DNA from: Hydrogenophaga sp.
GTDB lineage: Bacteria > Pseudomonadota > Gammaproteobacteria > Burkholderiales > Burkholderiaceae_C
DNA: 64,000 nt
Reading direction: 5' to 3'
Assembly (NCBI RefSeq): GCF_019264445.1
Contig: NZ_JAHVAB010000029.1
Location: 1-64,000 of the forward strand
Part shown: in pieces, positions 1-64,000 of the stretch
Layout of the letters: every line of letters starts with the position of its first letter
Position numbering within the stretch: the stretch's first letter is position 1
Notes under the pieces: model-generated
The model's database searches: none
What the model saw: the letters and a program-made list of their open reading frames with translations, nothing else
Told to the model about the DNA's origin: nothing
Translations under genes and position numbers: made by a program

Positions 1-1
1 G

Positions 2-46
2 GCCGTGGTGAACCACCACGCCGCCGCCTTGGGCTTTGTGGAGTGA
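2..46 (+). CDS. 3' end of an unidentified gene (partial)
   Basis: An open frame enters from the left edge and stops with TGA, ending in the residues AVVNHHAAALGFVE. It lies 52 bases upstream of the fliD start and on the same strand. In relatives this position is often a flagellin or flaG gene, but the visible tail resembles neither, so no function is assigned. It is too short to be sure it is translated. Confidence 0.3.
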   Translation, partial: AVVNHHAAALGFVE

Positions 47-98
47 ACACAGCGCATGCCACCCGCGTGCATTGCGTTCAATCCGACAAGGAGCATCC

Positions 99-1520
99 AT
101 GGCCATCTCATCACCCGGTCTTGCCAGCGGCCTCGACATCAAGGGCATCGTCTCCCAGCTCGTGGCGCTGGAGCGCGCGCCCCTGGCGCCCCTGCAGCAA
201 CAGGCCGCCGGCCTGCAGAGCAAGCTCTCCATCTACGGCACCATCAAGTCGATGGTGTCGGCCCTGGGTGACGCTGCGAAAAAACTCGCCGACCCCAAGG
301 CCTGGGACCTCGTCAAGGGCGGCTCCACCGCACCCGACAAGGTCGGCATCTCCGTCACCGCCGGCACGGCGCCGACGTCCATGAGCATCGAGGTGCAGGC
401 GTTGGCCCGGGCGCAGTCCACGGCTTCTTCGGCCTTGCCCACCGGCTCGACTGTCGGCGCGGGCACGCTGAACATCCAGGTGGGCAGCTGGGCTACGGGC
501 GACTTCGTGGCAGGCACCGCCGCAGCGATCAATGTGGAAGTGACCGCCCAGGACACGCTCAGCAGCATCGCCACCAAGATCAACGCGGGCAACGGCGGCG
601 TCTCGGCCACGGTGTTGCGCGACGCTTCCGGCGAGCGCCTGCTGGTGCGCTCCACACGCACCGGCGAAGACCTGGGCTTTCGCATCCAGGCCACCGACGG
701 CGATGGCAACAACACCGATGCCGCGGGCCTGTCCCGCCTCGCCTACGACGGCACCGGCGGCAACTTCCACGGCATGACGCTCAGCCAGGCCGGCAGCAAC
801 GCCCGCGCCACGGTGAACAACGTGCCGATCACCTCGGCCAGCAACACGGTGTCGGACGCCCTGCCCGGCATCACGCTCAACCTGTCCGCGGTCACGACCA
901 CGCCGGTGGATCTCACCGTGTTCAACGACAAGGACGGGATGCGCAAGAACGTCCAGGCGTTTGTGGATGCCTACAACGCCATCAACTCCATGCTGTCCAC
1001 CGCCACCAAGTACGACCCGGACACCAAGGTGGCCGGCTCCCTGCAGGGCGACAGCACCGCCGTGGGTCTGCAAAACGCGCTGCGCGGCATGATGCGCTCG
1101 GTCACACCGGGGGGCGATTTCACCCGCCTGCTCGACATCGGCATCGAGATCAAGAGCGGCGGCGTGATGAGCGTGGACGGCACCAAGCTCGACGCCGCGA
1201 TGTCCGACCCGGCGGAGCTGAAGAACCTCTTTACCGCCGCCAGCACCGACCCCAGCGCCCAGGGCTTCGGCCTGAAGATGAGCGCCTTTGCCACGGGTTT
1301 GCTGGGCGTGAACGGCACGCTCACGGGGCGCTCCGAGGCGCTGCAGAACTCTGTGAAACGCAACACCAAGGAGCAGGACAAGGTGGTGGACCGCGCGGCC
1401 CGCGCCGAAGTGCGGTACCTGGCGCAGTACAACGCCATGGACAACGCCGTGGGCAAGCTCAGCGGCCTCAACGCCTTTGTGTCGCAACAGGTCACGCTCT
1501 GGAACAAGAGCACCGGCTGA
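99..1520 (+). CDS. fliD: Flagellar filament capping protein FliD
   Basis: FliD (HAP2) forms the cap at the distal end of the flagellum and guides flagellin folding into the filament. The 473-residue product begins with the typical SSPGLASGLDIKGIVSQL segment of the N-terminal coiled coil (FliD_N, about residues 5-105). A C-terminal FliD_C region follows (about 230-460), with Ala/Ser/Thr-rich domains between. The ATG at 99 was chosen because AAGGAG lies just before it and the family motif starts right after it. An in-frame ATG at 36 has no such support. fliS and fliT follow, as expected because FliT is the FliD chaperone. A hairpin terminator follows the stop. Confidence 0.96.
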   Translation: MAISSPGLASGLDIKGIVSQLVALERAPLAPLQQQAAGLQSKLSIYGTIKSMVSALGDAAKKLADPKAWDLVKGGSTAPDKVGISVTAGTAPTSMSIEVQALARAQSTASSALPTGSTVGAGTLNIQVGSWATGDFVAGTAAAINVEVTAQDTLSSIATKINAGNGGVSATVLRDASGERLLVRSTRTGEDLGFRIQATDGDGNNTDAAGLSRLAYDGTGGNFHGMTLSQAGSNARATVNNVPITSASNTVSDALPGITLNLSAVTTTPVDLTVFNDKDGMRKNVQAFVDAYNAINSMLSTATKYDPDTKVAGSLQGDSTAVGLQNALRGMMRSVTPGGDFTRLLDIGIEIKSGGVMSVDGTKLDAAMSDPAELKNLFTAASTDPSAQGFGLKMSAFATGLLGVNGTLTGRSEALQNSVKRNTKEQDKVVDRAARAEVRYLAQYNAMDNAVGKLSGLNAFVSQQVTLWNKSTG

Positions 1521-1540
1521 CCTTGTCCGGCCACACCAAG

Positions 1541-1573
1541 AGCCCGGGCACGGTGAACCCTGCCCGGCTTTTT
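1541..1573 (+). terminator. Rho-independent terminator after fliD
   Basis: A GC-rich stem (AGCCCGGGCA paired with TGCCCGGCT, one bulged base) around a nine-base loop is followed by a run of five T. It lies 20 bases after the fliD stop. It implies that fliD transcription ends here and that fliS starts from its own promoter, which is visible downstream. Confidence 0.75.
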
Positions 1574-1655
1574 CACGTCTGGAGTCCTAGATGAACCACA
1601 AGACGCCATCCCCCGTTTCGGCCGGTTTTTCACCGCATATCGTCCATTTCGCGCC

Positions 1656-1682
1656 TACAGTCCCCGCGACGCGTGCCGATAC
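1656..1682 (+). promoter_or_regulatory. FliA (sigma-28) promoter for fliS-fliT
   Basis: TACAGTCC, then 11 bases, then GCCGATAC. The E. coli-type FliA consensus is TAAAGTTT-N11-GCCGATAA, so 5 of 8 and 7 of 8 positions match at the exact spacing. It lies 31 bases before the fliS ATG and after the fliD terminator. The same architecture recurs upstream of five other genes in the window. Confidence 0.75.
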
Positions 1683-1713
1683 AGAAAGGCATCAGCCACA
1701 AGGAACCGATGCC

Positions 1714-2124
1714 ATGTTTACCTCTGTGAATTCCCGCGCCGCCACCGCCTACAAACGCGTGTCCACCGACACCGGTGTGAGCACGGCCGACCCGCACCAG
1801 CTCGTCAGCCTGTTGTTTGAAGGTCTCATCCAGTCGCTCAACGCAGCGCGCGGTGCCATGGAGCGTGGCGAGGTGGAGGCCAAGGGCCGTGCCATCGGCA
1901 AGTCCGTTCGCATCATCGAAGAAGGCCTCAAGGCCGGTCTGAACCTGTCGCAAGGCGGGGAGATCGCCCACAACCTGCTGGGTGTCTACAGCTACGCGGT
2001 GCAGCGCCTGTCGTGGGCCAACCTGCGCAACGACCCCGCAGCTGTCCGCGAGGTGCTCAACCTCATCGAACCGCTGGCCGATTCCTGGAAACAGATCCGC
2101 ACCGGCGCCCTGCAGGGAGCCTGA
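1714..2124 (+). CDS. fliS: Flagellar export chaperone FliS
   Basis: FliS is the cytoplasmic chaperone that binds the C-terminus of flagellin and keeps it unfolded for export. The 136-residue length is normal. The N-terminal NSRAATAYKRV segment and the four-helix pattern (DPHQLVSLLFEGLIQSL, then IIEEGLKAGLNL) are typical of the family. The ATG at 1714 has AAGGA ten bases upstream. A frame extending back to 1591 runs through the promoter and is rejected. fliT starts one base after the stop. Confidence 0.95.
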   Translation: MFTSVNSRAATAYKRVSTDTGVSTADPHQLVSLLFEGLIQSLNAARGAMERGEVEAKGRAIGKSVRIIEEGLKAGLNLSQGGEIAHNLLGVYSYAVQRLSWANLRNDPAAVREVLNLIEPLADSWKQIRTGALQGA

Positions 2125-2125
2125 C

Positions 2126-2428
2126 ATGGAGCACCAACTCTTGGACTACTACAAAGCCATCGAGCGCACGAGCCAGCAGATGCTGGAGGCCGCACAGACC
2201 GAAAACTGGGATCAGGTGGTGCGCCTGGAAGGCGCCTGCGCCGTGCTGATCGCGCAGCTGCGCCACAAGTCAAAGACCGACGAACTCGGCCCGGAAGACC
2301 GCAAGGAAAAGAACCGGATCATGCAGCGCATCCTGCGCACCGACGCCGAGATCCGCTGCCTGGCCGAACCCTGGCTGAACGACCTGGCACAAATGTTCGA
2401 CCGAGGTAGCCCCGCCCCCATGCATTGA
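2126..2428 (+). CDS. fliT: Flagellar protein FliT (FliD chaperone)
   Basis: FliT is a small helical protein that escorts FliD to the export apparatus and, in enterobacteria, inhibits FlhDC. This 100-residue product has the expected size and the order fliD-fliS-fliT. The sequence itself is weakly conserved: YYKAIERTSQQMLEAAQTENW is a typical FliT first helix and the rest is charged helix. The gene follows fliS with a one-base gap and AGGGA within the end of fliS, suggesting translational coupling. The position makes the call firm even though FliT proteins diverge strongly. Confidence 0.85.
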   Translation: MEHQLLDYYKAIERTSQQMLEAAQTENWDQVVRLEGACAVLIAQLRHKSKTDELGPEDRKEKNRIMQRILRTDAEIRCLAEPWLNDLAQMFDRGSPAPMH

Positions 2429-2439
2429 AAGGCGCCCCC

Positions 2440-2510
2440 CGCGCCGGCCTGCGGCCGTCACCCCCCAGGGGGCGATGTCTGCGGTCTGGCAGAGCCAGTC
2501 CCGCGACATC
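2440..2510. repeat. Three-hairpin intergenic repeat, copy A
   Basis: The copy lies between convergent fliT and fliE. It has a GGCC-tgc-GGCC stem, a C-run/G-run stem (CCCCCC-A-GGGGG), then an outer stem GATGTC (2474-2479) pairing with GACATC (2505-2510). The outer stem encloses CTGGC-aga-GCCAG (2486-2498). The other three copies keep this layout but have different bases in the outer stem, always complementary. Here it may also end transcription from both sides. Confidence 0.7.
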
Positions 2511-2541
2511 CTGGACGGGTCACGCGCTCCGGAAAGGGAAC

Positions 2542-2856
2542 TCAGACACTCATGTTCATGATGTCGCTGTAAGCCTGAACCATGCGGTTGCGCACGTGCA
2601 GCGTGGCCTGGAAGCCGATCTGGGACTTCTGCATGGCGAGCATGGTTTCTTCCAGGCTCACCTTGGGGTTGCCCAGCTGCACCTGGGTCTGCAGGCGAGA
2701 GGCTTCTTCCTGTGAGGCGCTCACTTCCTTCAGGGCGTTCTTGAAGTTCGCGGCAAAGCCGGACTCCACCCCGTTGGCCGCGCCGGGGCGCTTGAGGGCC
2801 GACTGGCCGATGCCGTTGAGGGCCTGGCTGGTGAGGGGAGAAATGCGCATGTCCAT
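2542..2856 (-). CDS. fliE: Flagellar hook-basal body protein FliE
   Basis: FliE links the MS ring to the proximal rod and is an early exported component. The 104-residue length is usual. The N-terminus DMRISPLTSQAL and the C-terminal LAMQKSQIGFQATLHVRNRM/VQAYSDIMNMSV region are the FliE hallmark. The start at 2856 has AAGGAG directly upstream. A longer frame to 2934 adds a non-homologous leader. The gene is on the opposite strand and diverges from fliF, while fliT converges on it, so it has its own transcript. Confidence 0.95.
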   Translation of the reverse strand: MDMRISPLTSQALNGIGQSALKRPGAANGVESGFAANFKNALKEVSASQEEASRLQTQVQLGNPKVSLEETMLAMQKSQIGFQATLHVRNRMVQAYSDIMNMSV

Positions 2857-3039
2857 GGCGGACTCCTTCAACAAAAGATGACGCCCTGATGCTAGGGGGC
2901 GCACCGCCTGCAAGGGGCGGGAATAAGGGCACAAACGCCGGCCTTTTCACGGCTATGGCGCGGGCACCCGGACCGAATAATCGAACGCAACAGGGTGTCA
3001 ATCCCTCTGCCATCGACCTTCTACCGAACCCCGAATGCC

Positions 3040-4737
3040 ATGAGCACCACCGCCGTTGCCGAACTGGATGTCACACCGCCCGCCCGAGAGCGCAGCGCGT
3101 TCGGCGACGGGTTCGCCCGCATGGACCAGGCACAGAAGATCAAGCTCGGCCTGGGCGCCCTCGCCCTGCTGGCGATTGCGCTGGCGTTCTTCTTCATGGG
3201 CCGCCAGCCCGAGTGGCGCGTGCTCTACGCCAACCTCGGTGACAAAGACGGTGGCGCCATCGTGGCCCAGCTCTCGCAAATGAACGTGCCCTACAAGCAC
3301 GCCGAGGGCGGCCAGGCCATCATGGTGCCGGCCGACAAGGTGCACGACACGCGCCTGCGCCTGGCCTCGCAAGGCCTGCCCAAAGGCTCGGTCACCGGTT
3401 TCGAAATGATGGAAGCCAACCGCTTCGGCATGACGCAGTTCCAGGAGCGCCTGACCTTCCAGCGCGGCCTGGAGGGCGAACTCACCCGTTCGATCCAGTC
3501 GCTGTCGTCGGTGCAGAGCGCACGCATTCACCTGGCCCTGCCCAACCAGAACGGTTTCTTTCGCGAACAGCAGAAGCCCAGCGCGTCGGTGCTGCTCACA
3601 CTGCACCCCGGCCGCACACTGGACCGCGCCCAGGTGGCCGGCATCGTGCACCTGGTGGCCTCCAGCGTGCCCGAGATGAACCCCAAGGCGGTGAGCATCG
3701 TGGACGACGCGGGCAACCTGCTCTCCAACCCACCCGATGGCCAGGCCCAGGGCGCAGACACCCAGAAGCTGCAGTACGTGCAGCAGCTCGAACAGCTCTA
3801 CACCCGCCGCATCATGGAGATGCTGGAGCCGCTGGTGGGCCGCAACAACGTGAAGGCGCAGGTGAGCGCCGAAGTCGACTTCTCGATGGTGGAGTCCACC
3901 AGCGAACAGCACCGCCCCAACCAGGGCCCCGACGCACCCGCGACCGTGCGCAGCCAGCAGACCGTGGAAGACGGCAGCGGCCCGCGCGCCCAGCCGTCGG
4001 GCGTGCCCGGCGCGGTGAGCAACCAGCCGCCGGCCACCGGCACCGCCCCCATCAACGGCGCCGCCGCACCCGTGGGTGTGAACAGCGCCCAGGGCACCGG
4101 CCAGGCCGGCAGCTCGCGCCGCGAGTCGGTGGTGAACTACGAGGTCGACAAAACGGTGAAGGTGGTGCGCGAATCCAGCGGCCAGGTCAAGCGCCTGAGC
4201 GCGGCGGTGGTGATCAACCACCGCACCACGGTGGACAAGGCCGGCAAGGAAACCACCACCGCCATTCCGCCGCAGCAGCTCGAACAAATGACCGCGCTGG
4301 TGCGCGAAACGATTGGCTTCAACAAGGAACGCGGCGACTCGGTCAACGTGGTCAACGCGGTGTTCAACGTCGAAAAGGCCGGCGAGGACGCTGCGGCCCT
4401 GCCCTGGTGGAAAGAGGCCGACAACCAGGAACTCATGCGCAGCCTGGCCTGGCCGCTGGGCATGGTGGGCCTGGGCCTGCTGGTGCTCATGGGCATGGTG
4501 CGCCCCGGCCTCAAGCTCATGAAGACGCCGGCCGCGCGCCGCCTGGAAACCACACCGGTGCAACCGCTCAACGCGGTGCTCAACGAATCGCCCGAGCGCC
4601 CCGGCCTGCCCATGCCGAGCAACGAACCGACCGCTGAAGCGCAACGCATCGCCGACGCCAAGCGCCTCGCGCTGGAGAACCCGATGGCGGTGGCGAACAT
4701 CGTCAAGGGCTGGGTGAATGGTGAGGCGCCGGCATGA
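3040..4737 (+). CDS. fliF: Flagellar MS-ring protein FliF
   Basis: FliF builds the MS ring in the inner membrane, the platform for the rod, the switch and the export gate. The 565-residue product has a first membrane helix at about residues 35-53 (LGLGALALLAIALAFFFMG). Periplasmic ring-building motifs follow, then a long low-complexity Pro/Gly/Ala linker, a second helix at about 469-487, and a cytoplasmic tail (ENPMAVANIVKGWV) that binds FliG. The ATG at 3040 was chosen; a GTG at 2995 in frame is possible but adds no recognised sequence. Neither has a strong ribosome site. It heads the fliF-fliK run. Confidence 0.95.
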   Translation: MSTTAVAELDVTPPARERSAFGDGFARMDQAQKIKLGLGALALLAIALAFFFMGRQPEWRVLYANLGDKDGGAIVAQLSQMNVPYKHAEGGQAIMVPADKVHDTRLRLASQGLPKGSVTGFEMMEANRFGMTQFQERLTFQRGLEGELTRSIQSLSSVQSARIHLALPNQNGFFREQQKPSASVLLTLHPGRTLDRAQVAGIVHLVASSVPEMNPKAVSIVDDAGNLLSNPPDGQAQGADTQKLQYVQQLEQLYTRRIMEMLEPLVGRNNVKAQVSAEVDFSMVESTSEQHRPNQGPDAPATVRSQQTVEDGSGPRAQPSGVPGAVSNQPPATGTAPINGAAAPVGVNSAQGTGQAGSSRRESVVNYEVDKTVKVVRESSGQVKRLSAAVVINHRTTVDKAGKETTTAIPPQQLEQMTALVRETIGFNKERGDSVNVVNAVFNVEKAGEDAAALPWWKEADNQELMRSLAWPLGMVGLGLLVLMGMVRPGLKLMKTPAARRLETTPVQPLNAVLNESPERPGLPMPSNEPTAEAQRIADAKRLALENPMAVANIVKGWVNGEAPA

Positions 4738-4753
4738 GCCGGCGCCACCCCCT

Positions 4754-4837
4754 GCGCCGCTGCGCGGCTTCCCCCTCTCTCGCCTTCGGCGGGAGGGGGA
4801 CGGCATCTCGGGCCGGCGGAGCCGGACCCTTGATGCC
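4754..4837. repeat. Three-hairpin intergenic repeat, copy B
   Basis: This copy lies inside the fli operon, between fliF and fliG. Stems are GCCGC-tgc-GCGGC, then CCCCCTC...GAGGGGG closed by CGCC-ttc-GGCG. The outer stem is GGCATC (4802-4807) with GATGCC (4832-4837), enclosing CCGGC-gga-GCCGG (4813-4825). The outer stem is the mirror of copy C, a clear compensatory change. Confidence 0.75.
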
Positions 4838-4898
4838 CCTGGATGCGGGCGCGGGCGCTCGAGCGTTTCGTCTGAATTGCGTTGAAGGAATCTGAATC

Positions 4899-5897
4899 AT
4901 GGAAGACCAGGGAATCCAGGACGCTGCCATCTTTCTCATGTCGCTGGGCGAAGAGGAAGCGGCCGAGGTGTTCAAGCACCTTTCGCCCAAGGAAGTGCAG
5001 AAGCTGGGCGAGACGATTGCCAAGACGCGTTCGGTGTCGCACGAGCGCGTGGACCAGGTGATGCAGAAGTTCACCACCGAGGCGTCTTCGCAGAGCCTGC
5101 TGGTGTCCGACACCGACAACTACGTGCGCGCCGTGCTCAAGCGCGCGCTGGGCGATGACAAGGCGTCGCTGCTGATCGACCGCATCTTGCAGGGCGGTGA
5201 TGTCTCGGGCATTGAAAGCCTGAAGTGGATGGACCCGCTGTCCATTGCCGAGCTGCTGCGCAACGAGCACCCGCAGATCGTGGCCGCCATCCTGGTGCAC
5301 CTGGAGTCGGACCAGACCGCCGGCGTGCTGAAGAACTTCAACGAGCGCACGCGCAACGAGGTGATGCTGCGCATCGCCACGCTCGAAGGCATCCAGCCCA
5401 CGGCCCTGAAAGACCTCAACGAGGTGCTCTACAAGGTGCTCGCCGGTGGCGACAAGATCCGCAAGACCTCCATGGGCGGTGTGAAGACGGCCGCTGAAAT
5501 CATCAACATGATGGGCACGCAGATCGAGACCTCGGTGATCGAGTCGATCCGCGAATTCGACAGCGACCTGGCCCAGAAGATCATGGACAAGATGTTCATC
5601 TTCGAAGACCTGCTCAAGCTCGACGGCAAGTCGATCCAGATGGTGCTGAAAGAAGTGGCCACCGATTCGCTGGTGATCGCGCTCAAGGGCGCCACCACCG
5701 AGCTGCGCGATCTGGTGCTGGGCAACATGTCCAGCCGCGCCGCCGAAGCGCTGCGCGAAGACCTCGAATCGCGCGGCCCGGTGCGCCTGTCCGAAGTGGA
5801 AGGCCAGCAGAAGGAAATCCTGAAGATCGTTCGCCGCCTCTCCGACGAAGGCCAGATCGTGATCATGGGCGGCGGCGAAGAAGAAGCGTTCGTCTGA
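4899..5897 (+). CDS. fliG: Flagellar motor switch protein FliG
   Basis: FliG sits on the cytoplasmic face of the MS ring, contacts the stator and generates torque. The 332-residue length is standard. The N-terminal FliF-binding domain opens with QDAAIFLMSLGEEEAAEVFK. The middle domain carries the EHPQIV motif (residues 123-128) that binds FliM. The C-terminal domain has the charged torque helix (REFDSDLAQKIMDKMFIFED). AAGGA lies ten bases before the ATG. It follows fliF after repeat copy B and precedes fliH by ten bases. Confidence 0.97.
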   Translation: MEDQGIQDAAIFLMSLGEEEAAEVFKHLSPKEVQKLGETIAKTRSVSHERVDQVMQKFTTEASSQSLLVSDTDNYVRAVLKRALGDDKASLLIDRILQGGDVSGIESLKWMDPLSIAELLRNEHPQIVAAILVHLESDQTAGVLKNFNERTRNEVMLRIATLEGIQPTALKDLNEVLYKVLAGGDKIRKTSMGGVKTAAEIINMMGTQIETSVIESIREFDSDLAQKIMDKMFIFEDLLKLDGKSIQMVLKEVATDSLVIALKGATTELRDLVLGNMSSRAAEALREDLESRGPVRLSEVEGQQKEILKIVRRLSDEGQIVIMGGGEEEAFV

Positions 5898-5907
5898 TCG
5901 ACCGCCC

Positions 5908-6627
5908 ATGCACAGACACACCATGGCCACCTCCAAACCCAACCCCCACTCCCGCTTCATCCCGCGCGAAGAAATCGACGGCGTGGCCGCCTGGCATTTC
6001 TCGGCGGTCGACGGCAGCGACGACCACGCCCACGCGGCCACCGCAGACGGCAGCTCCGGCGAAGGCGTGACCTCCGAGGTGCTGCAGGAAGCGCGCCAGC
6101 AGGCGTATGCCGATGGTTTTGCACGCGGCCACGACGCCGGCGGCCAGGAAGTGCGCGACGCGATGGAAGCCACGCTGCGCAAGACCGCCGAAGAAACCGC
6201 CGTGCGCATGGCGCAGCTGCTGCACAACACGCGCGACCACCTCAAGAAGAGCGAAGACCAGATCTCGCGCCACATCCTGGAGCTGGCCTGCGACCTGGCA
6301 CGCCAGGTGGTGCGCCAGGAGATCAAGAGCGACCCGGCGCACCTCAGGCCCGTGATCGCCGAAGCGCTGGGCCAGCTCGTGGACGACGGCCAGGCCGCCA
6401 CCGTGCGCATGAACCCGGGCGACCTCGCCATGATGAAAGGCGCCCTGCTGGAAAACATGGGCAGCCACCCCGCCGAGTTCGTGGCCGATGCCGCCATCAG
6501 CCCCGGCGGCTGCCTGATCGAGTCGGCCACCATGACGGTGGACGCCACCATTGAAAAACGCTGGTCGCGCGCCGTGGGCAACCTCGGCATGGACGCGGCC
6601 TGGAACCCAAAGGACACCGATGTCTGA
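5908..6627 (+). CDS. fliH: Flagellar assembly protein FliH
   Basis: FliH is the stator-like negative regulator of the export ATPase FliI and tethers it to the C ring. The 239 residues comprise a variable N-terminus, an Ala/Glu-rich coiled-coil stretch (about 80-130) and the conserved C-terminal FliH domain ([22 protein letters not shown] and [20 protein letters not shown]). The start may be 5908 or the ATG at 5923, which begins MATSKPNPH; no ribosome site decides it. The 3' end overlaps fliI by eight bases. Confidence 0.92.
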
Positions 6628-8098
6628 CAGCACGTTCGGAACGGAAAGCCGCTGGGGCCACTTCATGGAAGACGTGCGCGCCAACGCGGCGGTGAAAACG
6701 CCGCTGGAAGTGCGCGGCACGCTCACCCGCCTGGCGGGGCTCGTGCTGGAGGCTGTGGGCCTGAAGGTGCCGGTGGGCTCGCAGTGCCTGATCGAGAACG
6801 GCCACAAGGAGCCGGTGCTGGCCGAGGTGGTGGGCTTCTCCAACGACAAGGCCTACCTCATGCCCGCAGGCGACACGCACGGCCTCTCCAGCGGCGCGAG
6901 CGTCACGCCGCTGGCGCCCTACCGCACCGTGCCGCGCGTGGGCCATGCCAACAAGCCGCCTTCGCCCGACGACCGCGGCACGCTGCGCCTGCCCCTGGGC
7001 GCGGGCCTGCTGGGCCGCGTGGTCGACTCGCACGGCAACCCGCTGGACCACCAGGGCCCCATCACCCACGTGGACATCGAGCCGATGGACCGCGCGCCCC
7101 TCAACGCCATGGACCGTGACCCGGTGCGCACGCCGCTGGACACCGGTGTGCGCGCCATCAACGCGCTGCTCACCGTGGGACGCGGCCAGCGCATTGGCCT
7201 GTTTGCCGGCTCCGGCGTGGGCAAGAGCGTGCTGCTGGGCATGATGGCCCGCTACACCAAGGCCGACGTGATCGTGGTCGGGCTCATCGGCGAACGTGGC
7301 CGCGAGGTAAAGGAATTCATTGAAGACATCCTGGGCGCCGAGGGCCGCAAGCGCTCGGTGGTGGTGGCCGCTCCGGCCGACGCGCCGCCGCTGGTGCGCA
7401 TGCAGGGCGCCGCGTATGCCACGGCCATTGCCGAGCGCTTCCGCGACGACGGGCTCGACGTGCTGCTGCTCATGGACTCGCTCACCCGCTACGCCATGGC
7501 GCAGCGCGAGATCGCGCTGGCCATTGGCGAGCCCCCGGCCACCAAGGGCTACCCGCCTTCGTGCTTTGCCAAGCTGCCGCAACTGGTGGAGCGCAGCGGC
7601 AACGGCCTCAATGGCAAGGGTTCGATCACGGCCTTCTATACCGTGCTCTCCGAAGGCGACGACCAGCAGGACCCGATTGCCGACGCGGCCCGCGCCATCC
7701 TGGACGGCCACATCGTGCTCTCGCGCGCGCTGGCCGAGTCGGGCCACTTCCCGGCCATCGATGTGGAGGCCTCGGCTTCCCGCGTGATGCACAACGTGGC
7801 CGGCGCGGTGCACCTGGAGCTGGCGCGCAAGTTCCGCAGCCTGTACTCGCGCTACCAGAAGAGCCGCGACCTGATCCAGCTGGGCGCCTACGTGGCCGGC
7901 AGCGACCCGGAAACCGACCGCGCCATCGTGCTCTACCCCGCCCTGCAGCGCTTCCTGATGCAGGACATGCACGAGGCCGCCACCTTGCCAGAGAGCCTGC
8001 GCCAGATGCAGACCGCGCTGCAGGACGACAAGGAAAAAGGCGCGCCGCAGCGCCAGTCCCGCCCGCACCACAACCCGTATGAAGGAAGCGCAGGATGA
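6620..8098 (+). CDS. fliI: Flagellum-specific ATP synthase FliI
   Basis: FliI is the hexameric ATPase of the flagellar type III export apparatus. The 492-residue product has a Walker A motif GSGVGKS (about residues 198-204), an [10 protein letters not shown] block, and a Walker B region [17 protein letters not shown] (about 281-297). All of these are typical of the F1-beta-like family. The ATG at 6620 has AAAGGA just upstream and lies inside the end of fliH. The stop overlaps the fliJ start as ATGA, so fliH-fliI-fliJ are probably translationally coupled. Confidence 0.97.
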
Positions 8099-8559
8099 CC
8101 GCGATACAGACGCTGCACAAAGTGGTGGATATCGCCGAAAAGCGCCGGGACGAAGCGCTCGGCGTGCTGGCCCAGATGCAGCGCGAGCTGCGCGTGGCGC
8201 AAGACCAGATGGACCAGCTGCAGGCCTACGCCCAGGAGGCCGAGGCACGCTGGACCGCACGCAGCGCCGTGGGCGTGGACACCGCGCTGCTCATGCACCA
8301 CCGCCAGTTCATGCACAAGATTCACCACGCGCTGGAGTTCCAGAACGGCGTGCTCGCCGACCGCCAGCGCCATATCGACAACGCGCAGGAACAGGTGCAC
8401 ACCGCCGAGCGCGACCTGGCCGGCCTGCGCAAGTTCGCCCAGCGCAAGCAGCAGGCCATGGACCACAAGGCGCAACGCCAGGACCAGAAGTACACCGACG
8501 AGATGGCCCTGTCCATCCACCTGCGCCACCAGCTGGCCCAGGCGCAGGCCCGCAACTGA
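8095..8559 (+). CDS. fliJ: Flagellar export protein FliJ
   Basis: FliJ is a small coiled-coil protein that sits in the FliI hexamer and links it to FlhA. The 154-residue product is almost entirely predicted helix, with heptad-like charged and Gln-rich runs ([19 protein letters not shown] and [20 protein letters not shown]). The length fits. The start overlaps the fliI stop by four bases (ATGA). fliK follows 35 bases later. The call rests on coiled-coil character plus position between fliI and fliK. Confidence 0.92.
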
Positions 8560-8594
8560 TCCTTCGAAACTGACCCTTCGACCGCGACCCTCTC

Positions 8595-9941
8595 ATGACC
8601 ACCACGCACGCCAGCACCCAGGCCCCCAAGCCCACCGAAGCGGCCAAGCCCTCGCAGCACGGCCACGCGGCGCGCCCGCAAGGCGAAAAACCCGTGCCGG
8701 CCGACCTGTTTGCCAGCCTCCTGAGCCTGGTGAGCGACACCCACCTGGCGCCCACCGAGACCAGCCCGCTGGAGGGCGAAGCCATCGACGACAAGACGGC
8801 AGGCAAAGGGAAAGGCAAAGGCAAGGCCGACGACGCAGAAGCGAACCCGCTGGCTGTTTTGCTGGCCTGGGCCACGCCCGCCACAGCGGCCACATCGGCC
8901 ACCACCGCCGGAGCCACCGCGCCCGATGCCAAGGCGGTGGCCGGTGCCGACACCCAGGCCGCCCTGCTCAAAACCGCTGGTGCGGAAGGCACGGGCAAAG
9001 ACAGCGGCGTGGACATCAGCGGCATGACCCGCGTTGACGAACCCGCCCCCGCGCTGAGCGCACAGGCGCGCGCCGCCTCGCGCCCGGCCTTCAGCCCGCT
9101 CAGCCCGCAAGCCGCAGCCACGGTGGCCTCCACCGCCCAGAACCAGCGCGCGGGCGCCAGCGACAGCACCACCGCCCCTGGCAACGCACCGGCCCTGGTG
9201 TGGCAGCGCGGCGCGGTCTCCAGCACCGAAGCGCTGCAACAGCAGCACAGCGCCCAGTTCGCTCAGGTGCGCGCCACCGCTGCGATCAACGAGCGCCTCG
9301 GGCTGGTGGGCGCCCCCGCCGACACACCGGCAGGCCCCGCCCCGCTGCGCGAGTTCGCACTCGGCGCAGGCGGCAGCACCAGCAACGCCGCCCCAGGCGC
9401 GGGCACCACACAAGACGCCGGCCTGGCCGGTGCGGCCGGCGCCAGCGGCGCCGACACCGGCAGCAGCGGCGACAACAGCCCATCCAACACCTCGCCCGAT
9501 GCGCAGCACGGCGACGGCCACCCCCACGCCAACACAGACGCCGACGCCCCGACCGTGAGCCACTGGGGCACCCAGCACCTGCGCCACGCCAGCCTGCGCG
9601 TGGGCGGCGAAGGCGGCAGCGACGCCATCGACATCCAGCTCGCCGTCAAAGGCCAGGAAGTGCAGGTCGCGTTCCAGACCGACAACGCCGAAGCCCGTGC
9701 CACCCTGCGCGAGAGCGCCGGCGCCTCGCTGGCCGACCTCATGCAGCGCAGCGGCATCCAGCTCGGCGGCGTGTCGGTGGGCTCGCAAGGCACGTCGCAG
9801 GGCGATGGCGGGCACTCAACACGCCCCGCAGGCCTGAGCACCGAAGCCCTGGGCCGCACCGCCCGCGCCACCGAACCCGCCAGCCGCCCTGCCCCGGCAC
9901 CCCGCGCCGACGGCAGCCGTCCGCTGGACGTGTTTGCCTGA
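8595..9941 (+). CDS. fliK: Flagellar hook-length control protein FliK
   Basis: FliK is the exported molecular ruler that sets hook length and switches export specificity to filament proteins. The 448 residues are mostly Ala/Pro/Thr/Gly-rich and disordered, as usual. A Flg_hook-like C-terminal domain lies at about residues 325-400 (LRVGGEGGSDAIDIQLAV, then VQVAFQTDNAEARATLRES and a LADLMQRSGIQLGGVSV end). A lysine/glycine run (GKGKGKGKA) lies at about residues 73-82. It follows fliJ in the operon. Confidence 0.88.
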   Translation: MTTTHASTQAPKPTEAAKPSQHGHAARPQGEKPVPADLFASLLSLVSDTHLAPTETSPLEGEAIDDKTAGKGKGKGKADDAEANPLAVLLAWATPATAATSATTAGATAPDAKAVAGADTQAALLKTAGAEGTGKDSGVDISGMTRVDEPAPALSAQARAASRPAFSPLSPQAAATVASTAQNQRAGASDSTTAPGNAPALVWQRGAVSSTEALQQQHSAQFAQVRATAAINERLGLVGAPADTPAGPAPLREFALGAGGSTSNAAPGAGTTQDAGLAGAAGASGADTGSSGDNSPSNTSPDAQHGDGHPHANTDADAPTVSHWGTQHLRHASLRVGGEGGSDAIDIQLAVKGQEVQVAFQTDNAEARATLRESAGASLADLMQRSGIQLGGVSVGSQGTSQGDGGHSTRPAGLSTEALGRTARATEPASRPAPAPRADGSRPLDVFA

Positions 9942-9969
9942 CGCAGCCCGGCGGCGAAGCCCCGAATAG

Positions 9970-10016
9970 GCGCCTTTTACGGCGCTTATCTGGCGACCAC
10001 CCAGGGGGGTGGCGCC
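9970..10016. other. Two hairpins between fliK and fliL
   Basis: Two stem-loops lie in the 131-base gap: GCGCC-ttttac-GGCGC (9970-9985), and GGCG-a-CCACCC with GGGTGG-CGCC (9992-10016). Neither has a T-run after it, so a classical terminator is not supported. They may separate a fliF-K transcript from a fliL-R transcript. AATAAT at 10018-10023 also occurs upstream of fliF, but no confident promoter can be drawn. Confidence 0.4.
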
Positions 10017-10072
10017 CAATAATTCTTTCAACCCCACACGCTTTGGCCCGTGGGAAACGTTGAAGGAAGAAC

Positions 10073-10657
10073 ATGTCTGCTGCTGCCGCCACCGCCGATG
10101 CCACCGAAGCGCCCAAGAAGAAGAGCAAGAAACTGCTGTTCATCATTCTGGGTGTGGTGGTGCTTGCGCTGATCGGCGCTGGCGCCGCGCTGTTCATCCT
10201 GAAGAAGAACACCGCCCACGACGACGAGGAAGACGGCGACGCGCCGGTGGCCGTGGAGCACAGCAAGCCCAAGACGCCTCCCACGTTCCTGCCGCTGGAA
10301 AACATGGTCATCAACCTGGCCGATGCCGGTGGCAACCGCTTCGTGCAGGTGGGCCTGACGCTGCAACTGCAGGACACCGCGACCGAGACCGCCGTGAAGT
10401 CTTACCTGCCCAAGATCCGCAGCAACGTGCTGGTGCTGATCTCGCAGCGCACCGCCGACGAGATGCTGCAGGCCAAGGGCAAGGAAAAGCTCGCCAACGA
10501 CATCATTGCCACCATCTCGCACGAGATGGGCTACGAAATGCCCGAGGCCGACGAAGCCGACGACCACGACGCCGCACCGCGCAAGAAGAAGAAAAAGTCG
10601 AAGGCGCCGCCCAACCCGGTGCAGGCGGTTCTGTTCTCCAGCTTCATCGTGCAGTAA
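10073..10657 (+). CDS. fliL: Flagellar basal body-associated protein FliL
   Basis: FliL is a single-span inner-membrane protein around the stator that supports torque. The 194-residue product has a short cytoplasmic Lys-rich N-terminus (KKKSKK), one membrane helix at about residues 23-43 (LLFIILGVVVLALIGAGAAL), an acidic stretch, and the conserved periplasmic FliL domain starting FLPLENMVINLADAG. It ends FSSFIVQ, the usual FliL terminus. A Lys-rich insert (RKKKKKSK) near the end is a local peculiarity. GAAGGAAG precedes the ATG. fliM follows after 14 bases. Confidence 0.94.
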   Translation: MSAAAATADATEAPKKKSKKLLFIILGVVVLALIGAGAALFILKKNTAHDDEEDGDAPVAVEHSKPKTPPTFLPLENMVINLADAGGNRFVQVGLTLQLQDTATETAVKSYLPKIRSNVLVLISQRTADEMLQAKGKEKLANDIIATISHEMGYEMPEADEADDHDAAPRKKKKKSKAPPNPVQAVLFSSFIVQ

Positions 10658-10671
10658 CCGGACGACACGCC

Positions 10672-11676
10672 ATGGCCGAATCGTTTCTGTCCCAGGAAGA
10701 GATCGACGCCCTCCTCGAAGGCGTCACGGGCGAGAGCCAGAAGCTGGCAAAAGAGGAAGTGCCCACCGGCGGTGTGCGCGACTACAACCTCTCCAGCCAG
10801 GAACGCATTGTTCGTGGGCGCATGCCCACCATGGAAATCGTCAACGAGCGCTTCTCGCGCAACCTGCGCCTGGGCCTGTTCAACTTCATCCGCCGCAGCC
10901 CCGAGATTTCGGTGGGCGCCGTGCAGGTGCAGAAATACAGCGCCTTCCTGCGCGAGCTGGTGGTGCCGACCAACTTCAACATCATGGCCATCCGCCCGCT
11001 GCGCGGCAACGGGCTGGTGGTGTGCGAGCCCACGCTGCTGTTTGGCGTGATCGACAGCCTGTACGGCGGCAACGGCAAATTCCACACCCGCATTGAAGGC
11101 CGCGACTTCTCGCCCACCGAGCAGCGCGTGATCAACCGCCTGGTGGACGTGGTGGCCGAGGAATACAAGAAGGCCTGGCGCGGCGTGTACCCGATCGAGC
11201 TGGCCTACCAGCGCTCGGAAATGCAGCCGCAGTTCGCCACCATCGCCACCCCCAGCGAAATCGTGGTGTCCACCAGCTTCACGCTGGAGATTGGCGACAT
11301 CGCCGGCTCGCTGCACATCTGCATTCCCTACGCCACGCTGGAACCCATTCGCGACGTGCTGTATTCCAGCGTGCAGGGCGATGCCATCGAGGTCGACCGC
11401 CGCTGGGTCAAGCTGCTCAGCCACGAGATCCAGGCCGCCGAGGTGACCATGGTCGCCGAGCTGGCGCAGACGGAAGCCACGGTGGAGCAGCTGCTGGCCA
11501 TGCAGATCGGCGATTTCATCGAGCTGGACCGCCACCCCTCGATCAAGGCCCACGTGGATGGCGTGCCGGTTTTCGAATGCCAGTACGGCACCCACAAAGG
11601 CAAATACGCGCTGCGCGTGGAGCGCAACCTTCGCGGCATTGATATGAACTGGCTGGGAGATTCCTATGTCAACTGA
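10672..11676 (+). CDS. fliM: Flagellar motor switch protein FliM
   Basis: FliM forms the middle of the C ring and receives phosphorylated CheY. The 334-residue product starts MAESFLSQEEIDALLEGV, the EIDALL motif that binds CheY-P. The CheC-like middle domain follows (with the switch motif region around GGNGKFH) and a SpoA-type C-terminal domain (QIGDFIELDRHPSIKAHVDG). Longer frames reaching back into fliL are shadows. The end overlaps fliN by 11 bases. Confidence 0.97.
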   Translation: MAESFLSQEEIDALLEGVTGESQKLAKEEVPTGGVRDYNLSSQERIVRGRMPTMEIVNERFSRNLRLGLFNFIRRSPEISVGAVQVQKYSAFLRELVVPTNFNIMAIRPLRGNGLVVCEPTLLFGVIDSLYGGNGKFHTRIEGRDFSPTEQRVINRLVDVVAEEYKKAWRGVYPIELAYQRSEMQPQFATIATPSEIVVSTSFTLEIGDIAGSLHICIPYATLEPIRDVLYSSVQGDAIEVDRRWVKLLSHEIQAAEVTMVAELAQTEATVEQLLAMQIGDFIELDRHPSIKAHVDGVPVFECQYGTHKGKYALRVERNLRGIDMNWLGDSYVN

Positions 11677-12094
11677 GACCCCAAACACCATGAACGACGC
11701 TGTTGCAGACGATTGGGCCCAGGCCCTGGAAGAACAGGCCTCCACGGTCAATGTCAACGAGGACGGCGCGCCGGTCTTCGAGTCGGCCACCGCACCGGTG
11801 TCCGCTGCGGGCGCCACGGGCAACCCGATGCAGGACATCCAGATGGTGCTGGACATTCCCGTGCAGCTGTCGGTGGAACTGGGTCGCACGCGCGTGCCGA
11901 TCAAGTACATCCTGCAGCTCGCGCAGGGCTCCATCGTCGAGCTCGACGCGCTGGCCGGCGAACCGATGGATGTGCTCATCAACGGCTACCTGATTGCCCA
12001 GGGCGAGGTGGTGGTGGTGAATGACAAGTTCGGCATCCGCCTCACCGACATCGTGACGCCTTCTGAGCGGATGCGCAGGGTCAGTCGGACGTGA
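11666..12094 (+). CDS. fliN: Flagellar motor switch protein FliN
   Basis: FliN forms the base of the C ring and docks the FliH/FliI export complex. The 142-residue product has a variable acidic N-terminus of about 50 residues. A clear SpoA domain follows (MVLDIPVQLSVELGRTRVPI, LAQGSIVELDALAGEPMDVL and GEVVVVNDKFGIRLTDI). The first ATG at 11666 overlaps the end of fliM; an internal ATG at 11690 is an alternative. The stop codon lies inside an eight-base-pair hairpin, and repeat copy C follows. Confidence 0.96.
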   Translation: MSTETPNTMNDAVADDWAQALEEQASTVNVNEDGAPVFESATAPVSAAGATGNPMQDIQMVLDIPVQLSVELGRTRVPIKYILQLAQGSIVELDALAGEPMDVLINGYLIAQGEVVVVNDKFGIRLTDIVTPSERMRRVSRT

Positions 12095-12107
12095 CCGCAG
12101 GTCACGT
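12089..12107. terminator. Hairpin spanning the fliN stop codon
   Basis: ACGTGACC-gca-GGTCACGT is a perfect eight-base-pair stem whose left arm contains the fliN TGA. No T-run follows. It may protect the 3' end of a fliL-M-N message or reduce readthrough into fliO. The effect is inference; the symmetry is exact. Confidence 0.45.
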
Positions 12108-12115
12108 CACCCCCA

Positions 12116-12187
12116 GCGCCGCCTTCGGCGTCACCCCCCTGGGAGGGGGGCGATGCCTTGGGCCGGCGTAGCCGGACCCTCGGCATC
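12116..12187. repeat. Three-hairpin intergenic repeat, copy C
   Basis: This copy lies between fliN and fliO. Stems are CGCCG with CGGCG, then CCCCCCT-ggg-AGGGGGG. The outer stem is GATGCC (12152-12157) with GGCATC (12182-12187), enclosing CCGGC-gta-GCCGG. The outer stem is the exact swap of copy B. Confidence 0.75.
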
Positions 12188-12218
12188 TCTTGATTGAAGA
12201 CATCTCACCCTGATACCC

Positions 12219-12575
12219 ATGCTGCAAAACGCCCTCCCTGCCCTTGCGCTGCTGGCCATCATGGTGGCCATGGCGTTTGCCCTCAAATGGGCGCGCCGCC
12301 GCCTGCCGGGTGCGGTGGGCCACAGCGGGCCGCCGATGCAGTTGCTCTCGTCGCTGTCGCTGGGCCCGCAGCAACGCGTGGTCACGGTGCAGGTGGGCCA
12401 GGGCGATGAGGCGGTGTGCCTGGTGCTCGGTGTCTCGCCGGGTTCCGTGAACGCGCTGCACCACATGCCCCTGCCCGCCCATCTGCCGCAGACCGAGGCC
12501 CCCATCGTCACGCCCGCGTCCAGCTTCGCGGCGCGCCTGGCCCAACTCACCAAGGCTCCGAATGCGCCACGCTGA
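12219..12575 (+). CDS. fliO: Flagellar biosynthetic protein FliO
   Basis: FliO is a small membrane protein that stabilises FliP during assembly of the export gate. The 118-residue product has one N-terminal membrane helix (about residues 5-22, [18 protein letters not shown]) followed by KWARRR. A short cytoplasmic domain follows with the typical [17 protein letters not shown] and [17 protein letters not shown]. It overlaps fliP by 14 bases, which fixes the assignment. Confidence 0.92.
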
Positions 12576-13335
12576 CACCTTGCGCCGCGGCCTGCTGCTC
12601 GCCGCCGCTGCCTTGCTTGCCACCGGCGCCTGGGCCCAGGGCGCACCCGCTGCCCCCGCCGGCCCCACCCTGCCGCTCATGGTGGGCCAGGGCGCAGGCG
12701 GCACCAGCTATTCGGTGCCGATCCAGACGCTGCTCTTCTTCACCGCGCTGTCTTTCCTGCCGGCCGTGCTGCTGCTCATGACGGGCTTCACCCGCATCGT
12801 GATCGTGCTCTCGCTGCTGCGCCAGGCGCTGGGCACGCAGTCGGCCCCGCCCAATCAGGTGATCATCGGCCTGTCGCTGTTCCTCACGCTGTTCGTGATG
12901 GGCCCCACGCTGGACAAGGTGTACGCCGATGCCTACGAGCCCTACTCGCGCAACGCCATCACCTTCGACCAGGCGCTCGAACGCGGCCAGGCCCCCATGC
13001 GCGAGTTCATGCTCAAGCAGACGCGCCAGTCCGACTTCGAACTCTTCGCCAAGCTGGCCAAACTGCCCGCCGACGTGACCGCGCAGAACGCACCGTTTCG
13101 CGTGCTCGTGCCGGCCTTCGTCACCAGCGAGCTCAAGACCGCTTTCCAGATCGGCTTCATGATCTTCATCCCCTTCCTGGTGATCGACATGGTGGTGGCC
13201 AGCGTGCTGATGTCGCTGGGCATGATGATGCTGTCGCCCGTGCTGGTGGCGCTGCCGTTCAAGCTCATGCTGTTCGTGCTGGCCGATGGCTGGAATCTGC
13301 TCATCGGCTCTCTCGCCGCCTCTTTTGCACAGTAG
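12562..13335 (+). CDS. fliP: Flagellar type III export gate protein FliP
   Basis: FliP is the main (five-copy) subunit of the FliPQR export gate in the inner membrane. The 257-residue product begins with a cleavable-type signal sequence ([17 protein letters not shown]), which is characteristic of FliP. The conserved [20 protein letters not shown] block follows, then the C-terminal pair of helices with [18 protein letters not shown] and MMMLSPV. It overlaps fliO and precedes fliQ by seven bases. Confidence 0.97.
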
Positions 13336-13342
13336 GTAGAAC

Positions 13343-13612
13343 ATGGATCCGCAAGCCGCTCTCACGATGGCGCAGAACGCGCTGTTCATGTTGCTCATGA
13401 TTGCTGCGCCGGTGCTCGGCGTGGTGCTGGCCGTGGGCCTGCTGGTGAGCCTGTTCCAGGCCATCACGCAGATCAACGAAGCCACGCTGGCGTTTGTGCC
13501 CAAGCTCATCGCGGCCATTGCGGTGTTTGCCATCGCCGGTCCCTGGATGATGACCACCATGGTCGAGTTCATCCGGAACACGATCCTCTCGATCCCGAAC
13601 TACGCGATCTAG
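13343..13612 (+). CDS. fliQ: Flagellar export gate protein FliQ
   Basis: FliQ is the two-helix subunit packed around FliP/FliR in the export gate. The 89-residue length is exact for the family. Both membrane helices and the connecting loop are recognisable (MIAAPVLGVVLAVGLLVSLF, QAITQINEATLAFVPK, then AIAVFAIAGPWM). It sits seven bases after fliP. Repeat copy D separates it from fliR. Confidence 0.97.
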   Translation: MDPQAALTMAQNALFMLLMIAAPVLGVVLAVGLLVSLFQAITQINEATLAFVPKLIAAIAVFAIAGPWMMTTMVEFIRNTILSIPNYAI

Positions 13613-13625
13613 ATGGAACACCCCT

Positions 13626-13693
13626 GCCGCGCTGCGCGCGACCCCCTCAAGGGGGCGGCACCTGAGGCCCGGCAGAGCCGGTTCCTCGGTGCC
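13626..13693. repeat. Three-hairpin intergenic repeat, copy D
   Basis: This copy lies between fliQ and fliR, genes that are usually adjacent or overlapping. Stems are CGCGC-tgc-GCGCG, then CCCCCT-ca-AGGGGG. The outer stem is GGCACC (13657-13662) with GGTGCC (13688-13693), enclosing CCGGC-aga-GCCGG (13669-13681). Confidence 0.75.
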
Positions 13694-13728
13694 CTTGTTG
13701 GGGTCATTTCGCATTCGGCCGGCTGACC

Positions 13729-14496
13729 ATGCCCACCTTCACCGAAGCCCAGGTCATGGCGCTGGTCTCGCCGGTGTTCTGGCCGTTCCTGCGCATCCTG
13801 GCGGTGTTCTCCAGCGCGCCCATCTTCTCGTCGCGCTCGGTGCCCATGCGCACGCGCGTGGCCCTGGCGATGCTGGTGGCGCTGTGCGCGCAGGCCGGCC
13901 TGCCCGACCAGCCCGTGGTCGCGCTCACCGATCCGGCCGCCTTTTCAGTGGTGATGCAACAGGTGGTCGTGGGCATTGCCATCGGCCTGGCGGTACGCAT
14001 CGTGTTTGCCTCGGTGGAGCTGGCCGGTGAGCTCATCGGCCTGCAGATGGGGCTGAACTTCGCGGGCTTTTTCGACCCGTCGACCAACTCGCAATCGAGC
14101 ACCGTGGGCCGCTTCTTCGGCAACACCACCATGCTGCTTTTCGTGGTGATGGGCGGGCACCTCATGCTGCTGCAGGCCGTGGTGGCCAGCTTCAACACCT
14201 TCCCCATCGGCGGCAGCGCGTTCGAGTCCATCAACCGCATGCAACTGCACGAACTCGGCGCGGTGGTGTTTCGCTACGGGCTGTGGATCGCCCTGCCCAT
14301 GATCGGCATGCTGCTGTTCATCAACATCGTGCTGGGGTTCATCTCGCGCATTGCGCCGCAGATGAACGCCTTTGCCATCGGCTTTCCGCTCACGCTCTCC
14401 GCGGGCCTGGTGGGCATTGCCTTCACGCTGCCCATGCTGGACGCGCCCGTGGCCTCGCTCATGCGCCTGGCCACCGAAATCTTCACCGGCGGCTGA
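13729..14496 (+). CDS. fliR: Flagellar export gate protein FliR
   Basis: FliR is the single-copy subunit of the FliPQR gate. The 255-residue product shows about six hydrophobic spans. Family blocks are visible: [40 protein letters not shown] and the C-terminal [20 protein letters not shown]. It ends the fli run; 112 bases later a chemoreceptor gene starts from its own promoter. No strong ribosome site is visible before the ATG. Confidence 0.96.
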
Positions 14497-14527
14497 GGCC
14501 GCACCCCTGCCGCCCATCTGGCCGCAC

Positions 14528-14554
14528 TACACCGCTGGGGTGTTGCGCCGATAC
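14528..14554 (+). promoter_or_regulatory. FliA (sigma-28) promoter for mcp1
   Basis: TACACCGC, 11 bases, GCCGATAC. The -10 matches FliA consensus at 7 of 8 positions. The -35 keeps only T-A-x-A. The spacing is exact. It sits between the fliR stop and the receptor ATG (14609) with GGAG before the start codon. Confidence 0.65.
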
Positions 14555-14608
14555 AGGGGCTACGGACTGTTGCCGCTCCCCGGGCACAGCCGTTGTCTGG
14601 AGATCCTC

Positions 14609-16171
14609 ATGAAACTTCGCACCCAGATCCTCTGCCTCGGCCTGGCCGGCGCCGCGCTGGTCTCCGCTGCGGGCGGCATCGGCTGGCTGGCCGTCTCGTC
14701 CATGGCCACCAAAGTCGAAGCTTCCGCCCGCGCAGGCCAGGCGCTTCAGGCCTCGCAAAGCGCGGACATGATGCACGACGCCGTGCGCGGCGACGCCCAG
14801 CGCGCGTTGCTGGCCGCCATGAAGGGCGATGCCGCCACCATCTCCGCGACCCGGACCGACCTGACCGATCACATCACCACCTTCGATGCCGCCCTCAAGA
14901 AGATCTCAGAGGCCGGGGTGGAGGCCGAAGCGCAGAAGGCACTCAGCGCCACGCTGCCGGTGGTCGCGCAATACACGCAGGCGGCGCAGGCGGTGATCGC
15001 CGCTTCGGCGCAGGGCGTGGCACAGGCCGAAGCCCAGATGCCCGCGCTGGACAAGGCGTTTGCGCAGCTGGAAGACGAACTCGAGAAGCTCTCGGGAATG
15101 ATCGAGGAAGACGGCACCCGAATTTCGGCGGCGGCCGCAGCCAGTGTGGCGCAGTCGCTCTGGACCATCGCCGTCGCCGTGCTGGTGGCCACTGTGCTGC
15201 TGGTGCTCGGTGCCCTGTGGGTGGCCCGCCTCATGGCGGTGGCCATGGAGCAGGCCGTGGCCGCTGCGGACCACCTCGCTGATGGTGACCTCAGCCGCAC
15301 GATCACACCGGTGGGCAACGACGACACGCGCCAGCTGCTGGGCGCCATGCGCACCATGCAGCAGCGCATGAGCGAAACGGTGAGCCATGTGCAGGACAAC
15401 GCCGCCCTCGTCTCGGACGCGAGCGTGCAGATCGCCCAGGGCAACAACGACCTGTCCACCCGCACCGAGCAACAGGCCGCCGCACTGGAAGAAACCGCGG
15501 CGTCCATGGAAGAGCTGGGCAGCACCGTGCGCCAGACCGCCGACCACGCAGGCAAGGCCAACGAGCTGGCCCGAAGCGCCTCGAAGATCGCAGCCGAAGG
15601 GGGCGACGTGGTGGGCAAGGTGGTGCAGACGATGCGCGGCATCAACGACAGCTCGCGGCGCATCGCCGACATCATCGGCGTGATCGACAGCATTGCCTTC
15701 CAGACCAACATCCTGGCACTGAACGCCGCGGTGGAAGCCGCCCGCGCAGGCGAACAGGGCCGGGGCTTTGCGGTGGTGGCGGCCGAGGTGCGCAACCTCG
15801 CGCAGCGCAGCGCGCAGGCGGCCAAGGAAATCAAGGGACTGATCGACACCAGCGTCGAGCGTGTGGCCAGCGGCACCGTGCTGGCCGATCAGGCGGGTGT
15901 GACCATGGAGGGCGTGGTGGAGGCGATCCGCCGCGTGTCCGATCTGGTCAACGAGATCAGCAATGCCACCAGCGAGCAGAGCGCGGGCGTGGGTCAGGTG
16001 GGCGAGACCATCAGCCAGATGGACCGCGTGACACAACAGAACGCCGCGCTGGTGGAAGAAAGCGCGGCGGCGGCCGACAGCCTGCGGCAACAGGCCTTGC
16101 AACTGGTGCAGGCCGTGGCCGTCTTCAAGCTGGGCCGCTCGCCGAGCCGGGCGGCCCCGATGGCGGCCTGA
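14609..16171 (+). CDS. Methyl-accepting chemotaxis protein 1
   Basis: This is an inner-membrane chemoreceptor that signals through CheW and CheA. The 520-residue product has a first membrane helix at about residues 6-31, a helical periplasmic ligand domain of roughly 150 residues, and a second helix at about 182-208. A HAMP domain with DGDLSRTI follows, then the cytoplasmic methylation/signalling domain with the near-invariant hairpin tip ([20 protein letters not shown]). The ligand is unknown. The C-terminus is SRAAPMAA and lacks the CheR-tethering pentapeptide present on mcp2. The start at 14609 replaces an upstream in-frame ATG that runs through fliR. The 3' end overlaps a convergent LysR gene by 47 bases. 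Confidence 0.93.
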
Positions 16172-17129
16172 TCGCCGCGGCCCCCTCCAACACGAGCGGG
16201 GCGGCCTCGCGCATGGCCGCCACAAACTGCCGCAGGCGCGCCGGGTAAAACCGCGCGTAGGGGTAGATGAGGTACAGCGGCAGCGGTGGCGCCTGCCACT
16301 CGGGCGCCAGCCGCAGCAGCCGCCCGGCGGCCAGGTCGTCGGCCACCATCCAGGCCGAGACGATGCCCACGCCCAGGCCCGCCAGCGCGGCATTGCGCAC
16401 CACATAGAGGCTGTCCGTGCTCAGGCGCGGCTTGATGGAAAACGGGTGCGCCTGCCCGGTGGCCGCGTGCGTGAGCACCACTTCGTTGCGGTAGTAGGTG
16501 CGCAGCGCCAGCCACGGCAGGCTCGCGAGTTCGTCGGCGTGCTGCGGCACGGGCGCGCCTTGCAGCACCTCGGGCGAGGCCACCACGATGCGCGGCACAT
16601 CCACCAGCTTGATCGCCACCGCCGCCGGGTCGCGCACCTCGCCCACGTGCAGTGCGCAGTCAATCCCCTCGCCAATGAGGTCTTGCGTGTCGTCGCGCAG
16701 CAGCCACTCGACATTCACCAGCGGGTGGCGCTGCAAGAACGCCGCCAGCGGTCGCACGAACTGCTCCTGCCCGAACGCGTGGGGCGCGAGCACGCGCAGC
16801 GCGCCTTTGGGCTCGTCGCCCACGCCGCGCACGTCGGCCTCGAACGACTCCCAGCTCTCCAGCAAGGCCTTGGCCCGCTCGAAGCAGCGCTCGCCGTCTT
16901 CCGTCAGGCGCATGGCGCGGGTGGAGCGCTGCAGCAGGCGCAGGCCCAGCGTGCGCTCCAGCGCCTGCAGGCGCCGGCTCACGGTGGGCTGGGTGGTGTT
17001 GAGCCGCGCGGCAGCGCCCGAGAGGCTGCCCGCCTCGACGATGCGCACGAAGGTCTGCATCAGGTCCAGGCGGTCGCCGCTGACACCGGCGGCATCGGAC
17101 GGTACGGCAAGAGGCGCGGGCTTTTTCAT
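16125..17129 (-). CDS. LysR-family transcriptional regulator
   Basis: This is a 334-residue LysR regulator. The N-terminal winged helix is clear ([38 protein letters not shown]). A periplasmic-binding-like effector domain follows in the CrgA/DsdC-like style common in betaproteobacteria. It diverges from an MFS exporter gene across 98 bases, the usual arrangement for a LysR protein and its target, so it probably controls that exporter. A LysR box could not be placed with confidence. The start at 17129 is chosen over an ORF extension to 17210 that would enter the intergenic region. It converges on and overlaps the mcp1 end. Confidence 0.9.
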
Positions 17130-17227
17130 GCGCGAATCGTATATCTGAAGTGCTCGGCAGGCCACTACCGCCGCCGCCCCAAGGGTGGGAGACTCGCGGC
17201 TCGTTGTCAATTCACAGGGTTTACCCC

Positions 17228-18457
17228 ATGTCAGCCATCCGCTCCACGAATAGCTTGAACACCCCCCACGCGGGCCTGTCGCGCAGCCTCACGCTGCTGC
17301 TGGCCACCAGCGCAGGCGTCGGCGTGGCCGCGCTGTATTACAGCCAGCCCATGCTCGGTGTGCTGGGCGAAGACACCGGCGCCAGCACACAGGCCCTGGG
17401 CCTGGTGCCCACGCTCACGCAGCTCGGCTACGCGCTGGGCATGCTGTTCACCGCGCCGCTGGGCGACCGCCACGACCGGCGCCAGCTCATCCTGTGGAAG
17501 GTGGCCATGCTCGTGGCCAGCCTGCTGGCGGCTGCGTGGGCGCCTTCGGTGGGCCTGCTGCTGGCCGCCAGCCTGGCCATGGGCGTGGCCGCGTCGCTGG
17601 CGCAGGACATCGTGCCGGCCGCCGCCACGCTGGCGCCCGAAGCGCAGCGCGGGCAGGTGGTCGGCACCGTCATGACCGGGCTGTTGCTGGGCATCCTGCT
17701 CTCGCGCGTGGTGAGCGGCTTCACGGCGGAGCACCTGGGCTGGCGCACGATGTTCATGGCCGCCGCGCTGGCCACGGCCCTGCTGGGTGTGGCCCTGTGG
17801 CGCTCGCTGCCGCACTTCAAGCCCACCACCACGCTCGCCTACGGCGCGCTGCTGGGCTCGCTGCTCACGCTCTGGCGCCAGCACCCCGCGCTGCGCCGCG
17901 CCATGGTGGCGCAGAGCCTGCTGGGGGTGGGCTTCAGCGCGGTGTGGTCCACGCTGGCCATCTGGCTGCACGGCGCGCCGTTTCACCTGGGGGCGGGCGC
18001 GGCGGGTGCCTTCGGGCTGGCCGGGGCGGCTGGCGCCGTGGCCGCGCCCGTGTTTGGCCGCCTGGCCGACCGGCACGGCCCGCACGCCATCACCCTGCTG
18101 GGCGCCGGCATCGCTGCCGTGTCGTTTGCGGCCATGCCGCTGGCGCCGTGGCTGCCGCGCGAGCTGCAGCTGTGGTGGCTCGCGGCCACGGTGCTGGGCT
18201 TCGACCTGGGCTTTCAGTCGGCGCTGGTCGCCCACCAGACGCTCATCTACAGCATCGACCCCGGCGCGCGCAGCCGCCTCAACGCCATGCTGTTCGTCTC
18301 GATGTTCAGCGCCATGGCGCTGGGCGCGGCACTGGCCAGCCTGCTGTTTGCGCACTGGGGCTGGGTGGCGGTGAGCGCCCTGGCCACCGGAGCGGCCTTG
18401 CTGGCTGCAGTGGTGCGCTGGCTGCCGGCGCGCGGCGCCGTGCCGCAGCGCGCCTGA
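17228..18457 (+). CDS. MFS transporter
   Basis: This 409-residue major facilitator protein has about 12 hydrophobic spans. After the second span it has the MFS signature loop GDRHDRRQLILWK, repeated in degenerate form mid-protein as GRLADRHGPHA. It resembles the drug and sugar-efflux branch (12-helix exporters), but the substrate cannot be read from sequence. The ATG at 17228 was chosen because family alignment starts near LSRSLTLLLATSAGVGVAAL. It is divergent from the LysR gene, suggesting inducible export. Confidence 0.9.
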   Translation: MSAIRSTNSLNTPHAGLSRSLTLLLATSAGVGVAALYYSQPMLGVLGEDTGASTQALGLVPTLTQLGYALGMLFTAPLGDRHDRRQLILWKVAMLVASLLAAAWAPSVGLLLAASLAMGVAASLAQDIVPAAATLAPEAQRGQVVGTVMTGLLLGILLSRVVSGFTAEHLGWRTMFMAAALATALLGVALWRSLPHFKPTTTLAYGALLGSLLTLWRQHPALRRAMVAQSLLGVGFSAVWSTLAIWLHGAPFHLGAGAAGAFGLAGAAGAVAAPVFGRLADRHGPHAITLLGAGIAAVSFAAMPLAPWLPRELQLWWLAATVLGFDLGFQSALVAHQTLIYSIDPGARSRLNAMLFVSMFSAMALGAALASLLFAHWGWVAVSALATGAALLAAVVRWLPARGAVPQRA

Positions 18458-18460
18458 GCT

Positions 18461-19210
18461 TCAGGCCGACAGCAGGCGCGGCACGGCCGACACCAGCATG
18501 GCCAGCCCCGAGAGGCCAAGCAGCGCCAGCACCAGGCGGCGAAACGCGACCTCGCTCAAGCCGAAGTAGAGCCGCGCCCCGAGCAGCGAGGGCACGAGCA
18601 GGGACACCGCCACCAGCGGCATGAGAGGCCACATGTCGCGCGTCACGGTGCCGGCCCACACATAACCCAGCATCGTGAACGCCAGCGCCGCGAGGTTGAA
18701 GTTCTGGACGATGGCGCGCTGCGCGTCTTTCTCCATGCCGCGCAACGTGCACCACAGCGTGGGCATCACACCCGTGAAGCCGCCAATGCCGCCCATGAAG
18801 CCGCCGGCTGCGCCCACCACGCCGTCGGCCAGCCGCCCGCCGCGCGTCACCCGGGGCAGGCGCGACGACAGCAGCATCACCGGGCACCACACCACCAGCA
18901 CACTTCCCAGCACCAGCTTGAACACATCGGGATTGAGGTGCGGCAGCACGGCAATGCCCAGCGGAATGCCAAGCGCACCGCCCGCAAGGAACGGCAGCAG
19001 CGCCGACCAGCGCCACGCCCGGCGCACCGAGAACACGGCCACGAGCTGGCCGGTGAGCGAGCCAAACACCGCCATCACCGCCGCCACGCGGGGCTCGATG
19101 CCCCAGACCCAGAACGACATGGCCACCATGCCGAACGCAAAGCCCGAGAGCCCCTGCACAAACCCGGCCACCGCTGCGCCCGCCACGAGCAGCCAGAGTT
19201 CGGGGCCCAT
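18461..19210 (-). CDS. TauE/SafE-family sulfite or organo-sulfur exporter
   Basis: This is a 249-residue TauE/SafE (TSUP) membrane protein. It has the GFVQGLSGFAFGMVAMSFW first-helix motif and its repeat GAAGGFMGGIGGFTGVMPTL, and about eight spans. The family moves sulfite, sulfoacetate or related anions across the inner membrane. The substrate here is unknown. The start at 19210 gives MGPELWLL; a longer frame adds an Arg-rich leader unlike the family. It lies five bases downstream of the MFS_3 gene and is likely co-transcribed with it. Confidence 0.88.
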   Translation of the reverse strand: MGPELWLLVAGAAVAGFVQGLSGFAFGMVAMSFWVWGIEPRVAAVMAVFGSLTGQLVAVFSVRRAWRWSALLPFLAGGALGIPLGIAVLPHLNPDVFKLVLGSVLVVWCPVMLLSSRLPRVTRGGRLADGVVGAAGGFMGGIGGFTGVMPTLWCTLRGMEKDAQRAIVQNFNLAALAFTMLGYVWAGTVTRDMWPLMPLVAVSLLVPSLLGARLYFGLSEVAFRRLVLALLGLSGLAMLVSAVPRLLSA

Positions 19211-19215
19211 GGGCT

Positions 19216-20799
19216 TCAGCGCTCCGCGATGTAGTGCGACATGCGGGCGCTTTCGCCGTCGGCCAGAAAGGCGCGCACCTCGGTCTCGATGGCGCGGTCG
19301 GCCACGGTGGCGCGGGCGCGCTGGTGCAGGTAGTCGGCCCACGAGGTGACGATGAAGCGCTCCACGTAGCGCGACGGTTCACCCATGTCTTTGTAGACGC
19401 GCCAGAAGGTGGCGCCGTCGCGCCGGCGCGGGGCCTTCATCTGCGCGATGGTGTCCAGAAAGGCCTGGTCCACACCGGTGCGAATGCGGTAGCCCACCTC
19501 CACCGCGATCGGGCCGGCCTCGGGGTTGGGTTCGGCCTCGATGAACAGCTCGTCCCAGGGCGTGCCCTGCGTGACTTCATGGTCGGCCCCCACGCGCAGC
19601 GGAAAGGGCCGCGCCAGCAGCAGCCCCGCCGCCATGAGCACGGCAGCGGCCAGCAGTGCGGCGGTGAGGCCGGCGATGTCGGACACCGCGCCCCAGAACG
19701 CCGAGCCGATGGCAAACGCCCCCAGCGCCGAGACGATGTGCAGCGCCACGGCGCGCGAGCGCACCCACGGCGGCGCGCTGGCCTGGGTGGCGGTGTTGAA
19801 GGTGGACATGGTGGCCATCCAGGCCGCGCCGCCGAAGGCCATGGCGATGTACACCACCCACGGCACCCGCACCCACGCCGCCAGCCCCATGACGGTGGCA
19901 AACACCACGCAGCTCACGGCCACGATGGCGTCCAGCTCGAAGCGCGCGCGCAGCCGCCCGATCACCAGACCCGACGCCACCGCCCCGGTGCCCAGGCAAC
20001 CCATGAGCAGGCCAAAGCCCTCGGCCCCGGTGCCCAGCTGGCGCTGCGCAATCACCGGCAGCAGCGCCCACAGCGCCGAGCCGGCTGCGCTGAAGGCCAT
20101 CACCCGCACCAGCTGCGCCAGGATCAGGCGCGAGTGCCACGCAAAGCGCAGGCCGCTGAGCGTGCCGCCCCACAAGCGCTCGGGCGGCAGGCTCGAAGGC
20201 GGGTGCGCGCGCGGCGGCCAGCGGCGAATGGACTCCCACATGACCACCGTGGTGAGCACCGTGACCACAAACACCCAGCCCGCGCCCAGCCGCGCAAACA
20301 GCAGGCCGGCCAGCGTGGGGCCGATGGCGCGCGCGGCGTTGTAGGCAATGCCGATGGCGGTGATCGCCTGCGGCCATTCGGCGCGCGGCACCGGGTCCAC
20401 CACCGAGGAGTTCCACGCCGGCGTGAGCACCGCCGTGCAGCAACCGCACACGAACACCAGAAACAGCACCGAAGCCGGCCCACCCCAGCCGCCCAGCACG
20501 AGCAACGCGAGCAACACACACGCGCCCACCTGGGCCAGGAGCGCGCCGGAAATCAGGCGGCGGCGGTCGGTGGTGTCGGCCAGCACGCCCGCCGGCAAGG
20601 CCAGCAGGAACATGGGCAGGAACACCGCCGTCTGCACCAGCGCGGCGAGAAACGACGAGCCGGTGAGCTCCACCATGAGCCAGGCCGCCGCCATGGTCTG
20701 CATGCCGGCGCCAATGAAGAAGATGGCGCCGCAGATCCACAGGCCCCGGAAGGCGGGTTGACGCAGGGGGCTCCAGATGGAGGTGGACGCTGGGGGCAT
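19216..20799 (-). CDS. MFS_3-family exporter with C-terminal soluble domain
   Basis: The 527-residue product has 12 membrane spans in the first 400 residues, beginning with FRGLWICGAIFFIGAGMQTM and AAAWLMVELTGSSFLAALVQ. The MFS loop is ADTTDRRRLISG. The last 110 residues form a soluble domain of ABM-like appearance (IEVGYRIRTGVDQAF-type region, then GATFWRVYKDMGEPSRYVER). This architecture matches the MFS_3 (DUF894, EntS-related) exporters. The substrate is unknown. It precedes the TauE gene by five bases. Confidence 0.88.
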   Translation of the reverse strand: MPPASTSIWSPLRQPAFRGLWICGAIFFIGAGMQTMAAAWLMVELTGSSFLAALVQTAVFLPMFLLALPAGVLADTTDRRRLISGALLAQVGACVLLALLVLGGWGGPASVLFLVFVCGCCTAVLTPAWNSSVVDPVPRAEWPQAITAIGIAYNAARAIGPTLAGLLFARLGAGWVFVVTVLTTVVMWESIRRWPPRAHPPSSLPPERLWGGTLSGLRFAWHSRLILAQLVRVMAFSAAGSALWALLPVIAQRQLGTGAEGFGLLMGCLGTGAVASGLVIGRLRARFELDAIVAVSCVVFATVMGLAAWVRVPWVVYIAMAFGGAAWMATMSTFNTATQASAPPWVRSRAVALHIVSALGAFAIGSAFWGAVSDIAGLTAALLAAAVLMAAGLLLARPFPLRVGADHEVTQGTPWDELFIEAEPNPEAGPIAVEVGYRIRTGVDQAFLDTIAQMKAPRRRDGATFWRVYKDMGEPSRYVERFIVTSWADYLHQRARATVADRAIETEVRAFLADGESARMSHYIAER

Positions 20800-20850
20800 G
20801 GCGCATTATTCCGCAGTACCCCCAAGGGGTATGCGGCGCGCAGCGATGGC

Positions 20851-21237
20851 TCAGCGCGGCGTGAGGCCGTAGGTGATGGAGAGCACCGAGCCCGAGCGCA
20901 GGCGCACCGTGGCCCACAGCTGGCCCGGGCCCCGGTCGTACAGCCATTCTTCGGTGGGCTGGCAGGGCACGATGCGGCTGGCGTACGGCTCGGGCACGGG
21001 GTAGGCCGACGAACCCTGGTACACCGGCGCGCAGTAGGTGTCGCTCAGCACTGGCGGGCCGCACTTGGCCACCAGCGCCAGGCGCGAGTCGCCTTCCGAG
21101 GCAATGCCACCCGTGCAGCGCAGCGACTCCGCCTGCGCGGGCGCGGCACCGCCCAGCCACGATGCCAGCACCAGCGCCGCTCCCCACACCCCCGCGCGAA
21201 CGGTGGGCCACTGCGCAGGGAAGAAGGCGGCGGGCAT
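20851..21237 (-). CDS. DUF2845 periplasmic protein
   Basis: A 128-residue protein with an N-terminal signal sequence ending near APAQAES. The mature part starts LRCTGGIASEGDSRLALVAK-C-GPP, the DUF2845 motif, and has four Cys (CTGG, KCGPP, YCAP, VPCQP) that could form two disulfides in the periplasm. The function of the family is unknown. It follows the response regulator gene by six bases on the same strand, so it may be part of that two-component transcription unit. Confidence 0.82.
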   Translation of the reverse strand: MPAAFFPAQWPTVRAGVWGAALVLASWLGGAAPAQAESLRCTGGIASEGDSRLALVAKCGPPVLSDTYCAPVYQGSSAYPVPEPYASRIVPCQPTEEWLYDRGPGQLWATVRLRSGSVLSITYGLTPR

Positions 21238-21243
21238 GGCGGG

Positions 21244-21873
21244 CTACACGATGCCGTTGCGGATCGCGTAGACGGTGAGCTCGGCGTTGTTCGCCAGGTG
21301 CAGCTTTTCGAGCACGCGCGCGCGGTACACGCTCACGGTCTTGGGGCTGAGCATGAGCTCTTCGGCGATGTCGGAGAGTTTTTTGCCCGAGGCGATCTTC
21401 TGCAGCGTCTGCAGCTCGCGCTCGGACAGGCTGGCGTGCAGCTCTTCGGTTTCCGGGGCATTGAGCGTGTCCACCAGCATCTGCGCCACATCGGCCGTGA
21501 CGTACTTGCGCCCCTGCATCACGGTGCGGATGGCGGCCACCAGCTCGGCCGGCTCACCGGCCTTGTTGAGGTAGCCGCGTGCCCCGGCGCGCAGGCAGCG
21601 GATGGCGTACTGGTCTTCCGGGTACATGGACACCACCAGCGTCTTGACGGTGGAGCCCTCTTCCTTGAGCGTGCCCAGCACCTCCAGGCCGCCGCGCCCG
21701 GGCATGTTGAGGTCGAGCACGAGCACGTCGCACGAGACCTTGCGCATCAGGTCGCGCAGTTCGGGATAGCTGCTGGCTTCGCCGACCACCTGGATGTCGG
21801 TGGCTTCCGAAATGGTGTCGCGGATGCCGCGCCGCACCATGGCGTGGTCGTCACACAAAATCACCTTGATCAT
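21244..21873 (-). CDS. NarL/FixJ-type response regulator
   Basis: A 209-residue regulator with an N-terminal receiver (MIKVILCDDHAMVRRGI; phospho-acceptor Asp in VLVLDLNMPGRGG; Lys in LNKAGEPAE). The C-terminal LuxR-type helix-turn-helix is LSERELQTLQKIASGKKLSD and SPKTVSVYRARVLEKL. The kinase gene upstream overlaps its start by 23 bases, so the two are a cognate pair. Targets are not evident; the DUF2845 gene is immediately downstream. The start at 21873 is the first residue of the receiver domain. Confidence 0.93.
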   Translation of the reverse strand: MIKVILCDDHAMVRRGIRDTISEATDIQVVGEASSYPELRDLMRKVSCDVLVLDLNMPGRGGLEVLGTLKEEGSTVKTLVVSMYPEDQYAIRCLRAGARGYLNKAGEPAELVAAIRTVMQGRKYVTADVAQMLVDTLNAPETEELHASLSERELQTLQKIASGKKLSDIAEELMLSPKTVSVYRARVLEKLHLANNAELTVYAIRNGIV

Positions 21874-22999
21874 GGGGTTCCTCGTCGGCGTTGGCCGCAT
21901 TGTCCGGGTTGCTGGAAGACGTCAGGGGCACCGACAGAATGACCGATGTGCCCCGGGGAGATGAGCTCACATCGAGCCAGCCGCCGACCTTGGCGGCACG
22001 CTCGCGCAGGCCGAGCAGGCCAAACGACTTGGCCTTGCGCAGGGCTTGTGCGTCCAGCCCCTGACCGTTGTCGGAGACTTCGAGCGTCAGCACGCCTTCG
22101 CGGTCGCTCAGGTCGATGTCGACCGCGCTGGCCTGCGCATGTTTGCTCACGTTGGTGAGCGCTTCCTGCGCGGTGCGGTACGCCACCAGCTGGATCTCGC
22201 GCGGCACGTCCAGCTGCTCGGAAGAGCGGCGCACCACCACGCGCAGGCCGGTGCGCCGCTCGAAGCCGGCGGCCAGCCAGAGCACGGCGGCCACCAGCCC
22301 CTGGTCCAGGATGGGGGGGCGCAGGTTCATCATGATCCGCTGGCTCGCGCCCAGCGCGTGCTGCAGCATCTCCATGGCCGACCCGAGGTGGCGCTGGATG
22401 TCGTCCTGCTGGGCGTGCCGGCCCACCCAGGCGAGGTCGAGCTTGACCGCCGCCAGCGCGCCGCCAATGTCGTCGTGGATCTCGCGCGCGATGTCGGCGC
22501 GCTCCTGCTCGATGCTGGTCTGCAGGTGTTCGGCCAGCTCGGCGAGGCGGCGGCGCGACTCGGCCAGCTCCGCGTCGGCCGCTGCCTTGGCGCGCCGGGT
22601 TTCGCTGATCTCGATGGCGCGCTCGATCACGTGCGAGAGCCGGTGCATGCTGTCCTTGAGCAAGTAGTCGCTCACCCCCCGGTGCATCGCATCCACCGCC
22701 GCGGTTTCGCCGATGGCGCCCGACAGGATGACGAAGGGAATCTCCATCGGCATCGCCCGCACCATGTCCCAGGCGTCCATGCCGGTGAAGCCGGGCAGGT
22801 GGTAGTCGGCCAGCACGATGTCGTAGTGCGCCGTCTCCAGCTCGCGGCGCAGGTCGTCCAGCGTGTCGACCAGCGTCACCTCGCTGGCCAGCTGGCTGCG
22901 TTGCAGCGCGAACTTCACCAGGGCATGGTCCACGCGGGAGTCCTCCAGATGGAGGATGCGGACAAAGCGCTTGTCCGTGGTGTCAGGCGGTGCGCTCAT
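21851..22999 (-). CDS. Histidine kinase with N-terminal receiver domain (HisKA_3)
   Basis: A 382-residue cytoplasmic kinase. A receiver domain occupies about residues 12-130 (RILHLEDSRVDHALVKFAL; Asp in DIVLADYHLPGFTG). A helical linker follows, then HisKA_3 with the phospho-His in IAREIHDDIGGALAAVKLDL and an HATPase domain (VSDNGQGLDAQ; FGLLGLRERAAKVGG). No membrane span or ligand-sensing domain is present, so it is probably driven by phosphotransfer from another kinase. The ATG at 22999 directly precedes the receiver. It pairs with the NarL-type regulator. Confidence 0.9.
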   Translation of the reverse strand: MSAPPDTTDKRFVRILHLEDSRVDHALVKFALQRSQLASEVTLVDTLDDLRRELETAHYDIVLADYHLPGFTGMDAWDMVRAMPMEIPFVILSGAIGETAAVDAMHRGVSDYLLKDSMHRLSHVIERAIEISETRRAKAAADAELAESRRRLAELAEHLQTSIEQERADIAREIHDDIGGALAAVKLDLAWVGRHAQQDDIQRHLGSAMEMLQHALGASQRIMMNLRPPILDQGLVAAVLWLAAGFERRTGLRVVVRRSSEQLDVPREIQLVAYRTAQEALTNVSKHAQASAVDIDLSDREGVLTLEVSDNGQGLDAQALRKAKSFGLLGLRERAAKVGGWLDVSSSPRGTSVILSVPLTSSSNPDNAANADEEPHDQGDFV

Positions 23000-23066
23000 G
23001 GGCTTGTTGTGTGGGGCTGAAACGCCTTGCGCCCTCGGGCCGGGACCGCAACGCAGAAATTGGTAC

Positions 23067-23093
23067 TGAATTCGGCCCGTTATCTGTCGATAC
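23067..23093 (+). promoter_or_regulatory. Weak FliA-type promoter before the CheZ-like gene
   Basis: TGAATTCG, 11 bases, GTCGATAC. The -10 matches consensus at 6 of 8 positions and the -35 at 4 of 8, at the same spacing as stronger sites in this window. It is 64 bases before the ATG at 23158. Context (next to cheY and cheA) makes it plausible; alone it would not be convincing. Confidence 0.4.
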
Positions 23094-23157
23094 AGAGACG
23101 ACCAGCTGTCGAAAATTGTAATACCCGAGCAACCGCCGAGCCCCTCTGAGCACCACC

Positions 23158-23601
23158 ATGGAACTACCGACGATGCAGCAGACCCCGCCGTCTGTCTCCC
23201 TGCCCGTGAATCTGGTGGCCGACCTCCAGGATTCGCTGTTGATGGCGATGACCGACCTCCAGCGCCTGGAAGGCCTGCTCGACCACGCCACCAGCAACCT
23301 GCTGGAGCGCTTCGGCTCGGCCAACCAGGCCCTGGGCCAGCTGGGCGTGACACGCGCCGAAGAGCTCGGCCCCATTCAACACACCTTGCACCAGGCCGTG
23401 ACGGAATTGCAGTTTCACGACATGGCCACCCAACTCATCGTGCACACCGGCAAGGTGCTGCAGAGCTGCGCCTGGCGCCTGGCCGACCAGGCCATGGAGC
23501 CCGATGAAGGCGAAGTACCTCTCAATCTGGACCCGATGCCCGAGCGACCCAGCCCGGTCACGCAAAGCGAGATGGACGCCGGCTCCATCGATCTGTTCTG
23601 A
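23158..23601 (+). CDS. CheZ-like protein, candidate CheY-P phosphatase
   Basis: A 147-residue, mostly helical, acidic protein immediately upstream of cheY. I do not recognise it as a named family from overall sequence. The helix QFHDMATQLI (within about residues 83-92) matches the CheZ catalytic segment of E. coli (FQDLTGQVI): the catalytic Asp and Gln sit at the same D-x3-Q spacing, in the same hydrophobic frame. Length is shorter than classical CheZ (about 214 residues) and the C-terminal CheY-docking helix is not obvious, although the end is acidic (EMDAGSIDLF). It starts at 23158 or at the ATG at 23173. It has a possible FliA promoter and lies 61 bases from cheY. Confidence 0.6.
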   Translation: MELPTMQQTPPSVSLPVNLVADLQDSLLMAMTDLQRLEGLLDHATSNLLERFGSANQALGQLGVTRAEELGPIQHTLHQAVTELQFHDMATQLIVHTGKVLQSCAWRLADQAMEPDEGEVPLNLDPMPERPSPVTQSEMDAGSIDLF

Positions 23602-23613
23602 GCACGGGCCGAT

Positions 23614-23640
23614 TCAAGCCATCGCCCCAATTGCCGATAT
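23614..23640 (+). promoter_or_regulatory. FliA (sigma-28) promoter for cheY and the che operon
   Basis: TCAAGCCA, 11 bases, GCCGATAT. The -10 matches 7 of 8 positions. The -35 keeps T-x-A-A-G, the same variant seen at mcp2 (TCAAGTTT). It lies 22 bases before the cheY ATG and would drive cheY-cheA-cheR-cheD-cheB. Confidence 0.7.
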
Positions 23641-23662
23641 TTGACAAAACACGGAGTAAGCC

Positions 23663-24025
23663 ATGCGATCGATTCTTGCCGTAGATGACTCGGCGTCCAT
23701 GCGGAAAATGGTGGCCTTCACACTCACCGGGGCGGGCTTTCATGTGGTCGAGGCGGTGGACGGGCAAGACGCCTGGGAAAAGGCCCAGACGCACAGCATC
23801 GACCTAGTGCTCACCGACCAGAACATGCCCAACCTGGACGGGCTGGGGCTCACGCGCAAGCTGCGCGAGCACTCCAAGTTCAAGACCATTCCCATCCTGA
23901 TCCTGACCACCGAGTCCAGCGATCAGATGAAGCAGCTCGGCCGCAGTGCCGGTGCGACCGGTTGGCTGGTCAAGCCGTTCGATCCGGGTCGCCTGATCGA
24001 AGTCATCCAGAAAGTCATTCGATGA
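23663..24025 (+). CDS. cheY: Chemotaxis response regulator CheY
   Basis: A 120-residue single-domain receiver (ILAVDDSASMRKMVAFTL; phospho-acceptor Asp52 in VLTDQNMPNLDG; Thr in ILTTES; Lys in WLVKPFD). It lies directly upstream of cheA, so it most likely carries phosphate from CheA to FliM. It resembles the TsrR/CheY4-like single receivers often paired with cheA in betaproteobacteria, and another cheY may exist elsewhere in the genome. CGGAG precedes the ATG. Confidence 0.9.
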   Translation: MRSILAVDDSASMRKMVAFTLTGAGFHVVEAVDGQDAWEKAQTHSIDLVLTDQNMPNLDGLGLTRKLREHSKFKTIPILILTTESSDQMKQLGRSAGATGWLVKPFDPGRLIEVIQKVIR

Positions 24026-24070
24026 AACCGGCGCCCTGCGCCATTCCCCCAGCAGCCAAGGAGTTTCACC

Positions 24071-26215
24071 ATGGGTGAAATGATGAACGAGGGCCAGAAC
24101 CTCGGCGACAACATCGACCTGAGCCAGTTCTATCAAATCTTCTTTGAAGAAGCCGGCGAGAACCTCGACCAGATGGAGCAGATGCTGCTCGCGCTGGACC
24201 TGGACAAAGCCGACGACGAAGAGCTCAACGCGATCTTCCGTTGCGCACACTCCATCAAGGGCGGCGCCGCCACCTTCGGCTTTGCCGACGTGGCCGAACT
24301 CACGCACCAGATGGAGTCGCTGCTGGACAAGCTGCGCCGCCACGAACTGAGCCCCACCTCGGCCATGGTGGACGTGCTGCTCGAATCTTCCGACGCGCTG
24401 CGCGGCCTGCTGGGCAACCACCAGGGCCGCGGCGGCGAGCCGCCTGCCACGGGCGATCTCGTGGCCCGCATCAGCGTGCTGGCCAACGGCGAAGATGCCG
24501 AACCCGCAGCGCCCGCCCCCGCGCCGGTGGTGGCCGCACCCGTGCCGTCGCCCGCACCGGCACCCGCACGCAAGGCGGCGGCCAAGGCCGAGCGCGACCT
24601 CGAAATCCACATCGGTCCGCTGGAGAACCCGGCGCAGGCCGACGGCATCGCCGAGCTGTTCCGCGACATCCCGGGCCTGGGCACGGTGGAAGCCCTGCCC
24701 TGCGACCTCAACACCAAGCGCGTCTGGCGCGCCCGCACCAGCGCCAGCGATGGCGACCTGATGGACCTGTTCACCTTCCACGTGGGCAAGGACGACATCC
24801 GCATCGTGGACAACACCGTGAGCGAACCGGTGGCCGCCGTTGCGGCCGTGACCCTCGGCGCCGATGGCGGCGAGGTGCTCGTGGGCACAGGCTTCCCGAA
24901 CCCCACCACCGAAGGCCGCGACTACGGCTTCTTTGAAGGCGCTCCCGGCGTGCCCGAGCGCGCCACGGCCGCCACGGCAGCCACCGACGGCACCCCCGCA
25001 CCCAAGGCGGCCCCCAAGGCGGAAGCCCGCGCACCGGCCGGCGCTGGCCTGGAATCGAGCACGCTGCGCGTCTCGGTCAGCAAGGTCGACCAGCTCATCA
25101 ACCTGGTGGGCGAACTCGTCATCACCCAGGCCATGCTCGCGCAGAAGAGCCGCGAACTCGACGACGGCGCCAACCAACCGCTGCTGGCGGGCCTGGCCGA
25201 CCTGGACCGCAACACCCGCGACCTGCAGGAAGCGGTGATGTCGATCCGCATGATTCCGATGTCGGTGGTGTTCAACCGCTTCCCGCGCATGCTGCGCGAC
25301 CTCGCCAGCAAGCTGGGCAAGAAGGTCGAGCTCGTCACGCAGGGCGAGTCCACCGAGCTCGACAAGGGCCTGGTGGAGAAGATCACCGATCCGCTCACCC
25401 ACCTGATCCGCAACAGCTGCGACCACGGCATTGAAATGCCCGAAGACCGCCGCGCCAAAGGCAAGACCGAACACGGCACGATCACGCTGTCGGCCACGCA
25501 CGAAGGCGGCTCGATCCTGATCGAGGTGCGCGACGACGGCAAAGGCCTCTCGCGCGAGAAGCTGCTGAAAAAGGCCCGCGAGAAAGGCATCGACGCGCCC
25601 GACTCGATGACCGACAGCGAGGTCTGGAACCTGATCTTTGCCCCCGGCTTCTCGACCGCCGAAGAGGTCACCGACGTCTCCGGGCGCGGGGTCGGCATGG
25701 ACGTGGTCAAGAAGAACATCGCCGCGCTCAACGGCACGGTGGAAATCGATTCGGCCGAAGGCTTCGGCATGCGCGTCTCGGTGCGCCTGCCGCTCACGCT
25801 GGCCATCATGGACGGCATGTCCGTGCGCGTCAGCGACGAGGTGTACATCCTGCCGCTGTCCAGCGTGATCGAGTCGTTCCAGATCAAACCCACCGACATC
25901 AACACCATGGGCCAGGGCGCCCAGGTGGTGAAGGTGCGCGACGAGTACATGCCCGTGGTCGAACTGGAGCGCGTGTTCCAGGTCCCGCGCTTCGAGTTCA
26001 ACGGCACCAGCCCCATCATGGTGGTGGTGGAAGCCGAAGGCTCTCGCGTGGCGCTCATGGTCGACGAACTGCTCGGCCAGCAACAGGTGGTGATCAAGAA
26101 CCTGGAGTCCAACTACCGCAAGGTGCCCAACGTCTCGGGCGCCACGATCCTGGGCGACGGCAAGGTGGCGCTGATCCTGGACACGTCTGGACTGGTGCGC
26201 CGTTCGCGCCACTGA
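24071..26215 (+). CDS. cheA: Chemotaxis histidine kinase CheA
   Basis: A 714-residue CheA. P1 Hpt domain with His60 in CAHSIKGGAATFGFADVAEL. An Ala/Pro linker follows, then a P2-position domain starting ERDLEIHIGPLENPAQ. P3 dimerisation (LRVSVSKVDQLINLVGEL) and the P4 ATPase come next (N box HLIRNSCDHGIEMPEDR; VRDDGKGLSREKL; DVSGRGVGMDVVKKNI), then P5 CheW-like (LPLSSVIESFQIKPTDI). AAGGAG precedes the first ATG. No cheW lies beside it; one is 9 kb away with mcp2. cheR follows. Confidence 0.97.
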   Translation: MGEMMNEGQNLGDNIDLSQFYQIFFEEAGENLDQMEQMLLALDLDKADDEELNAIFRCAHSIKGGAATFGFADVAELTHQMESLLDKLRRHELSPTSAMVDVLLESSDALRGLLGNHQGRGGEPPATGDLVARISVLANGEDAEPAAPAPAPVVAAPVPSPAPAPARKAAAKAERDLEIHIGPLENPAQADGIAELFRDIPGLGTVEALPCDLNTKRVWRARTSASDGDLMDLFTFHVGKDDIRIVDNTVSEPVAAVAAVTLGADGGEVLVGTGFPNPTTEGRDYGFFEGAPGVPERATAATAATDGTPAPKAAPKAEARAPAGAGLESSTLRVSVSKVDQLINLVGELVITQAMLAQKSRELDDGANQPLLAGLADLDRNTRDLQEAVMSIRMIPMSVVFNRFPRMLRDLASKLGKKVELVTQGESTELDKGLVEKITDPLTHLIRNSCDHGIEMPEDRRAKGKTEHGTITLSATHEGGSILIEVRDDGKGLSREKLLKKAREKGIDAPDSMTDSEVWNLIFAPGFSTAEEVTDVSGRGVGMDVVKKNIAALNGTVEIDSAEGFGMRVSVRLPLTLAIMDGMSVRVSDEVYILPLSSVIESFQIKPTDINTMGQGAQVVKVRDEYMPVVELERVFQVPRFEFNGTSPIMVVVEAEGSRVALMVDELLGQQQVVIKNLESNYRKVPNVSGATILGDGKVALILDTSGLVRRSRH

Positions 26216-26271
26216 ACACCCGGGTCCACGCCCCTTCCTGGCGCCCCACGCATCTCCACAGTCAGGACACC

Positions 26272-27162
26272 ATGCTGCTGCAAACCCCCTCCCCGAAGCG
26301 CTCCAGCCTGCCCACGGGCCGGGTGAGCGCACCCGCTGGCGACGACGGCCCGCTCACCGAAGGTCGCGAGTTCGTCTGGTCCGACGCCGACTTCTCGCGC
26401 ATCAAGGCCCTCATCTACAAGAAGGCGGGCATCAGCCTGCACGACGGCAAGCACGCCATGGTCTACAGCCGCGTCTCGCGGCGCCTGCGCGAAACCGGCT
26501 ACGACAGCTTCAAGAGCTACCTCGACTGGCTCGAGCAGCACGACGGCGCCGAGTGGCAGGAATTCATCAACGCGCTGACCACCAACCTCACCGCGTTCTT
26601 TCGCGAGCAGCACCACTTCGGCATCCTGCACGACCTGCTGGCCACCAAACGCACGCAGGCCTGGCGCATCTGGTGCTCGGCCGCGTCCACCGGCGAAGAG
26701 CCGTACTCGATCGCCATGACGGCCACCGAAGCCCTCGGCACGTCGGGCTCGTTCCAGATCGTCAACAGCGACATCGACACCAAGGTGCTGGCCACCGCGC
26801 AGCGCGGCGTCTACAAGGCCGATGGCGTCAAGGGCCTGAGCCCGGAGCGCCTGCAGCGCTTCTTCATGCGCGGCAAGGGCAGCAACTCCGGCCTCATGCG
26901 CGTGAAGCCCGAGTTGCAGAAGCACATGGAGTTCCAGAGCGTCAACCTGATCGAGAACCTGCCGTTTCGCGAGCCGTTCGACGTCGTGTTCTGCCGCAAC
27001 GTGATGATCTATTTCGATGCCGGCACGCAGCGCGCGGTGCTCGAGCGCATCCACCGCGTGATGAAGCCCGGCGGCATGCTGTTTGTGGGCCACGCCGAGA
27101 ATTTCAGCGACGCCCGCAACCTCTTCGCCCTTCGCGGAAAGACCGTGTATGAGCGCATTTGA
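26272..27162 (+). CDS. cheR: Chemoreceptor methyltransferase CheR
   Basis: CheR methylates glutamates on the chemoreceptors using S-adenosylmethionine. The 296-residue product has an N-terminal helical domain (IKALIYKKAGISLHDGKHAM). The methyltransferase domain has TNLTAFFREQHHF, the SAM-binding CSAASTGEEPYSIAM and VVFCRNVMIYFD. AGGA precedes the ATG. It overlaps the following cheD by 14 bases. The mcp2 product carries a C-terminal pentapeptide of the type that tethers CheR. Confidence 0.96.
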   Translation: MLLQTPSPKRSSLPTGRVSAPAGDDGPLTEGREFVWSDADFSRIKALIYKKAGISLHDGKHAMVYSRVSRRLRETGYDSFKSYLDWLEQHDGAEWQEFINALTTNLTAFFREQHHFGILHDLLATKRTQAWRIWCSAASTGEEPYSIAMTATEALGTSGSFQIVNSDIDTKVLATAQRGVYKADGVKGLSPERLQRFFMRGKGSNSGLMRVKPELQKHMEFQSVNLIENLPFREPFDVVFCRNVMIYFDAGTQRAVLERIHRVMKPGGMLFVGHAENFSDARNLFALRGKTVYERI

Positions 27163-27805
27163 CGTTGCCCCTGCCCGGGCCCCGGTGCGCACCTCGCGCC
27201 TGGACGCCCTCAAGGCGCGCCCACCCAAGCCGGGCGAGGCCAGCTTTTTCTACCACGACCACCACTTCAAGCACGACGCCGTGAAGGTGCTGCCCGGCGA
27301 GTACTACGTGACCGCCGAAGACCTGATGGTGATGACCGTGCTGGGCTCGTGCATTGCGGCCTGCATCTGGGACCCGCGCGTGCGCGTGGGTGGCATGAAC
27401 CACTTCATGCTGCCCGATGGCGGCAGCGACACCAGCGGGCGCTACGGCTCCTACGCCATGGAATTGCTGATCAACGAAATGATCAAGCTCGGTGCGCGGC
27501 GCGAGCACATGCAGGCCAAGGTGTTTGGGGGCGGCCAGGTGATGCACACCTTCACCACCATGAACGTGGGCGAACGCAACACCGCCTTTGTGCTGGACTA
27601 CCTGCAGACCGAGCGCATTGCCGTCATTTCCAAGGACGTGCTCGACATCCATCCGCGCAAGGTCTGCTACTTCCCGGCCACCGGCAAGGCCATGGTCAAG
27701 CGCCTGGCGCATTCGCACCCCGAGACACTGGAGACGCAGGAACGCAAGAGCAGCGCCGTGGTGGCTGCGAAGGCCGTGGCAGGTGGCTCGGTCGATCTGT
27801 TCTGA
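27149..27805 (+). CDS. cheD: Chemoreceptor glutamine deamidase CheD
   Basis: CheD deamidates specific receptor glutamines and tunes adaptation. The 218-residue product contains the catalytic motif [11 protein letters not shown] (Cys) with the downstream His in [12 protein letters not shown] and the conserved KVFGGGQVM block. The ATG at 27149 overlaps the end of cheR. It ends VDLF, similar to the acidic end of the CheZ-like protein. cheB starts 14 bases after the stop. Confidence 0.95.
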
Positions 27806-27818
27806 GGGAGACAACAAC

Positions 27819-28910
27819 ATGGCAAAAATCAAAGTGGTGGTGGTGGACGACTCGGCGCTCGTGCGCAGCCTGCTCACCGAAATCATCAACCGCCAGCACG
27901 ACATGGTCTGCATCGGCGCGGCCAGCGACCCGCTGGTGGCGCGCGAGATGATCCGCGAGCTCAACCCGGACGTGATCACGCTGGACGTGGAAATGCCGCG
28001 CATGGACGGCCTGGAATTCCTGTCGCGCCTGATGCGCCTGCGCCCGATGCCGGTGGTGATGGTCTCCACCCTCACCGAGCAGGGTGCCGAGATCACGCTG
28101 CGCGCACTCGAAATGGGCGCGGTCGACTTCGTCGCCAAGCCGCGCATTGGCGTGAGCAGTGGCCTGAACGAGCTCGCGGGCGACATCGTCGACAAGATCC
28201 GCGTGGCCGCCGCCGCGCACGTGAAGCGCCTGCCCGGCGGCCCCGCCCCCAGCGCGGCGCCTGTGGCCAGCGGCGCACCCGCTGCACCGCGCGCGCCGCT
28301 GCCGCGCGTGTCCACCGAAAAGATCATCTGCATCGGCTCCTCCACCGGCGGCACCGAGGCGATACGCGAAGTGCTGGTGCCCATGCCCGCTGACGCGCCC
28401 GCCATCGTGATCACCCAGCACATGCCGCCGGGCTTCACCACCAGCTTTGCCAACCGCCTGGATTCGCTCTGCCGCATCCGGGTGGCCGAGGCGCGCGATG
28501 GCGAGCGCATCCTGCCCGGCCACGCCTACATTGCGCCCGGCGGTCGCCAGTTCCGCATCGACCGCAGCGGCTCGAACTACGTGGCGGTGGTGGAAGACAC
28601 CGAGCCCGTCAACCGCCACCGCCCGTCGGTCGAGGTGCTGTTCAAGTCGGCCGCTCGCATACTGGGTCCCAATGCTTTGGGCATCATGCTCACCGGCATG
28701 GGTGCCGATGGCGCCCAGGCCATGCGCGAGATGAAAGACGCCGGCAGCTACAACTACGTCCAGGACGAAGCCAGCTGCGTGGTGTTCGGCATGCCGCGCA
28801 TGGCCATTCAACACGGGGCTGCCCACGAGGTGCTGCCCCTGAACCAAATTGCGCCGGCGGTGTTGGCCCGCCTCGCCAATGCCCCCGCCGGTGTGAGACA
28901 CCGGATATGA
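27819..28910 (+). CDS. cheB: Chemotaxis protein-glutamate methylesterase CheB
   Basis: CheB removes methyl groups from receptors when phosphorylated by CheA. The 363 residues comprise a receiver domain (Asp56 in [13 protein letters not shown]), an Ala/Pro linker, and a C-terminal esterase with the Ser-His-Asp triad in [22 protein letters not shown] and [17 protein letters not shown] precedes the ATG. It ends the cheY-A-R-D-B run. Confidence 0.97.
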
Positions 28911-28938
28911 CGCCAACGGTCATCGCTTCGGAGTTTTC

Positions 28939-29463
28939 ATGTCTTTCTCCCTGATCTCCCGCCGCGCGCTCCTGCTGGGCGCGGGCCTGGCACTGTCTGC
29001 GCTGTCCCTGTCCGCTGCGGCAGACGGCCTGTCCGCCCCCAAGGGTCGCGTCATCCTCACCGTTTCGGGCCAGCTGGGCGCGACCAACCGGGCCAGCGAA
29101 GCCGTGTTCGACATGGCCATGCTCGAAGCCTTGCCACAGCACAGCTTCACCACGCGCACCCCCTGGTACGACCGCCCCGTGAAGTTCACCGGCCCGCTGC
29201 TCTCCGACCTGCTGGCCGCCGTCAAGGCGAAGGGCAAGACCATCAACGCCACGGCCATCAACGACTACACCATCCGCATTCCGTTCGACGACGCCCAGGA
29301 ACACGGTGTGATCGTCGCGCGCCTGCTCGACGACCAGCCCATGGCGGTGCGCGACAAGGGGCCGCTGTTCGTGGTCTATCCCTTTGACAGCAAGGCCGCG
29401 CTGCGCTCCTCGGTCTACTACGAACGCTCGATCTGGCAACTCAAGCGCATGAGCATCGAATGA
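28939..29463 (+). CDS. Periplasmic molybdopterin-oxidoreductase-fold protein, no cysteine
   Basis: A 174-residue exported protein. The N-terminus [18 protein letters not shown] is signal-like with a possible twin-arginine motif, with cleavage near AAADG. The mature part resembles the small SUOX-like molybdopterin-binding fold ([23 protein letters not shown] and LFVVYPFDS). There is no Cys anywhere, so the usual molybdenum ligand is missing and enzymatic activity is doubtful. Its stop overlaps the start of a membrane hybrid kinase (ATGA), so it is more likely a periplasmic sensor partner of that kinase. Fold assignment is by recognition, not by search. Confidence 0.7.
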
Positions 29464-31718
29464 ACAAAAAACCCTCCGGCTTCGCCGCCTGGCGTCCCAG
29501 ACACTGGACGCTGGCGATCACCGTCCTGCTGCTCGTCACGCTCACTCCGCTGGGCTGGCTGCAGTGGCGGCAGTGGCAGATGCTGCAGGACACCGATGCA
29601 CGGCAGGTGGACTCCATCATGTGGCAGGCCTACCAGCTCGAGCGCGAGCTGGGCCACCTCGAACAGGTGGTGCTGGAAGCGGACAAGCCCAACTCACGCA
29701 TGGCCCCCGAAGACCTGCAGGAGCGGTATGAAATTTTTCTCAGCCGCATCAACCTGCTGCGGGACATTCCACGCCGCGACCTGCTCGAAGCCTGGGGCGG
29801 TTTTGACGCCACGCTGCGGCAGATTGACGAATTCAAGAACCTGACCGACCCGATGTTCCGCGACCCGAGCCGGCTGATGGCCGACCGCGCCGCGCTGGCC
29901 AGCGTGCACGCCGCGGCAGATGCCATCGCGCCGGCCTTGAGCGAACTCACCCGCGAGGCCAACCGCGCGGTGGCGCGCTTCGTGGACGAGCGCAACAACC
30001 AGCTGCGCCGCCAGGGGATGTTGCTGATCGCGCTGGCGACGATCCAGGTCATCGCCATGCTGCTGTTCGTCACGCTCCTGGTGCGCCAGATCCGCCAGCA
30101 ATGGCGCCAGTACGCCAACCTGCAGACCCTGAGCAAGGAGCTCGCGCGCGCACGCGACCAGGCCGAAGCCGCCAACCAGGCCAAGAGCGTCTTCCTGGCG
30201 AACATGAGCCATGAAATCCGCACGCCATTCCAGGGCATGCTGGGCATGCTCAAGCTGCTGGAAGACACGCGCCTGAGCAGCGAACAGCGCGACTACATCC
30301 AGACTGCCAGCGACTCGGCCCAGCACCTGCTGGGTGTGGTCAACGACATCCTGGACGTCTCCACCATCGAGTCCGGCACGCTCACGCCCGGGCCGGTCAA
30401 CCTGGCGGCCATGGCGCACGAGGTGACCAACGTGCTCGAACCCCTGGCCAGCGACAAGGGCGTGAAGATGAGCTGCCTGTGCGAAGACGGCCTGCCGGCC
30501 TGGGTGCTGGCCGACCCGACGCGCGTGCGCCAGATTCTGTACAACCTCGTGAGCAACGCCATGAAGTTCACGCAGCAAGGCAGCATCGAGGTGATCCTGG
30601 AGCCCGACCGCGCGCGCAAGGACGGCATCCGCATGACGGTGCAGGACAGCGGCATCGGCATGGACGCGGCCACCGTCGCCAACCTGTTCACCCGCTTCTA
30701 CCAGGCCGACAACACGCTGCGCCGGCGCATTGGCGGCTCGGGCCTCGGGCTGGAGATTTCGCGCACCCTCGCCCGCATGATGGACGGCGACATCACCGTC
30801 TCGAGCACGCCGGGCAAGGGTTCCATTTTTGTGGTGACGCTGCGCCTGCCGCCCACCACCGCGCCCGCGGTCGACGCCATCCTGCAGCTGGACGACGAGG
30901 CCTGGGAGCGCCGGCGCACGCCCACGCGCCGGCTGCGCCTGCTGGTGGCCGAAGATCACCCGGTCAACCTCAAGTACCTCAACCTGTTGATCAACCGCAT
31001 GGGCCACGAGGCCGTGTTCTGCGAGAACGGTTTTGAAGCCCTGCAGATGCTCAACCGCGAGACCTTTGACGCGGTGCTGCTGGACTACCACATGCCCGTG
31101 CTGGACGGCATCGCCACGGCCGCCGAGATCCGCCTGCTGCCCTCGCCCGCCGGGCAGGTGCCGATCATCATGGTGACGGCCGATGTGGTGAACGACACCA
31201 AGGAAAAAGCCCTGGCCGCCGGTGTCACGCAATTCGCGCCCAAGCCCATGCAGGAAGCCGACCTGCGCCGCGCGCTGCGGCGCTGCGGTCTGCTCGAAGG
31301 CAGCGCCGACACCTTGCCCGCGCCGCTGGAAATGCCCGCGCGCCCCACGCGCAACGTGCAGCAGCTCGTCGATGCCCAGGTGCACGCCGAGCTCATGGAA
31401 ATGATGCCGCGCGAGATGTTCGAGCAGCTGCTGGACATGCTTTTCAAGGGCCCGGAGGGCACCGCGCTGGTGCTGCAACAAGCCCTGGTCGATGAAGACC
31501 TGGAGGCCATCGTCTACCAGGCGCACCGCCTGAAGGGTTCGTGCATGTTGATGGGTTTGCGTGCGCTGGTGGCGGTGGCCGCGGACATCGAGAAATCGGG
31601 TCAGGCCGGCGACATGCGCACGCTGCGCGACTTGCGCGAAACGCTCAACGTGGACATTCGCGACACCATGGCGGTCTTGCCCGGCCTGCTGCGCAACGCG
31701 GCGCCAGCCGCTGCCTGA
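29460..31718 (+). CDS. Membrane hybrid histidine kinase with receiver and Hpt domains
   Basis: A 752-residue BarA/ArcB-like phosphorelay protein. Membrane helices flank a helical periplasmic domain (about residues 16-34 and 183-206). HisKA has the phospho-His at 251 ([15 protein letters not shown]). HATPase has VQDSGIGMD and [11 protein letters not shown]. The receiver has Asp542 in [12 protein letters not shown]. The C-terminal Hpt has His689 in [14 protein letters not shown]. No output domain is present, so a separate regulator must receive the phosphate. It is coupled by a four-base overlap to the preceding periplasmic protein, which is probably its input. Confidence 0.93.
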
Positions 31719-31751
31719 ACGAGGACGGCGGCGCGCCGCCCAGGCGGGCGA

Positions 31752-32474
31752 TCAGACGCGTTCGCTGATCAGGCTGCCGGCTTCCAGGGGTGCCAGGCTG
31801 CTGTTGCCATGTTCGTCGTAGGCCACCACCTGTTCGGCGGCCATCGGTTCGGCCATGGCCACGGCATCGGACTGGACGGCCTCGGCACCCCCACCAACTT
31901 GCGACTGGCCGGGAAGATCTGGCAGCGGCAACGGCTGTGGTGCGCTGCGCGAGGCCCGCTCGGGCACCGGCAGTTTGCGCGGGATCAGGGAAGCGGCCAC
32001 GGCCGACAGATCGGGGGCGGTGTCGCTCTGCGTGCCGGGCAGCTCGCTGCCTTTGGGCGGCTCGATGCCCAGCGCATTGCCCACCACGGCCGCGCTGGCT
32101 TCCCACATGCGCGAGAGCACGCTCTGCAAGTGCTCCACCGCCTGTTTGTCCTTCGCCCTGGCCTGCTCGGCGGCCTGCGCCGCCTCCTGCTTGAGCTTGC
32201 GCTGCGCGACCGGATCTTGCGGCGCGGGCGCGCCGGCCGCTTCAGCGGGCAGGGAAGGCGCTCCGTCGGCCGCCGCGCGCTGCGACGAGCCTGCCGCCGC
32301 ATCGGGGGTGTGCGGCTGCGCGGCCCGGCCGTCGCGGCCAAAGCCCATCTGGGTCTTGGCGTCGTTGCCACCCGCCTGGACGGGCTGCACGGCAGACACC
32401 GGTGACACCGGCGCGACCGCAGTCGACACCGGGGTCGGCCAGGACACGGGCGTGGTGCTTGAGATGTTCAGCAT
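31752..32474 (-). CDS. Unrecognised 240-residue protein with a FliA promoter
   Basis: I do not recognise a family. No signal peptide or membrane span is visible. Residues 1-60 and 75-110 are low-complexity Pro/Ala/Val/Ser-rich. A Lys/Gln/Ala-rich helical stretch (RKLKQEAAQAAEQARAKDKQ, about residues 91-110) could form a coiled coil. The C-terminal half has a Pro/Leu-rich part and ends DEHGNSSLAPLEAGSLISERV. A FliA-type promoter (32531-32557) and an eight-base-pair 5' UTR hairpin precede it, with AAGGGGA before the ATG. This places it in the late flagellar or chemotaxis regulon. Candidate roles are a motility accessory or export-related protein; none is proven. Confidence 0.7.
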   Translation of the reverse strand: MLNISSTTPVSWPTPVSTAVAPVSPVSAVQPVQAGGNDAKTQMGFGRDGRAAQPHTPDAAAGSSQRAAADGAPSLPAEAAGAPAPQDPVAQRKLKQEAAQAAEQARAKDKQAVEHLQSVLSRMWEASAAVVGNALGIEPPKGSELPGTQSDTAPDLSAVAASLIPRKLPVPERASRSAPQPLPLPDLPGQSQVGGGAEAVQSDAVAMAEPMAAEQVVAYDEHGNSSLAPLEAGSLISERV

Positions 32475-32494
32475 GGGCTTCCCCTTAAGGCAGC

Positions 32495-32518
32495 CACCGG
32501 GCAGAAACAGGCCCGGTG
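32495..32518 (-). promoter_or_regulatory. 5' UTR hairpin of the unknown motility-linked gene
   Basis: CACCGGGC and GCCCGGTG form a perfect eight-base-pair stem with an eight-base loop. If the FliA promoter upstream is used, transcription would start near 32524, so this hairpin sits at the very 5' end of the mRNA, with the ribosome site just after it. A 5' stem is consistent with message stabilisation or translational control. Confidence 0.5.
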
Positions 32519-32530
32519 TTCTTGTTCGGG

Positions 32531-32557
32531 TTTTCGGCGCCCTGCTGGAGAACTTGA
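32531..32557 (-). promoter_or_regulatory. FliA (sigma-28) promoter for the unknown 240-residue gene
   Basis: Read on the minus strand: TCAAGTTC, 11 bases, GCCGAAAA. This matches consensus at 6 of 8 and 7 of 8 positions with exact spacing. The -35 is nearly identical to that of mcp2 (TCAAGTTT). It lies 57 bases before the start codon and after the cupin gene end. Confidence 0.7.
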
Positions 32558-32601
32558 GCGCTATTTTTCAACCCCCGCCGCGCGCGGGCAGGCGGTCGGC
32601 T

Positions 32602-33120
32602 TCAGACCCCGCCGGTGGGGTGGGTGGGGTCGACCCAGAGCACCTGCTCGGGCTTCTCGACCGGCTCGATGTCCAGGTTCACGGCCACCGCCTGGCCGTC
32701 GCTGCGGCACAGCACGCACTCCAGCACCTCGGTCGGGCTGGCGTTGATTTCCTGGTGGGGCACGAAAGGCGGCACATAAATGAAGTCGCCCGGGCCGGCC
32801 TCGGCGGTGAACTCCAGGTGTTCGCCCCAGCGCATGCGCGCGCGGCCTTTCACCACATAGATCACGCTCTCCAGCGGGCCATGGTGGTGGGCTCCCGTCT
32901 TGGCGTTGGCGTGGATGGTCACGGTCCCGGCCCAGAGCTTTTGTGCACCCACGCGCGCGAAGTTGATGGCGGCCTTGCGGTCCATGCCGGGGGTGGATGG
33001 CACGTTGCCATCGAGCTGGTTGCCGGGGACCACGCGCACGCCGTCGTGCTTCCAGGCGGGCGCAGGCCCGTGCCCTTCGTGGTGGTGGTCGTCGTCGTGA
33101 TGCGGGTGGTCGTGGGCCAT
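32602..33120 (-). CDS. Cupin-domain protein with His-rich N-terminus
   Basis: A 172-residue single-domain cupin. Metal-ligand motifs are visible as GAHHHGPLESVIYVV (first motif) and PGDFIYVPPFVPHQE (second motif). The N-terminus MAHDHPHHDDDHHHEGHG is unusually rich in His and Asp and may bind metal. The substrate is unknown. Its gene sits between two FliA promoters that point away from it on either side (32531-32557 leftward, 33220-33246 rightward); it has no FliA-type site of its own that I can see. Confidence 0.85.
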   Translation of the reverse strand: MAHDHPHHDDDHHHEGHGPAPAWKHDGVRVVPGNQLDGNVPSTPGMDRKAAINFARVGAQKLWAGTVTIHANAKTGAHHHGPLESVIYVVKGRARMRWGEHLEFTAEAGPGDFIYVPPFVPHQEINASPTEVLECVLCRSDGQAVAVNLDIEPVEKPEQVLWVDPTHPTGGV

Positions 33121-33219
33121 GTGGTCGGTCTCCTGGGTCGTGGTGGGCGGCGCCAGTGGCCGCCCGCAGCGCGTGCGTGCATTCGTGCACGTTCGTCACA
33201 CCTATTCTCACGCCGTCGT

Positions 33220-33246
33220 TCAAGTTTGAACTGGAGCGGGCGATGA
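33220..33246 (+). promoter_or_regulatory. FliA (sigma-28) promoter for mcp2-cheW
   Basis: TCAAGTTT, 11 bases, GGCGATGA. The -35 matches consensus at 7 of 8 positions and the -10 at 6 of 8, at exact spacing. It lies 69 bases upstream of the mcp2 ATG. Confidence 0.75.
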
Positions 33247-33315
33247 CAGGATCACGAAAACCCTCGTTCGCCCATAAAACATGGGCTCCCTGCGTCTCGT
33301 CGACCCCACAGGATC

Positions 33316-35064
33316 ATGCTCAAAAACATCAAGATCTCCACACGCCTGGCAGGCACCCTGGCGTTGTTGCTCGCAACGATGGTCGCCACCGTGGCCATCG
33401 CGCTCCTCCAGATGGGCTCCATGCGGGCCGACACCCAGACCATCACCGACAACTGGCTGCCCAGCGTCGAACTCGTCAACCAGATGAACACGCAGAGCTC
33501 GGACTTTCGCGCCGAGGAGTTTCACCACGTGGTCGCGACCGACGCCCAGTCCATGGATCGCATCGAAAAATCAATGGCCTCTTCCCTGGCGGCGTTTGAC
33601 AAGGAACACAAAGGCTATGTGGCGCTCATCAGCAGCGACGAAGAACAGCGCCTGCACGATGCCTTCCAGAGCGAGTGGAAGAAATACCTCGAGGTGCACG
33701 ATCGCATGCTCGCCCTGTCTCGCGCCAACGAGAACGAAAAGGCCCGGGCGCTGCTGGAGGGCGAGTCGCAGACCGCCTTCGACAACGCCAGCGCGGGCCT
33801 TGTGAAGCTGGTGCAGCTGAACAGCCAGGGTGCCCACGACGCCGCCACAAGCGCGGAGCAGTCGTACCTGCACGCGCGCAACACCCTGGCCGTTGCGCTG
33901 GTGGTGGCGGTGGCCGTGGCGGTCGCCGCGGGCATGTGGCTCATGCGCTCGATCACGGCACCGTTGAACCAGGCCCTCGCGGTGGCCGAGCGGGTGGCCC
34001 AGGGCGACCTCACCAGCAGCATCGCCATCCATTCCAGCGACGAAATCGGCCAGGTGCTGCAGGCCCTGCAGCGCATGCAGGACTCGCTCGTCAAGGTCGT
34101 CTCCACCGTTCGCATGGGCTCCGAGTCCGTGTCGACCGCCAGCGTGCAGATCTCCGAAGGCAACCACGACCTGAGCGCTCGCACCGAAAGCCAGGCCAGC
34201 GCGCTGGAGCAGACGGCGGCCTCCATGGAAGAGCTGTCGTCCACCGTGCGCCAGAACGCCGACAACGCGGCGCAGGCCAACCAGCTGGCGCAAAGCGCCT
34301 CCAGCGTGGCGGTCGAGGGCGGCCAGGTGGTGAGCCAGGTGGTGGACACCATGCGTGGCATCAATGAGAGCTCGCGCAAGATCGCCGACATCATCAACGT
34401 CATCGACGGCATTGCCTTTCAGACCAACATCCTCGCGCTCAATGCAGCGGTGGAAGCGGCCCGGGCCGGCGAGCAGGGCCGAGGCTTCGCCGTGGTGGCC
34501 GGTGAGGTGCGCAACCTCGCCCAGCGCAGCGCGCAGGCGGCCAAGGAAATCAAGCAGCTGATCAACGACAGCGTGGACCGCGTGGAGATCGGCAATGCAC
34601 TGGTGGACAAGGCCGGTGCCACGATGCACCAGCTGGTGGACAGCGTGCGGCGCGTGACCGACATCATGGGCGAGATCAGCGCAGCCAGCAAAGAGCAGAG
34701 CGATGGCGTGAGCCAGATCGGCGAAGCCGTCACCCAGATGGACCAGGTGACCCAGCAGAACGCCGCGCTGGTGGAAGAAATGTCGGCCGCCGCCAGCAGC
34801 CTGAAAACGCAGGCCTCCGATCTGGTGCAGACGGTGTCCGTGTTCCGGATCTCGGGCCACACGCAGCAGGCCACACCCCGCACCTACAGCCCACCCGCTG
34901 CGCCCCCCGCGCGCACGGTGGCGGCCAAGCCCGTCACACCGCCGGCGCCCGGCACCGCACCCAGGAAAGCTGCGCCGCAGGCCGCTTCCAGGCCTGCCAA
35001 GCCCGCGCCAGCGCGCACCGAAGTGGCCATCGCCGGTGGCAGCGACGACTGGGAATCCTTTTGA
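33316..35064 (+). CDS. Methyl-accepting chemotaxis protein 2
   Basis: A 582-residue chemoreceptor. First membrane helix at about residues 10-32, a four-helix periplasmic domain of the 4HB_MCP type, and a second helix at about 192-212 ([20 protein letters not shown]). HAMP follows, then the signalling domain with [20 protein letters not shown]. An Ala/Pro-rich linker leads to the C-terminus DDWESF. This matches the x-W-x-x-F pentapeptide that binds CheR and CheB in high-abundance receptors. The ligand is unknown. cheW follows after 14 bases. Confidence 0.95.
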
Positions 35065-35078
35065 CCCCGGAGCACACC

Positions 35079-35603
35079 ATGCGACACGACCACACGCGCA
35101 GCACCCGCAGCGGCTCACACACCGCCGAATTCCTCAGCTTTCGCCTGGGCAGCGAGGCCTATGGCATCGACATCCTGAAGGTGCAGGAGATCCGCGGTTA
35201 TGAACAGCCCACGCGCCTGGCCAACGCGCCCGACTACCTGCGCGGCGTGCTCAACCTGCGCGGCGTGATCGTGCCCGTGATCGACCTGCGCGTGAAGTTC
35301 GGCATGACCGATGTGCCCTTCAACACCCACACCGTGACCATCGTGCTGACGGTGCTGGGGCGCGTGGTGGGCGTGGTGGTGGATTCGGTGTCCGACGTGA
35401 TCGAGCTCGACCCGGGCCAGATCCGTCCCGCGCCCGAATTCACCGATGCGGCGTGCGTCGAACACGTGGTCGGCATGGCCAGCCCCGATGCCAGCCACCC
35501 CGAGCAGATGATCATCCTGATGGACATCGAAAAGCTCATGGGCAGCGCCGACATGGGCTTGCTGGAGCAGACACCCGCCGCCGAGCTGGCCGAAGCGGCC
35601 TGA
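35079..35603 (+). CDS. cheW: Chemotaxis coupling protein CheW
   Basis: CheW links receptors to CheA. The 174-residue product has the typical two-barrel pattern: EFLSFRLGSEAYGIDILKVQ, EIRGYEQPTRLANAPDYLRG and VLNLRGVIVPVIDLR. The ATG at 35079 with GGAG upstream was chosen over a TTG at 35061. It forms a two-gene unit with mcp2 and is the only cheW in the window, so it probably also serves the CheA encoded 9 kb away. Confidence 0.95.
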   Translation: MRHDHTRSTRSGSHTAEFLSFRLGSEAYGIDILKVQEIRGYEQPTRLANAPDYLRGVLNLRGVIVPVIDLRVKFGMTDVPFNTHTVTIVLTVLGRVVGVVVDSVSDVIELDPGQIRPAPEFTDAACVEHVVGMASPDASHPEQMIILMDIEKLMGSADMGLLEQTPAAELAEAA

Positions 35604-35649
35604 GCGGCCTTGCCGCCCCGCCAGGGCGTGCCCCGGATTCTGCCCATGT

Positions 35650-35673
35650 CTCCCGGCCAGCGAAGGCCGGGAG
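35650..35673. terminator. Hairpin between convergent cheW and the hydrolase gene
   Basis: CTCCCGGCC-agcgaa-GGCCGGGAG is a perfect nine-base-pair stem. It lies between the 3' ends of two convergent units. No T-run follows on either side, so it is a candidate bidirectional terminator or 3' end protector. Confidence 0.5.
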
Positions 35674-35682
35674 CGCCACCCA

Positions 35683-36879
35683 TCACCCGGGTGGACTCAG
35701 CACCGCGCCATACACCAGGCCGCGCATGAGCGAGCGGTAGTGCACCCGCTGGTTGGGCGCCTGCGCCATGAAGATGGCGAAGAGCGCCTGCGACGGGTCG
35801 ACAAAGAAGTGCGTGCCCCCGATGCCGCTCCAGTGGTAGGTGCCCACCGAGCCCGGCACGGGCGAGACGCCTGCGGCCGTGCGCACCGCAAAGCCCAGCC
35901 CGAAGCCATGGCCGGGCGGCAGCAGCGGGTTGTTGGCATGGGCCACGGCGCTGCCCAGGTGGTCGGCGGTCATCCAGGCCACGGTGTGGGGCGAGAGCAG
36001 GCGCTCGCCCTGCAGCTCACCGCCGTTGCACAGGCATTGCAGGAAGCGCGCGTAGTCGTGCAGGGTGGACATGAGCCCCCCGCCGCCCATCTCCAGCGCG
36101 GGCACTTCGCGCGGATCGTGCATGGGCATCTGGGTGCCGCCGTCGGGGTCGTGCTCAAACGCTTCGGCAATGCGGTGGTGCTGCGCCGGCGGCACAAAGA
36201 AGCCGGTCTCGTGCATGCCCAGGGGTTGCAGGATGGCTTCCCGCAGAAAGGTGCCCAGCGGCTGGCCGGTCACCACTTCGATCACGCGGCCCAGCACGTC
36301 GGTGGCGCGGCTGTAGGCCCAGGTGGTGCCGGGCTGGTGCGCCAGCGGCAGCGCGGCCAGGCGTTCGCACAGCTCGGCATTGGTCTGCTGGCGGCTGCCC
36401 AGGCCGGCTCGGGCGTAGAGCGCGTTCACATGGCCGTTGCCGGTGAACTCGTAGGTGAGGCCGGCGGTGTGGCGCAGCAGGTCTTGCACGGTGCTGGGTT
36501 GCGCAGCGGGCACCAGCGCCACGCCATGCGGCCCGGGCACCGCCACCTGCTGCTGCAGGAAGCCGGGCACATACAGGCCCACCGGGTCGCTCAGCAGCAG
36601 CCTGCCCTGCTCCACCAGCATGAGCGCGGCCACCGAGACGATGGGCTTGGTCATGGAGTAGATGCGGAAGATCGCATCGGTGCCCATGGCGTCATCTTGC
36701 GCGGGGTCGCGCCGGCCCACGGCGGCGTCCAGCACCACGCGGCCATGCCTTGCCACCAGCACGGCCGCGCCAGGCAGGCGGCCCCGGTCCACGTCGCGCT
36801 GGAGCGCCTGCACGATGCGCTGCGTGCGTTCAGGGCACAGCCCCACGTCGGCGGGTGCGGCGGTGGGCAGGCCGTGCAT
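35683..36879 (-). CDS. Beta-lactamase-family serine hydrolase (class C/EstB-like)
   Basis: A 398-residue serine hydrolase of the beta-lactamase/D-Ala-D-Ala carboxypeptidase superfamily. The nucleophile motif is S-x-x-K in RIYSMTKPIVSVAALML. A Tyr motif is in TTWAYSRATDVLG, and the YHWSGIGGTHFFVDP region stands for the third motif. No signal peptide is seen, so a cytoplasmic esterase (EstB-like) is more likely than an antibiotic-resistance enzyme. The start at 36879 (MHGLPTAAPADVGL) fits family length. It lies two bases after the MetE-like gene. Confidence 0.85.
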   Translation of the reverse strand: MHGLPTAAPADVGLCPERTQRIVQALQRDVDRGRLPGAAVLVARHGRVVLDAAVGRRDPAQDDAMGTDAIFRIYSMTKPIVSVAALMLVEQGRLLLSDPVGLYVPGFLQQQVAVPGPHGVALVPAAQPSTVQDLLRHTAGLTYEFTGNGHVNALYARAGLGSRQQTNAELCERLAALPLAHQPGTTWAYSRATDVLGRVIEVVTGQPLGTFLREAILQPLGMHETGFFVPPAQHHRIAEAFEHDPDGGTQMPMHDPREVPALEMGGGGLMSTLHDYARFLQCLCNGGELQGERLLSPHTVAWMTADHLGSAVAHANNPLLPPGHGFGLGFAVRTAAGVSPVPGSVGTYHWSGIGGTHFFVDPSQALFAIFMAQAPNQRVHYRSLMRGLVYGAVLSPPG

Positions 36880-36881
36880 GC

Positions 36882-37904
36882 TCAGCTGCCGTAGCGCTGG
36901 CGCGCCAGTGCGGCGCCCTGGGCCAGCGCTTCGAGCTTGGCCATGGCCACTTCGCGGCTCATGGGCGCCAGGCCGCAGTTGGTGCAGGCAATGAGCTTGT
37001 CCTTCGCCACGTACTGCAGCGCCAGGCCAATGGTGTCGGCCACCTGTTCGGGCGTTTCCACCACGTCGCTGGCCACATCGATCACGCCCACCATCACCTG
37101 CTTGCCTTCGAGCAGCTTCATGAGCTCGGGCGGCACATGGGATTGGAAGCACTCCAGGCTCACCTGGTCGATGCGGCTCTTGGCCAGCGCGGGGAACACC
37201 TGTTCGTACTGGCGCCACTGGTCGCCCAGAGTTTCCTTCCACTTCACGTTGGCTTCAATGCCGTAGCCGTAGCAGATGTGCACGGCGGTGGTGCAGGTCA
37301 GGCCCTGTGCGGCCCGCTCCAGCGCGGCCACGCCCCAGTCGGCCGCCTCGGCCATGTAGACGTTGAAGGCGGGTTCGTCGAACTGGATGATGTCCACGCC
37401 GTCGGCCTGCAGGGCCAGCGCTTCCTGGTTGAGCAGTTCGGCAAAGGCCATGGCCATCTTGACCTTGTCGCCGTAGAAGCGGTCGGCCACGGTGTCGACG
37501 ATGGTCATGGGCCCGGGCAAGGTGAACTTGAGCTTCTTCTTCGTGTGCTGGCGCGCCAGCTGCGCTTCGAAGGCGTGCACGCGCCCTTTCAGGCGCAGCG
37601 GTGCCACCACTTGCGGCACTTGCGCGTCGTAGCGGTTGTTGCGGATGCCCATGGTGACCTTGTTGACGAAGTCGATGCCTTCGACGTGCTCCACAAAGCC
37701 GTGCACGAAGTGCTGGCGCGCCTGCTCGCCGTCGCCGATCACGTCCAGCCCGGCGTCTTCCTGCGCCTTGATCCACAGCAGCGTGGCGTCGGCCTTGGCT
37801 TGCAGCAGTTCAGCGCCTTGCGCTTTCCATTGCGGCCAAAGTTTTTGCGTTTCGGCCAGCCAGGCGGGTTTGGGCAGGCTGCCTGCAATCGCGGTGTCAA
37901 ACAT
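36882..37904 (-). CDS. MetE-like cobalamin-independent methyltransferase (C-terminal domain only)
   Basis: A 340-residue protein matching only the catalytic C-terminal barrel of MetE, less than half the length of full MetE. It lacks the N-terminal folate-binding duplicate. Zinc ligands are visible: His and Cys in VHICYGYG and a further Cys in CTNCGLAP. The family (core MetE or MesD-like) transfers methyl groups to homocysteine, sometimes from donors other than folate and with small redox partners. AGGAG precedes the ATG. The downstream serine hydrolase begins two bases after its stop. Confidence 0.85.
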   Translation of the reverse strand: MFDTAIAGSLPKPAWLAETQKLWPQWKAQGAELLQAKADATLLWIKAQEDAGLDVIGDGEQARQHFVHGFVEHVEGIDFVNKVTMGIRNNRYDAQVPQVVAPLRLKGRVHAFEAQLARQHTKKKLKFTLPGPMTIVDTVADRFYGDKVKMAMAFAELLNQEALALQADGVDIIQFDEPAFNVYMAEAADWGVAALERAAQGLTCTTAVHICYGYGIEANVKWKETLGDQWRQYEQVFPALAKSRIDQVSLECFQSHVPPELMKLLEGKQVMVGVIDVASDVVETPEQVADTIGLALQYVAKDKLIACTNCGLAPMSREVAMAKLEALAQGAALARQRYGS

Positions 37905-37979
37905 GGGGTCTCCTGTGGGGTTCTGAAGGGCCGGGGCATCTTAGCCACGCAGGCCACACAGCGTGCGCTGCGGGTGAAT

Positions 37980-38411
37980 TCACCCGGGCACGCGCACCAG
38001 CGTGACCGGCACCGGCGAGCGTTGCACGATCTCTTGCGACACCGAACCCAGCACCGCCGAGCGCAGACCACCGCCATGCGTGCTCATGAAGACGGCGTCA
38101 CAGCCGTGTCGCTCGATGATCTCGGCGAGCTGCTGCGCGGCGTCGCCACTCGCCATGGCCGACTCCACCTGCACGCCGGCCGCGCTCAGCAGGGCCACGG
38201 CCGGGCGCAAGAGATCGCGCGCGGCCGATTCGCTCACCTTCTGCAAGACGCCCGGATCGTGCGCCACCACCATTTCATAGAGGTTGGCCGACGCCTGCAC
38301 ATTGGCCACCACGAAGCGCGCCTTCAGGCCAGCGCCCACCAGCCGCAAGGCGTGGTGCACGGCCAGCAGCGCGTGCGAAGAGCCGTCGATGGGGATGAGG
38401 ATTTTCAGCAT
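37980..38411 (-). CDS. Universal stress protein (UspA family)
   Basis: A 143-residue UspA-domain protein. It starts KILIPIDGSSHALLAV and has the nucleotide-binding motif STHGGGLRSAVLGSVSQEI, close to the G-x2-G-x9-G-(S/T) pattern of ATP-binding members. It overlaps the preceding kinase gene by seven bases, so its synthesis is coupled to that sensor. Usp proteins respond to starvation and redox stress; its role here is inferred only from the operon. Confidence 0.9.
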   Translation of the reverse strand: MLKILIPIDGSSHALLAVHHALRLVGAGLKARFVVANVQASANLYEMVVAHDPGVLQKVSESAARDLLRPAVALLSAAGVQVESAMASGDAAQQLAEIIERHGCDAVFMSTHGGGLRSAVLGSVSQEIVQRSPVPVTLVRVPG

Positions 38412-41056
38412 GGGAACTCCATATAGAAAGTGGCACCCTGACCGGGCTGGCTCTCGGCCCACACGCGCCCACCCATGCGCTGCACGGCCTTGGCCACCAG
38501 CGCCAGGCCCACGCCAGTGCCCGCGTAGTCCTCGGCGCGCTGCAGGCGCTGAAAGATGCCGAAGATGCGGTCGTGGTACTTCATGTCGAACCCCACGCCG
38601 TTGTCGCGCACCCAGAGCAAGCGCCGCTCGGGCTCGCTGCGCGCGCCGATTTCCACCTGCGGCTGCGCCTGGCTCTGGCTGAACTTGATGGCGTTGCCCA
38701 CCAGGTTGCGCAGCGCCACCGCCAGCCCTTCGCGGTCCAGCTGCAGCGTCATGGGTTCGAGCCGTTGCGTGACCACGGTGCGTGAGGCGGTGATGTCGGC
38801 CGCGTGGCCTTCGAGCACCAGCTCCACCAGCTGCTGCAGGTCCACCTGCTGCTGCTCCATGGTGCGCCGCTCCATGCGCGAGTAGTCCAGCAGGTCGGAG
38901 ATCAGTGCACCCATCTGCTGCACACCACGGCGAATGCGGTGGATGAACTGGCGGCCTTCTTCGTCCAGCCGCGCGCCATGCTCTTCCTGGAGCAGCTGGC
39001 TGTAGCCATCGATGCCGCGCAGCGGCGCCTTCAGGTCGTGCGAGACGGTGTACGAAAACGCCTCGAGCTCGCGGTTGGCCGCGCTCAGCTGTTCGGTGCG
39101 CTCGACCACGCGCTGCTCCAGCCGGGCGTTGATGCGCTCCAGGTTGGTCTGCGCGTGCCGCAGCTGCGTGATGTCCAGCAGGATGCCGCTGTAGTGGAAG
39201 CCGGCGCCATCGGGCAAGGCGCGGCATTCCACGCTGCCCCGGAACCAGCGCTCCGGGCCCAGCGCGGGATGGCGGCGGAACTCGGCATGGCGGCGCCCGG
39301 CGCGCGCCGGCCCGGTGCGCATGAAACGATCGGCCCGCTCGCGGTCTTCGGGGTGCAGGCAGTCGAGGTACGCCTTCAGGTCGGGCGGCGGGCCCAGCGC
39401 TTCGTCGCGGCCGATGTTGCGGTACATCTGGCGCGACCACCACACGTGCCGGGTGTGCGTGTCGTACAGCCAGCTGCCCAGCCCGGCCATGGCCTCGGCC
39501 TGCTCGAGCAGCCGCTTCTGGTCGCTCAGTGCCTGGCTGGTCTGCAGGCGCTCGGTGATGTCCTGCACGGTGGCAAACAGGTGCTTGAGCGTGCCGTCGG
39601 GGTCGCGCACCGCGCGCACATGGATCTCGGTGTGCACCAGACTGCCGTCCATGCGCCAGTAGCGCTTCTGCATCTGGTAGCTGTCGATCTCTCCAGCCTT
39701 CATCTGCTCGAACAGCACGAGGTTGCGCTCCAGATCCGGCGCTGGCGTCATCTCGCTCCAGGTCATCTTCAGGAGTTGCTCGCGCGGGTAGCCCATGATC
39801 TCGCACAGCCGGTCATTGACCTGCATCCACCGCGTGCTGTGCGGTGACGAGATGGCCATGCCGATCAGGGGCAGTTCGTAGAACAGCCGCTGGAACTCGG
39901 CCTGCTCGCGCTGGGCGATCTGCGCCTCTTTCTGCACGGTGATGTCGAGCAACACACCGCTGATGCCGGTGACCCGTCCCTGCGCATCGCGCGTGAGCGA
40001 GCTGCGGTCGTCGATCCAGATCCAGCGGCCGTCGGCACAGCGCAGGCGGTATTCCTGGCGGTAGTGGTCGGGTCCGTGGTCGATGTAGTGGTCGATCTCG
40101 CGGTTGACCTGGGCGACATCGTCGGGGTGGATCAGGTCGTCGTAGGTCATGCGCCCCTGCAACAGCGGCTCGGGCGCGTAACCCCATTGGGCAATCGACG
40201 GGCTCACATAGTGAATGGGGCAGCCCACCACGTTGAACCACTCGATGACCACCAGCGGCGAGCGGTCCACCACGTCGTTGAGGCGCTGGAGCTGGGCGTG
40301 GCTGGCCTGCAGGCGCTCGGCCATGCGGTCGGCCGCCGCGCCGATCAGCGCCAGCTCGTCACGGCCCTGCAGCCCGGTGCGCGCCTGCAGGTGGCCTTCG
40401 CCCATGGTCGTGAGGGCACGGGCCAGCTGTTCGGCGCGGCGGAACCACACCCGGTGCAGCAACAGGGCCAGCAGGCCCACCAGCACCGCCAGCACCACGC
40501 CTTCGTTCACCACCTGCCTGCGCAGGCCCGCCAGCCGCACGGCCATGGGTTGGCTCAGGTCGACCACCGTGACCAGCTCTCGCCCCGGCTCCAGCGCCGC
40601 GCGCCCGAACAGCAGCGACGAGCCCGGGGGACGCACCACCTGCAAGGTCGCCCCCGTCGTCGCCCCCTCCCACAAGGCCTGCATGCCCTGGAGCTCCGGG
40701 TGGAGGCTCTGCACATCGGTGAAGGCCATGCCGATGTCGGTGCGCTTGAGCGAGGCCAGCACCACGCCCTTGTCGTCGACCAGATGGGCGTGCTGCATGC
40801 CGCTGTACAGACCCAGGCTGCCCACCAGCCGGCGCACCAGCATCGGGTTGGCATTGCCGCCTTCGGCACTCAGGCGGCTTTGCTCGGCGCCCAGGCGTTC
40901 GCGCAGGCGCCGCGATTCGTTCTCGGTCACCTGCTGATCCACCTGGCGCCATTGAAAGCCCAGGTTGACGGCGGTGGTGGTGAGCGCGAATGCCGCCAGC
41001 AGCAACGGTGCAAGCCAGCGCGCGGGCAATGAGAGCAGGCGCGCCACCGGCTTCAT
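38405..41056 (-). CDS. Membrane sensor histidine kinase with three PAS domains
   Basis: An 883-residue kinase. An N-terminal membrane helix (about 12-32), an extracytoplasmic region and a second helix (about 185-203) come first. A HAMP segment and three consecutive PAS/PAC units follow (about 250-375, 380-505 and 510-640). The HisKA is of bacteriophytochrome type, with the phospho-His in FSYTVSHDLKAPLRGIDGYS. The HATPase has VRDNGVGFDMKY and GTGVGLALVAKAV. There is no receiver and no response regulator gene next to it. It is coupled by ATGA to an upstream binding lipoprotein and by a seven-base overlap to a downstream uspA. Confidence 0.93.
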   Translation of the reverse strand: MKPVARLLSLPARWLAPLLLAAFALTTTAVNLGFQWRQVDQQVTENESRRLRERLGAEQSRLSAEGGNANPMLVRRLVGSLGLYSGMQHAHLVDDKGVVLASLKRTDIGMAFTDVQSLHPELQGMQALWEGATTGATLQVVRPPGSSLLFGRAALEPGRELVTVVDLSQPMAVRLAGLRRQVVNEGVVLAVLVGLLALLLHRVWFRRAEQLARALTTMGEGHLQARTGLQGRDELALIGAAADRMAERLQASHAQLQRLNDVVDRSPLVVIEWFNVVGCPIHYVSPSIAQWGYAPEPLLQGRMTYDDLIHPDDVAQVNREIDHYIDHGPDHYRQEYRLRCADGRWIWIDDRSSLTRDAQGRVTGISGVLLDITVQKEAQIAQREQAEFQRLFYELPLIGMAISSPHSTRWMQVNDRLCEIMGYPREQLLKMTWSEMTPAPDLERNLVLFEQMKAGEIDSYQMQKRYWRMDGSLVHTEIHVRAVRDPDGTLKHLFATVQDITERLQTSQALSDQKRLLEQAEAMAGLGSWLYDTHTRHVWWSRQMYRNIGRDEALGPPPDLKAYLDCLHPEDRERADRFMRTGPARAGRRHAEFRRHPALGPERWFRGSVECRALPDGAGFHYSGILLDITQLRHAQTNLERINARLEQRVVERTEQLSAANRELEAFSYTVSHDLKAPLRGIDGYSQLLQEEHGARLDEEGRQFIHRIRRGVQQMGALISDLLDYSRMERRTMEQQQVDLQQLVELVLEGHAADITASRTVVTQRLEPMTLQLDREGLAVALRNLVGNAIKFSQSQAQPQVEIGARSEPERRLLWVRDNGVGFDMKYHDRIFGIFQRLQRAEDYAGTGVGLALVAKAVQRMGGRVWAESQPGQGATFYMEFPC

Positions 41057-42111
41057 GGCAGTGGTTGGGCGTCGCGCGCCCGCACTGCGGGCCCGGTGTC
41101 AATCAGGTTCGCCCAGTTCGGCGGCTCGCGCAGCAGGCCCAGCTCCTGCAGCAGCTGGGCCATGTCGCTGCTTTGCTGCGCCAGCAGCGGCGGCTGGCCG
41201 CTGAGCAGCGCCAACGATTCGGCAGGCGAGTAGAAACGCAGGCCTTGCTGCACCGACTGGTACTGCGCGGGGGTCAGCTCAGCCCCGGGGGCCATGGAGG
41301 CGGCCGCGCCCTGCGGGTCGAGCTGCATCACATTCAGGCCGGCGGCCCACACGCCCATGAGCGCGTCCACCGCCTCGGGGCGCTCCTCCAGCACCTCGTT
41401 GCGCACCACCAGCACGTCCACGATCTGGCCGGGCATCTCGCGGCTGTCAAAGATGGGGCGGTAGCCGAGCGCCTGGATCGGGCCGTTCATGGGTGCGTAG
41501 CTCACCGCAGCGGCCACGCGGTCGCTCAGCAGCGCCGTCAGGTGCTGCGTGGCGTCCATGCGCACCACGGTCACATCGTCCTGGCGCAGGCGGGCCTTGC
41601 GCAGCAGGCGCTCCAGCATGAGGGTGGCCACGGTGGCGTCTTCCGCCGCAATGGCCTCGCCACGCAGCTGCTGCAGGCTGGTGATGCGCGGTGCGGCCAC
41701 CACCATGTCGGCTCCGGCCGAGGTGTCCAGCAGGGCGACGATGCGCACCCCGAACCCGCTGTCGACCAGCCGCAGGGCTTCGTCCAGCGTGAGGCCGGCG
41801 GCGTCCAGCAGGCCGTTGCGCAGATGGCGCACCGCCTCGGCGCTGGACACCAGCTCCACCACCTTGACCTTCAGCGCATCGATCGCCTCGCGGTCGCGGG
41901 CCAGCACCAGCGGGTCATACCCCACCCAGGTATTGACCCCCACCATCAGCGGCGGCTGCGCGGGCTCGCTGCAGGCCAGCGCACCCAGCGCCACCACAAG
42001 GGACAGCCAGCGCAGGCTCCGGCGGGCGCGCGCCATCCACGGCCGCCCGCTCACGCTGCGTCCGCCTGGCATTGCGCCGGATTCATCTCTCGCTCTCGCC
42101 CCATCGCTCAT
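41053..42111 (-). CDS. SsuA/THI5-like substrate-binding lipoprotein
   Basis: A periplasmic binding protein of the nitrate/taurine/thiamine-precursor type (VGVNTWVGYDPLVLARD, then SSAEAVRHLRNGLLDAAGLT). Up to 352 residues; the likely start is the ATG at 42036 (MARARRSLRWLSL), because it gives a signal sequence ending GALAC with a Cys for lipid attachment, though the lipobox is imperfect. ATGs at 42111 and 42072 are alternatives. No permease or ATPase gene accompanies it; instead its stop overlaps the start of the sensor kinase. A role in ligand delivery to that kinase is inferred. Confidence 0.82.
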   Translation of the reverse strand: MSDGARARDESGAMPGGRSVSGRPWMARARRSLRWLSLVVALGALACSEPAQPPLMVGVNTWVGYDPLVLARDREAIDALKVKVVELVSSAEAVRHLRNGLLDAAGLTLDEALRLVDSGFGVRIVALLDTSAGADMVVAAPRITSLQQLRGEAIAAEDATVATLMLERLLRKARLRQDDVTVVRMDATQHLTALLSDRVAAAVSYAPMNGPIQALGYRPIFDSREMPGQIVDVLVVRNEVLEERPEAVDALMGVWAAGLNVMQLDPQGAAASMAPGAELTPAQYQSVQQGLRFYSPAESLALLSGQPPLLAQQSSDMAQLLQELGLLREPPNWANLIDTGPAVRARDAQPLP

Positions 42112-42159
42112 GAAAACATTCTGGCAGCTTCAGGGGGCTTTTCCGCAGTGGAAACTGCC

Positions 42160-42174
42160 AATGTTGACAACATT
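42160..42174. promoter_or_regulatory. Operator-like palindrome in a divergent intergenic region
   Basis: AATGTTG-A-CAACATT is a perfect 7-1-7 inverted repeat. A second, imperfect one (GCAGT-ggaa-ACTGC) lies just to its left, at about 42145-42158. It is between the lipoprotein/kinase/Usp operon (leftward) and the ABC exporter operon (rightward) and could control either. No regulator gene is adjacent. Confidence 0.5.
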
Positions 42175-42254
42175 CCCGCTGCGCACCCCATACCCCCGTC
42201 CCCATAAGAGCGGCAGGCAATGAACTTTTCCCGGCTTTTCAAACCCCACGGCGC

Positions 42255-42936
<682 letters not shown>

Positions 42937-42953
<17 letters not shown>

Positions 42954-45447
42954 CCTGGCCTGGCGCGACCTGCGCGCCAGCGGCCGGCACCTCTGGATCT
43001 TCTGCGCCTGTCTGGTGCTGGGTGTGGCGCTGGTGGCCGCTGGCGGCGGCCTGTACCGCCAGGTGGCCGACTCGCTGCAGAACGACGCACGCCAGCTGTT
43101 TGGCGGCGACCTCAACATTGAGAACAGCCAGCCCCTGAGCCCCGAGGTGCTGGCCTGGATGGGCGAGCGCGGCACGGTGTCGCGCGTGGTGGAGTTGCGC
43201 ACCATGCTGCGCGTGGCCGATGGCCGCGCCCAGCTCATCGAGCTGCAAAGCGCGGACGCGCGCTACCCGCTCTACGGCACCGTGGAGCTGGCCCCGGCCG
43301 GCGACCTCGCCAGCACCCTGGCCCAGCGCGACGGGCAATGGGGTGCAGCACTGGACGGCGCCCTCGCACAGCGCCTGGGCCTGGCGGTCGGCGACCGCGT
43401 GGAGGTGGGCGACCTCACACTGACGGTGCGCGCCGTGGTGCAGCGCCAGCCCGACCGCAGCCTGCGCGCCGACTGGAGCGGCGCGCCCGTGCTGGTGGCC
43501 GATGGCGCGCTGCAGGCCACCGGCCTGGTGCAGCCGCTCAGCCGGGTCGAGTACCAGTACCGCGTGCGCACCGGACTGGCGCCCGCCGTGTGGCGCGACG
43601 CCTTCGTCGCGGCTTTCCCCACGCTCGATGCCGAGGTGCGCACGTTTGAAGAGCGCAGCGAACGCATGGCCGAGGTGCTGGGGCAGGTCGGCTCGGGCCT
43701 GCTGCTGATCGGCTTCTCGGCCTTGTTCATTGGCGGCCTGGGCGTGTTCAACAGCGTGCAGGCCTACCTGCAGGGCAAGCTCGGCACCCTCGCCACGCTG
43801 CGCGCGCTCGGCCTGCGCGACCGCCGGCTGGCCGCCCTGGTGCTGCTGCAGGTGCTCATGCTCGCGCTGCTCTCCAGCGGCGTGGGCGTGCTGGTGGGCA
43901 ATGCGCTGGCGCTGGCCGGCACCTGGGCCGCGGCGCAGCGCCTGCCGCTGGCACCGCTGTGGCAGGCGCTGTGGCTGCCATCGCTGGTGGCACTGGGTTT
44001 CGGGGTGTTGACCGCGCTGGCGTTTGCCTTGCCTGCGCTGGGGCGCGCGCTCTCGGTGTCACCGGCCGCGCTCTTTCGCGGGCTGGACGGCAGCGGCCTG
44101 CGCACGCCCAGGCGCGCCTGGGCGCTGACCGCGCTGGCCGCCGGCACGGTGGCCGCGCTGCTGGTGGCCAGCGTGCCCGATGCGCGGTTTGGCCTGGCAT
44201 TTGTGGCGGCCACGGTGGTGCTGCTCGCGCTGCTCGACGGCCTCACGCGGCTGCTGCGCCGCGGTGCACGCGCCCTGCTCGCACGGCCCGGCGCGCCGCT
44301 GCCGCTGGCGCTGCGCATGGCCCTGGCCGGTCTGCAGCGCGCCGATTCGCCGCTGCGCGCCGCCCTGCTCTCGCTGGGCGCGGCGCTCGCGCTGCTCGTG
44401 GCCTGCACGCTCGTGGTGGCTTCGCTGCTGCGCGCCGTGAACGAAACCGTGCCCGACAACGCCCCCGCGCTGGTCTTCTACGACGTGCAGACAGAGCAGA
44501 TCCCGCTGCTGCAAGCCACGCTGCGGGCCCAGCCCGGCCCGAGCCGGCTCACCACCGCGCCGCTGGTGCTGGGCCGCCTGGTGGAAGTGAATGGCGAAGC
44601 GCTGCGCGACAGCGCCGAAGGCGCGCGCGTGCGCGAGGCGCGTGACGAACAGAAGCTGAGCAACCGCGCCGGCAACATCGACGACGTGGTGATTCGCGAT
44701 GGCGCCTGGTGGCCCGAGAACCACACCGGTGCCCCGCTGGTGGCCATGGAAGACCGCGAAGCCGACGAGCTGGGCCTGCAGGTGGGCGACCGCCTGGTGT
44801 TTGACGTGCTGGGGGCACCCGTGCAGGCCGAGCTGGCGGCCATCTACACGCAGCGCCGCATGCAGGCGCGCCTGTGGCTCGAAGCCATCTTCAGCGACGG
44901 TGTGCTGGACCCGCACATCACGCGCCACGTGGGCGCGGCCTACCTCGGCGCCGACGGCGCCCTCGCCGCGCAGGACGCGCTGGCCGCTGCCGCGCCCAAC
45001 ATCGCCACCGTGCGCACCGAATCGCTGCTGCGCGAAACGCGGGCGCTGATGGCGCGCGCCAGCGGCGGGCTGGCGCTGGTGGCCGGTGTGTGCCTGGCCG
45101 CCAGCCTGCTGGTGCTCGCCAGCGTGGTCGCCAGCAGCCGCACGCGGCAGGTGTACGACGCCACCGTGATGCACGCGCTGGGCGCACGGCACGGCACGCT
45201 GCGCCAGGTGCTTTGCTGGGAATACGCGCTGCTCGCGCTGGTGACCGCCGGCTTTGCCATGCTGGCCGGCGGCGCGCTGGCCACCGGCTTGCTGCGCTGG
45301 CGCCTGGACCTTGACCCCACTGGCCTGTACTGGACGGGCGCGCTCACCGCGCTGGGTGTGTCGGCCATCAGCCTCGGGCTGGGAGCGCGCTACCTGCTGG
45401 CGCACATGCGCCTGAGCCCGGCGCTGCTGCTGCGCAGCGGGGCGTGA
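42937..45447 (+). CDS. Large FtsX-type ABC permease (YbbP-like)
   Basis: An 836-residue permease with the YbbP layout: an N-terminal helix, a large periplasmic domain, and two FtsX-type domains (about 260-370 and 715-830), each with three to four membrane helices. An extra helix pair lies near the middle. Motifs include GGLGVFNSVQAYLQGKLGTL and ASSRTRQVYDATVMHALGAR. The ATG at 42937 overlaps the ATPase gene. Together they form a complete exporter. Confidence 0.9.
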
Positions 45448-45463
45448 GGCACCGCCGCGCCGC

Positions 45464-45871
45464 TTACTTCTTCACGGTCATGCCGTCCTGCACGCGCTGC
45501 ACGCCTTGAACGGCCTTGGCGAGCTCCACCGCGCGGTCGGCCTGCATCTTGTTGTCGACCACACCGGCGAGCTGCACCTCGCCGCCCACGGTGGTGACCG
45601 AAATGTCGGTGCCCTTGACCGCCTCGTCGGCCAGCAGCGCGGTCTTCACCTTGGTGGTGATCACAGTGTCGTCGACCTTCTCGCCCAGGGTGGTGGTGGC
45701 CGGCGCGTTGGGCGCTGGGATGGCCGCCGGGGCTTCGGCCGGCGCCGCCACGGGCGGTGGCGAGGGCGGGGCATCCATCGGCGTTTCTTTCTTGCCGCAG
45801 GCGACCAGGGCGGTCAGGGCGAGCGCGACCGCCAAAGCGCCGATCGCTCGATCAGGTTGTGATGTGCGCAT
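45464..45871 (-). CDS. BON-domain lipoprotein
   Basis: A 135-residue protein with a signal sequence ending LVAC-GKK, a perfect lipobox. A Pro/Ala-rich linker follows, then one BON domain (DDTVITTKVKTALLADEAVK, VTTVGGEVQLAGVVDNKMQ and GVQRVQDGMTVKK). BON lipoproteins associate with the envelope under osmotic or other stress. AGGAG lies before the ATG at 45871. It converges on the ABC permease gene. Confidence 0.9.
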   Translation of the reverse strand: MRTSQPDRAIGALAVALALTALVACGKKETPMDAPPSPPPVAAPAEAPAAIPAPNAPATTTLGEKVDDTVITTKVKTALLADEAVKGTDISVTTVGGEVQLAGVVDNKMQADRAVELAKAVQGVQRVQDGMTVKK

Positions 45872-46002
45872 GTGACTTCTCCTGAAGAGGTCCCCCGAAA
45901 GTAGGGACCCGGCGTCCACTGTCGCGCCTGGGCGCCAGCGCGTCGGTTCGCCAGCGCACACAAGGCCGGCGCGCACCCCACGGAACAATGCGACACTGCC
46001 CC

Positions 46003-46845
46003 ATGACCAGGCCCCCCATCTCCCCCGCACCCGCCGCCCCGCGGATGCCCGCTGCGCGCAGCACCGCACCCGTGGACCCCCTCTTCCTGGCCGCACCCCG
46101 CGTGTCCACCTTTCACGGCACGCAGCCCCTCACCAACGCGAGCGGCTTCTACTTTGCGCGCGACGAGCGCCTGTTTCTCGTGACCAGCCGGCACGTGGTG
46201 ATCGACGAAGACAGCCAGCACTTCCCCGACCGCCTGGAGCTGGAGCTGCACATGGACGGCGCCAACCTCACGCAGTCCACCGGCTTCTCGATCCCGCTGT
46301 ACGCCGACGGTGCCGCCGTGTGGCGCCAGGGCCGCGACAGCGGCGGCGAGATCGATGTGGCCGTGGTCGAGATCGACCGCAGCGCACTGCCCGGGGCCGC
46401 GGTGTTCCAGGCCTTCACGCCGGCCCACCTGCAAACCGCCTTTGATGACGTGCTGCCCGGCCAGCCGCTGCTGGTGGTGGGCTTCCCGCTGGGCTTTCAC
46501 GATGCGCTGCACCACCTGCCGGTGCTGCGGTACGCGGTGATCGCCTCACCCTACGGCATCCGCTTCCAGGGGCAGGGCTACTTCCTGACCGATGCCCGCA
46601 CCCACCGGGGCACCAGTGGTGCTGCCGTGGTGATGCGCGATTCCAGCCCCACCAGCGACACCGCCGCGCTGCCCTGGAAGCTGCTCGGCGTGCATTCCGC
46701 GCGCATGGACATGGGCGACCGCGACCTCGTGCTCGACGAATCGCTGGGCCTGAACTGCGCCTGGTACGCCGACATCCTGCTCACGCTCACGGCGGCACCC
46801 GCTCCCCAGGAAGAGGCGGGCGCGCCCGGGGCCGACCCCGTCTGA
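46003..46845 (+). CDS. Trypsin-like serine protease
   Basis: A chymotrypsin-fold protease of about 280 residues. The triad is visible as His in LVTSRHVVIDE, Asp in EIDVAVVEIDR and Ser in RGTSGAAVVM (G-T-S-G-A). No signal peptide is clear; residues 1-30 are Pro/Ala-rich, so the location is uncertain. An ATG at 45988 is an alternative start. It resembles stand-alone S1 proteases without PDZ domains. It is 34 bases upstream of the aminotransferase gene and could be co-transcribed with it. Confidence 0.82.
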   Translation: MTRPPISPAPAAPRMPAARSTAPVDPLFLAAPRVSTFHGTQPLTNASGFYFARDERLFLVTSRHVVIDEDSQHFPDRLELELHMDGANLTQSTGFSIPLYADGAAVWRQGRDSGGEIDVAVVEIDRSALPGAAVFQAFTPAHLQTAFDDVLPGQPLLVVGFPLGFHDALHHLPVLRYAVIASPYGIRFQGQGYFLTDARTHRGTSGAAVVMRDSSPTSDTAALPWKLLGVHSARMDMGDRDLVLDESLGLNCAWYADILLTLTAAPAPQEEAGAPGADPV

Positions 46846-46879
46846 GCCTGCCCCGGGCGTTTGCCCGGACAATGGCCGC

Positions 46880-47959
46880 ATGCCCGACTTGCCCATCCGC
46901 CCGGCCGTGCTGGCCAGCCCCGACTACCCGTTCTCCGCCGTCACGGCCCCCGTCAAGCTCGACCAGAACGAGTCCTTCGAGGACTTCCCCGCCGAGCTCA
47001 AAGACCTCGCGCTGGAGCGCCTGCGCCAGCTGCCCTGGCACCGCTACACCGACCTCAACGCAGAAGCCCTGTGCGAGGCCGTGGCACAGCACGACGGCTG
47101 GGCGCCCGCGGGCACCGTGGTCACCACCGGCAGCAACGTGCTGATTGCCTTGCTGATCCAGCTCAGCGCGCTGGGCGGTGGGCGCGTGCTCACCGTCAAG
47201 CCCAACTTCGCGCTCTACGGGCTGGACGCCCGCCTGCTGGGCGCCGGGCTCACCGAAGTGCCGCTGCGCGATGACCAGTCCATCGACTTCGAAGCGCTCA
47301 TCGCCGCACTGGGCCAGGCCAGCGGCACCGCACCGCATGGCGTCATTTACCTGCCGCGCCCGCACGCGCCCACCGGCTCGCTCAGCGCCCTGGGCGACGT
47401 GGAGCGCCTGGCCCGGGCCAGCGCGGGCTGGCTGCTGGTGATCGACGAGGCGTACCACCACTTCATGGACAGCGAAGACGCCCGCGCCCTCGCGCGCCGC
47501 CACCCCCACGTGGTGTTGCTGCGCACGCTCTCCAAAGCCTGGGGCCTGGCCGGCCTGCGCATCGGCTACGCACTCACCAGCGATGGGGTGGCGCGCCAGC
47601 TGCGCAAGCTCGTGCCGCCGTTTGGTGTGTCGGTGCTGCAGACCGTGTGCACATTGGTGGCGCTCGAACACCCGGGCTACGTGCAGGCGCGCGTGGCGCA
47701 CACGCTGCGCGAACGCGAGCGGCTCTTCACCGCGCTGCAGCGCCACCCCCACTGGCAGCCCCTGCCTTCACACGCCAACTTTCTGCTGGTGCGCACACCC
47801 GACGCCGCGCAGGCCCACGCGCAGTTGCTGGCCGGTGGCGTGCTCGTGCGCCGGCAAGACAGCCTGCCCGGCCTGCAGGGCTGCCTGCGCGTGACCGTGG
47901 GCACCACGGAAGAGAACGACGCCTTCCTGCGCGCCGCAGGGCTGAGCGGCGCTCAGTAA
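46880..47959 (+). CDS. HisC-like PLP-dependent aminotransferase
   Basis: A 359-residue fold-type I aminotransferase similar to histidinol-phosphate aminotransferase. The Schiff-base Lys lies in LRTLSKAWGLAGLRIGY and a substrate-carboxylate Arg in GCLRVTVGT. The normally conserved N-N-P-T-G segment reads RPHAPTGSL, so the Asn that contacts the PLP ring oxygen is replaced by Ala. No other his genes are present. It is best viewed as a divergent paralog of unknown substrate and not as the hisC of the pathway. Confidence 0.82.
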   Translation: MPDLPIRPAVLASPDYPFSAVTAPVKLDQNESFEDFPAELKDLALERLRQLPWHRYTDLNAEALCEAVAQHDGWAPAGTVVTTGSNVLIALLIQLSALGGGRVLTVKPNFALYGLDARLLGAGLTEVPLRDDQSIDFEALIAALGQASGTAPHGVIYLPRPHAPTGSLSALGDVERLARASAGWLLVIDEAYHHFMDSEDARALARRHPHVVLLRTLSKAWGLAGLRIGYALTSDGVARQLRKLVPPFGVSVLQTVCTLVALEHPGYVQARVAHTLRERERLFTALQRHPHWQPLPSHANFLLVRTPDAAQAHAQLLAGGVLVRRQDSLPGLQGCLRVTVGTTEENDAFLRAAGLSGAQ

Positions 47960-48300
47960 ACCGTTTCGCGCGCTTCCACCACCAGCGACAACACCCGGCA
48001 CCCCTTGCAGGCCGCCTTGGCGCGCACGCGGCAGTCGGCGTCGGCCTCGATGGTGAGGCGGTGGTGGTATTCGAGGTTGTCGGTGTCGCCCGGTTGGTGG
48101 GTGGGTATGCGCCGGGACCACAGGCGCTTGCCGTCCACCTCCACGGTGAGTTCAAGCCAACCCTCGGGCGACCCTGCCGGCACCTGCACAAGCAGCATGG
48201 CGTCGAGGTCAAAGGTGCGCGTGCGGGCCAGCGCCGCGGGGATCACCATGGCGGCCACCGAATCGGTGCCCGCGTCATACTTCCAATGTTCCAGCGTCAT
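47953..48300 (-). CDS. Conserved hypothetical beta-rich protein
   Basis: A 115-residue protein without a recognised family or signal peptide. The pattern is alternating hydrophobic strands (FDLDAMLLVQVPAGSPEGWL, LELTVEVDGKRLWSRRI). Its only two Cys are close together in RVRAKAACKGCRVLSLVVEA. It overlaps the convergent aminotransferase by seven bases and diverges from the ferredoxin gene 35 bases away. The CxxC-like ACKGC could bind metal or be redox-active; this is speculation. Confidence 0.65.
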   Translation of the reverse strand: MTLEHWKYDAGTDSVAAMVIPAALARTRTFDLDAMLLVQVPAGSPEGWLELTVEVDGKRLWSRRIPTHQPGDTDNLEYHHRLTIEADADCRVRAKAACKGCRVLSLVVEARETVY

Positions 48301-48335
48301 GCGAAAAGTCTAAGCCCACACCACCGCCCACACGC

Positions 48336-48608
48336 ATGCCCACGTTCCGTATCCGGGTTGACGGTCAGGTCACCGAAGGCGAGGCCGACAGCGAGACCAG
48401 CCTGTTTGCCGCCCTCTCTCGCGCCGGCATTGCGTGGCCGGTGTCGTGCCGCAACGGCACCTGCCGCACCTGCATCGCCCGCCTCTTGCAGGGCCGGGTG
48501 CGCTACGACATTGCCTGGCCTGGCCTCAGCGCCGAAGAAAAAGAAGAGGGCTACTGCCTGCCCTGCATTGCGCGGCCGCTGGCCGACGTGGTGATCACGC
48601 GGGGGTGA
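48336..48608 (+). CDS. [2Fe-2S] plant-type ferredoxin
   Basis: A 90-residue ferredoxin. The cluster Cys pattern is SCRNGTCRTC (C-x4-C-x2-C) with the fourth Cys in EGYCLPC. The surrounding beta-grasp sequence (FRIRVDGQVTEGEADSETSL) is typical. It probably serves as an electron carrier for an oxygenase or reductase, but no such enzyme is adjacent. Confidence 0.9.
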   Translation: MPTFRIRVDGQVTEGEADSETSLFAALSRAGIAWPVSCRNGTCRTCIARLLQGRVRYDIAWPGLSAEEKEEGYCLPCIARPLADVVITRG

Positions 48609-48668
48609 GGTGCGCGGCTGTGTTCGGGCGCGCTGCTTCAATCGCGCCCGGAAAAAGCCTGGCCGGCC

Positions 48669-49373
48669 TCAAGGATGCGGGGGCAGGTAGACCGGGCGCG
48701 TTGCCGTCAGCCCCTGCCGGATCTGCTGGGTGAGCGCATCGGCCAGCACCTCGTCCGCGCCCGCTTCCAGGCCATCGAGTGCGCGCAGCACGATGTCTTC
48801 GGCGCTGGTTTTGGGCACCTCGAATCCGCGCGTCAGATCGGTGTCGACATACGCCATGTGCAGGCCCAGCACCTGGGTCTTCTGCGCCGCCAGCTCGTGA
48901 CGCAGCGCGTTGGTGAGCGACCATGCCGCCGACTTGCTCGCCGAGTACGCCGCCAGCTCACCGCCATTCACCCACGACGCCACCGACAGCACGTTGAGCA
49001 ACGCCCCACCGCCGTTGGCTTTGAGCACCGGTGCAAAGGCCGTGCTCATGTTGAGCACCCCAAAGAAATTGGTCTCGAAGAGGCGGCGCGCCACGGCGTC
49101 GCTGTCTGGCGCCAGGAAGCCGCCCGGTTGGGCAATGCCCGCGTTGTTGATCAGCAGCGTGACGTCAGCGGCTTGCTGCACGGCCGCCGCGATGTGGTCG
49201 GCGCGGGTGACGTCCAGGCGCATGGCCTGGACCCCTGGCAAGGTGACGGTGGCGGGATCGCGTGCGGCGGCGTAGACCTTGCGTGCGCCGCGCGCCAGCA
49301 GCTCGCGTGTGAAGGCCAGACCGATGCCGCGGTTGGCACCGGTGACGAGGACGACAGCGTTTTCAATCTTCAT
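48669..49373 (-). CDS. Short-chain dehydrogenase/reductase
   Basis: A 234-residue SDR. Cofactor motif VTGANRGIGLAF, the LLINNAGIAQPG block, catalytic Ser in NVLSVASW, and Y-x3-K in AAYSASKSAAW. The sequence after the first beta strand (ARGARKVYAAARD) with Arg favours NADP(H). The start overlaps the end of the quinone oxidoreductase gene by 11 bases, so the two are coupled and likely under the TetR regulator upstream. Confidence 0.92.
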   Translation of the reverse strand: MKIENAVVLVTGANRGIGLAFTRELLARGARKVYAAARDPATVTLPGVQAMRLDVTRADHIAAAVQQAADVTLLINNAGIAQPGGFLAPDSDAVARRLFETNFFGVLNMSTAFAPVLKANGGGALLNVLSVASWVNGGELAAYSASKSAAWSLTNALRHELAAQKTQVLGLHMAYVDTDLTRGFEVPKTSAEDIVLRALDGLEAGADEVLADALTQQIRQGLTATRPVYLPPHP

Positions 49374-50394
49374 GGGGAGCTCCTGAAAGGGGTTTGCGAA
49401 CCTGGATCACCACCTTGCCCTTGGCCCGTCCGCTTTCGAGGTAGGCCATGGCTTCGTTGGTGGATTCAAAAGGGAACACCTGGTCGATCACCGGGCGAAT
49501 GGCGCCCGACTCGATCAGCGACGTGATCTGCTGCAACTGGCTGCCACTGGCCTTCATGAAGAGGAAGGCATAGCCCACCTGAAGTCGCCGGGCCTGCCTG
49601 CGGGCGCCCCAGCTCAGGGCGTGCATGACCTGCCTGACCACCCATGGCGCGCGGCTCTCGCCGGCAAACGCGGGATCTGGCGGGCCCGAGATGGAGATCA
49701 ACCGCCCGCCTGGCTTGAGCACGCCCAGCGACTTCTTCAGGGTCTCGCCGTCCTGGCTGTGCAACACCACGTCGTAGCCGCTCAGCCGGTCTTCAAAACG
49801 GTCGTTCCTGTAGTCGATGACCACATCGGCCCCCAGGCGCTTGACGAGTGCGGCATTGCCCGCGCTCGTGGTGGTGGCCACGGTGGCACCCAGGTGTTTG
49901 GCCAGCTGGATGGCCAACGTACCCACCCCACCCGAGCCCGCCTGGATGAACACCTTCTGCCCCGGCTGGAGTCGGGCTTTTTCGACCAGCGCCTGCCAGG
50001 CCGTCAGGCCCACGAGCGGGATGGAGGCGGCCTCCTCCATGGAGATGTTTTTGGGCTTGAGGGCCACCGCGGTGGCCTTCACGGCAACCCGCTCGGCGAA
50101 CGTGCCAATGCGCATGTCCTCAGGGCGGGCATAGACCTCGTCGCCCACCTGAAACTGGCGCACGCGTGCGCCGACACGCGCCACCACACCAGCCACGTCG
50201 TGCCCCAGCACAAAGGGCGTGCGGTAAGGCAGGATGAGCTTGAACTCCCCGTTGCGCACCTTGGCGTCGAGCAGGTTGAGCGCCGTGGCGTGCACGTCGA
50301 TCAACACCTCGTCTTCGCGCAGCTCGGGCTCCGGCACATCGGCTGCGCGAAGCGCTTCCTTCTTTCCGTAGCGTTCGACGACAAATGCTTTCAT
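49363..50394 (-). CDS. Zinc-free quinone oxidoreductase (MDR family)
   Basis: A 343-residue medium-chain reductase. GroES-like N-terminus (LREDEVLIDVHATALNLLD, PFVLGHDVAGVVARVG). Rossmann motif QAGSGGVGTLAIQLAKHLGA. Zinc-ligand Cys residues of the alcohol dehydrogenases are absent, which places it with NADPH:quinone or enone reductases. It starts at 50394 (MKAFVVERYGK). A perfect 14-base palindrome 66 bases upstream is a probable TetR operator. Confidence 0.92.
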   Translation of the reverse strand: MKAFVVERYGKKEALRAADVPEPELREDEVLIDVHATALNLLDAKVRNGEFKLILPYRTPFVLGHDVAGVVARVGARVRQFQVGDEVYARPEDMRIGTFAERVAVKATAVALKPKNISMEEAASIPLVGLTAWQALVEKARLQPGQKVFIQAGSGGVGTLAIQLAKHLGATVATTTSAGNAALVKRLGADVVIDYRNDRFEDRLSGYDVVLHSQDGETLKKSLGVLKPGGRLISISGPPDPAFAGESRAPWVVRQVMHALSWGARRQARRLQVGYAFLFMKASGSQLQQITSLIESGAIRPVIDQVFPFESTNEAMAYLESGRAKGKVVIQVRKPLSGAPHED

Positions 50395-50459
50395 GGGGTT
50401 TCCTTGATCAAGCGCAGGCCACGACCGATGCCACACAGCGGCGGAATGCCGCATTTGAC

Positions 50460-50473
50460 ATGATGATCATCAT
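50460..50473. promoter_or_regulatory. Palindromic operator upstream of the quinone oxidoreductase
   Basis: ATGATGATCATCAT is a perfect palindrome between the tetR stop (50504) and the oxidoreductase start (50394). Its ATGATG/CATCAT half sites recur in part next to the tetR start region, consistent with one regulator binding both. Confidence 0.55.
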
Positions 50474-50503
50474 ACTTATGGACAAAAAAAAGGACCCTGC
50501 GGG

Positions 50504-51097
50504 TCATGCCCCGGCCGGGGCGAGGTGCTTCGATCCGGCGCGGCACAGCGACTCGGACAGCACAGGATCGTCAACGGCGCGGGCCAGCATCAACGTGCCG
50601 ACCATCGTGGCCACCGTCACCAGGGCCCTTTCGTGGGCACCCGGCTTCCCCCAATCCGGCGACTGGCGAGCCACCAGATCGATCATTTCCTTGATGCGGT
50701 TCGTGGCCGCGCGGCGCACTTCGGGTGACTGGCGGGGCATTTCGGACGCCAGGGCCGCCACGGGGCAGCCCGTCTCGATGGTGGCGAGGTGCTCTTCGGA
50801 CAGGTAGGCCCGCACCAGCGCCTGCAAGGCCTGCTCAGGCGGGGCGGCCGCCACCACGCGGCTCGCCAGGGCGTTCGACTCCGCTCCCGCACGGTCTGCT
50901 GCCTCGGCCAGCATGGCCTCGCGAGACTCGAAATGGGCATAGAACGCACCGTGCGTCAAACCCGCCTCTTTCATGATGTCGGCCACACCCGTGCCGTGGT
51001 AACCACTGCGCCGGATGGCGCGGGCGGCGGCCTGCACGATGCGCTCATGAGAGGCGTCTTTGGCAGCGGCGCGGATGCTGTCGGTCTTGTTTCGCAT
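50504..51097 (-). CDS. TetR-family transcriptional regulator
   Basis: A regulator of about 197 residues. The TetR N-terminal helix-turn-helix is clear (SHERIVQAAARAIRRSGYHG, TGVADIMKEAGLTHGAFYAH). The C-terminal domain has TGCPVAALASEMPRQSPEVR, typical of the AcrR/NemR-like TetR_C group that senses electrophiles or quinones. It fits with the downstream quinone oxidoreductase and SDR genes it probably represses. ATGs at 51097, 51106 and 51109 are possible starts, and all lie inside a 26-base inverted repeat. Confidence 0.9.
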   Translation of the reverse strand: MRNKTDSIRAAAKDASHERIVQAAARAIRRSGYHGTGVADIMKEAGLTHGAFYAHFESREAMLAEAADRAGAESNALASRVVAAAPPEQALQALVRAYLSEEHLATIETGCPVAALASEMPRQSPEVRRAATNRIKEMIDLVARQSPDWGKPGAHERALVTVATMVGTLMLARAVDDPVLSESLCRAGSKHLAPAGA

Positions 51098-51115
51098 GAC
51101 GTTCATCATGCGCAA
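51090..51115. promoter_or_regulatory. Inverted repeat over the tetR start codons
   Basis: TTTCGCATGA-cgttca-TCATGCGCAA: ten-base arms with one mismatch and a six-base spacer. Because it overlaps the candidate start codons, binding there could block both transcription and a short leader. It is a plausible autoregulatory operator. Confidence 0.5.
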
Positions 51116-51170
51116 TTTCCGCACTTGTGACAACCACCGGGCTCACTCAGGGATTCCCCGAATGCCATCA

Positions 51171-51186
51171 AGTCCTATAGAGGACT
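51171..51186. promoter_or_regulatory. Palindromic operator before the GntR/UTRA gene
   Basis: AGTCCT-atag-AGGACT is a perfect inverted repeat 12 bases upstream of the GntR start. The position suggests autoregulation of this regulator and its operon. Confidence 0.55.
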
Positions 51187-51198
51187 ATATTTCCGGCC

Positions 51199-51939
51199 AT
51201 GAACACACCGCTTCGCTTAGTCGCGACCACGGAGCCCGGCATGAGCCGCTACGCCACGCTGGCCCATGCCCTGCGTGCACGAGTGGTGGCGGGCGAATGG
51301 TCGCCAGGCTCTGCCCTGCCCGCAGAGAGCCAGTTGGCCAAAGAGCACAGCGTGGCCCTGGGCACCATGCGCCGTGCGCTGGAACTGCTGGTGGAGCAAG
51401 GTTTCATCGAACGCATTCATGGCCGCGGCACCTTCGTGCGTCAAGGGTTGGCCGGCGCATCCATGTTGCGGTTTTTCCGCTTCGACAGCGGCACGGGCGA
51501 GGTACCCGCCTCGCGCATACTGCAGCGCAGCCGGGTGAGCGCGCCCGTTGCCGTCTCGCGTGCACTGGGCATCGGCAGTGGCGAACAGGTGCTGCGCCTG
51601 CACCGACTGCGCCTCATGGGCGGCATGCCGCGCCTGCTCGAAGAGCTGTGGCTTCCGCTCGATCTGTTTGCGCCACTGGCCGACGACGAGCTCAGCACCT
51701 GGGACGACCTGCTCTACCCCATGTTTGCGCGCAAGCTCCAGGTGCACATCCACCGCGCCCTGGACGACATCGGCTTTGGGCAACTCAGTGCCATCCAGGC
51801 GCGCCACCTGGGCCTGCCCGTGGGGCATCCGTGCGCACAGGTGCAACGCACGGCATACGACCTCTCGGGCCGCTGCGTCGAGCTGCGGACCACGCGCGGC
51901 GACGCCCACGCCTTTCACTACACCGTCAACATCACCTGA
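51199..51939 (+). CDS. GntR-family regulator with UTRA domain (HutC type)
   Basis: A 246-residue regulator. Winged helix at about residues 17-80 (LPAESQLAKEHSVALGTMRR, LVEQGFIERIHGRGTFVRQ). The UTRA ligand domain follows, ending RTAYDLSGRCVELRTTRGD. The binding protein gene begins 11 bases after its stop on the same strand, so it likely controls that small catabolic operon in response to its substrate. An ATG at 51241 is an alternative start. Confidence 0.92.
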   Translation: MNTPLRLVATTEPGMSRYATLAHALRARVVAGEWSPGSALPAESQLAKEHSVALGTMRRALELLVEQGFIERIHGRGTFVRQGLAGASMLRFFRFDSGTGEVPASRILQRSRVSAPVAVSRALGIGSGEQVLRLHRLRLMGGMPRLLEELWLPLDLFAPLADDELSTWDDLLYPMFARKLQVHIHRALDDIGFGQLSAIQARHLGLPVGHPCAQVQRTAYDLSGRCVELRTTRGDAHAFHYTVNIT

Positions 51940-51949
51940 AGGAAGCCCC

Positions 51950-52957
51950 ATGACACATCTCTTCCCCAGCGCCGGCGGGTGGACCCCGACACGCCGCCAC
52001 CTGATAGCGGCCACCGGCTCCATGCTGGCCGCTCCATGGGTGGGCACCCATGCTCAAGGCAAGGTCGCGGGTGGCAAGCCGATCACCCTGATCGTGTCGT
52101 ACCCGCCGGGTGGTGGTGCCGACCTCATGGCCCGCACCATCGCGCCCAAACTCGAGGCGGCACTGGGCCAGACCGTGGTGGTGGAGAACAAGGCCGGCGC
52201 CAGCGGCCAGCTGGCTGCGGGCCAGGTGGCACGGGCCGCCGCTGATGGCAGCGTGCTGCTGCTCGATGCCTCGTCCTTTGCGGTCAATCCTTCGCTGTTT
52301 CCGAAGTTGCCTTACGACAGCGCAACCGCCTTCACACCACTGGCGGTGCTCGCCACATTCCCCAACGTGCTGGTGTGCACGCCCAGTTTTGAAGCCAAGA
52401 GCGTGAAAGACGTGATCCGCCTTTCCAAGGAGAAGGCGCTGAACTACGCCTCTTCCGGCAACGGCTCGGCGCAGCATCTGGCCGGAGCGTTGTTCGAGCA
52501 GCGCGCGGGTGTGAACCTCACGCATGTGGCCTACCGGGGCGGTGGCCCCGCCATGAACGACGTGATGGGCGGCCAGGTGCCGCTGTTCTTTGCCAACGTC
52601 GCGTCGTCGCTGGGGCACATCAAGGCGGGCAAACTGCGCCCACTGGCGGTCACCAGCGCGCTTCGCGCCCGCTCGTTGCCCGACGTGCCCACCATGGCCG
52701 AGGCCGGTGTCAGCGGCTACGAAGTGCTGGAGTGGAACCCGATCCTCGGTCCGGCGGGTTTGCCCGCCGACGTGAAAGCCACGCTGGTCGCCGCCATCCG
52801 AAAGGCGCTGGAAGACGCCGAGGTGCTCGGGCGCATCCGCCAGCTGGGCGGCGACGTGTTCGCCGACGCCAGCCAACAGAGTGCAGGCAAATTCATCGCC
52901 ACCCAGCAAGCGTTGTGGGCCAAGGTGATCAAGGACCGCCAGATCACCACCGGATGA
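51950..52957 (+). CDS. Bug-family (TctC-like) periplasmic binding protein
   Basis: A 335-residue tripartite tricarboxylate transporter-type binding protein. The N-terminus TRRHLIAATGSMLAAPWVG is signal-like with a twin Arg. Family motifs: PITLIVSYPPGGGADLMART, VVENKAGASGQLAAGQVARA and HVAYRGGGPAMNDVMGGQV. These proteins bind carboxylates. No tctA or tctB is nearby, so it is an orphan, as is common in this family of bacteria. AAGGAAG precedes the ATG. Its stop overlaps the next start. Confidence 0.92.
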   Translation: MTHLFPSAGGWTPTRRHLIAATGSMLAAPWVGTHAQGKVAGGKPITLIVSYPPGGGADLMARTIAPKLEAALGQTVVVENKAGASGQLAAGQVARAAADGSVLLLDASSFAVNPSLFPKLPYDSATAFTPLAVLATFPNVLVCTPSFEAKSVKDVIRLSKEKALNYASSGNGSAQHLAGALFEQRAGVNLTHVAYRGGGPAMNDVMGGQVPLFFANVASSLGHIKAGKLRPLAVTSALRARSLPDVPTMAEAGVSGYEVLEWNPILGPAGLPADVKATLVAAIRKALEDAEVLGRIRQLGGDVFADASQQSAGKFIATQQALWAKVIKDRQITTG

Positions 52958-53766
52958 ACACAGCCCCACACTCCGTCCCGCCCGGCTGGGACTGCCATGT
53001 GCATGTGTTCGACCCGGCGCACCCGGCGCAGGCCGGTCACTACCAACCGGCGCTGCGCGATCTGCCGGACATCGAACAGACGGCCGAGCAGCACGGAGTG
53101 GGTCACCTCGTGCTGGTGCAACCCAGCGTGTACGGCACCGACAACCACCTGATCTTGCGGGCACTCGCCAGCGAGCCAGGGCGGCACCGGGGCGTCGCCG
53201 TGGTGGACTCCGCCGTCTCAGAACACGAGCTCGACGAGATGCACGCACTGGGCGTGCGCGGCGTGCGCTTCAACCTGGTGTCTCCAGTGGGCAACGGCCC
53301 CGAAGCCTTTCGAGCCCTCGCACCCCGACTGAAGGCACGCGGCTGGCATGTTCAGTGGTACGCCAGAGCCAACCAGCTCGACGCCATCGCCTCGCTCCAC
53401 GCGGGCAGCGGCCTCACTGCCGTGCTCGACCACCTCGCGGGACTTCACGCGGGCATCGGTGCCACCGATCCCGCCTGGGCCTCCCTGCAGCGCCTGGCTG
53501 ACCAAGGCTCGTGGGTGAAGCTCTCTGGCTGGTATCGCTTGCACGACACCGTCCCCTACGACCGGCTGGGTGTGCACATCCAGCGCGTGGCGGAGACCTT
53601 GGGTGATCGCCTGATCTGGGGGTCTGACTGGCCACACACGACCTTCAACCCCGACGCGCTTCCCGCCTACGCCAGCCTGTGGCAACCCGTGGTGCAGGCG
53701 CTGGGCGAGACCCGCGCCCAGGCGGTGCGCGGGGCGGGCGCGGTGCTCTATTCGGGCACGCGCTAG
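52954..53766 (+). CDS. Amidohydrolase 2 family hydrolase (LigI-like)
   Basis: A 270-residue TIM-barrel metal-dependent hydrolase. The first motif is DCHVHVFDPAHPAQAGHYQP. Later residues fit the 2-pyrone-4,6-dicarboxylate lactonase (LigI) group: VLDHLAGLHAG (His), KLSGWYRL and IWGSDWPHTTF (Asp). It probably opens a lactone or similar ring of a carboxylate bound by the Bug protein. It is translationally coupled to that gene (ATGA). Confidence 0.87.
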   Translation: MNTAPHSVPPGWDCHVHVFDPAHPAQAGHYQPALRDLPDIEQTAEQHGVGHLVLVQPSVYGTDNHLILRALASEPGRHRGVAVVDSAVSEHELDEMHALGVRGVRFNLVSPVGNGPEAFRALAPRLKARGWHVQWYARANQLDAIASLHAGSGLTAVLDHLAGLHAGIGATDPAWASLQRLADQGSWVKLSGWYRLHDTVPYDRLGVHIQRVAETLGDRLIWGSDWPHTTFNPDALPAYASLWQPVVQALGETRAQAVRGAGAVLYSGTR

Positions 53767-53818
53767 CGCGTCCTTTTCGAGCTGCGGCCCGGCTGGCCCA
53801 GCGCTGGGTAACCCTCCC

Positions 53819-54532
53819 TCAGCGCGTGCGCAGCAAGGCGCGCTGAAACGACATCACGTGCTCCCGCACCGCTTCTTCGGCCGCGGCCGGGTTGCCGTCG
53901 GCCAGCGCCTTGAGGATGGCGCGGTGCTCGTCCTGCACCTCGCTCAGGTGGTCGGGCATGGCCAGTGAGAGCGCCCAGAAGCGCTGCGAGCGCGCGTGCA
54001 GCACCTTCAGGATCTCCGCCAGGATCTGGTTGCGGGCGGCGTTGGAAATGTGTTCGTGGAACAGGCGGTCGAGGTTCATCACCTCGGTGGTCTGGCCCCG
54101 GCTCGCGGCTTTTTCAAAGTCACGCGCAATCGCCTCAAGTTGGTGCAGCTCGGTCTTGGTGATGCGCTCGGCCGCCAGGCGCATGCACAGGCTTTCGTTG
54201 GCCAGCCGCACATCGATCAGTTCCAGCGCATCGTCAATCGACAGCGGCGACACGATCAAGCCCTTGCGCGGAATGATCTGCACCAGGCCCTCGGTGGACA
54301 GCCGGTGCAGCGCGTGGTTGATGGGTGTGCGGCCGAGCTCCAGCTCGTTCATCAAGCTCGCCGTGCTGAGGTAATCGCCCGGCTTGTAGGCCAGGGTGAT
54401 CAGCGCCTGCTTGAGCTGGGCATAGGCCTGCTCGTTTTGCGAGAGGTCGCTGTGATCGGGCGCCGCAGCAGTTCGGCGGGTGTCGCGCACACCGTTGCGG
54501 GCGGGGCGACTGGGGCTGGAGGCGTTTGGCAT
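53819..54532 (-). CDS. GntR-family regulator with FCD domain
   Basis: A 237-residue FadR-type regulator. The winged helix lies at about residues 35-100 (YAQLKQALITLAYKPGDYLS, GRTPINHALHRLSTEGLVQI). The FCD ligand domain follows (NLDRLFHEHISNAARNQIL, with metal-binding Asp/His positions). It is divergent from the TRAP operon across 194 bases that contain a strong palindrome, so it is the probable regulator of that operon. Confidence 0.92.
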   Translation of the reverse strand: MPNASSPSRPARNGVRDTRRTAAAPDHSDLSQNEQAYAQLKQALITLAYKPGDYLSTASLMNELELGRTPINHALHRLSTEGLVQIIPRKGLIVSPLSIDDALELIDVRLANESLCMRLAAERITKTELHQLEAIARDFEKAASRGQTTEVMNLDRLFHEHISNAARNQILAEILKVLHARSQRFWALSLAMPDHLSEVQDEHRAILKALADGNPAAAEEAVREHVMSFQRALLRTR

Positions 54533-54571
54533 GGTACGGAAGATGCTAACTCATCCTCAACTGAAATCTTC

Positions 54572-54616
54572 CTGACATGTCGTTAACCCTCTTGTGAAAT
54601 TTCACAACGATGTCAG
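54572..54616. promoter_or_regulatory. Nested palindromic operator between GntR/FCD and TRAP genes
   Basis: An inner perfect 16-base palindrome TTGTGAAATTTCACAA (54592-54607) lies within an outer inverted repeat. The outer repeat is CTGACAT-gt-CGTT (54572-54584) with AACGATGTCAG (54606-54616). The inner site has the TGT...ACA symmetry typical of FadR/FCD regulators. Confidence 0.65.
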
Positions 54617-54645
54617 AATGGTTCCACGTTGCACAAACTTTGCGC

Positions 54646-54685
54646 GCGTGGGTTTCAGTCCACGCACCTGGGGTGAGCCTCACCC
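54646..54685 (+). other. Two hairpins in the TRAP operon leader
   Basis: GCGTGG-gtttcagt-CCACGC (54646-54665) is followed by GGGTGAG-c-CTCACCC (54671-54685), then GGGGTGCGATCTTTT. They lie between the operator and the dctP-type gene. The second stem plus a short T-run could act as an attenuator or mRNA stabiliser. Confidence 0.4.
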
Positions 54686-54726
54686 GGGGTGCGATCTTTT
54701 GTCCCCTGTTCCTAGGAGCATCCGTC

Positions 54727-55773
54727 ATGCATATGCGTTTCATCCTCACGGCAGCCCTGGCTGCGCTCGTCGGCACCGCGGTGCACGCCCAGCCTCTGCC
54801 CAAGACCCAGCTCAAGATCGTTGGCGGCCTGAGCAACCTGGCGCCCTACACCGATTTCGAGAAGCCGTTCTGGACCAACACCGTGCCGGCCTTGTCCGGT
54901 GGCCAGATCACGGCCGACATCAAGGGCTTCAACGAAATGGGCCTCAAGGGCCCCGAGATGCTGCGCCTGATGTCGCAAGGCGTGGTCGAGTTCGGCACCG
55001 CCACGCTGTCGTACTTCGCCAGCGACGACCCGATCAACGAAGCGGTGGACCTGGCCGGTCTCACCACCGACGCCAAGACACAGCGCCAAGTGGTGGCGGC
55101 CTTCGAGCCGGTCTATGAAAAGCTGTACGGCGGCGCCAACGGCGTGAAGCTGCTGGGCCTCTCGCCCTACCCCGCGCAGGTGCTGTTCTGCAACGCCGAC
55201 ATGAAGGGCCTGGCCGACCTCAAGGGCAAGAAAGTGCGCACCAGCAGCCGCACCCAGGCCGAGCTGATCGAAGCCCTGGGCGGCACCAGCGTCACCATGG
55301 CCTTTGGTGAAGTGGTGCCTGCCATGCAGAACAAGGTGGTCGACTGCGCCATCACCGGCTCCATGTCGGGCTACTCGGCCAAGTGGTACGAGGTGTCCAC
55401 CCACCTGGTGGCGCTGCCGATCAACTGGAACCCGCAGATCCACGCGGTGAACCAGAAAGCCTGGAACCGCCTCGACCCGAAGGTGCAGGCCTTCCTGAAG
55501 ACCAACATCGACAAGATGCTGGACGCCATGTGGGACGGCGCGGCCGCGCAGACGCAGCTCGGCTTTGACTGCAACAGCGGTGCCGCCGCCTGCCCGCAGC
55601 CCGTCAAGGGCAAGATGGTGCTGGTGCAGCCATCAGAAGCCGACCGCGCCCTGCTCAAGAAGACCATGCAGGACACCGTGCTGCCCAAGTGGGCCGCCCG
55701 CTGCTCCGCCCAGTGCGTGAGCGACTTCAACGCCACCATCGGCAAAAGCCTGGGCCTGACCGCCCGCAAGTAA
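54727..55773 (+). CDS. TRAP transporter periplasmic binding protein (DctP)
   Basis: A 348-residue solute-binding protein. Signal sequence MHMRFILTAALAALVGTAVH-AQ. The mature part has DctP features (GGLSNLAPYTDFEKPF, DLKGKKVRTSSRTQAELIEA, GGTSVTMAFGEVVPAMQNK with the ligand-carboxylate Arg). Substrates are usually organic acids. Two Cys pairs near the end (CNSGAAAC, CSAQC) could form disulfides. AGGAG precedes the ATG. The permease genes follow. Confidence 0.93.
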   Translation: MHMRFILTAALAALVGTAVHAQPLPKTQLKIVGGLSNLAPYTDFEKPFWTNTVPALSGGQITADIKGFNEMGLKGPEMLRLMSQGVVEFGTATLSYFASDDPINEAVDLAGLTTDAKTQRQVVAAFEPVYEKLYGGANGVKLLGLSPYPAQVLFCNADMKGLADLKGKKVRTSSRTQAELIEALGGTSVTMAFGEVVPAMQNKVVDCAITGSMSGYSAKWYEVSTHLVALPINWNPQIHAVNQKAWNRLDPKVQAFLKTNIDKMLDAMWDGAAAQTQLGFDCNSGAAACPQPVKGKMVLVQPSEADRALLKKTMQDTVLPKWAARCSAQCVSDFNATIGKSLGLTARK

Positions 55774-55847
55774 GCACGCGGGCCACCCCCCCGGCGCCTT
55801 CGCGGGCGGCCCGGGGGTCTGATGGCCCGGCTTCACCTGGATTCCCC

Positions 55848-56468
55848 ATGAACCCTTCCCAACCCATGCCCTGGCTGGGCCGCTCGCTGCGGCTGGCCGA
55901 GACCCTTTCCCGGGCTGCCGTGTGGGCAGGCGGCGCGCTCACGCTGGGCGCCGTCTTCCTCATCGCCTACGACATCCTGGTGCGCAAGTTCTTCAACATC
56001 ACCGTGGGTGGTGCGGACGAAATCTCCAGCTATGTGTTCGCGATCAGCACCACCTGGGCGCTGGCCTTCGTGGTGCTGCAGCGGGCCAACGTGCGCGTGG
56101 ATGTGATCTACGAGCGCCTGCCGGTGCGCGTGTCGGCCTTTCTTGACTGGCTCTCGCTGGTGACCCTGGGGGTGTTCATGGTGTTTCTCACCTGGCACGC
56201 GTATTCGGTGGCCGAAACCTCGTTCGTGCGCAACGCCGCGGCCAACACACCGCTGGCCACGCCGCTGTGGATGCCGCAGGGCCTGTGGGTGCTGGGCATG
56301 GTGTGGATGTGCGTGGTGCTCGCGCTGATGCTGACCCGGGCCTCGGTGGCCATGGTCACGGGCGACCTGGAAACGGTCAAGGCGCTGTGCGGCGTGGTGT
56401 CCGCCAAGGAAGAAGCCGAAGAAGGCGCGCTCGAAGGCGAACGCATCATTCAGGGAGAACGCTCATGA
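55848..56468 (+). CDS. TRAP transporter small permease (DctQ)
   Basis: A 206-residue four-helix membrane protein. The DctQ block is AYDILVRKFFNITVGGADEI with SSYVFAISTTWALAFVVLQR. A cytoplasmic acidic tail (EEAEEGALEGE) follows. It precedes and overlaps the large permease gene (ATGA), forming the usual P-Q-M order. Confidence 0.93.
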   Translation: MNPSQPMPWLGRSLRLAETLSRAAVWAGGALTLGAVFLIAYDILVRKFFNITVGGADEISSYVFAISTTWALAFVVLQRANVRVDVIYERLPVRVSAFLDWLSLVTLGVFMVFLTWHAYSVAETSFVRNAAANTPLATPLWMPQGLWVLGMVWMCVVLALMLTRASVAMVTGDLETVKALCGVVSAKEEAEEGALEGERIIQGERS

Positions 56469-57748
56469 TCGCCACCGCTGTTCTCTTGCTGCTGGTGCTC
56501 ATTGGTTTGAGCATTCCGGTGGCGGCCGCACTCGGCGTGCTCGGCCTCATCCTCGACCCACTGTTTTCCATGCTGCCGCTGAGCCGCGCCATGGGCGAGC
56601 TGGCCTGGAGCTCGAGCAACGAGTTTCTGCTGGTGGCCATTCCCATGTTCATCATGCTGGGCGAGATCTTGCTGCGCGCGGGCTTTGCCGAGCGCATGTA
56701 CGGCGCCATGGCGCTGTGGCTCTCGTGGCTGCCGGGCGGGCTGATGCACGCCAACATTGGTGCGTCCACGCTGTTCGCCGCCACCTCGGGCTCCAGCGTG
56801 GCCACGGCGGCCACAGTGGGCACCGTGTCGGTGCCACAGATCAAGCGCTATGGCTACAACGAGCCGCTCTTCCTGGGCAGCATTGCCGCAGGCGGCACGC
56901 TGGGCATCCTGATCCCGCCGTCGATCAACCTCGTGATCTACGGCGTGCTCACCAACTCGTCCGTGCCCAAGCTGTACCTCGCGGGCATCATCCCCGGCCT
57001 CCTGCTGGCCGGGCTGTTCATGCTGACGGTCATCGTCGCCTGCGTGATCAAGCCATCTTGGGGCGGCCAGCCGGTCAAGGCCAGCTGGGGCGAGCGCTTT
57101 CGCAGCCTGCAGCACCTGCTGCCGCCGCTGGGCATCTTCTTCCTGGTGGTGGGTTCCATCTACGCCGGCCTGGCCACGCCCACCGAAGCCGCTGCGCTGG
57201 GTGTGGTGGGTGCGCTGGTGCTGGCGGCGTTCTCACGCAAGCTGTCCATCCGCATGCTGCGCGACGCGCTCGAAGGCACGATGAAGGCCACCGCCATGAT
57301 CATGCTGATCGTGATCGCGGCGGGCTTCCTCAACTTCGTGATGAGCGCCACCGGCCTCACCGACACGCTCACCAAGACCATCAGCGGCCTGGGCCTCTCG
57401 CCCGCCATGATGATCCTGGTGGTGGTGCTGTTCTACGTGGTGCTGGGCTGCTTCATGGAAACGCTGTCCATGATGATCGTGACGATTCCCATCGTGGCAC
57501 CCGTGATGATCGCGCTCGGATTCGACCCGATCTGGCTGGGCATCCTGATCATCCTGATGGTGGAAACCGCGCTGATCACGCCGCCGGTGGGCATGAACCT
57601 CTTTGTGGTGCACAGCATCCGCAAGAGCGGCTCCATGAACGCGGTGATCGTCGGCAGCCTGCCGTTTGTGGGGGCGCTGTTCCTCATGGTCGCGCTGCTC
57701 GCCGTCTTCCCCGACATCGCCCTGTGGCTGCCACGCGTTCTCGGTTGA
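56465..57748 (+). CDS. TRAP transporter large permease (DctM)
   Basis: A 427-residue DctM channel subunit with about 12 membrane helices. Family motifs: ANIGASTLFAATSGSSVATA, GGTLGILIPPSINLVIYGVL and the C-terminal MVETALITPPVGMNLFVVHS. It is driven by an ion gradient together with the DctQ and DctP products. The start overlaps the dctQ stop. Confidence 0.95.
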   Translation: MIATAVLLLLVLIGLSIPVAAALGVLGLILDPLFSMLPLSRAMGELAWSSSNEFLLVAIPMFIMLGEILLRAGFAERMYGAMALWLSWLPGGLMHANIGASTLFAATSGSSVATAATVGTVSVPQIKRYGYNEPLFLGSIAAGGTLGILIPPSINLVIYGVLTNSSVPKLYLAGIIPGLLLAGLFMLTVIVACVIKPSWGGQPVKASWGERFRSLQHLLPPLGIFFLVVGSIYAGLATPTEAAALGVVGALVLAAFSRKLSIRMLRDALEGTMKATAMIMLIVIAAGFLNFVMSATGLTDTLTKTISGLGLSPAMMILVVVLFYVVLGCFMETLSMMIVTIPIVAPVMIALGFDPIWLGILIILMVETALITPPVGMNLFVVHSIRKSGSMNAVIVGSLPFVGALFLMVALLAVFPDIALWLPRVLG

Positions 57749-57790
57749 CCCGTTCCAGCCGCCCATTCAATTTTCCTTTTCGACTCACTC

Positions 57791-58477
57791 ATGAAACTCT
57801 CTTTCCAGCTTGACGCGGGCGATGCCTCGCGCACCCTCAGCACCGACGTGCACACCTTCATCGTGGCCGGCTGGGCCGGCCGCGACCGCGACGCCATCGA
57901 GCACCACATCGAAGAGCTCGCGCTCATCGGTGTGCCGCGTCCCAGCGCCGTGCCGCTGTACTACCGCGTGGCGGACAACCAGCTCAGCCAGTCCCCCCGC
58001 ATCCAGGCGGTGGGCCCGCACTCATCGGGCGAGGTGGAGACGCTGGTCTTCACGGTGGACGGCGAGATGTACGTGAGCCTCACCTCCGACCACACCGACC
58101 GCAAGCTGGAGGCGCACAGCGTGGCGCTGTCCAAGCAGTTGTGCGTGAAACCGGTGGGCACCACGGCCTGGCGCTTTGCCGATGTGGCCGGGCACTGGGA
58201 CGAGCTGGTGATCCGCTCCTACATCGAAGAAAACGGCGCCGAGGTGCTGTACCAGGAAGGCGCGCTCAGTGCCCTGCGCACGCCCACCGACCTGATCGCG
58301 GGCTACCTCGGCGGTGCCTCCGTGCTGCCCGAAGGCGTGGCCATGAGCTGCGGCACCGTGGGCGCCATCGGCGGTATCCGCCCGTCCACCGCGTTCACCA
58401 TGGAGTTGTTTGACCCGCGCAGCGGGCGCAGCCTCAAGCACCGTTACGCTGTCGACGTCCTGCCCGAAGTGGCCTGA
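57791..58477 (+). CDS. DUF2848 protein
   Basis: A 228-residue protein of the DUF2848 family, which looks related to fumarylacetoacetate hydrolase folds. Visible blocks: VAGWAGRDRDAIEHHIEELA, GVPRPSAVPLYYRVADNQLS, YVSLTSDHTDRKLEAHSVAL and MSCGTVGAIGGIRPSTAFTM. Acidic and His residues in SDHTDRKLE could coordinate metal. The function is not established. It lies between the TRAP genes and an amidase, so a step in degrading the imported compound is likely. Confidence 0.85.
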   Translation: MKLSFQLDAGDASRTLSTDVHTFIVAGWAGRDRDAIEHHIEELALIGVPRPSAVPLYYRVADNQLSQSPRIQAVGPHSSGEVETLVFTVDGEMYVSLTSDHTDRKLEAHSVALSKQLCVKPVGTTAWRFADVAGHWDELVIRSYIEENGAEVLYQEGALSALRTPTDLIAGYLGGASVLPEGVAMSCGTVGAIGGIRPSTAFTMELFDPRSGRSLKHRYAVDVLPEVA

Positions 58478-58493
58478 AACTCCGGAGACCGCC

Positions 58494-59846
58494 ATGCAAC
58501 CCATCGTCACCCTGAATCACTGCACATCGTCCCTGCGCGACGGCACCATCACCGCACAAGCGCTGGTGGACCATGCGCTGGAGCACATTGCGTCGCCCCA
58601 AGGAGAAGGCGCTCGCGTCTTCACCCGCGTGTACGCCGACGCGGCGCGCCAGGCGGCCAGGGTGTCCGACACGCTGCTGGCCGCGGGCCAGGCCCGCTCC
58701 AGCATCGAGGGTTTGCCGGTCTCCGTGAAAGACCTGTTCGACGTGGCGGGCGACACCACGCTGGCCGGCTCGGTGGCCTTGCAGGGCCACCCGGTGGCCA
58801 CCGAAGACGCGGTGGCCGTGCAGCGCCTGAAGGCGGCGGGTGCCGTGATCGTGGGCCGCACCAACATGACCGAGTTCGCGTTTTCCGGGCTCGGCATCAA
58901 CCCCCACTACGGCACGCCGCTGAACCCGTGGGACCGCACCACCGGCCGCATTCCAGGCGGCTCGTCTTCGGGCGCGGCGGTGTCCGTGACGGACGGCATG
59001 GCGCTGGCCGGCCTGGGCTCGGACACCGGTGGCTCACTGCGCATACCTGCGGCGCTGTGTGGCCTGGTGGGCTTCAAACCCACCGCCAGCCGGGTGTCGG
59101 CCCAGGGCGCGCTGCCCTTGTCCACCAGCCTAGATTCCATCGGCGCGATTGCGCCCAGCGTGGCCTGCTGCGCGCAGCTCGATGCCATCCTCAGCGGTGA
59201 GGCGCCCACACTGCGCCCCGCGGCCTTGAAAGGCCTGCGCCTGGCGGTGCCCAGCACGCTGGTGATGGACGGCATGGACGCGCAAGTGGCCCACAGCTTT
59301 GAGCGCGCGCTCTCGCGCCTCTCGGCGCGGGGTGCCGTGTTGCAAGAGCTGGCCGTGCCCGCGTTTGCGCGCCTGGGCAGCATCAACGCCAAGGGCGGCC
59401 TGGTGGCGGCCGAGGCCTGGGCCTGGCACCGCGAGCTGCTGGCCTCCAGCGGCGCGCGCTACGACCCGCGCGTGTCCTCGCGCATCCAGCGCGGCCAGGC
59501 GATGTCTGCCGCCGACTACATCGACGTGCTCGACGCGCGCACCGCCTGGATCGCCGAGGTGCAGGCGCAGATGGCCGACCACGACGCGCTGGTGATGCCC
59601 ACGGTGCCGGTGATCGCGCCCAAGCTCGCCGAGACCGCCGCCAGCGACGAGGTGTACACGCAGACCAACCTGCTGATCCTGCGCAACCCCACGCTGATCA
59701 ACTTCCTGGACGGCTGCGCCCTCTCCCTGCCCTGCCACCGCCCGGGTGACGCCCCCGTGGGCCTGATGCTCGCCGCACCGCGCCTGCACGACCAGCGCCT
59801 GCTCGCCATCAGCCTGGCCGTGGAAGCCGCCCTGCAAGGCGCCTGA
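58494..59846 (+). CDS. Amidase-signature hydrolase
   Basis: A 450-residue amidase. The Ser-cisSer-Lys triad is complete: Lys79 in LPVSVKDLFDVAG, cis-Ser157 in PGGSSSGAAVSV and nucleophile Ser181 in GSDTGGSLRIPAAL, spaced as in known enzymes. The substrate is unknown; context suggests an amide produced from or imported with the TRAP ligand. It starts 16 bases after the DUF2848 gene with GGAG before the ATG. It is probably co-transcribed. Confidence 0.93.
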   Translation: MQPIVTLNHCTSSLRDGTITAQALVDHALEHIASPQGEGARVFTRVYADAARQAARVSDTLLAAGQARSSIEGLPVSVKDLFDVAGDTTLAGSVALQGHPVATEDAVAVQRLKAAGAVIVGRTNMTEFAFSGLGINPHYGTPLNPWDRTTGRIPGGSSSGAAVSVTDGMALAGLGSDTGGSLRIPAALCGLVGFKPTASRVSAQGALPLSTSLDSIGAIAPSVACCAQLDAILSGEAPTLRPAALKGLRLAVPSTLVMDGMDAQVAHSFERALSRLSARGAVLQELAVPAFARLGSINAKGGLVAAEAWAWHRELLASSGARYDPRVSSRIQRGQAMSAADYIDVLDARTAWIAEVQAQMADHDALVMPTVPVIAPKLAETAASDEVYTQTNLLILRNPTLINFLDGCALSLPCHRPGDAPVGLMLAAPRLHDQRLLAISLAVEAALQGA

Positions 59847-59868
59847 CCCCTCACGCTTTCTGCCCGCC

Positions 59869-60993
59869 ATGACCACCGCACCTTCACAGCTCTTCACGCC
59901 GATCCCGCTGGGCCCGCTGACGCTGCCCAACCGGATCATGGTGTCGCCCATGTGCCAGTACAGCGCGGTCGACGGCAACCCCGTCGCCTGGCACTTTGCG
60001 CACCTGGGCAGCCTGGCCATGTCGGGCGCGGGCCTGCTGTGTGTGGAAGCCACCGGGGTCAGCCCCGAGGGCCGCATCACACCCGGCTGCCTGGGCCTGT
60101 ACAACGACGACAACCAGGCGCAGCTGCAACGCCTGGTGAACGCCGTGCGCGCGGTCTCGCCCATACCGCTGGCGCTGCAGCTCTCGCACGCAGGGCGCAA
60201 GGCGTCCAGCCGCGCGCCGTGGGACGGTGGCGCACTCATTGCGCCCGCCGACGGTGGCTGGCTGCCCCATGGCCCGTCGGCCATTGCACAGAAGCCCGAC
60301 GAGCCACCGCCCCACGCCATGACCGAGGCCGACATCCGGCACGTGATCGCGTCGTTTGCACAGGCCGCGCGCCGCGCGCGCGAGATCGGCTTTGACGCCA
60401 TCGAACTGCACATGGCCCACGGCTACCTGCTGCACCAGTTCCTGTCACCCCTGTCCAACCAGCGCACCGACCGCTATGGCGGCACGCTGGAGAACCGCCT
60501 GCGGCTGCCGCTGGAGGTGTTCGAGGCCGTGCGGCAAGCCGCCGGCCCGGGGCTGCCGGTGGGCGTGCGCCTGTCGGCCACCGACTGGGTCGACGGTGGG
60601 TGGGACATCGCGCAGACCGTGGAGCTGTCGCGCCGTCTGGAAGACGCGGGCTGCCACTTTCTCGACATCTCTTCCGGCGGCCTGTCGCACCTGCAAAAGA
60701 TTCCGGTGGGCCCGGGCTACCAGGTGCACTTTGCGACGGAGGTGAAAGCCGCCGTGGGCATCCCGGTGATCACGGTCGGGCTCATCACCGAGCCGGCGCA
60801 CGCCGAGCAGATCGTGCGCGACGGCCAGGCCGACGTGGTGGCGCTGGCGCGCGGCTTCCTGCACGACCCGCGCTGGCCCTGGCGCGCCGCGGCGCAACTG
60901 GGCGGCACCGTGGTGCCCCCGCGCCAGCTGCTGCGCTGCCTGCCCCACGGACACGCGCCCATCTTTGGCGACGTGCGGATCGGCCAGCGCTGA
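59869..60993 (+). CDS. Old yellow enzyme family NADH:flavin oxidoreductase (YqjM/XenA-like)
   Basis: A 374-residue FMN-dependent ene-reductase. PMCQYSAVDG carries the Cys and Tyr of the YqjM branch. QLSHAGRKASS is the His region for substrate and flavin, and IELHMAHGYLLHQFLSP and the RTDRYGG block are standard. GFLHDPRWPWRAA ends the barrel. It reduces activated C=C bonds. It follows the amidase by 22 bases on the same strand and may belong to the same operon. Confidence 0.94.
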   Translation: MTTAPSQLFTPIPLGPLTLPNRIMVSPMCQYSAVDGNPVAWHFAHLGSLAMSGAGLLCVEATGVSPEGRITPGCLGLYNDDNQAQLQRLVNAVRAVSPIPLALQLSHAGRKASSRAPWDGGALIAPADGGWLPHGPSAIAQKPDEPPPHAMTEADIRHVIASFAQAARRAREIGFDAIELHMAHGYLLHQFLSPLSNQRTDRYGGTLENRLRLPLEVFEAVRQAAGPGLPVGVRLSATDWVDGGWDIAQTVELSRRLEDAGCHFLDISSGGLSHLQKIPVGPGYQVHFATEVKAAVGIPVITVGLITEPAHAEQIVRDGQADVVALARGFLHDPRWPWRAAAQLGGTVVPPRQLLRCLPHGHAPIFGDVRIGQR

Positions 60994-61014
60994 CCGGGCG
61001 GGCAGCGGCCACCG

Positions 61015-61797
61015 TTGCCTCTTTCCTTGTTTCTGGTGCTGTCGCCATTGCTGTTGCTCAAACTCTTTCTCGTGCCCGCACTGGTGGCACTGATCACACT
61101 GGCCGGGCGGCGCTGGGGCCCGGCCATGGCGGGGTGGATATCCGGCTTTCCCGTGGTGGCTGGCCCCGCCCTGCTCTTCATTGCACTCGACCAGGGCGCG
61201 GCCTTCGCCGCCCAAGCCGCCCACGTGACCCTGATGGCCGTGATGGCCAACGTGGCCTTCGGCGTCACCTACGCCTGGATGGCCACGCGCCACCACTGGC
61301 CGCTGTGCGCCGCTGCTGGCGTGCTGGCGTTTGCGCTGGTGGGCTGGGCACTCGTGAGCCTGCGCCCCCCGGCCTGGGTGGCCCTGCTCGTGGGGCTGCT
61401 CGGCCTGCAACTGGCCGCGCGCGCCATGCCCCGGGTGGCGTTTGTGAACCCGGGCGGCGTGGCGTCCCGCTGGGAGCTGCCGGTGCGCTGTGCCGCGGCC
61501 GGTGTGCTGGTGGCCACCGTCACCTGGTCGGCCGCCGAGCTCGGCCCGGTGGGCAGCGGCATGCTCACCATCTTTCCGGTGATGGGCATGGTGCTCGGCG
61601 TGTTCTCCCACAGGGCGTGGGGCGGACAAGGTGCCATCCACCTGCTCACCGGCATGGTCAAGGGGCTCTACGCCTTTGTGGTGTTTTGCTTCGCGCTGGC
61701 GCTGGCGCTCACCGCCATGGGCACGCCAGCCGCCTTCGGCCTGGCCCTGGCGGCGGCGCTGGTGGTGCAGTGGCTGACCTACCAGCGCGGGGCGTGA
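61015..61797 (+). CDS. Integral membrane protein of unknown function
   Basis: About 260 residues with eight or nine hydrophobic spans (LFLVLSPLLLLKLFLVPALV, AAHVTLMAVMANVAFGVTYA, GMLTIFPVMGMVLGVFSHRA). I do not recognise the family. No ATG lies near the beginning: a TTG at 61015 gives the longest frame, and TTG 61027 and GTG 61036 are alternatives. It follows the old yellow enzyme gene by 21 bases and might be a transporter or a membrane partner of the cluster. Confidence 0.65.
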   Translation: MPLSLFLVLSPLLLLKLFLVPALVALITLAGRRWGPAMAGWISGFPVVAGPALLFIALDQGAAFAAQAAHVTLMAVMANVAFGVTYAWMATRHHWPLCAAAGVLAFALVGWALVSLRPPAWVALLVGLLGLQLAARAMPRVAFVNPGGVASRWELPVRCAAAGVLVATVTWSAAELGPVGSGMLTIFPVMGMVLGVFSHRAWGGQGAIHLLTGMVKGLYAFVVFCFALALALTAMGTPAAFGLALAAALVVQWLTYQRGA

Positions 61798-61861
61798 GGC
61801 GCAAGGAAGGCTTGCAGCGCTGGCTGAGGCCAGCCGGCACCCGCAGACGGCGCAAGTCGGG

Positions 61862-61975
61862 TCAGGCCCGATAGGGAGGCTTGGGCGTGGACACCCATTC
61901 GATGATGCCGATGACCAGCGGTGCGCCAATGATCCAGAGCGGAATGAAAGCGCCAAAGGTAGACATTGCAGTCAT
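61862..61975 (-). CDS. 37-residue single-span membrane peptide
   Basis: A small open frame starting MTAMSTFGAFIPLWIIG and ending STPKPPYRA. One hydrophobic helix (about residues 6-25) is followed by a short charged tail. AGGAG sits seven bases before the ATG. A second in-frame ATG is three codons later. The size and form are like bacterial small membrane proteins that bind larger membrane complexes (CydX or KdpF style), but there is no sequence basis for naming a partner. Confidence 0.6.
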   Translation of the reverse strand: MTAMSTFGAFIPLWIIGAPLVIGIIEWVSTPKPPYRA

Positions 61976-62049
61976 GGAGAACTCCTGGTGGGCCAGACGG
62001 CCGGGTTGAGGTGGGAGAGCCCGTAGCGGGGCAAGTCGTGTGCCCGGTA

Positions 62050-62083
62050 CTTTCATGGCGACCACCCCACTGCGCCATGAAAG
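62050..62083. terminator. Perfect 11-base-pair hairpin after the SRAP gene
   Basis: CTTTCATGGCG and CGCCATGAAAG pair perfectly around a 12-base loop. It lies 20 bases downstream of the SRAP stop (minus strand) and upstream of the small membrane peptide gene. No T-run follows. It is a candidate terminator or processing site between the two genes. Confidence 0.5.
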
Positions 62084-62103
62084 GCGCCAAGCTGCGCTGC
62101 AGA

Positions 62104-62781
62104 TCAGATCAAGCCGGGCTGGCTGGCGCTGGACGGGCCAGCGTCGAAGAGCTCGACAGGCGTCAGCCGGAGCAGCTGTTGCGCCTGCTGCACGGTGCCG
62201 GTCAACCAGGGATCGACGTCGGACGGCTCGATGGCGATCACGGAGCGCTTGTCCTGCTCGTGCGGCCCCAGCTGGGGATCGGGCTTGTGCATGCGCCGCA
62301 TCAAGGGATGGCTGTCGGCGTTGATCGTGAGCATGGTGTAGCTCTCGACGATCTCACCCGAGGCCTTGTCGGTCCAGGTGTTCCACAAGCCGGCCAGCCC
62401 CCAGGGCTCACCGTCGGCGCGGCGGAAACGCCACCACACGTTTTTGCCGCTCTCCCAGTTGGGCTCATCAAACCAGTCGGCCGGGATGATGCAGCGCTGG
62501 CCGCGCGCCCACGGGTCCTTGAAACTCGCCTTGCTGGCCAGCTCTTCACTGCGTGCGTTGTTGGTGCTGAATTTGATGTCCGATGTCTTGGAGAACCCGG
62601 GGATCAATCCCCACCGCCCCACCACGAGCTCGCGCGAATAGCCCGCGTCATCGCGTGCACGGCGAATGAACGCGCCAGGCTTTCGGGGCGCGACAATGCC
62701 GCCGGGCCACGCGAGCGCGTTGGTCGGGCGCCAGAACTTTCGAACGCCCTCTTCTTTGGTGCTGCCGTACAAATTGCACAT
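62104..62781 (-). CDS. SOS response-associated peptidase (SRAP/YedK family)
   Basis: A 225-residue SRAP-domain protein that shields abasic sites in single-stranded DNA by a Cys2-DNA crosslink. It starts MCNLYG, so the catalytic Cys is exposed after Met removal. Other key residues are visible: Asn in STNNARSEE, Glu in PADWFDEPNW, and His in MRRMHKPDP. The usual FYEW and HDRMP motifs are altered to FDEPNW and MHKPDP, a subgroup variant. The start at 62781 is fixed by the Cys2 requirement. Confidence 0.9.
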   Translation of the reverse strand: MCNLYGSTKEEGVRKFWRPTNALAWPGGIVAPRKPGAFIRRARDDAGYSRELVVGRWGLIPGFSKTSDIKFSTNNARSEELASKASFKDPWARGQRCIIPADWFDEPNWESGKNVWWRFRRADGEPWGLAGLWNTWTDKASGEIVESYTMLTINADSHPLMRRMHKPDPQLGPHEQDKRSVIAIEPSDVDPWLTGTVQQAQQLLRLTPVELFDAGPSSASQPGLI

Positions 62782-62888
62782 GGGCACAGGATAACGATGG
62801 AAGCTGCCTGACCGGCGCCATGCCATGGTGTCGAAACGGCCTGGCCTCGTTCGTCGTGCCAGCAACACCCATCACACAGGAGCACCGC

Positions 62889-63104
62889 ATGGCGAGTTCA
62901 GATCAAAAAGTGCAAGGCCCGGCTTCGTACTTCCCGTCCATCGAAAAGAAGTACGGCCATCCCGTTGACCACTGGTTCGGCATCCTGAGAGCCGCCGGCA
63001 GCGGCTTGAAGCACATGGAGCTGGTGGCCCTGCTCAAGAGCGAGCACGGACTGGGGCATGGGCATGCGAACGCGTTGGTGGCTTACCACTTGGCGAAGCG
63101 GTGA
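62889..63104 (+). CDS. DUF4287-domain small protein
   Basis: A 71-residue soluble protein matching the short DUF4287 pattern (PASYFPSIEKKYGHPVDHWF, HMELVALLKSEHGLGHGHAN, ALVAYHLAKR). The function is unknown. AGGAG precedes the ATG. It diverges from the SRAP gene and stands as a single gene. Confidence 0.85.
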   Translation: MASSDQKVQGPASYFPSIEKKYGHPVDHWFGILRAAGSGLKHMELVALLKSEHGLGHGHANALVAYHLAKR

Positions 63105-63192
63105 AAAGCCCAGGTGGTTTCAGCCCCCCGTCGGCATGTCGATTTCTGATCGCCCGCTTCGTCGACGGCATATTCCCCACCAAGGAGCTCCC

Positions 63193-63564
63193 ATGAAATA
63201 CCTCGGCCTGGCCTACTTCACTCCCGAAAAATTCGCCGCACTCGCGCCCGACGACGTCCAGCAACTGGTCAGCCAATGCCCTGCGCTGGACGAGAAGATG
63301 CGCGCCACCGGCAAGGTGCTGGTGTCGGCATCGCTGGGCGACCAGGAGGGCTGGACAACGCTGCGCCCGCGCAGCGGGAAAACACACGTCAGCGATGGGC
63401 CCTACACCGAAGCCAAGGAAGTGGTGGGCGGCCTGTTCATCATCGAGGCGGACAACCGCGAAGAGGCGCTGCGCATCGCCTCCATGCACCCGGCGGCCAT
63501 GCTGGGGGAAGCGGGTGGATGGGCGGTTGAACTGATTCCCCTGGATTTCTATTTGGCGCCTTGA
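63193..63564 (+). CDS. YCII-family protein
   Basis: A 123-residue single-domain protein with the YCII (DGPF type) pattern: KYLGLAYFTPEKF, SDGPYTEAKEVVGGLFIIEA and EALRIASMHPAAMLGEAGGW. Such proteins have a ferredoxin-like fold with a putative His-Asp active site; the His is present in MHPA and the Asp in SDGPYTE. The function is unknown; some are linked to ECF sigma factors or used as enzyme-like binding domains. AAGGAG precedes the ATG. Confidence 0.88.
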   Translation: MKYLGLAYFTPEKFAALAPDDVQQLVSQCPALDEKMRATGKVLVSASLGDQEGWTTLRPRSGKTHVSDGPYTEAKEVVGGLFIIEADNREEALRIASMHPAAMLGEAGGWAVELIPLDFYLAP

Positions 63565-63861
63565 GGGGCTACCCGCCTCACTCAACTGCGCCATGGCACC
63601 CGGCACTGACTTCACGTCCTGCACGATGGCCGTCTGGTCTCGACCCTGAGGGGAAGTTGACGGGCTTGGTTGGTCGTACCGAGCCGCCGGTCTAATCCGT
63701 CACCGGACAAGGCGGTGCAGGTTGCGGGTGCAGCGCCTTGCCCGTGATTTGCCGTACGCGCCTCGAACACGGTGGGCGAGTGGATCCATCGAATCGGAAA
63801 ACGGATCCGTCGTCCGGAGATTCAGCCGGGGCATCCCCCGCCCAGGCTGAGCGTTCAGGCC
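63565..63861. other. Noncoding stretch before the dienelactone hydrolase gene end
   Basis: No supported gene, tRNA or repeat is seen in these 297 bases. A minus-strand open frame at 63692-63886 has no recognisable product and overlaps the end of the next gene. There is no clear terminator. Confidence 0.5.
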
Positions 63862-64000
63862 TTAGACGCGGTGCTTTTTGAACCAATCGCTGGCCAGCTT
63901 CTGTGCGTAGGTGGCAGCGGCCTTGTCGTAGCTGGGCCGGTAGTCGGCGTTGAAGCCATGGTCGACGTTGGGAAACACCACGATCTCCGAGCCGCTGCCG
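63862..64000 (-). CDS. Dienelactone hydrolase family protein, C-terminal part
   Basis: Only the last 46 residues are in the window; the gene continues past the right edge. The visible part, FPNVDHGFNADYRPSYDKAA and SDWFKKHRV at the end, carries the catalytic His in the DHGF motif of the dienelactone hydrolase/alpha-beta hydrolase family. The substrate cannot be inferred from this part. Confidence 0.8.
   Translation of the reverse strand, partial: GSGSEIVVFPNVDHGFNADYRPSYDKAAATYAQKLASDWFKKHRV

Follow-up and report, generated by a model that had tools for sequence, protein, structure and literature searches.

Several described systems resemble the repeat considered here. REP elements and REPINs with RAYT transposases are short, palindromic, high-copy and extragenic, and the accessible text of the papers on them includes mRNA stabilisation and transcription termination among the hypothesised REP roles (PMC2817692, PMC3733652). 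The malE-malF operon carries an intergenic protective 3' structure, a proposed exonuclease barrier, and in the same account, as far as its accessible text goes, most protective structures lie inside coding regions (PMC5927463). The Beta-proteobacterial repeat element (BRE) of Hot et al. was published in 2011 without a proposed function. In the available portion of that paper the BRE is about 75-91 nt long, GC-rich (69% on average), mostly intergenic and dispersed, with counts per genome of up to 29; a structured region predicted by RNAz led to its discovery, the region of the transcripts bprJ1/bprJ2 contains one copy, and at some loci the repeats stand in tandem with no or few nucleotides between them (PMC3110155).

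Four oriented copies in the fli cluster

A sequence-only reading of the window, a 64,000-nucleotide stretch of a Hydrogenophaga contig (NZ_JAHVAB010000029.1), had described a three-hairpin repeat in four gaps between fli genes. All four copies are present on the + strand, with ends that differ from those first given by at most about 10 bases. The core of copy 1 (2434-2510) starts 5 nt past the fliT stop codon and scores 43.4 bits with model R1 (65.3 bits with R2, for 2436-2510), while copy 2 (4747-4837), which has a long hairpin 2, starts 9 nt past the fliF stop codon and reaches 92.3 bits with R1. Copy 3 (12109-12187) follows the fliN stop codon by 14 nt (R1, 60.9 bits) and copy 4 (13619-13693) follows that of fliQ by 6 nt (R1, 56.1 bits; R2, 82.3 bits). 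In a search of the window these four gave 43-92 bits, compared with 15 bits for the next matches.

The terminal stems are exactly those claimed. Hairpin 3 has the stem GATGTC/GACATC and loop aga in copy 1 (2474-2510, from fold and sequence), GGCATC/GATGCC and gga in copy 2 (4802-4837, fold), GATGCC/GGCATC and gta in copy 3 (12152-12187, sequence), and GGCACC/GGTGCC and aga in copy 4 (13657-13693, fold); all four stems enclose CYGGC-NNA-GCCRG. Directly 3' of the last stem of copy 1 is an unpaired tail, CTGGA (2511-2515, + strand), with a counterpart at 4839-4843 in copy 2 and a degenerate form, CTTG, in copies 3 and 4. Folding z-scores of the four copies range from -2.0 to -2.9 over both strands. 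The antisense strand of copy 3 folds as modelled, whereas its sense minimum free energy structure favours other pairing.

The placement between fli genes also stands for the two pairs described as normally tight: congeners without the element have gaps of 15-56 nt at fliF/fliG and 4-31 nt at fliQ/fliR. It has to be corrected for copy 1, which lies in a convergent gap between fliT (+) and fliE (-). The fliQ/fliR gap of one congener locus (L139) is longer and holds an apparent decayed copy. Separately, 9-bp palindromes span the stop codon at 4725-4746 and 12088-12108, the latter with a matched change in the ortholog L122. As a general feature such palindromes were rejected: 8-9 bp were found in 3 of 76 element genes versus 0 of 141 controls, too few to rely on.

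A dispersed repeat family

The four fli-gap copies are members of a dispersed structured repeat family. The host genome has at least 85 copies at E <= 1, the fli four included (from scoring 150 of the 8825 first-look candidates); one of them, C67:53007-53097, shares positions with an opposite-strand copy and is doubtful. A device specific to the fli cluster is rejected, as 81 of the 85 lie elsewhere in the genome. Copy 2 alone has at least 36 DNA matches in its own genome, itself included, among the 40 of 84 candidates scored. The element comprises about 75-100 nt plus the tail, and untruncated host cores measure 71-101 nt with a GC fraction of 0.61-0.84.

In a draw of 299 genomes from the phylum, eight matched a second model at E <= 1e-4, all from the host's family, and the model thus did not hit random GC-rich sequence equally often; draws over 40 genomes used stricter filters. 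Copies also occur in B. petrii, B. ansorpii, Bordetella sp. BOR01, Achromobacter, a Rhodoferax MAG and others. Tandem arrays with spacings of 120 and 129 nt are found in genome G123, and head-to-head pairs exist, for example 6320-6391 (+) with 6492-6563 (-) in locus L189. A known Rfam RNA was rejected, since no Rfam 15 model matched them at E <= 1 in a search of window positions 1-20000. We also weighed attC sites and class C introns as candidate identities.

Copy number in 20 congeners ranges from 1 to 117, and 10 of their 20 fli clusters, some of them partial regions, contain no model match. The element is therefore dispensable at any given site. Six of 25 genomes in the genus have the element at fliF/fliG, with one of the 25 gaps (L114) unreadable. 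Genomes G003 and G024 carry copies between fliH/fliI and fliI/fliJ, genes that overlap one another in 15 of the 20 and 15 of the 19 regions compared, respectively; the genes beside these inserted copies are intact, each side of the insertion carrying the overlap.

Position and orientation behind stop codons

The most telling feature of the family, absent from the first reading, is that copies have a fixed orientation and start within about 17 nt past the upstream stop codon. In the host, 73 of 80 copies have a same-strand stop no more than 17 nt away, compared with 18.8 +/- 3.5 expected from random place and orientation within the same gaps (five of the 85 were dropped for a missing flank or a position inside a called gene). 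The copy is nearer the co-oriented stop in all 21 convergent host gaps, at a median of 5 versus 38 nt. The fli clusters of the 20 congeners behave similarly: 31 of 33 copies are directly past a same-strand stop, after one partial 34-nt match of 34 was left out, and four minus-strand copies sit directly past the fliE stop. Among other Burkholderiales records the count is 84 of 98, with 15.6 expected. These loci were found by exact pattern and include some apparent near-duplicates (L219/L250), and hence are not independent; 102 of 116 matches were used, 14 having been excluded by hand (many close to a locus end or containing long inserts), and three more at an edge and one inside a called gene were not counted. 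All six copies fetched from G118, of another genus in the host's family, start -1 to 8 nt from a same-strand stop.

Exceptions exist. Seven of the 80 host copies break the rule, G158 follows it in two of three copies, and in G123 (family f4, on the Alcaligenaceae side) a same-strand stop is found within 17 nt of only 2 of 16 copies, several of the rule-breakers being later tandem-array members, antisense copies or distant ones. Genes, also for the G123 count, were called by our own codon-usage script trained on the window, which may err in other genomes. The literature search, limited to freely accessible papers, returned no description of a stop-codon rule.

One explanation of this pattern is a mobile repeat that itself targets stop codons on insertion, with the RNA structure a transposition substrate or remnant that does the host little good. 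Consistent with it are how closely copies follow stops in several genera, their presence or absence at orthologous sites, the tandem and head-to-head arrangements, the intact genes around copies between normally overlapping pairs and the near-perfect Watson-Crick stems. No mover was found, however. The host's single Y1 transposase gene (PF01797) has no repeat above 15.4 bits in the surrounding 9 kb, PF01797 is single-copy in 20 of the 21 genus genomes, the host among them, regardless of how many repeats they carry, and none was found in G002 with its 19 repeats; a Y1 (RAYT) transposase as mover is thus unsupported. By eye, no target sequence was seen apart from the stop codon. We regard aimed insertion as possible, if on the unlikely side. 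Slightly less probable still, a speculative proposal, is a miniature '3'-UTR transposon' of Burkholderiales that would spread itself, couple its insertion to stop codons or mRNA 3' ends and supply a ready-made 3'-UTR, even splitting overlapping genes (fliH/fliI, fliI/fliJ), with stems that diversify freely while the structure is held.

Strong GC hairpins just past stop codons, including those in the 21 convergent gaps, could also suggest a transcription terminator or attenuator between cistrons. TTTT occurs within 15 nt of the last stem in none of the 85 copies and five T in eight in only four, and 55 of the 85 lie between co-directional genes, among them fli genes needed downstream. An intrinsic terminator is disfavoured by the missing U-tract directly after the stem, and we consider a termination or attenuation role very unlikely. 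Of the identities first suggested, the REP- or MITE-like element and the RNA processing signal both stay viable.

Structure and covariation

The three-hairpin shape is preserved while the letters change, and the within-genome covariation signal is very clear. Across 101 distinct copies, 96.3% of cells are paired and 358 cells show double changes versus 108 after shuffling, an excess of compensatory changes well beyond chance; the covariation score is 0.275, compared with 0.098 for shuffled and at most 0.060 for slid alignments. This test and model R2 derive from 81 hand-picked source loci in an alignment fitted to the structure. The host terminal stems contain 41 distinct arm pairs and 475 Watson-Crick cells among 492, with only 8 of the 492 G.T (three of the 85 copies, lacking a G-run anchor, were dropped). 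Stem pairing elsewhere was counted after dropping two of the 33 congener copies and one of the 36 picked by hand from other genera. The tail CTGG is present in 63 of 85 host copies and CT[G/T]G in 77, starting no more than 2 nt from where the core ends.

The first reading took covariation as an argument for selection on structure. The covariation proved strong, but by itself it is no proof of selection on RNA, because DNA template switching can also keep stem arms matched, a mechanism documented in the accessible text of PMC8794818, and wobbles are rare. If template switching or gene conversion acts between the arms and between the copies, the covariation would be a product of mutation. That reading fits the low wobble count, the two stop-codon palindromes with the matched change in L122, and the orthologous fliF/fliG copies, of which five of six have nearly the same hairpins 1 and 2 and differ among themselves in hairpin 3 (the sixth, in G001, is of another subtype). 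Against it, features outside the palindromes (NNA loop, bulges, CTGG tail, orientation) are mostly conserved, and the position past stops is left unexplained. In addition, the purine/pyrimidine side is unchanged in 446 of 475 paired cells (summed from counts), as expected if changes pass through G.U, and wobbles in host and congener terminal stems lean to the sense RNA (16 G.T versus 6 A.C); both fit stepwise change. At the orthologous fliQ/fliR site, one pair coexists as G-C (host), G.U (L141) and A-U (L123). A mutational origin of the matched stems appears decidedly unlikely to us.

Strand assignment by folding energy was tried and leans to antisense, with a mean of -49.5 versus -46.6 kcal/mol for sense over the 85 copies and the sense strand better in 17.

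A proposed portable 3'-UTR hairpin cluster

At about even confidence, we favour a REP-like mobile repeat that is kept, or merely tolerated, as a sense RNA structure directly past the stop codon. Its fixed direction past the stop, and a shape kept despite letter change, suggest that the repeat probably acts in the mRNA tail. The function that we infer from this observed structure and position runs as follows. The element would spread through Burkholderiales genomes in a REP-like manner and, once transcribed, form three GC-rich hairpins right behind the terminating ribosome. These hairpins could block the 3'-to-5' exonucleases PNPase and RNase II/R, such that after downstream Rho-dependent termination or an RNase E cut the upstream cistron would retain a stable 3' end. 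Within an operon (fliF|G, fliN|O, fliQ|R) the upstream cistron may be raised relative to the downstream one, as in E. coli malE-malF.

Several observations weigh against this 3'-UTR model. The antisense strand folds slightly better, the 8 G.T wobbles in 492 cells also fit a DNA-level constraint, the variable copy number and the fli clusters lacking a match mark the element as dispensable at any one site, the stop rule is not universal (G123, G158 and the seven host copies), and stop-aimed insertion would give the same pattern without host benefit.

For many repeat families in bacteria no role is known, and the rule here (same strand, a few bases past the stop, in several genera) is testable. 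If the portable 3'-UTR reading is true, the family would be a natural system for operon rebalancing by plug-in RNA structures, and in the congeners these flagellar gaps already exist both with and without the element. If insertion is instead aimed at stop codons, there is a new targeting mechanism to be found. A handle is also gained on a family of repeats that records of Bordetella and Achromobacter contain.

Comparison with known systems

Compared by published description alone, the repeat is probably the BRE. Host cores match the reported length and GC richness, the occurrence in Bordetella and Comamonadaceae agrees, in other species and strains than the paper's, and G123 has tandem arrays as do some BRE loci. 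The published spacing near zero, set against 120 and 129 nt in G123, implies that the unit here includes the tail. None of the loci in Table 3 of the BRE paper lies between divergent genes, as expected for elements past stops (PMC3110155). The differences are that the available text reports no stop-codon rule, fixed orientation to the upstream gene or covariation (PMC3110155), that BRE counts reach at most 29 per genome versus at least 85 in the host, and that bprJ is transcribed against its flanking genes. If the BRE match is right, this arrangement (bprJ on strand >, both flanking genes on <) does not favour a role as a neighbouring gene's 3'-UTR there (PMC3110155, as far as seen in its available text); the objection lapses if the BRE 'sense' is the opposite strand. 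One of the published BRE positions in B. pertussis and B. bronchiseptica is beside lexA. Twenty lexA-neighbour loci from related genomes, none identified as either of these species, yielded no convincing copy, the best match reaching 18.2 bits (E 0.57). The lexA places of G301 and G303 are the same as in G178 (B. petrii) and G179 (Bordetella sp. BOR01).

Similar to REP elements and REPINs as described in the accessible text, the repeat is short, palindromic, high-copy and extragenic. It differs in having three hairpins in series and mostly single, oriented copies past stops; its conserved unpaired end is CTGG, and by eye no GTAG or CGTC end tag was noticed. With malE-malF, to judge from the accessible text, it has in common a stable hairpin that closes a cistron within an operon (PMC5927463), whereas here one homologous structured family stands behind dozens of unrelated genes.

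Copies of the element and covariation of its stems

The sequence-only reading had placed four three-hairpin copies with their terminal stems in the window, and all are present as given on the + strand, where R1, the first covariance model of the element (built from 11 copies), matches 2434-2510 (copy 1, fliT/fliE gap), 4747-4837 (copy 2, fliF/fliG), 12109-12187 (copy 3, fliN/fliO), and 13619-13693 (copy 4, fliQ/fliR). With copy 2 as a DNA query, 36 host-genome sites matched, its own site counted (40 of 84 candidates scored). R1 identified 85 host copies at E ≤ 1, including a doubtful one that overlaps another copy on the opposite strand; since 150 of 8825 first-look candidates were scored, further copies may exist. 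No Rfam family matched at the four window copies (E ≤ 1, window 1-20000). There are at least two host subtypes. The first comprises 16 mutually similar sequences of 91-101 nt scoring above 84 bits, most with an inner GCGCC/GGCGC stem in hairpin 2, while the remaining copies are mostly 71-83 nt. In 63 of 85 host copies an unpaired CTGG tail comes after the last stem, with weak similarity extending ~20 nt beyond it.

The compensatory changes claimed from the sequence were borne out. In an alignment of 101 distinct copies (host, congeners, and other genera) that was hand-picked in its sources and fitted to the structure, 96.3% of cells were paired and both sides changed in 21 of 32 pairs. Doubly changed cells numbered 358, a count that none of 500 shuffles reached (108 ± 10.5), and the covariation score was 0.275 versus 0.098 shuffled and ≤0.060 with slid partners. 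A fitting-free check of the terminal stem, anchored on the preceding G-run and the core end, gave 475 Watson-Crick, 8 G.T, 3 A.C, and 6 other cells for 82 of the 85 host copies, with 41 distinct arm pairs; 2000 shuffles gave a mean of 279 Watson-Crick cells and a maximum of 321. The corresponding counts were 175, 8, 3, and 0 for congener fli copies (31 of 33 used) and 189, 12, 2, and 7 for 35 copies from other genera, most of them found by a pattern fixing the right arm. On these counts the covariation is real.

The further step, from covariation to selection on structure, holds less firmly, as the cause is less clear and wobbles are few. G.T cells outnumber A.C cells 16 to 6 in the host and congener fli sets combined, and the purine side is unchanged in 446 of 475 paired host cells, as expected for stepwise change through G.U in a sense RNA. 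One pair of the fliQ/fliR copy differs among genomes: G-C (host), G.U (fetched locus L141), and A-U (L123). Folding energy counts against a sense RNA, being slightly more favorable for the antisense strand.

Position and orientation behind stop codons

Genes were called with a purpose-written codon-usage script checked on fli genes. A same-strand gene lies upstream of 77 of 85 host copies (opposite-strand gene, 6; none, 2), and, measured from the stop codon of that gene, 76 of these 77 begin at -3 to +26 nt. Of 80 host copies, 73 had a same-strand stop no more than 17 nt away, compared with 18.8 ± 3.5 expected from random place and orientation inside the same gaps. Operon-internal and convergent positions alike show the start right behind the stop. 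Convergent gaps have stops on both sides and no promoter or ribosome-site limits on placement; the copy was closer to its co-oriented stop in 21 of 21. Elsewhere (Bordetella, Pigmentiphaga, Methylibium, Rubrivivax, Piscinibacter, MAGs, and others), 84 of 98 copies lay within 17 nt, with 15.6 expected, and 6 of 6 copies in G118, a genome of the host's family, kept the rule. Head-to-head pairs with every member behind its own gene occur in locus L189 and in the fliT/fliE gaps of L125 and L135, and less strictly in that of L141. Exceptions are two genomes of the Alcaligenaceae-side family f4, G123 (2 of 16 copies within 17 nt) and G158 (2 of 3). G123 also carries tandem arrays at C1:4301566-4302154 (unit 129 nt) and C1:3630059-3630372 (unit 120 nt); its family holds Achromobacter and Bordetella records.

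We infer that a 3'-UTR module fits these data best, favored because sense orientation is preferred, the start lies right behind the stop, structure is held while sequence changes, and no U-tract was found after host copies. The hairpins, in the mRNA tail right behind the stop codon, would block exonucleases, and the element would fix the 3' end of the upstream message, in line with the published account of malE-malF (PMC5927463). Template switching, which can keep stems matched according to PMC8794818, could maintain the pairing here but leaves the position behind stops unexplained. Insertion itself aimed at stop codons would explain position as well as the 3'-UTR module, with benefit to the host unnecessary, but no mover was found: the single host Y1 transposase gene has no element copy above 15.4 bits in the 9 kb around it, and its occurrence is unrelated to how many copies a genome carries. 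This gene (G000:C36:60101-60397) occurs once per genome in 20 of 21 genus genomes and, where it shares a chromosome-size contig with fliG (seven congeners), lies ~48-135 kb away; it is therefore apparently vertically inherited.

Perfect 8-9 bp inverted repeats occur at the stop codon just before three copies (window 4725-4746 and 12088-12108, and locus L035), with sequences GGCGCCGGC-ATGA-GCCGGCGCC, GACGTGACC-GCA-GGTCACGTC, and CAAGCGCT-G-AGCGCTTG. Such repeats of at least 8 bp were found at 3 of 76 element genes versus 0 of 141 controls; that at 12088-12108 has a matched change in congener locus L122.

Occupied and empty sites in fli clusters

The fliF/fliG gap holds a copy in 6 of 25 genus genomes, host counted; 18 gaps are 15-56 nt and one was unreadable. 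Among 20 fetched fli clusters, some partial, 10 contain copies, 33 in total, in nine fli gaps and one site past fliR, and for 31 of the 33 a same-strand stop is at most 17 nt away. Congeners G003 and G024 have copies between fliH/fliI and fliI/fliJ with flanking genes intact, the G003 fliI/fliJ copy being read by eye under the model threshold. In 15 of 20 regions fliH and fliI share 4-14 nt, and in 15 of 19 so do fliI and fliJ; with the genes intact on both sides of the copy, the shared stretch must have been either duplicated or rebuilt. The G003 locus L125 has six elements in ~5 kb of fliT-fliJ, nearly one behind each gene (two in fliT/E and one each in F/G, G/H, H/I, and, by eye, I/J).

Orthologous fliF/G copies mostly have hairpins 1-2 in common and differ in hairpin 3, and the copy of G001 (L099) is another subtype, which suggests that either module exchange or independent insertion acted besides point changes. 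In the L124 fliQ/fliR copy, a GTCCTGAGCCTGTCGAAGG stretch replaces the apical portion of hairpin 3 and looks like another, nested hairpin repeat.

Taxonomic range and relation to known repeats

The element was detected in 20 of 20 congeners searched, with 1 to 117 copies each (E ≤ 1e-3). Under stricter filters, R1 matched 6 of 150 genomes drawn from the order (host included), the second model, R2, matched 22 of 121 genomes of family f4, and the phylum draw gave 8 of 299, host included, all from the host family. Family f4 includes Achromobacter sp. Root83 (G158), and equal lexA places put the B. petrii and Bordetella sp. BOR01 genomes there.

REP-like families without terminal motifs include Bordetellae in the account of PMC3733652. 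Hot et al. 2011 named the Beta-proteobacterial repeat element (BRE), ~90 bp, from Bordetella and Comamonadaceae, with no function given (PMC3110155). It resembles our element in length, GC, taxa, and the presence of tandem arrays, and Table 3 of that paper has no locus between divergent genes; in contrast, bprJ transcription runs opposite to the neighboring genes. Judged by description, the element is probably BRE. As far as the surveyed literature shows, four findings are new: the stop-codon and orientation rules, the covariation, and the fli sites occurring as both occupied and empty alleles.
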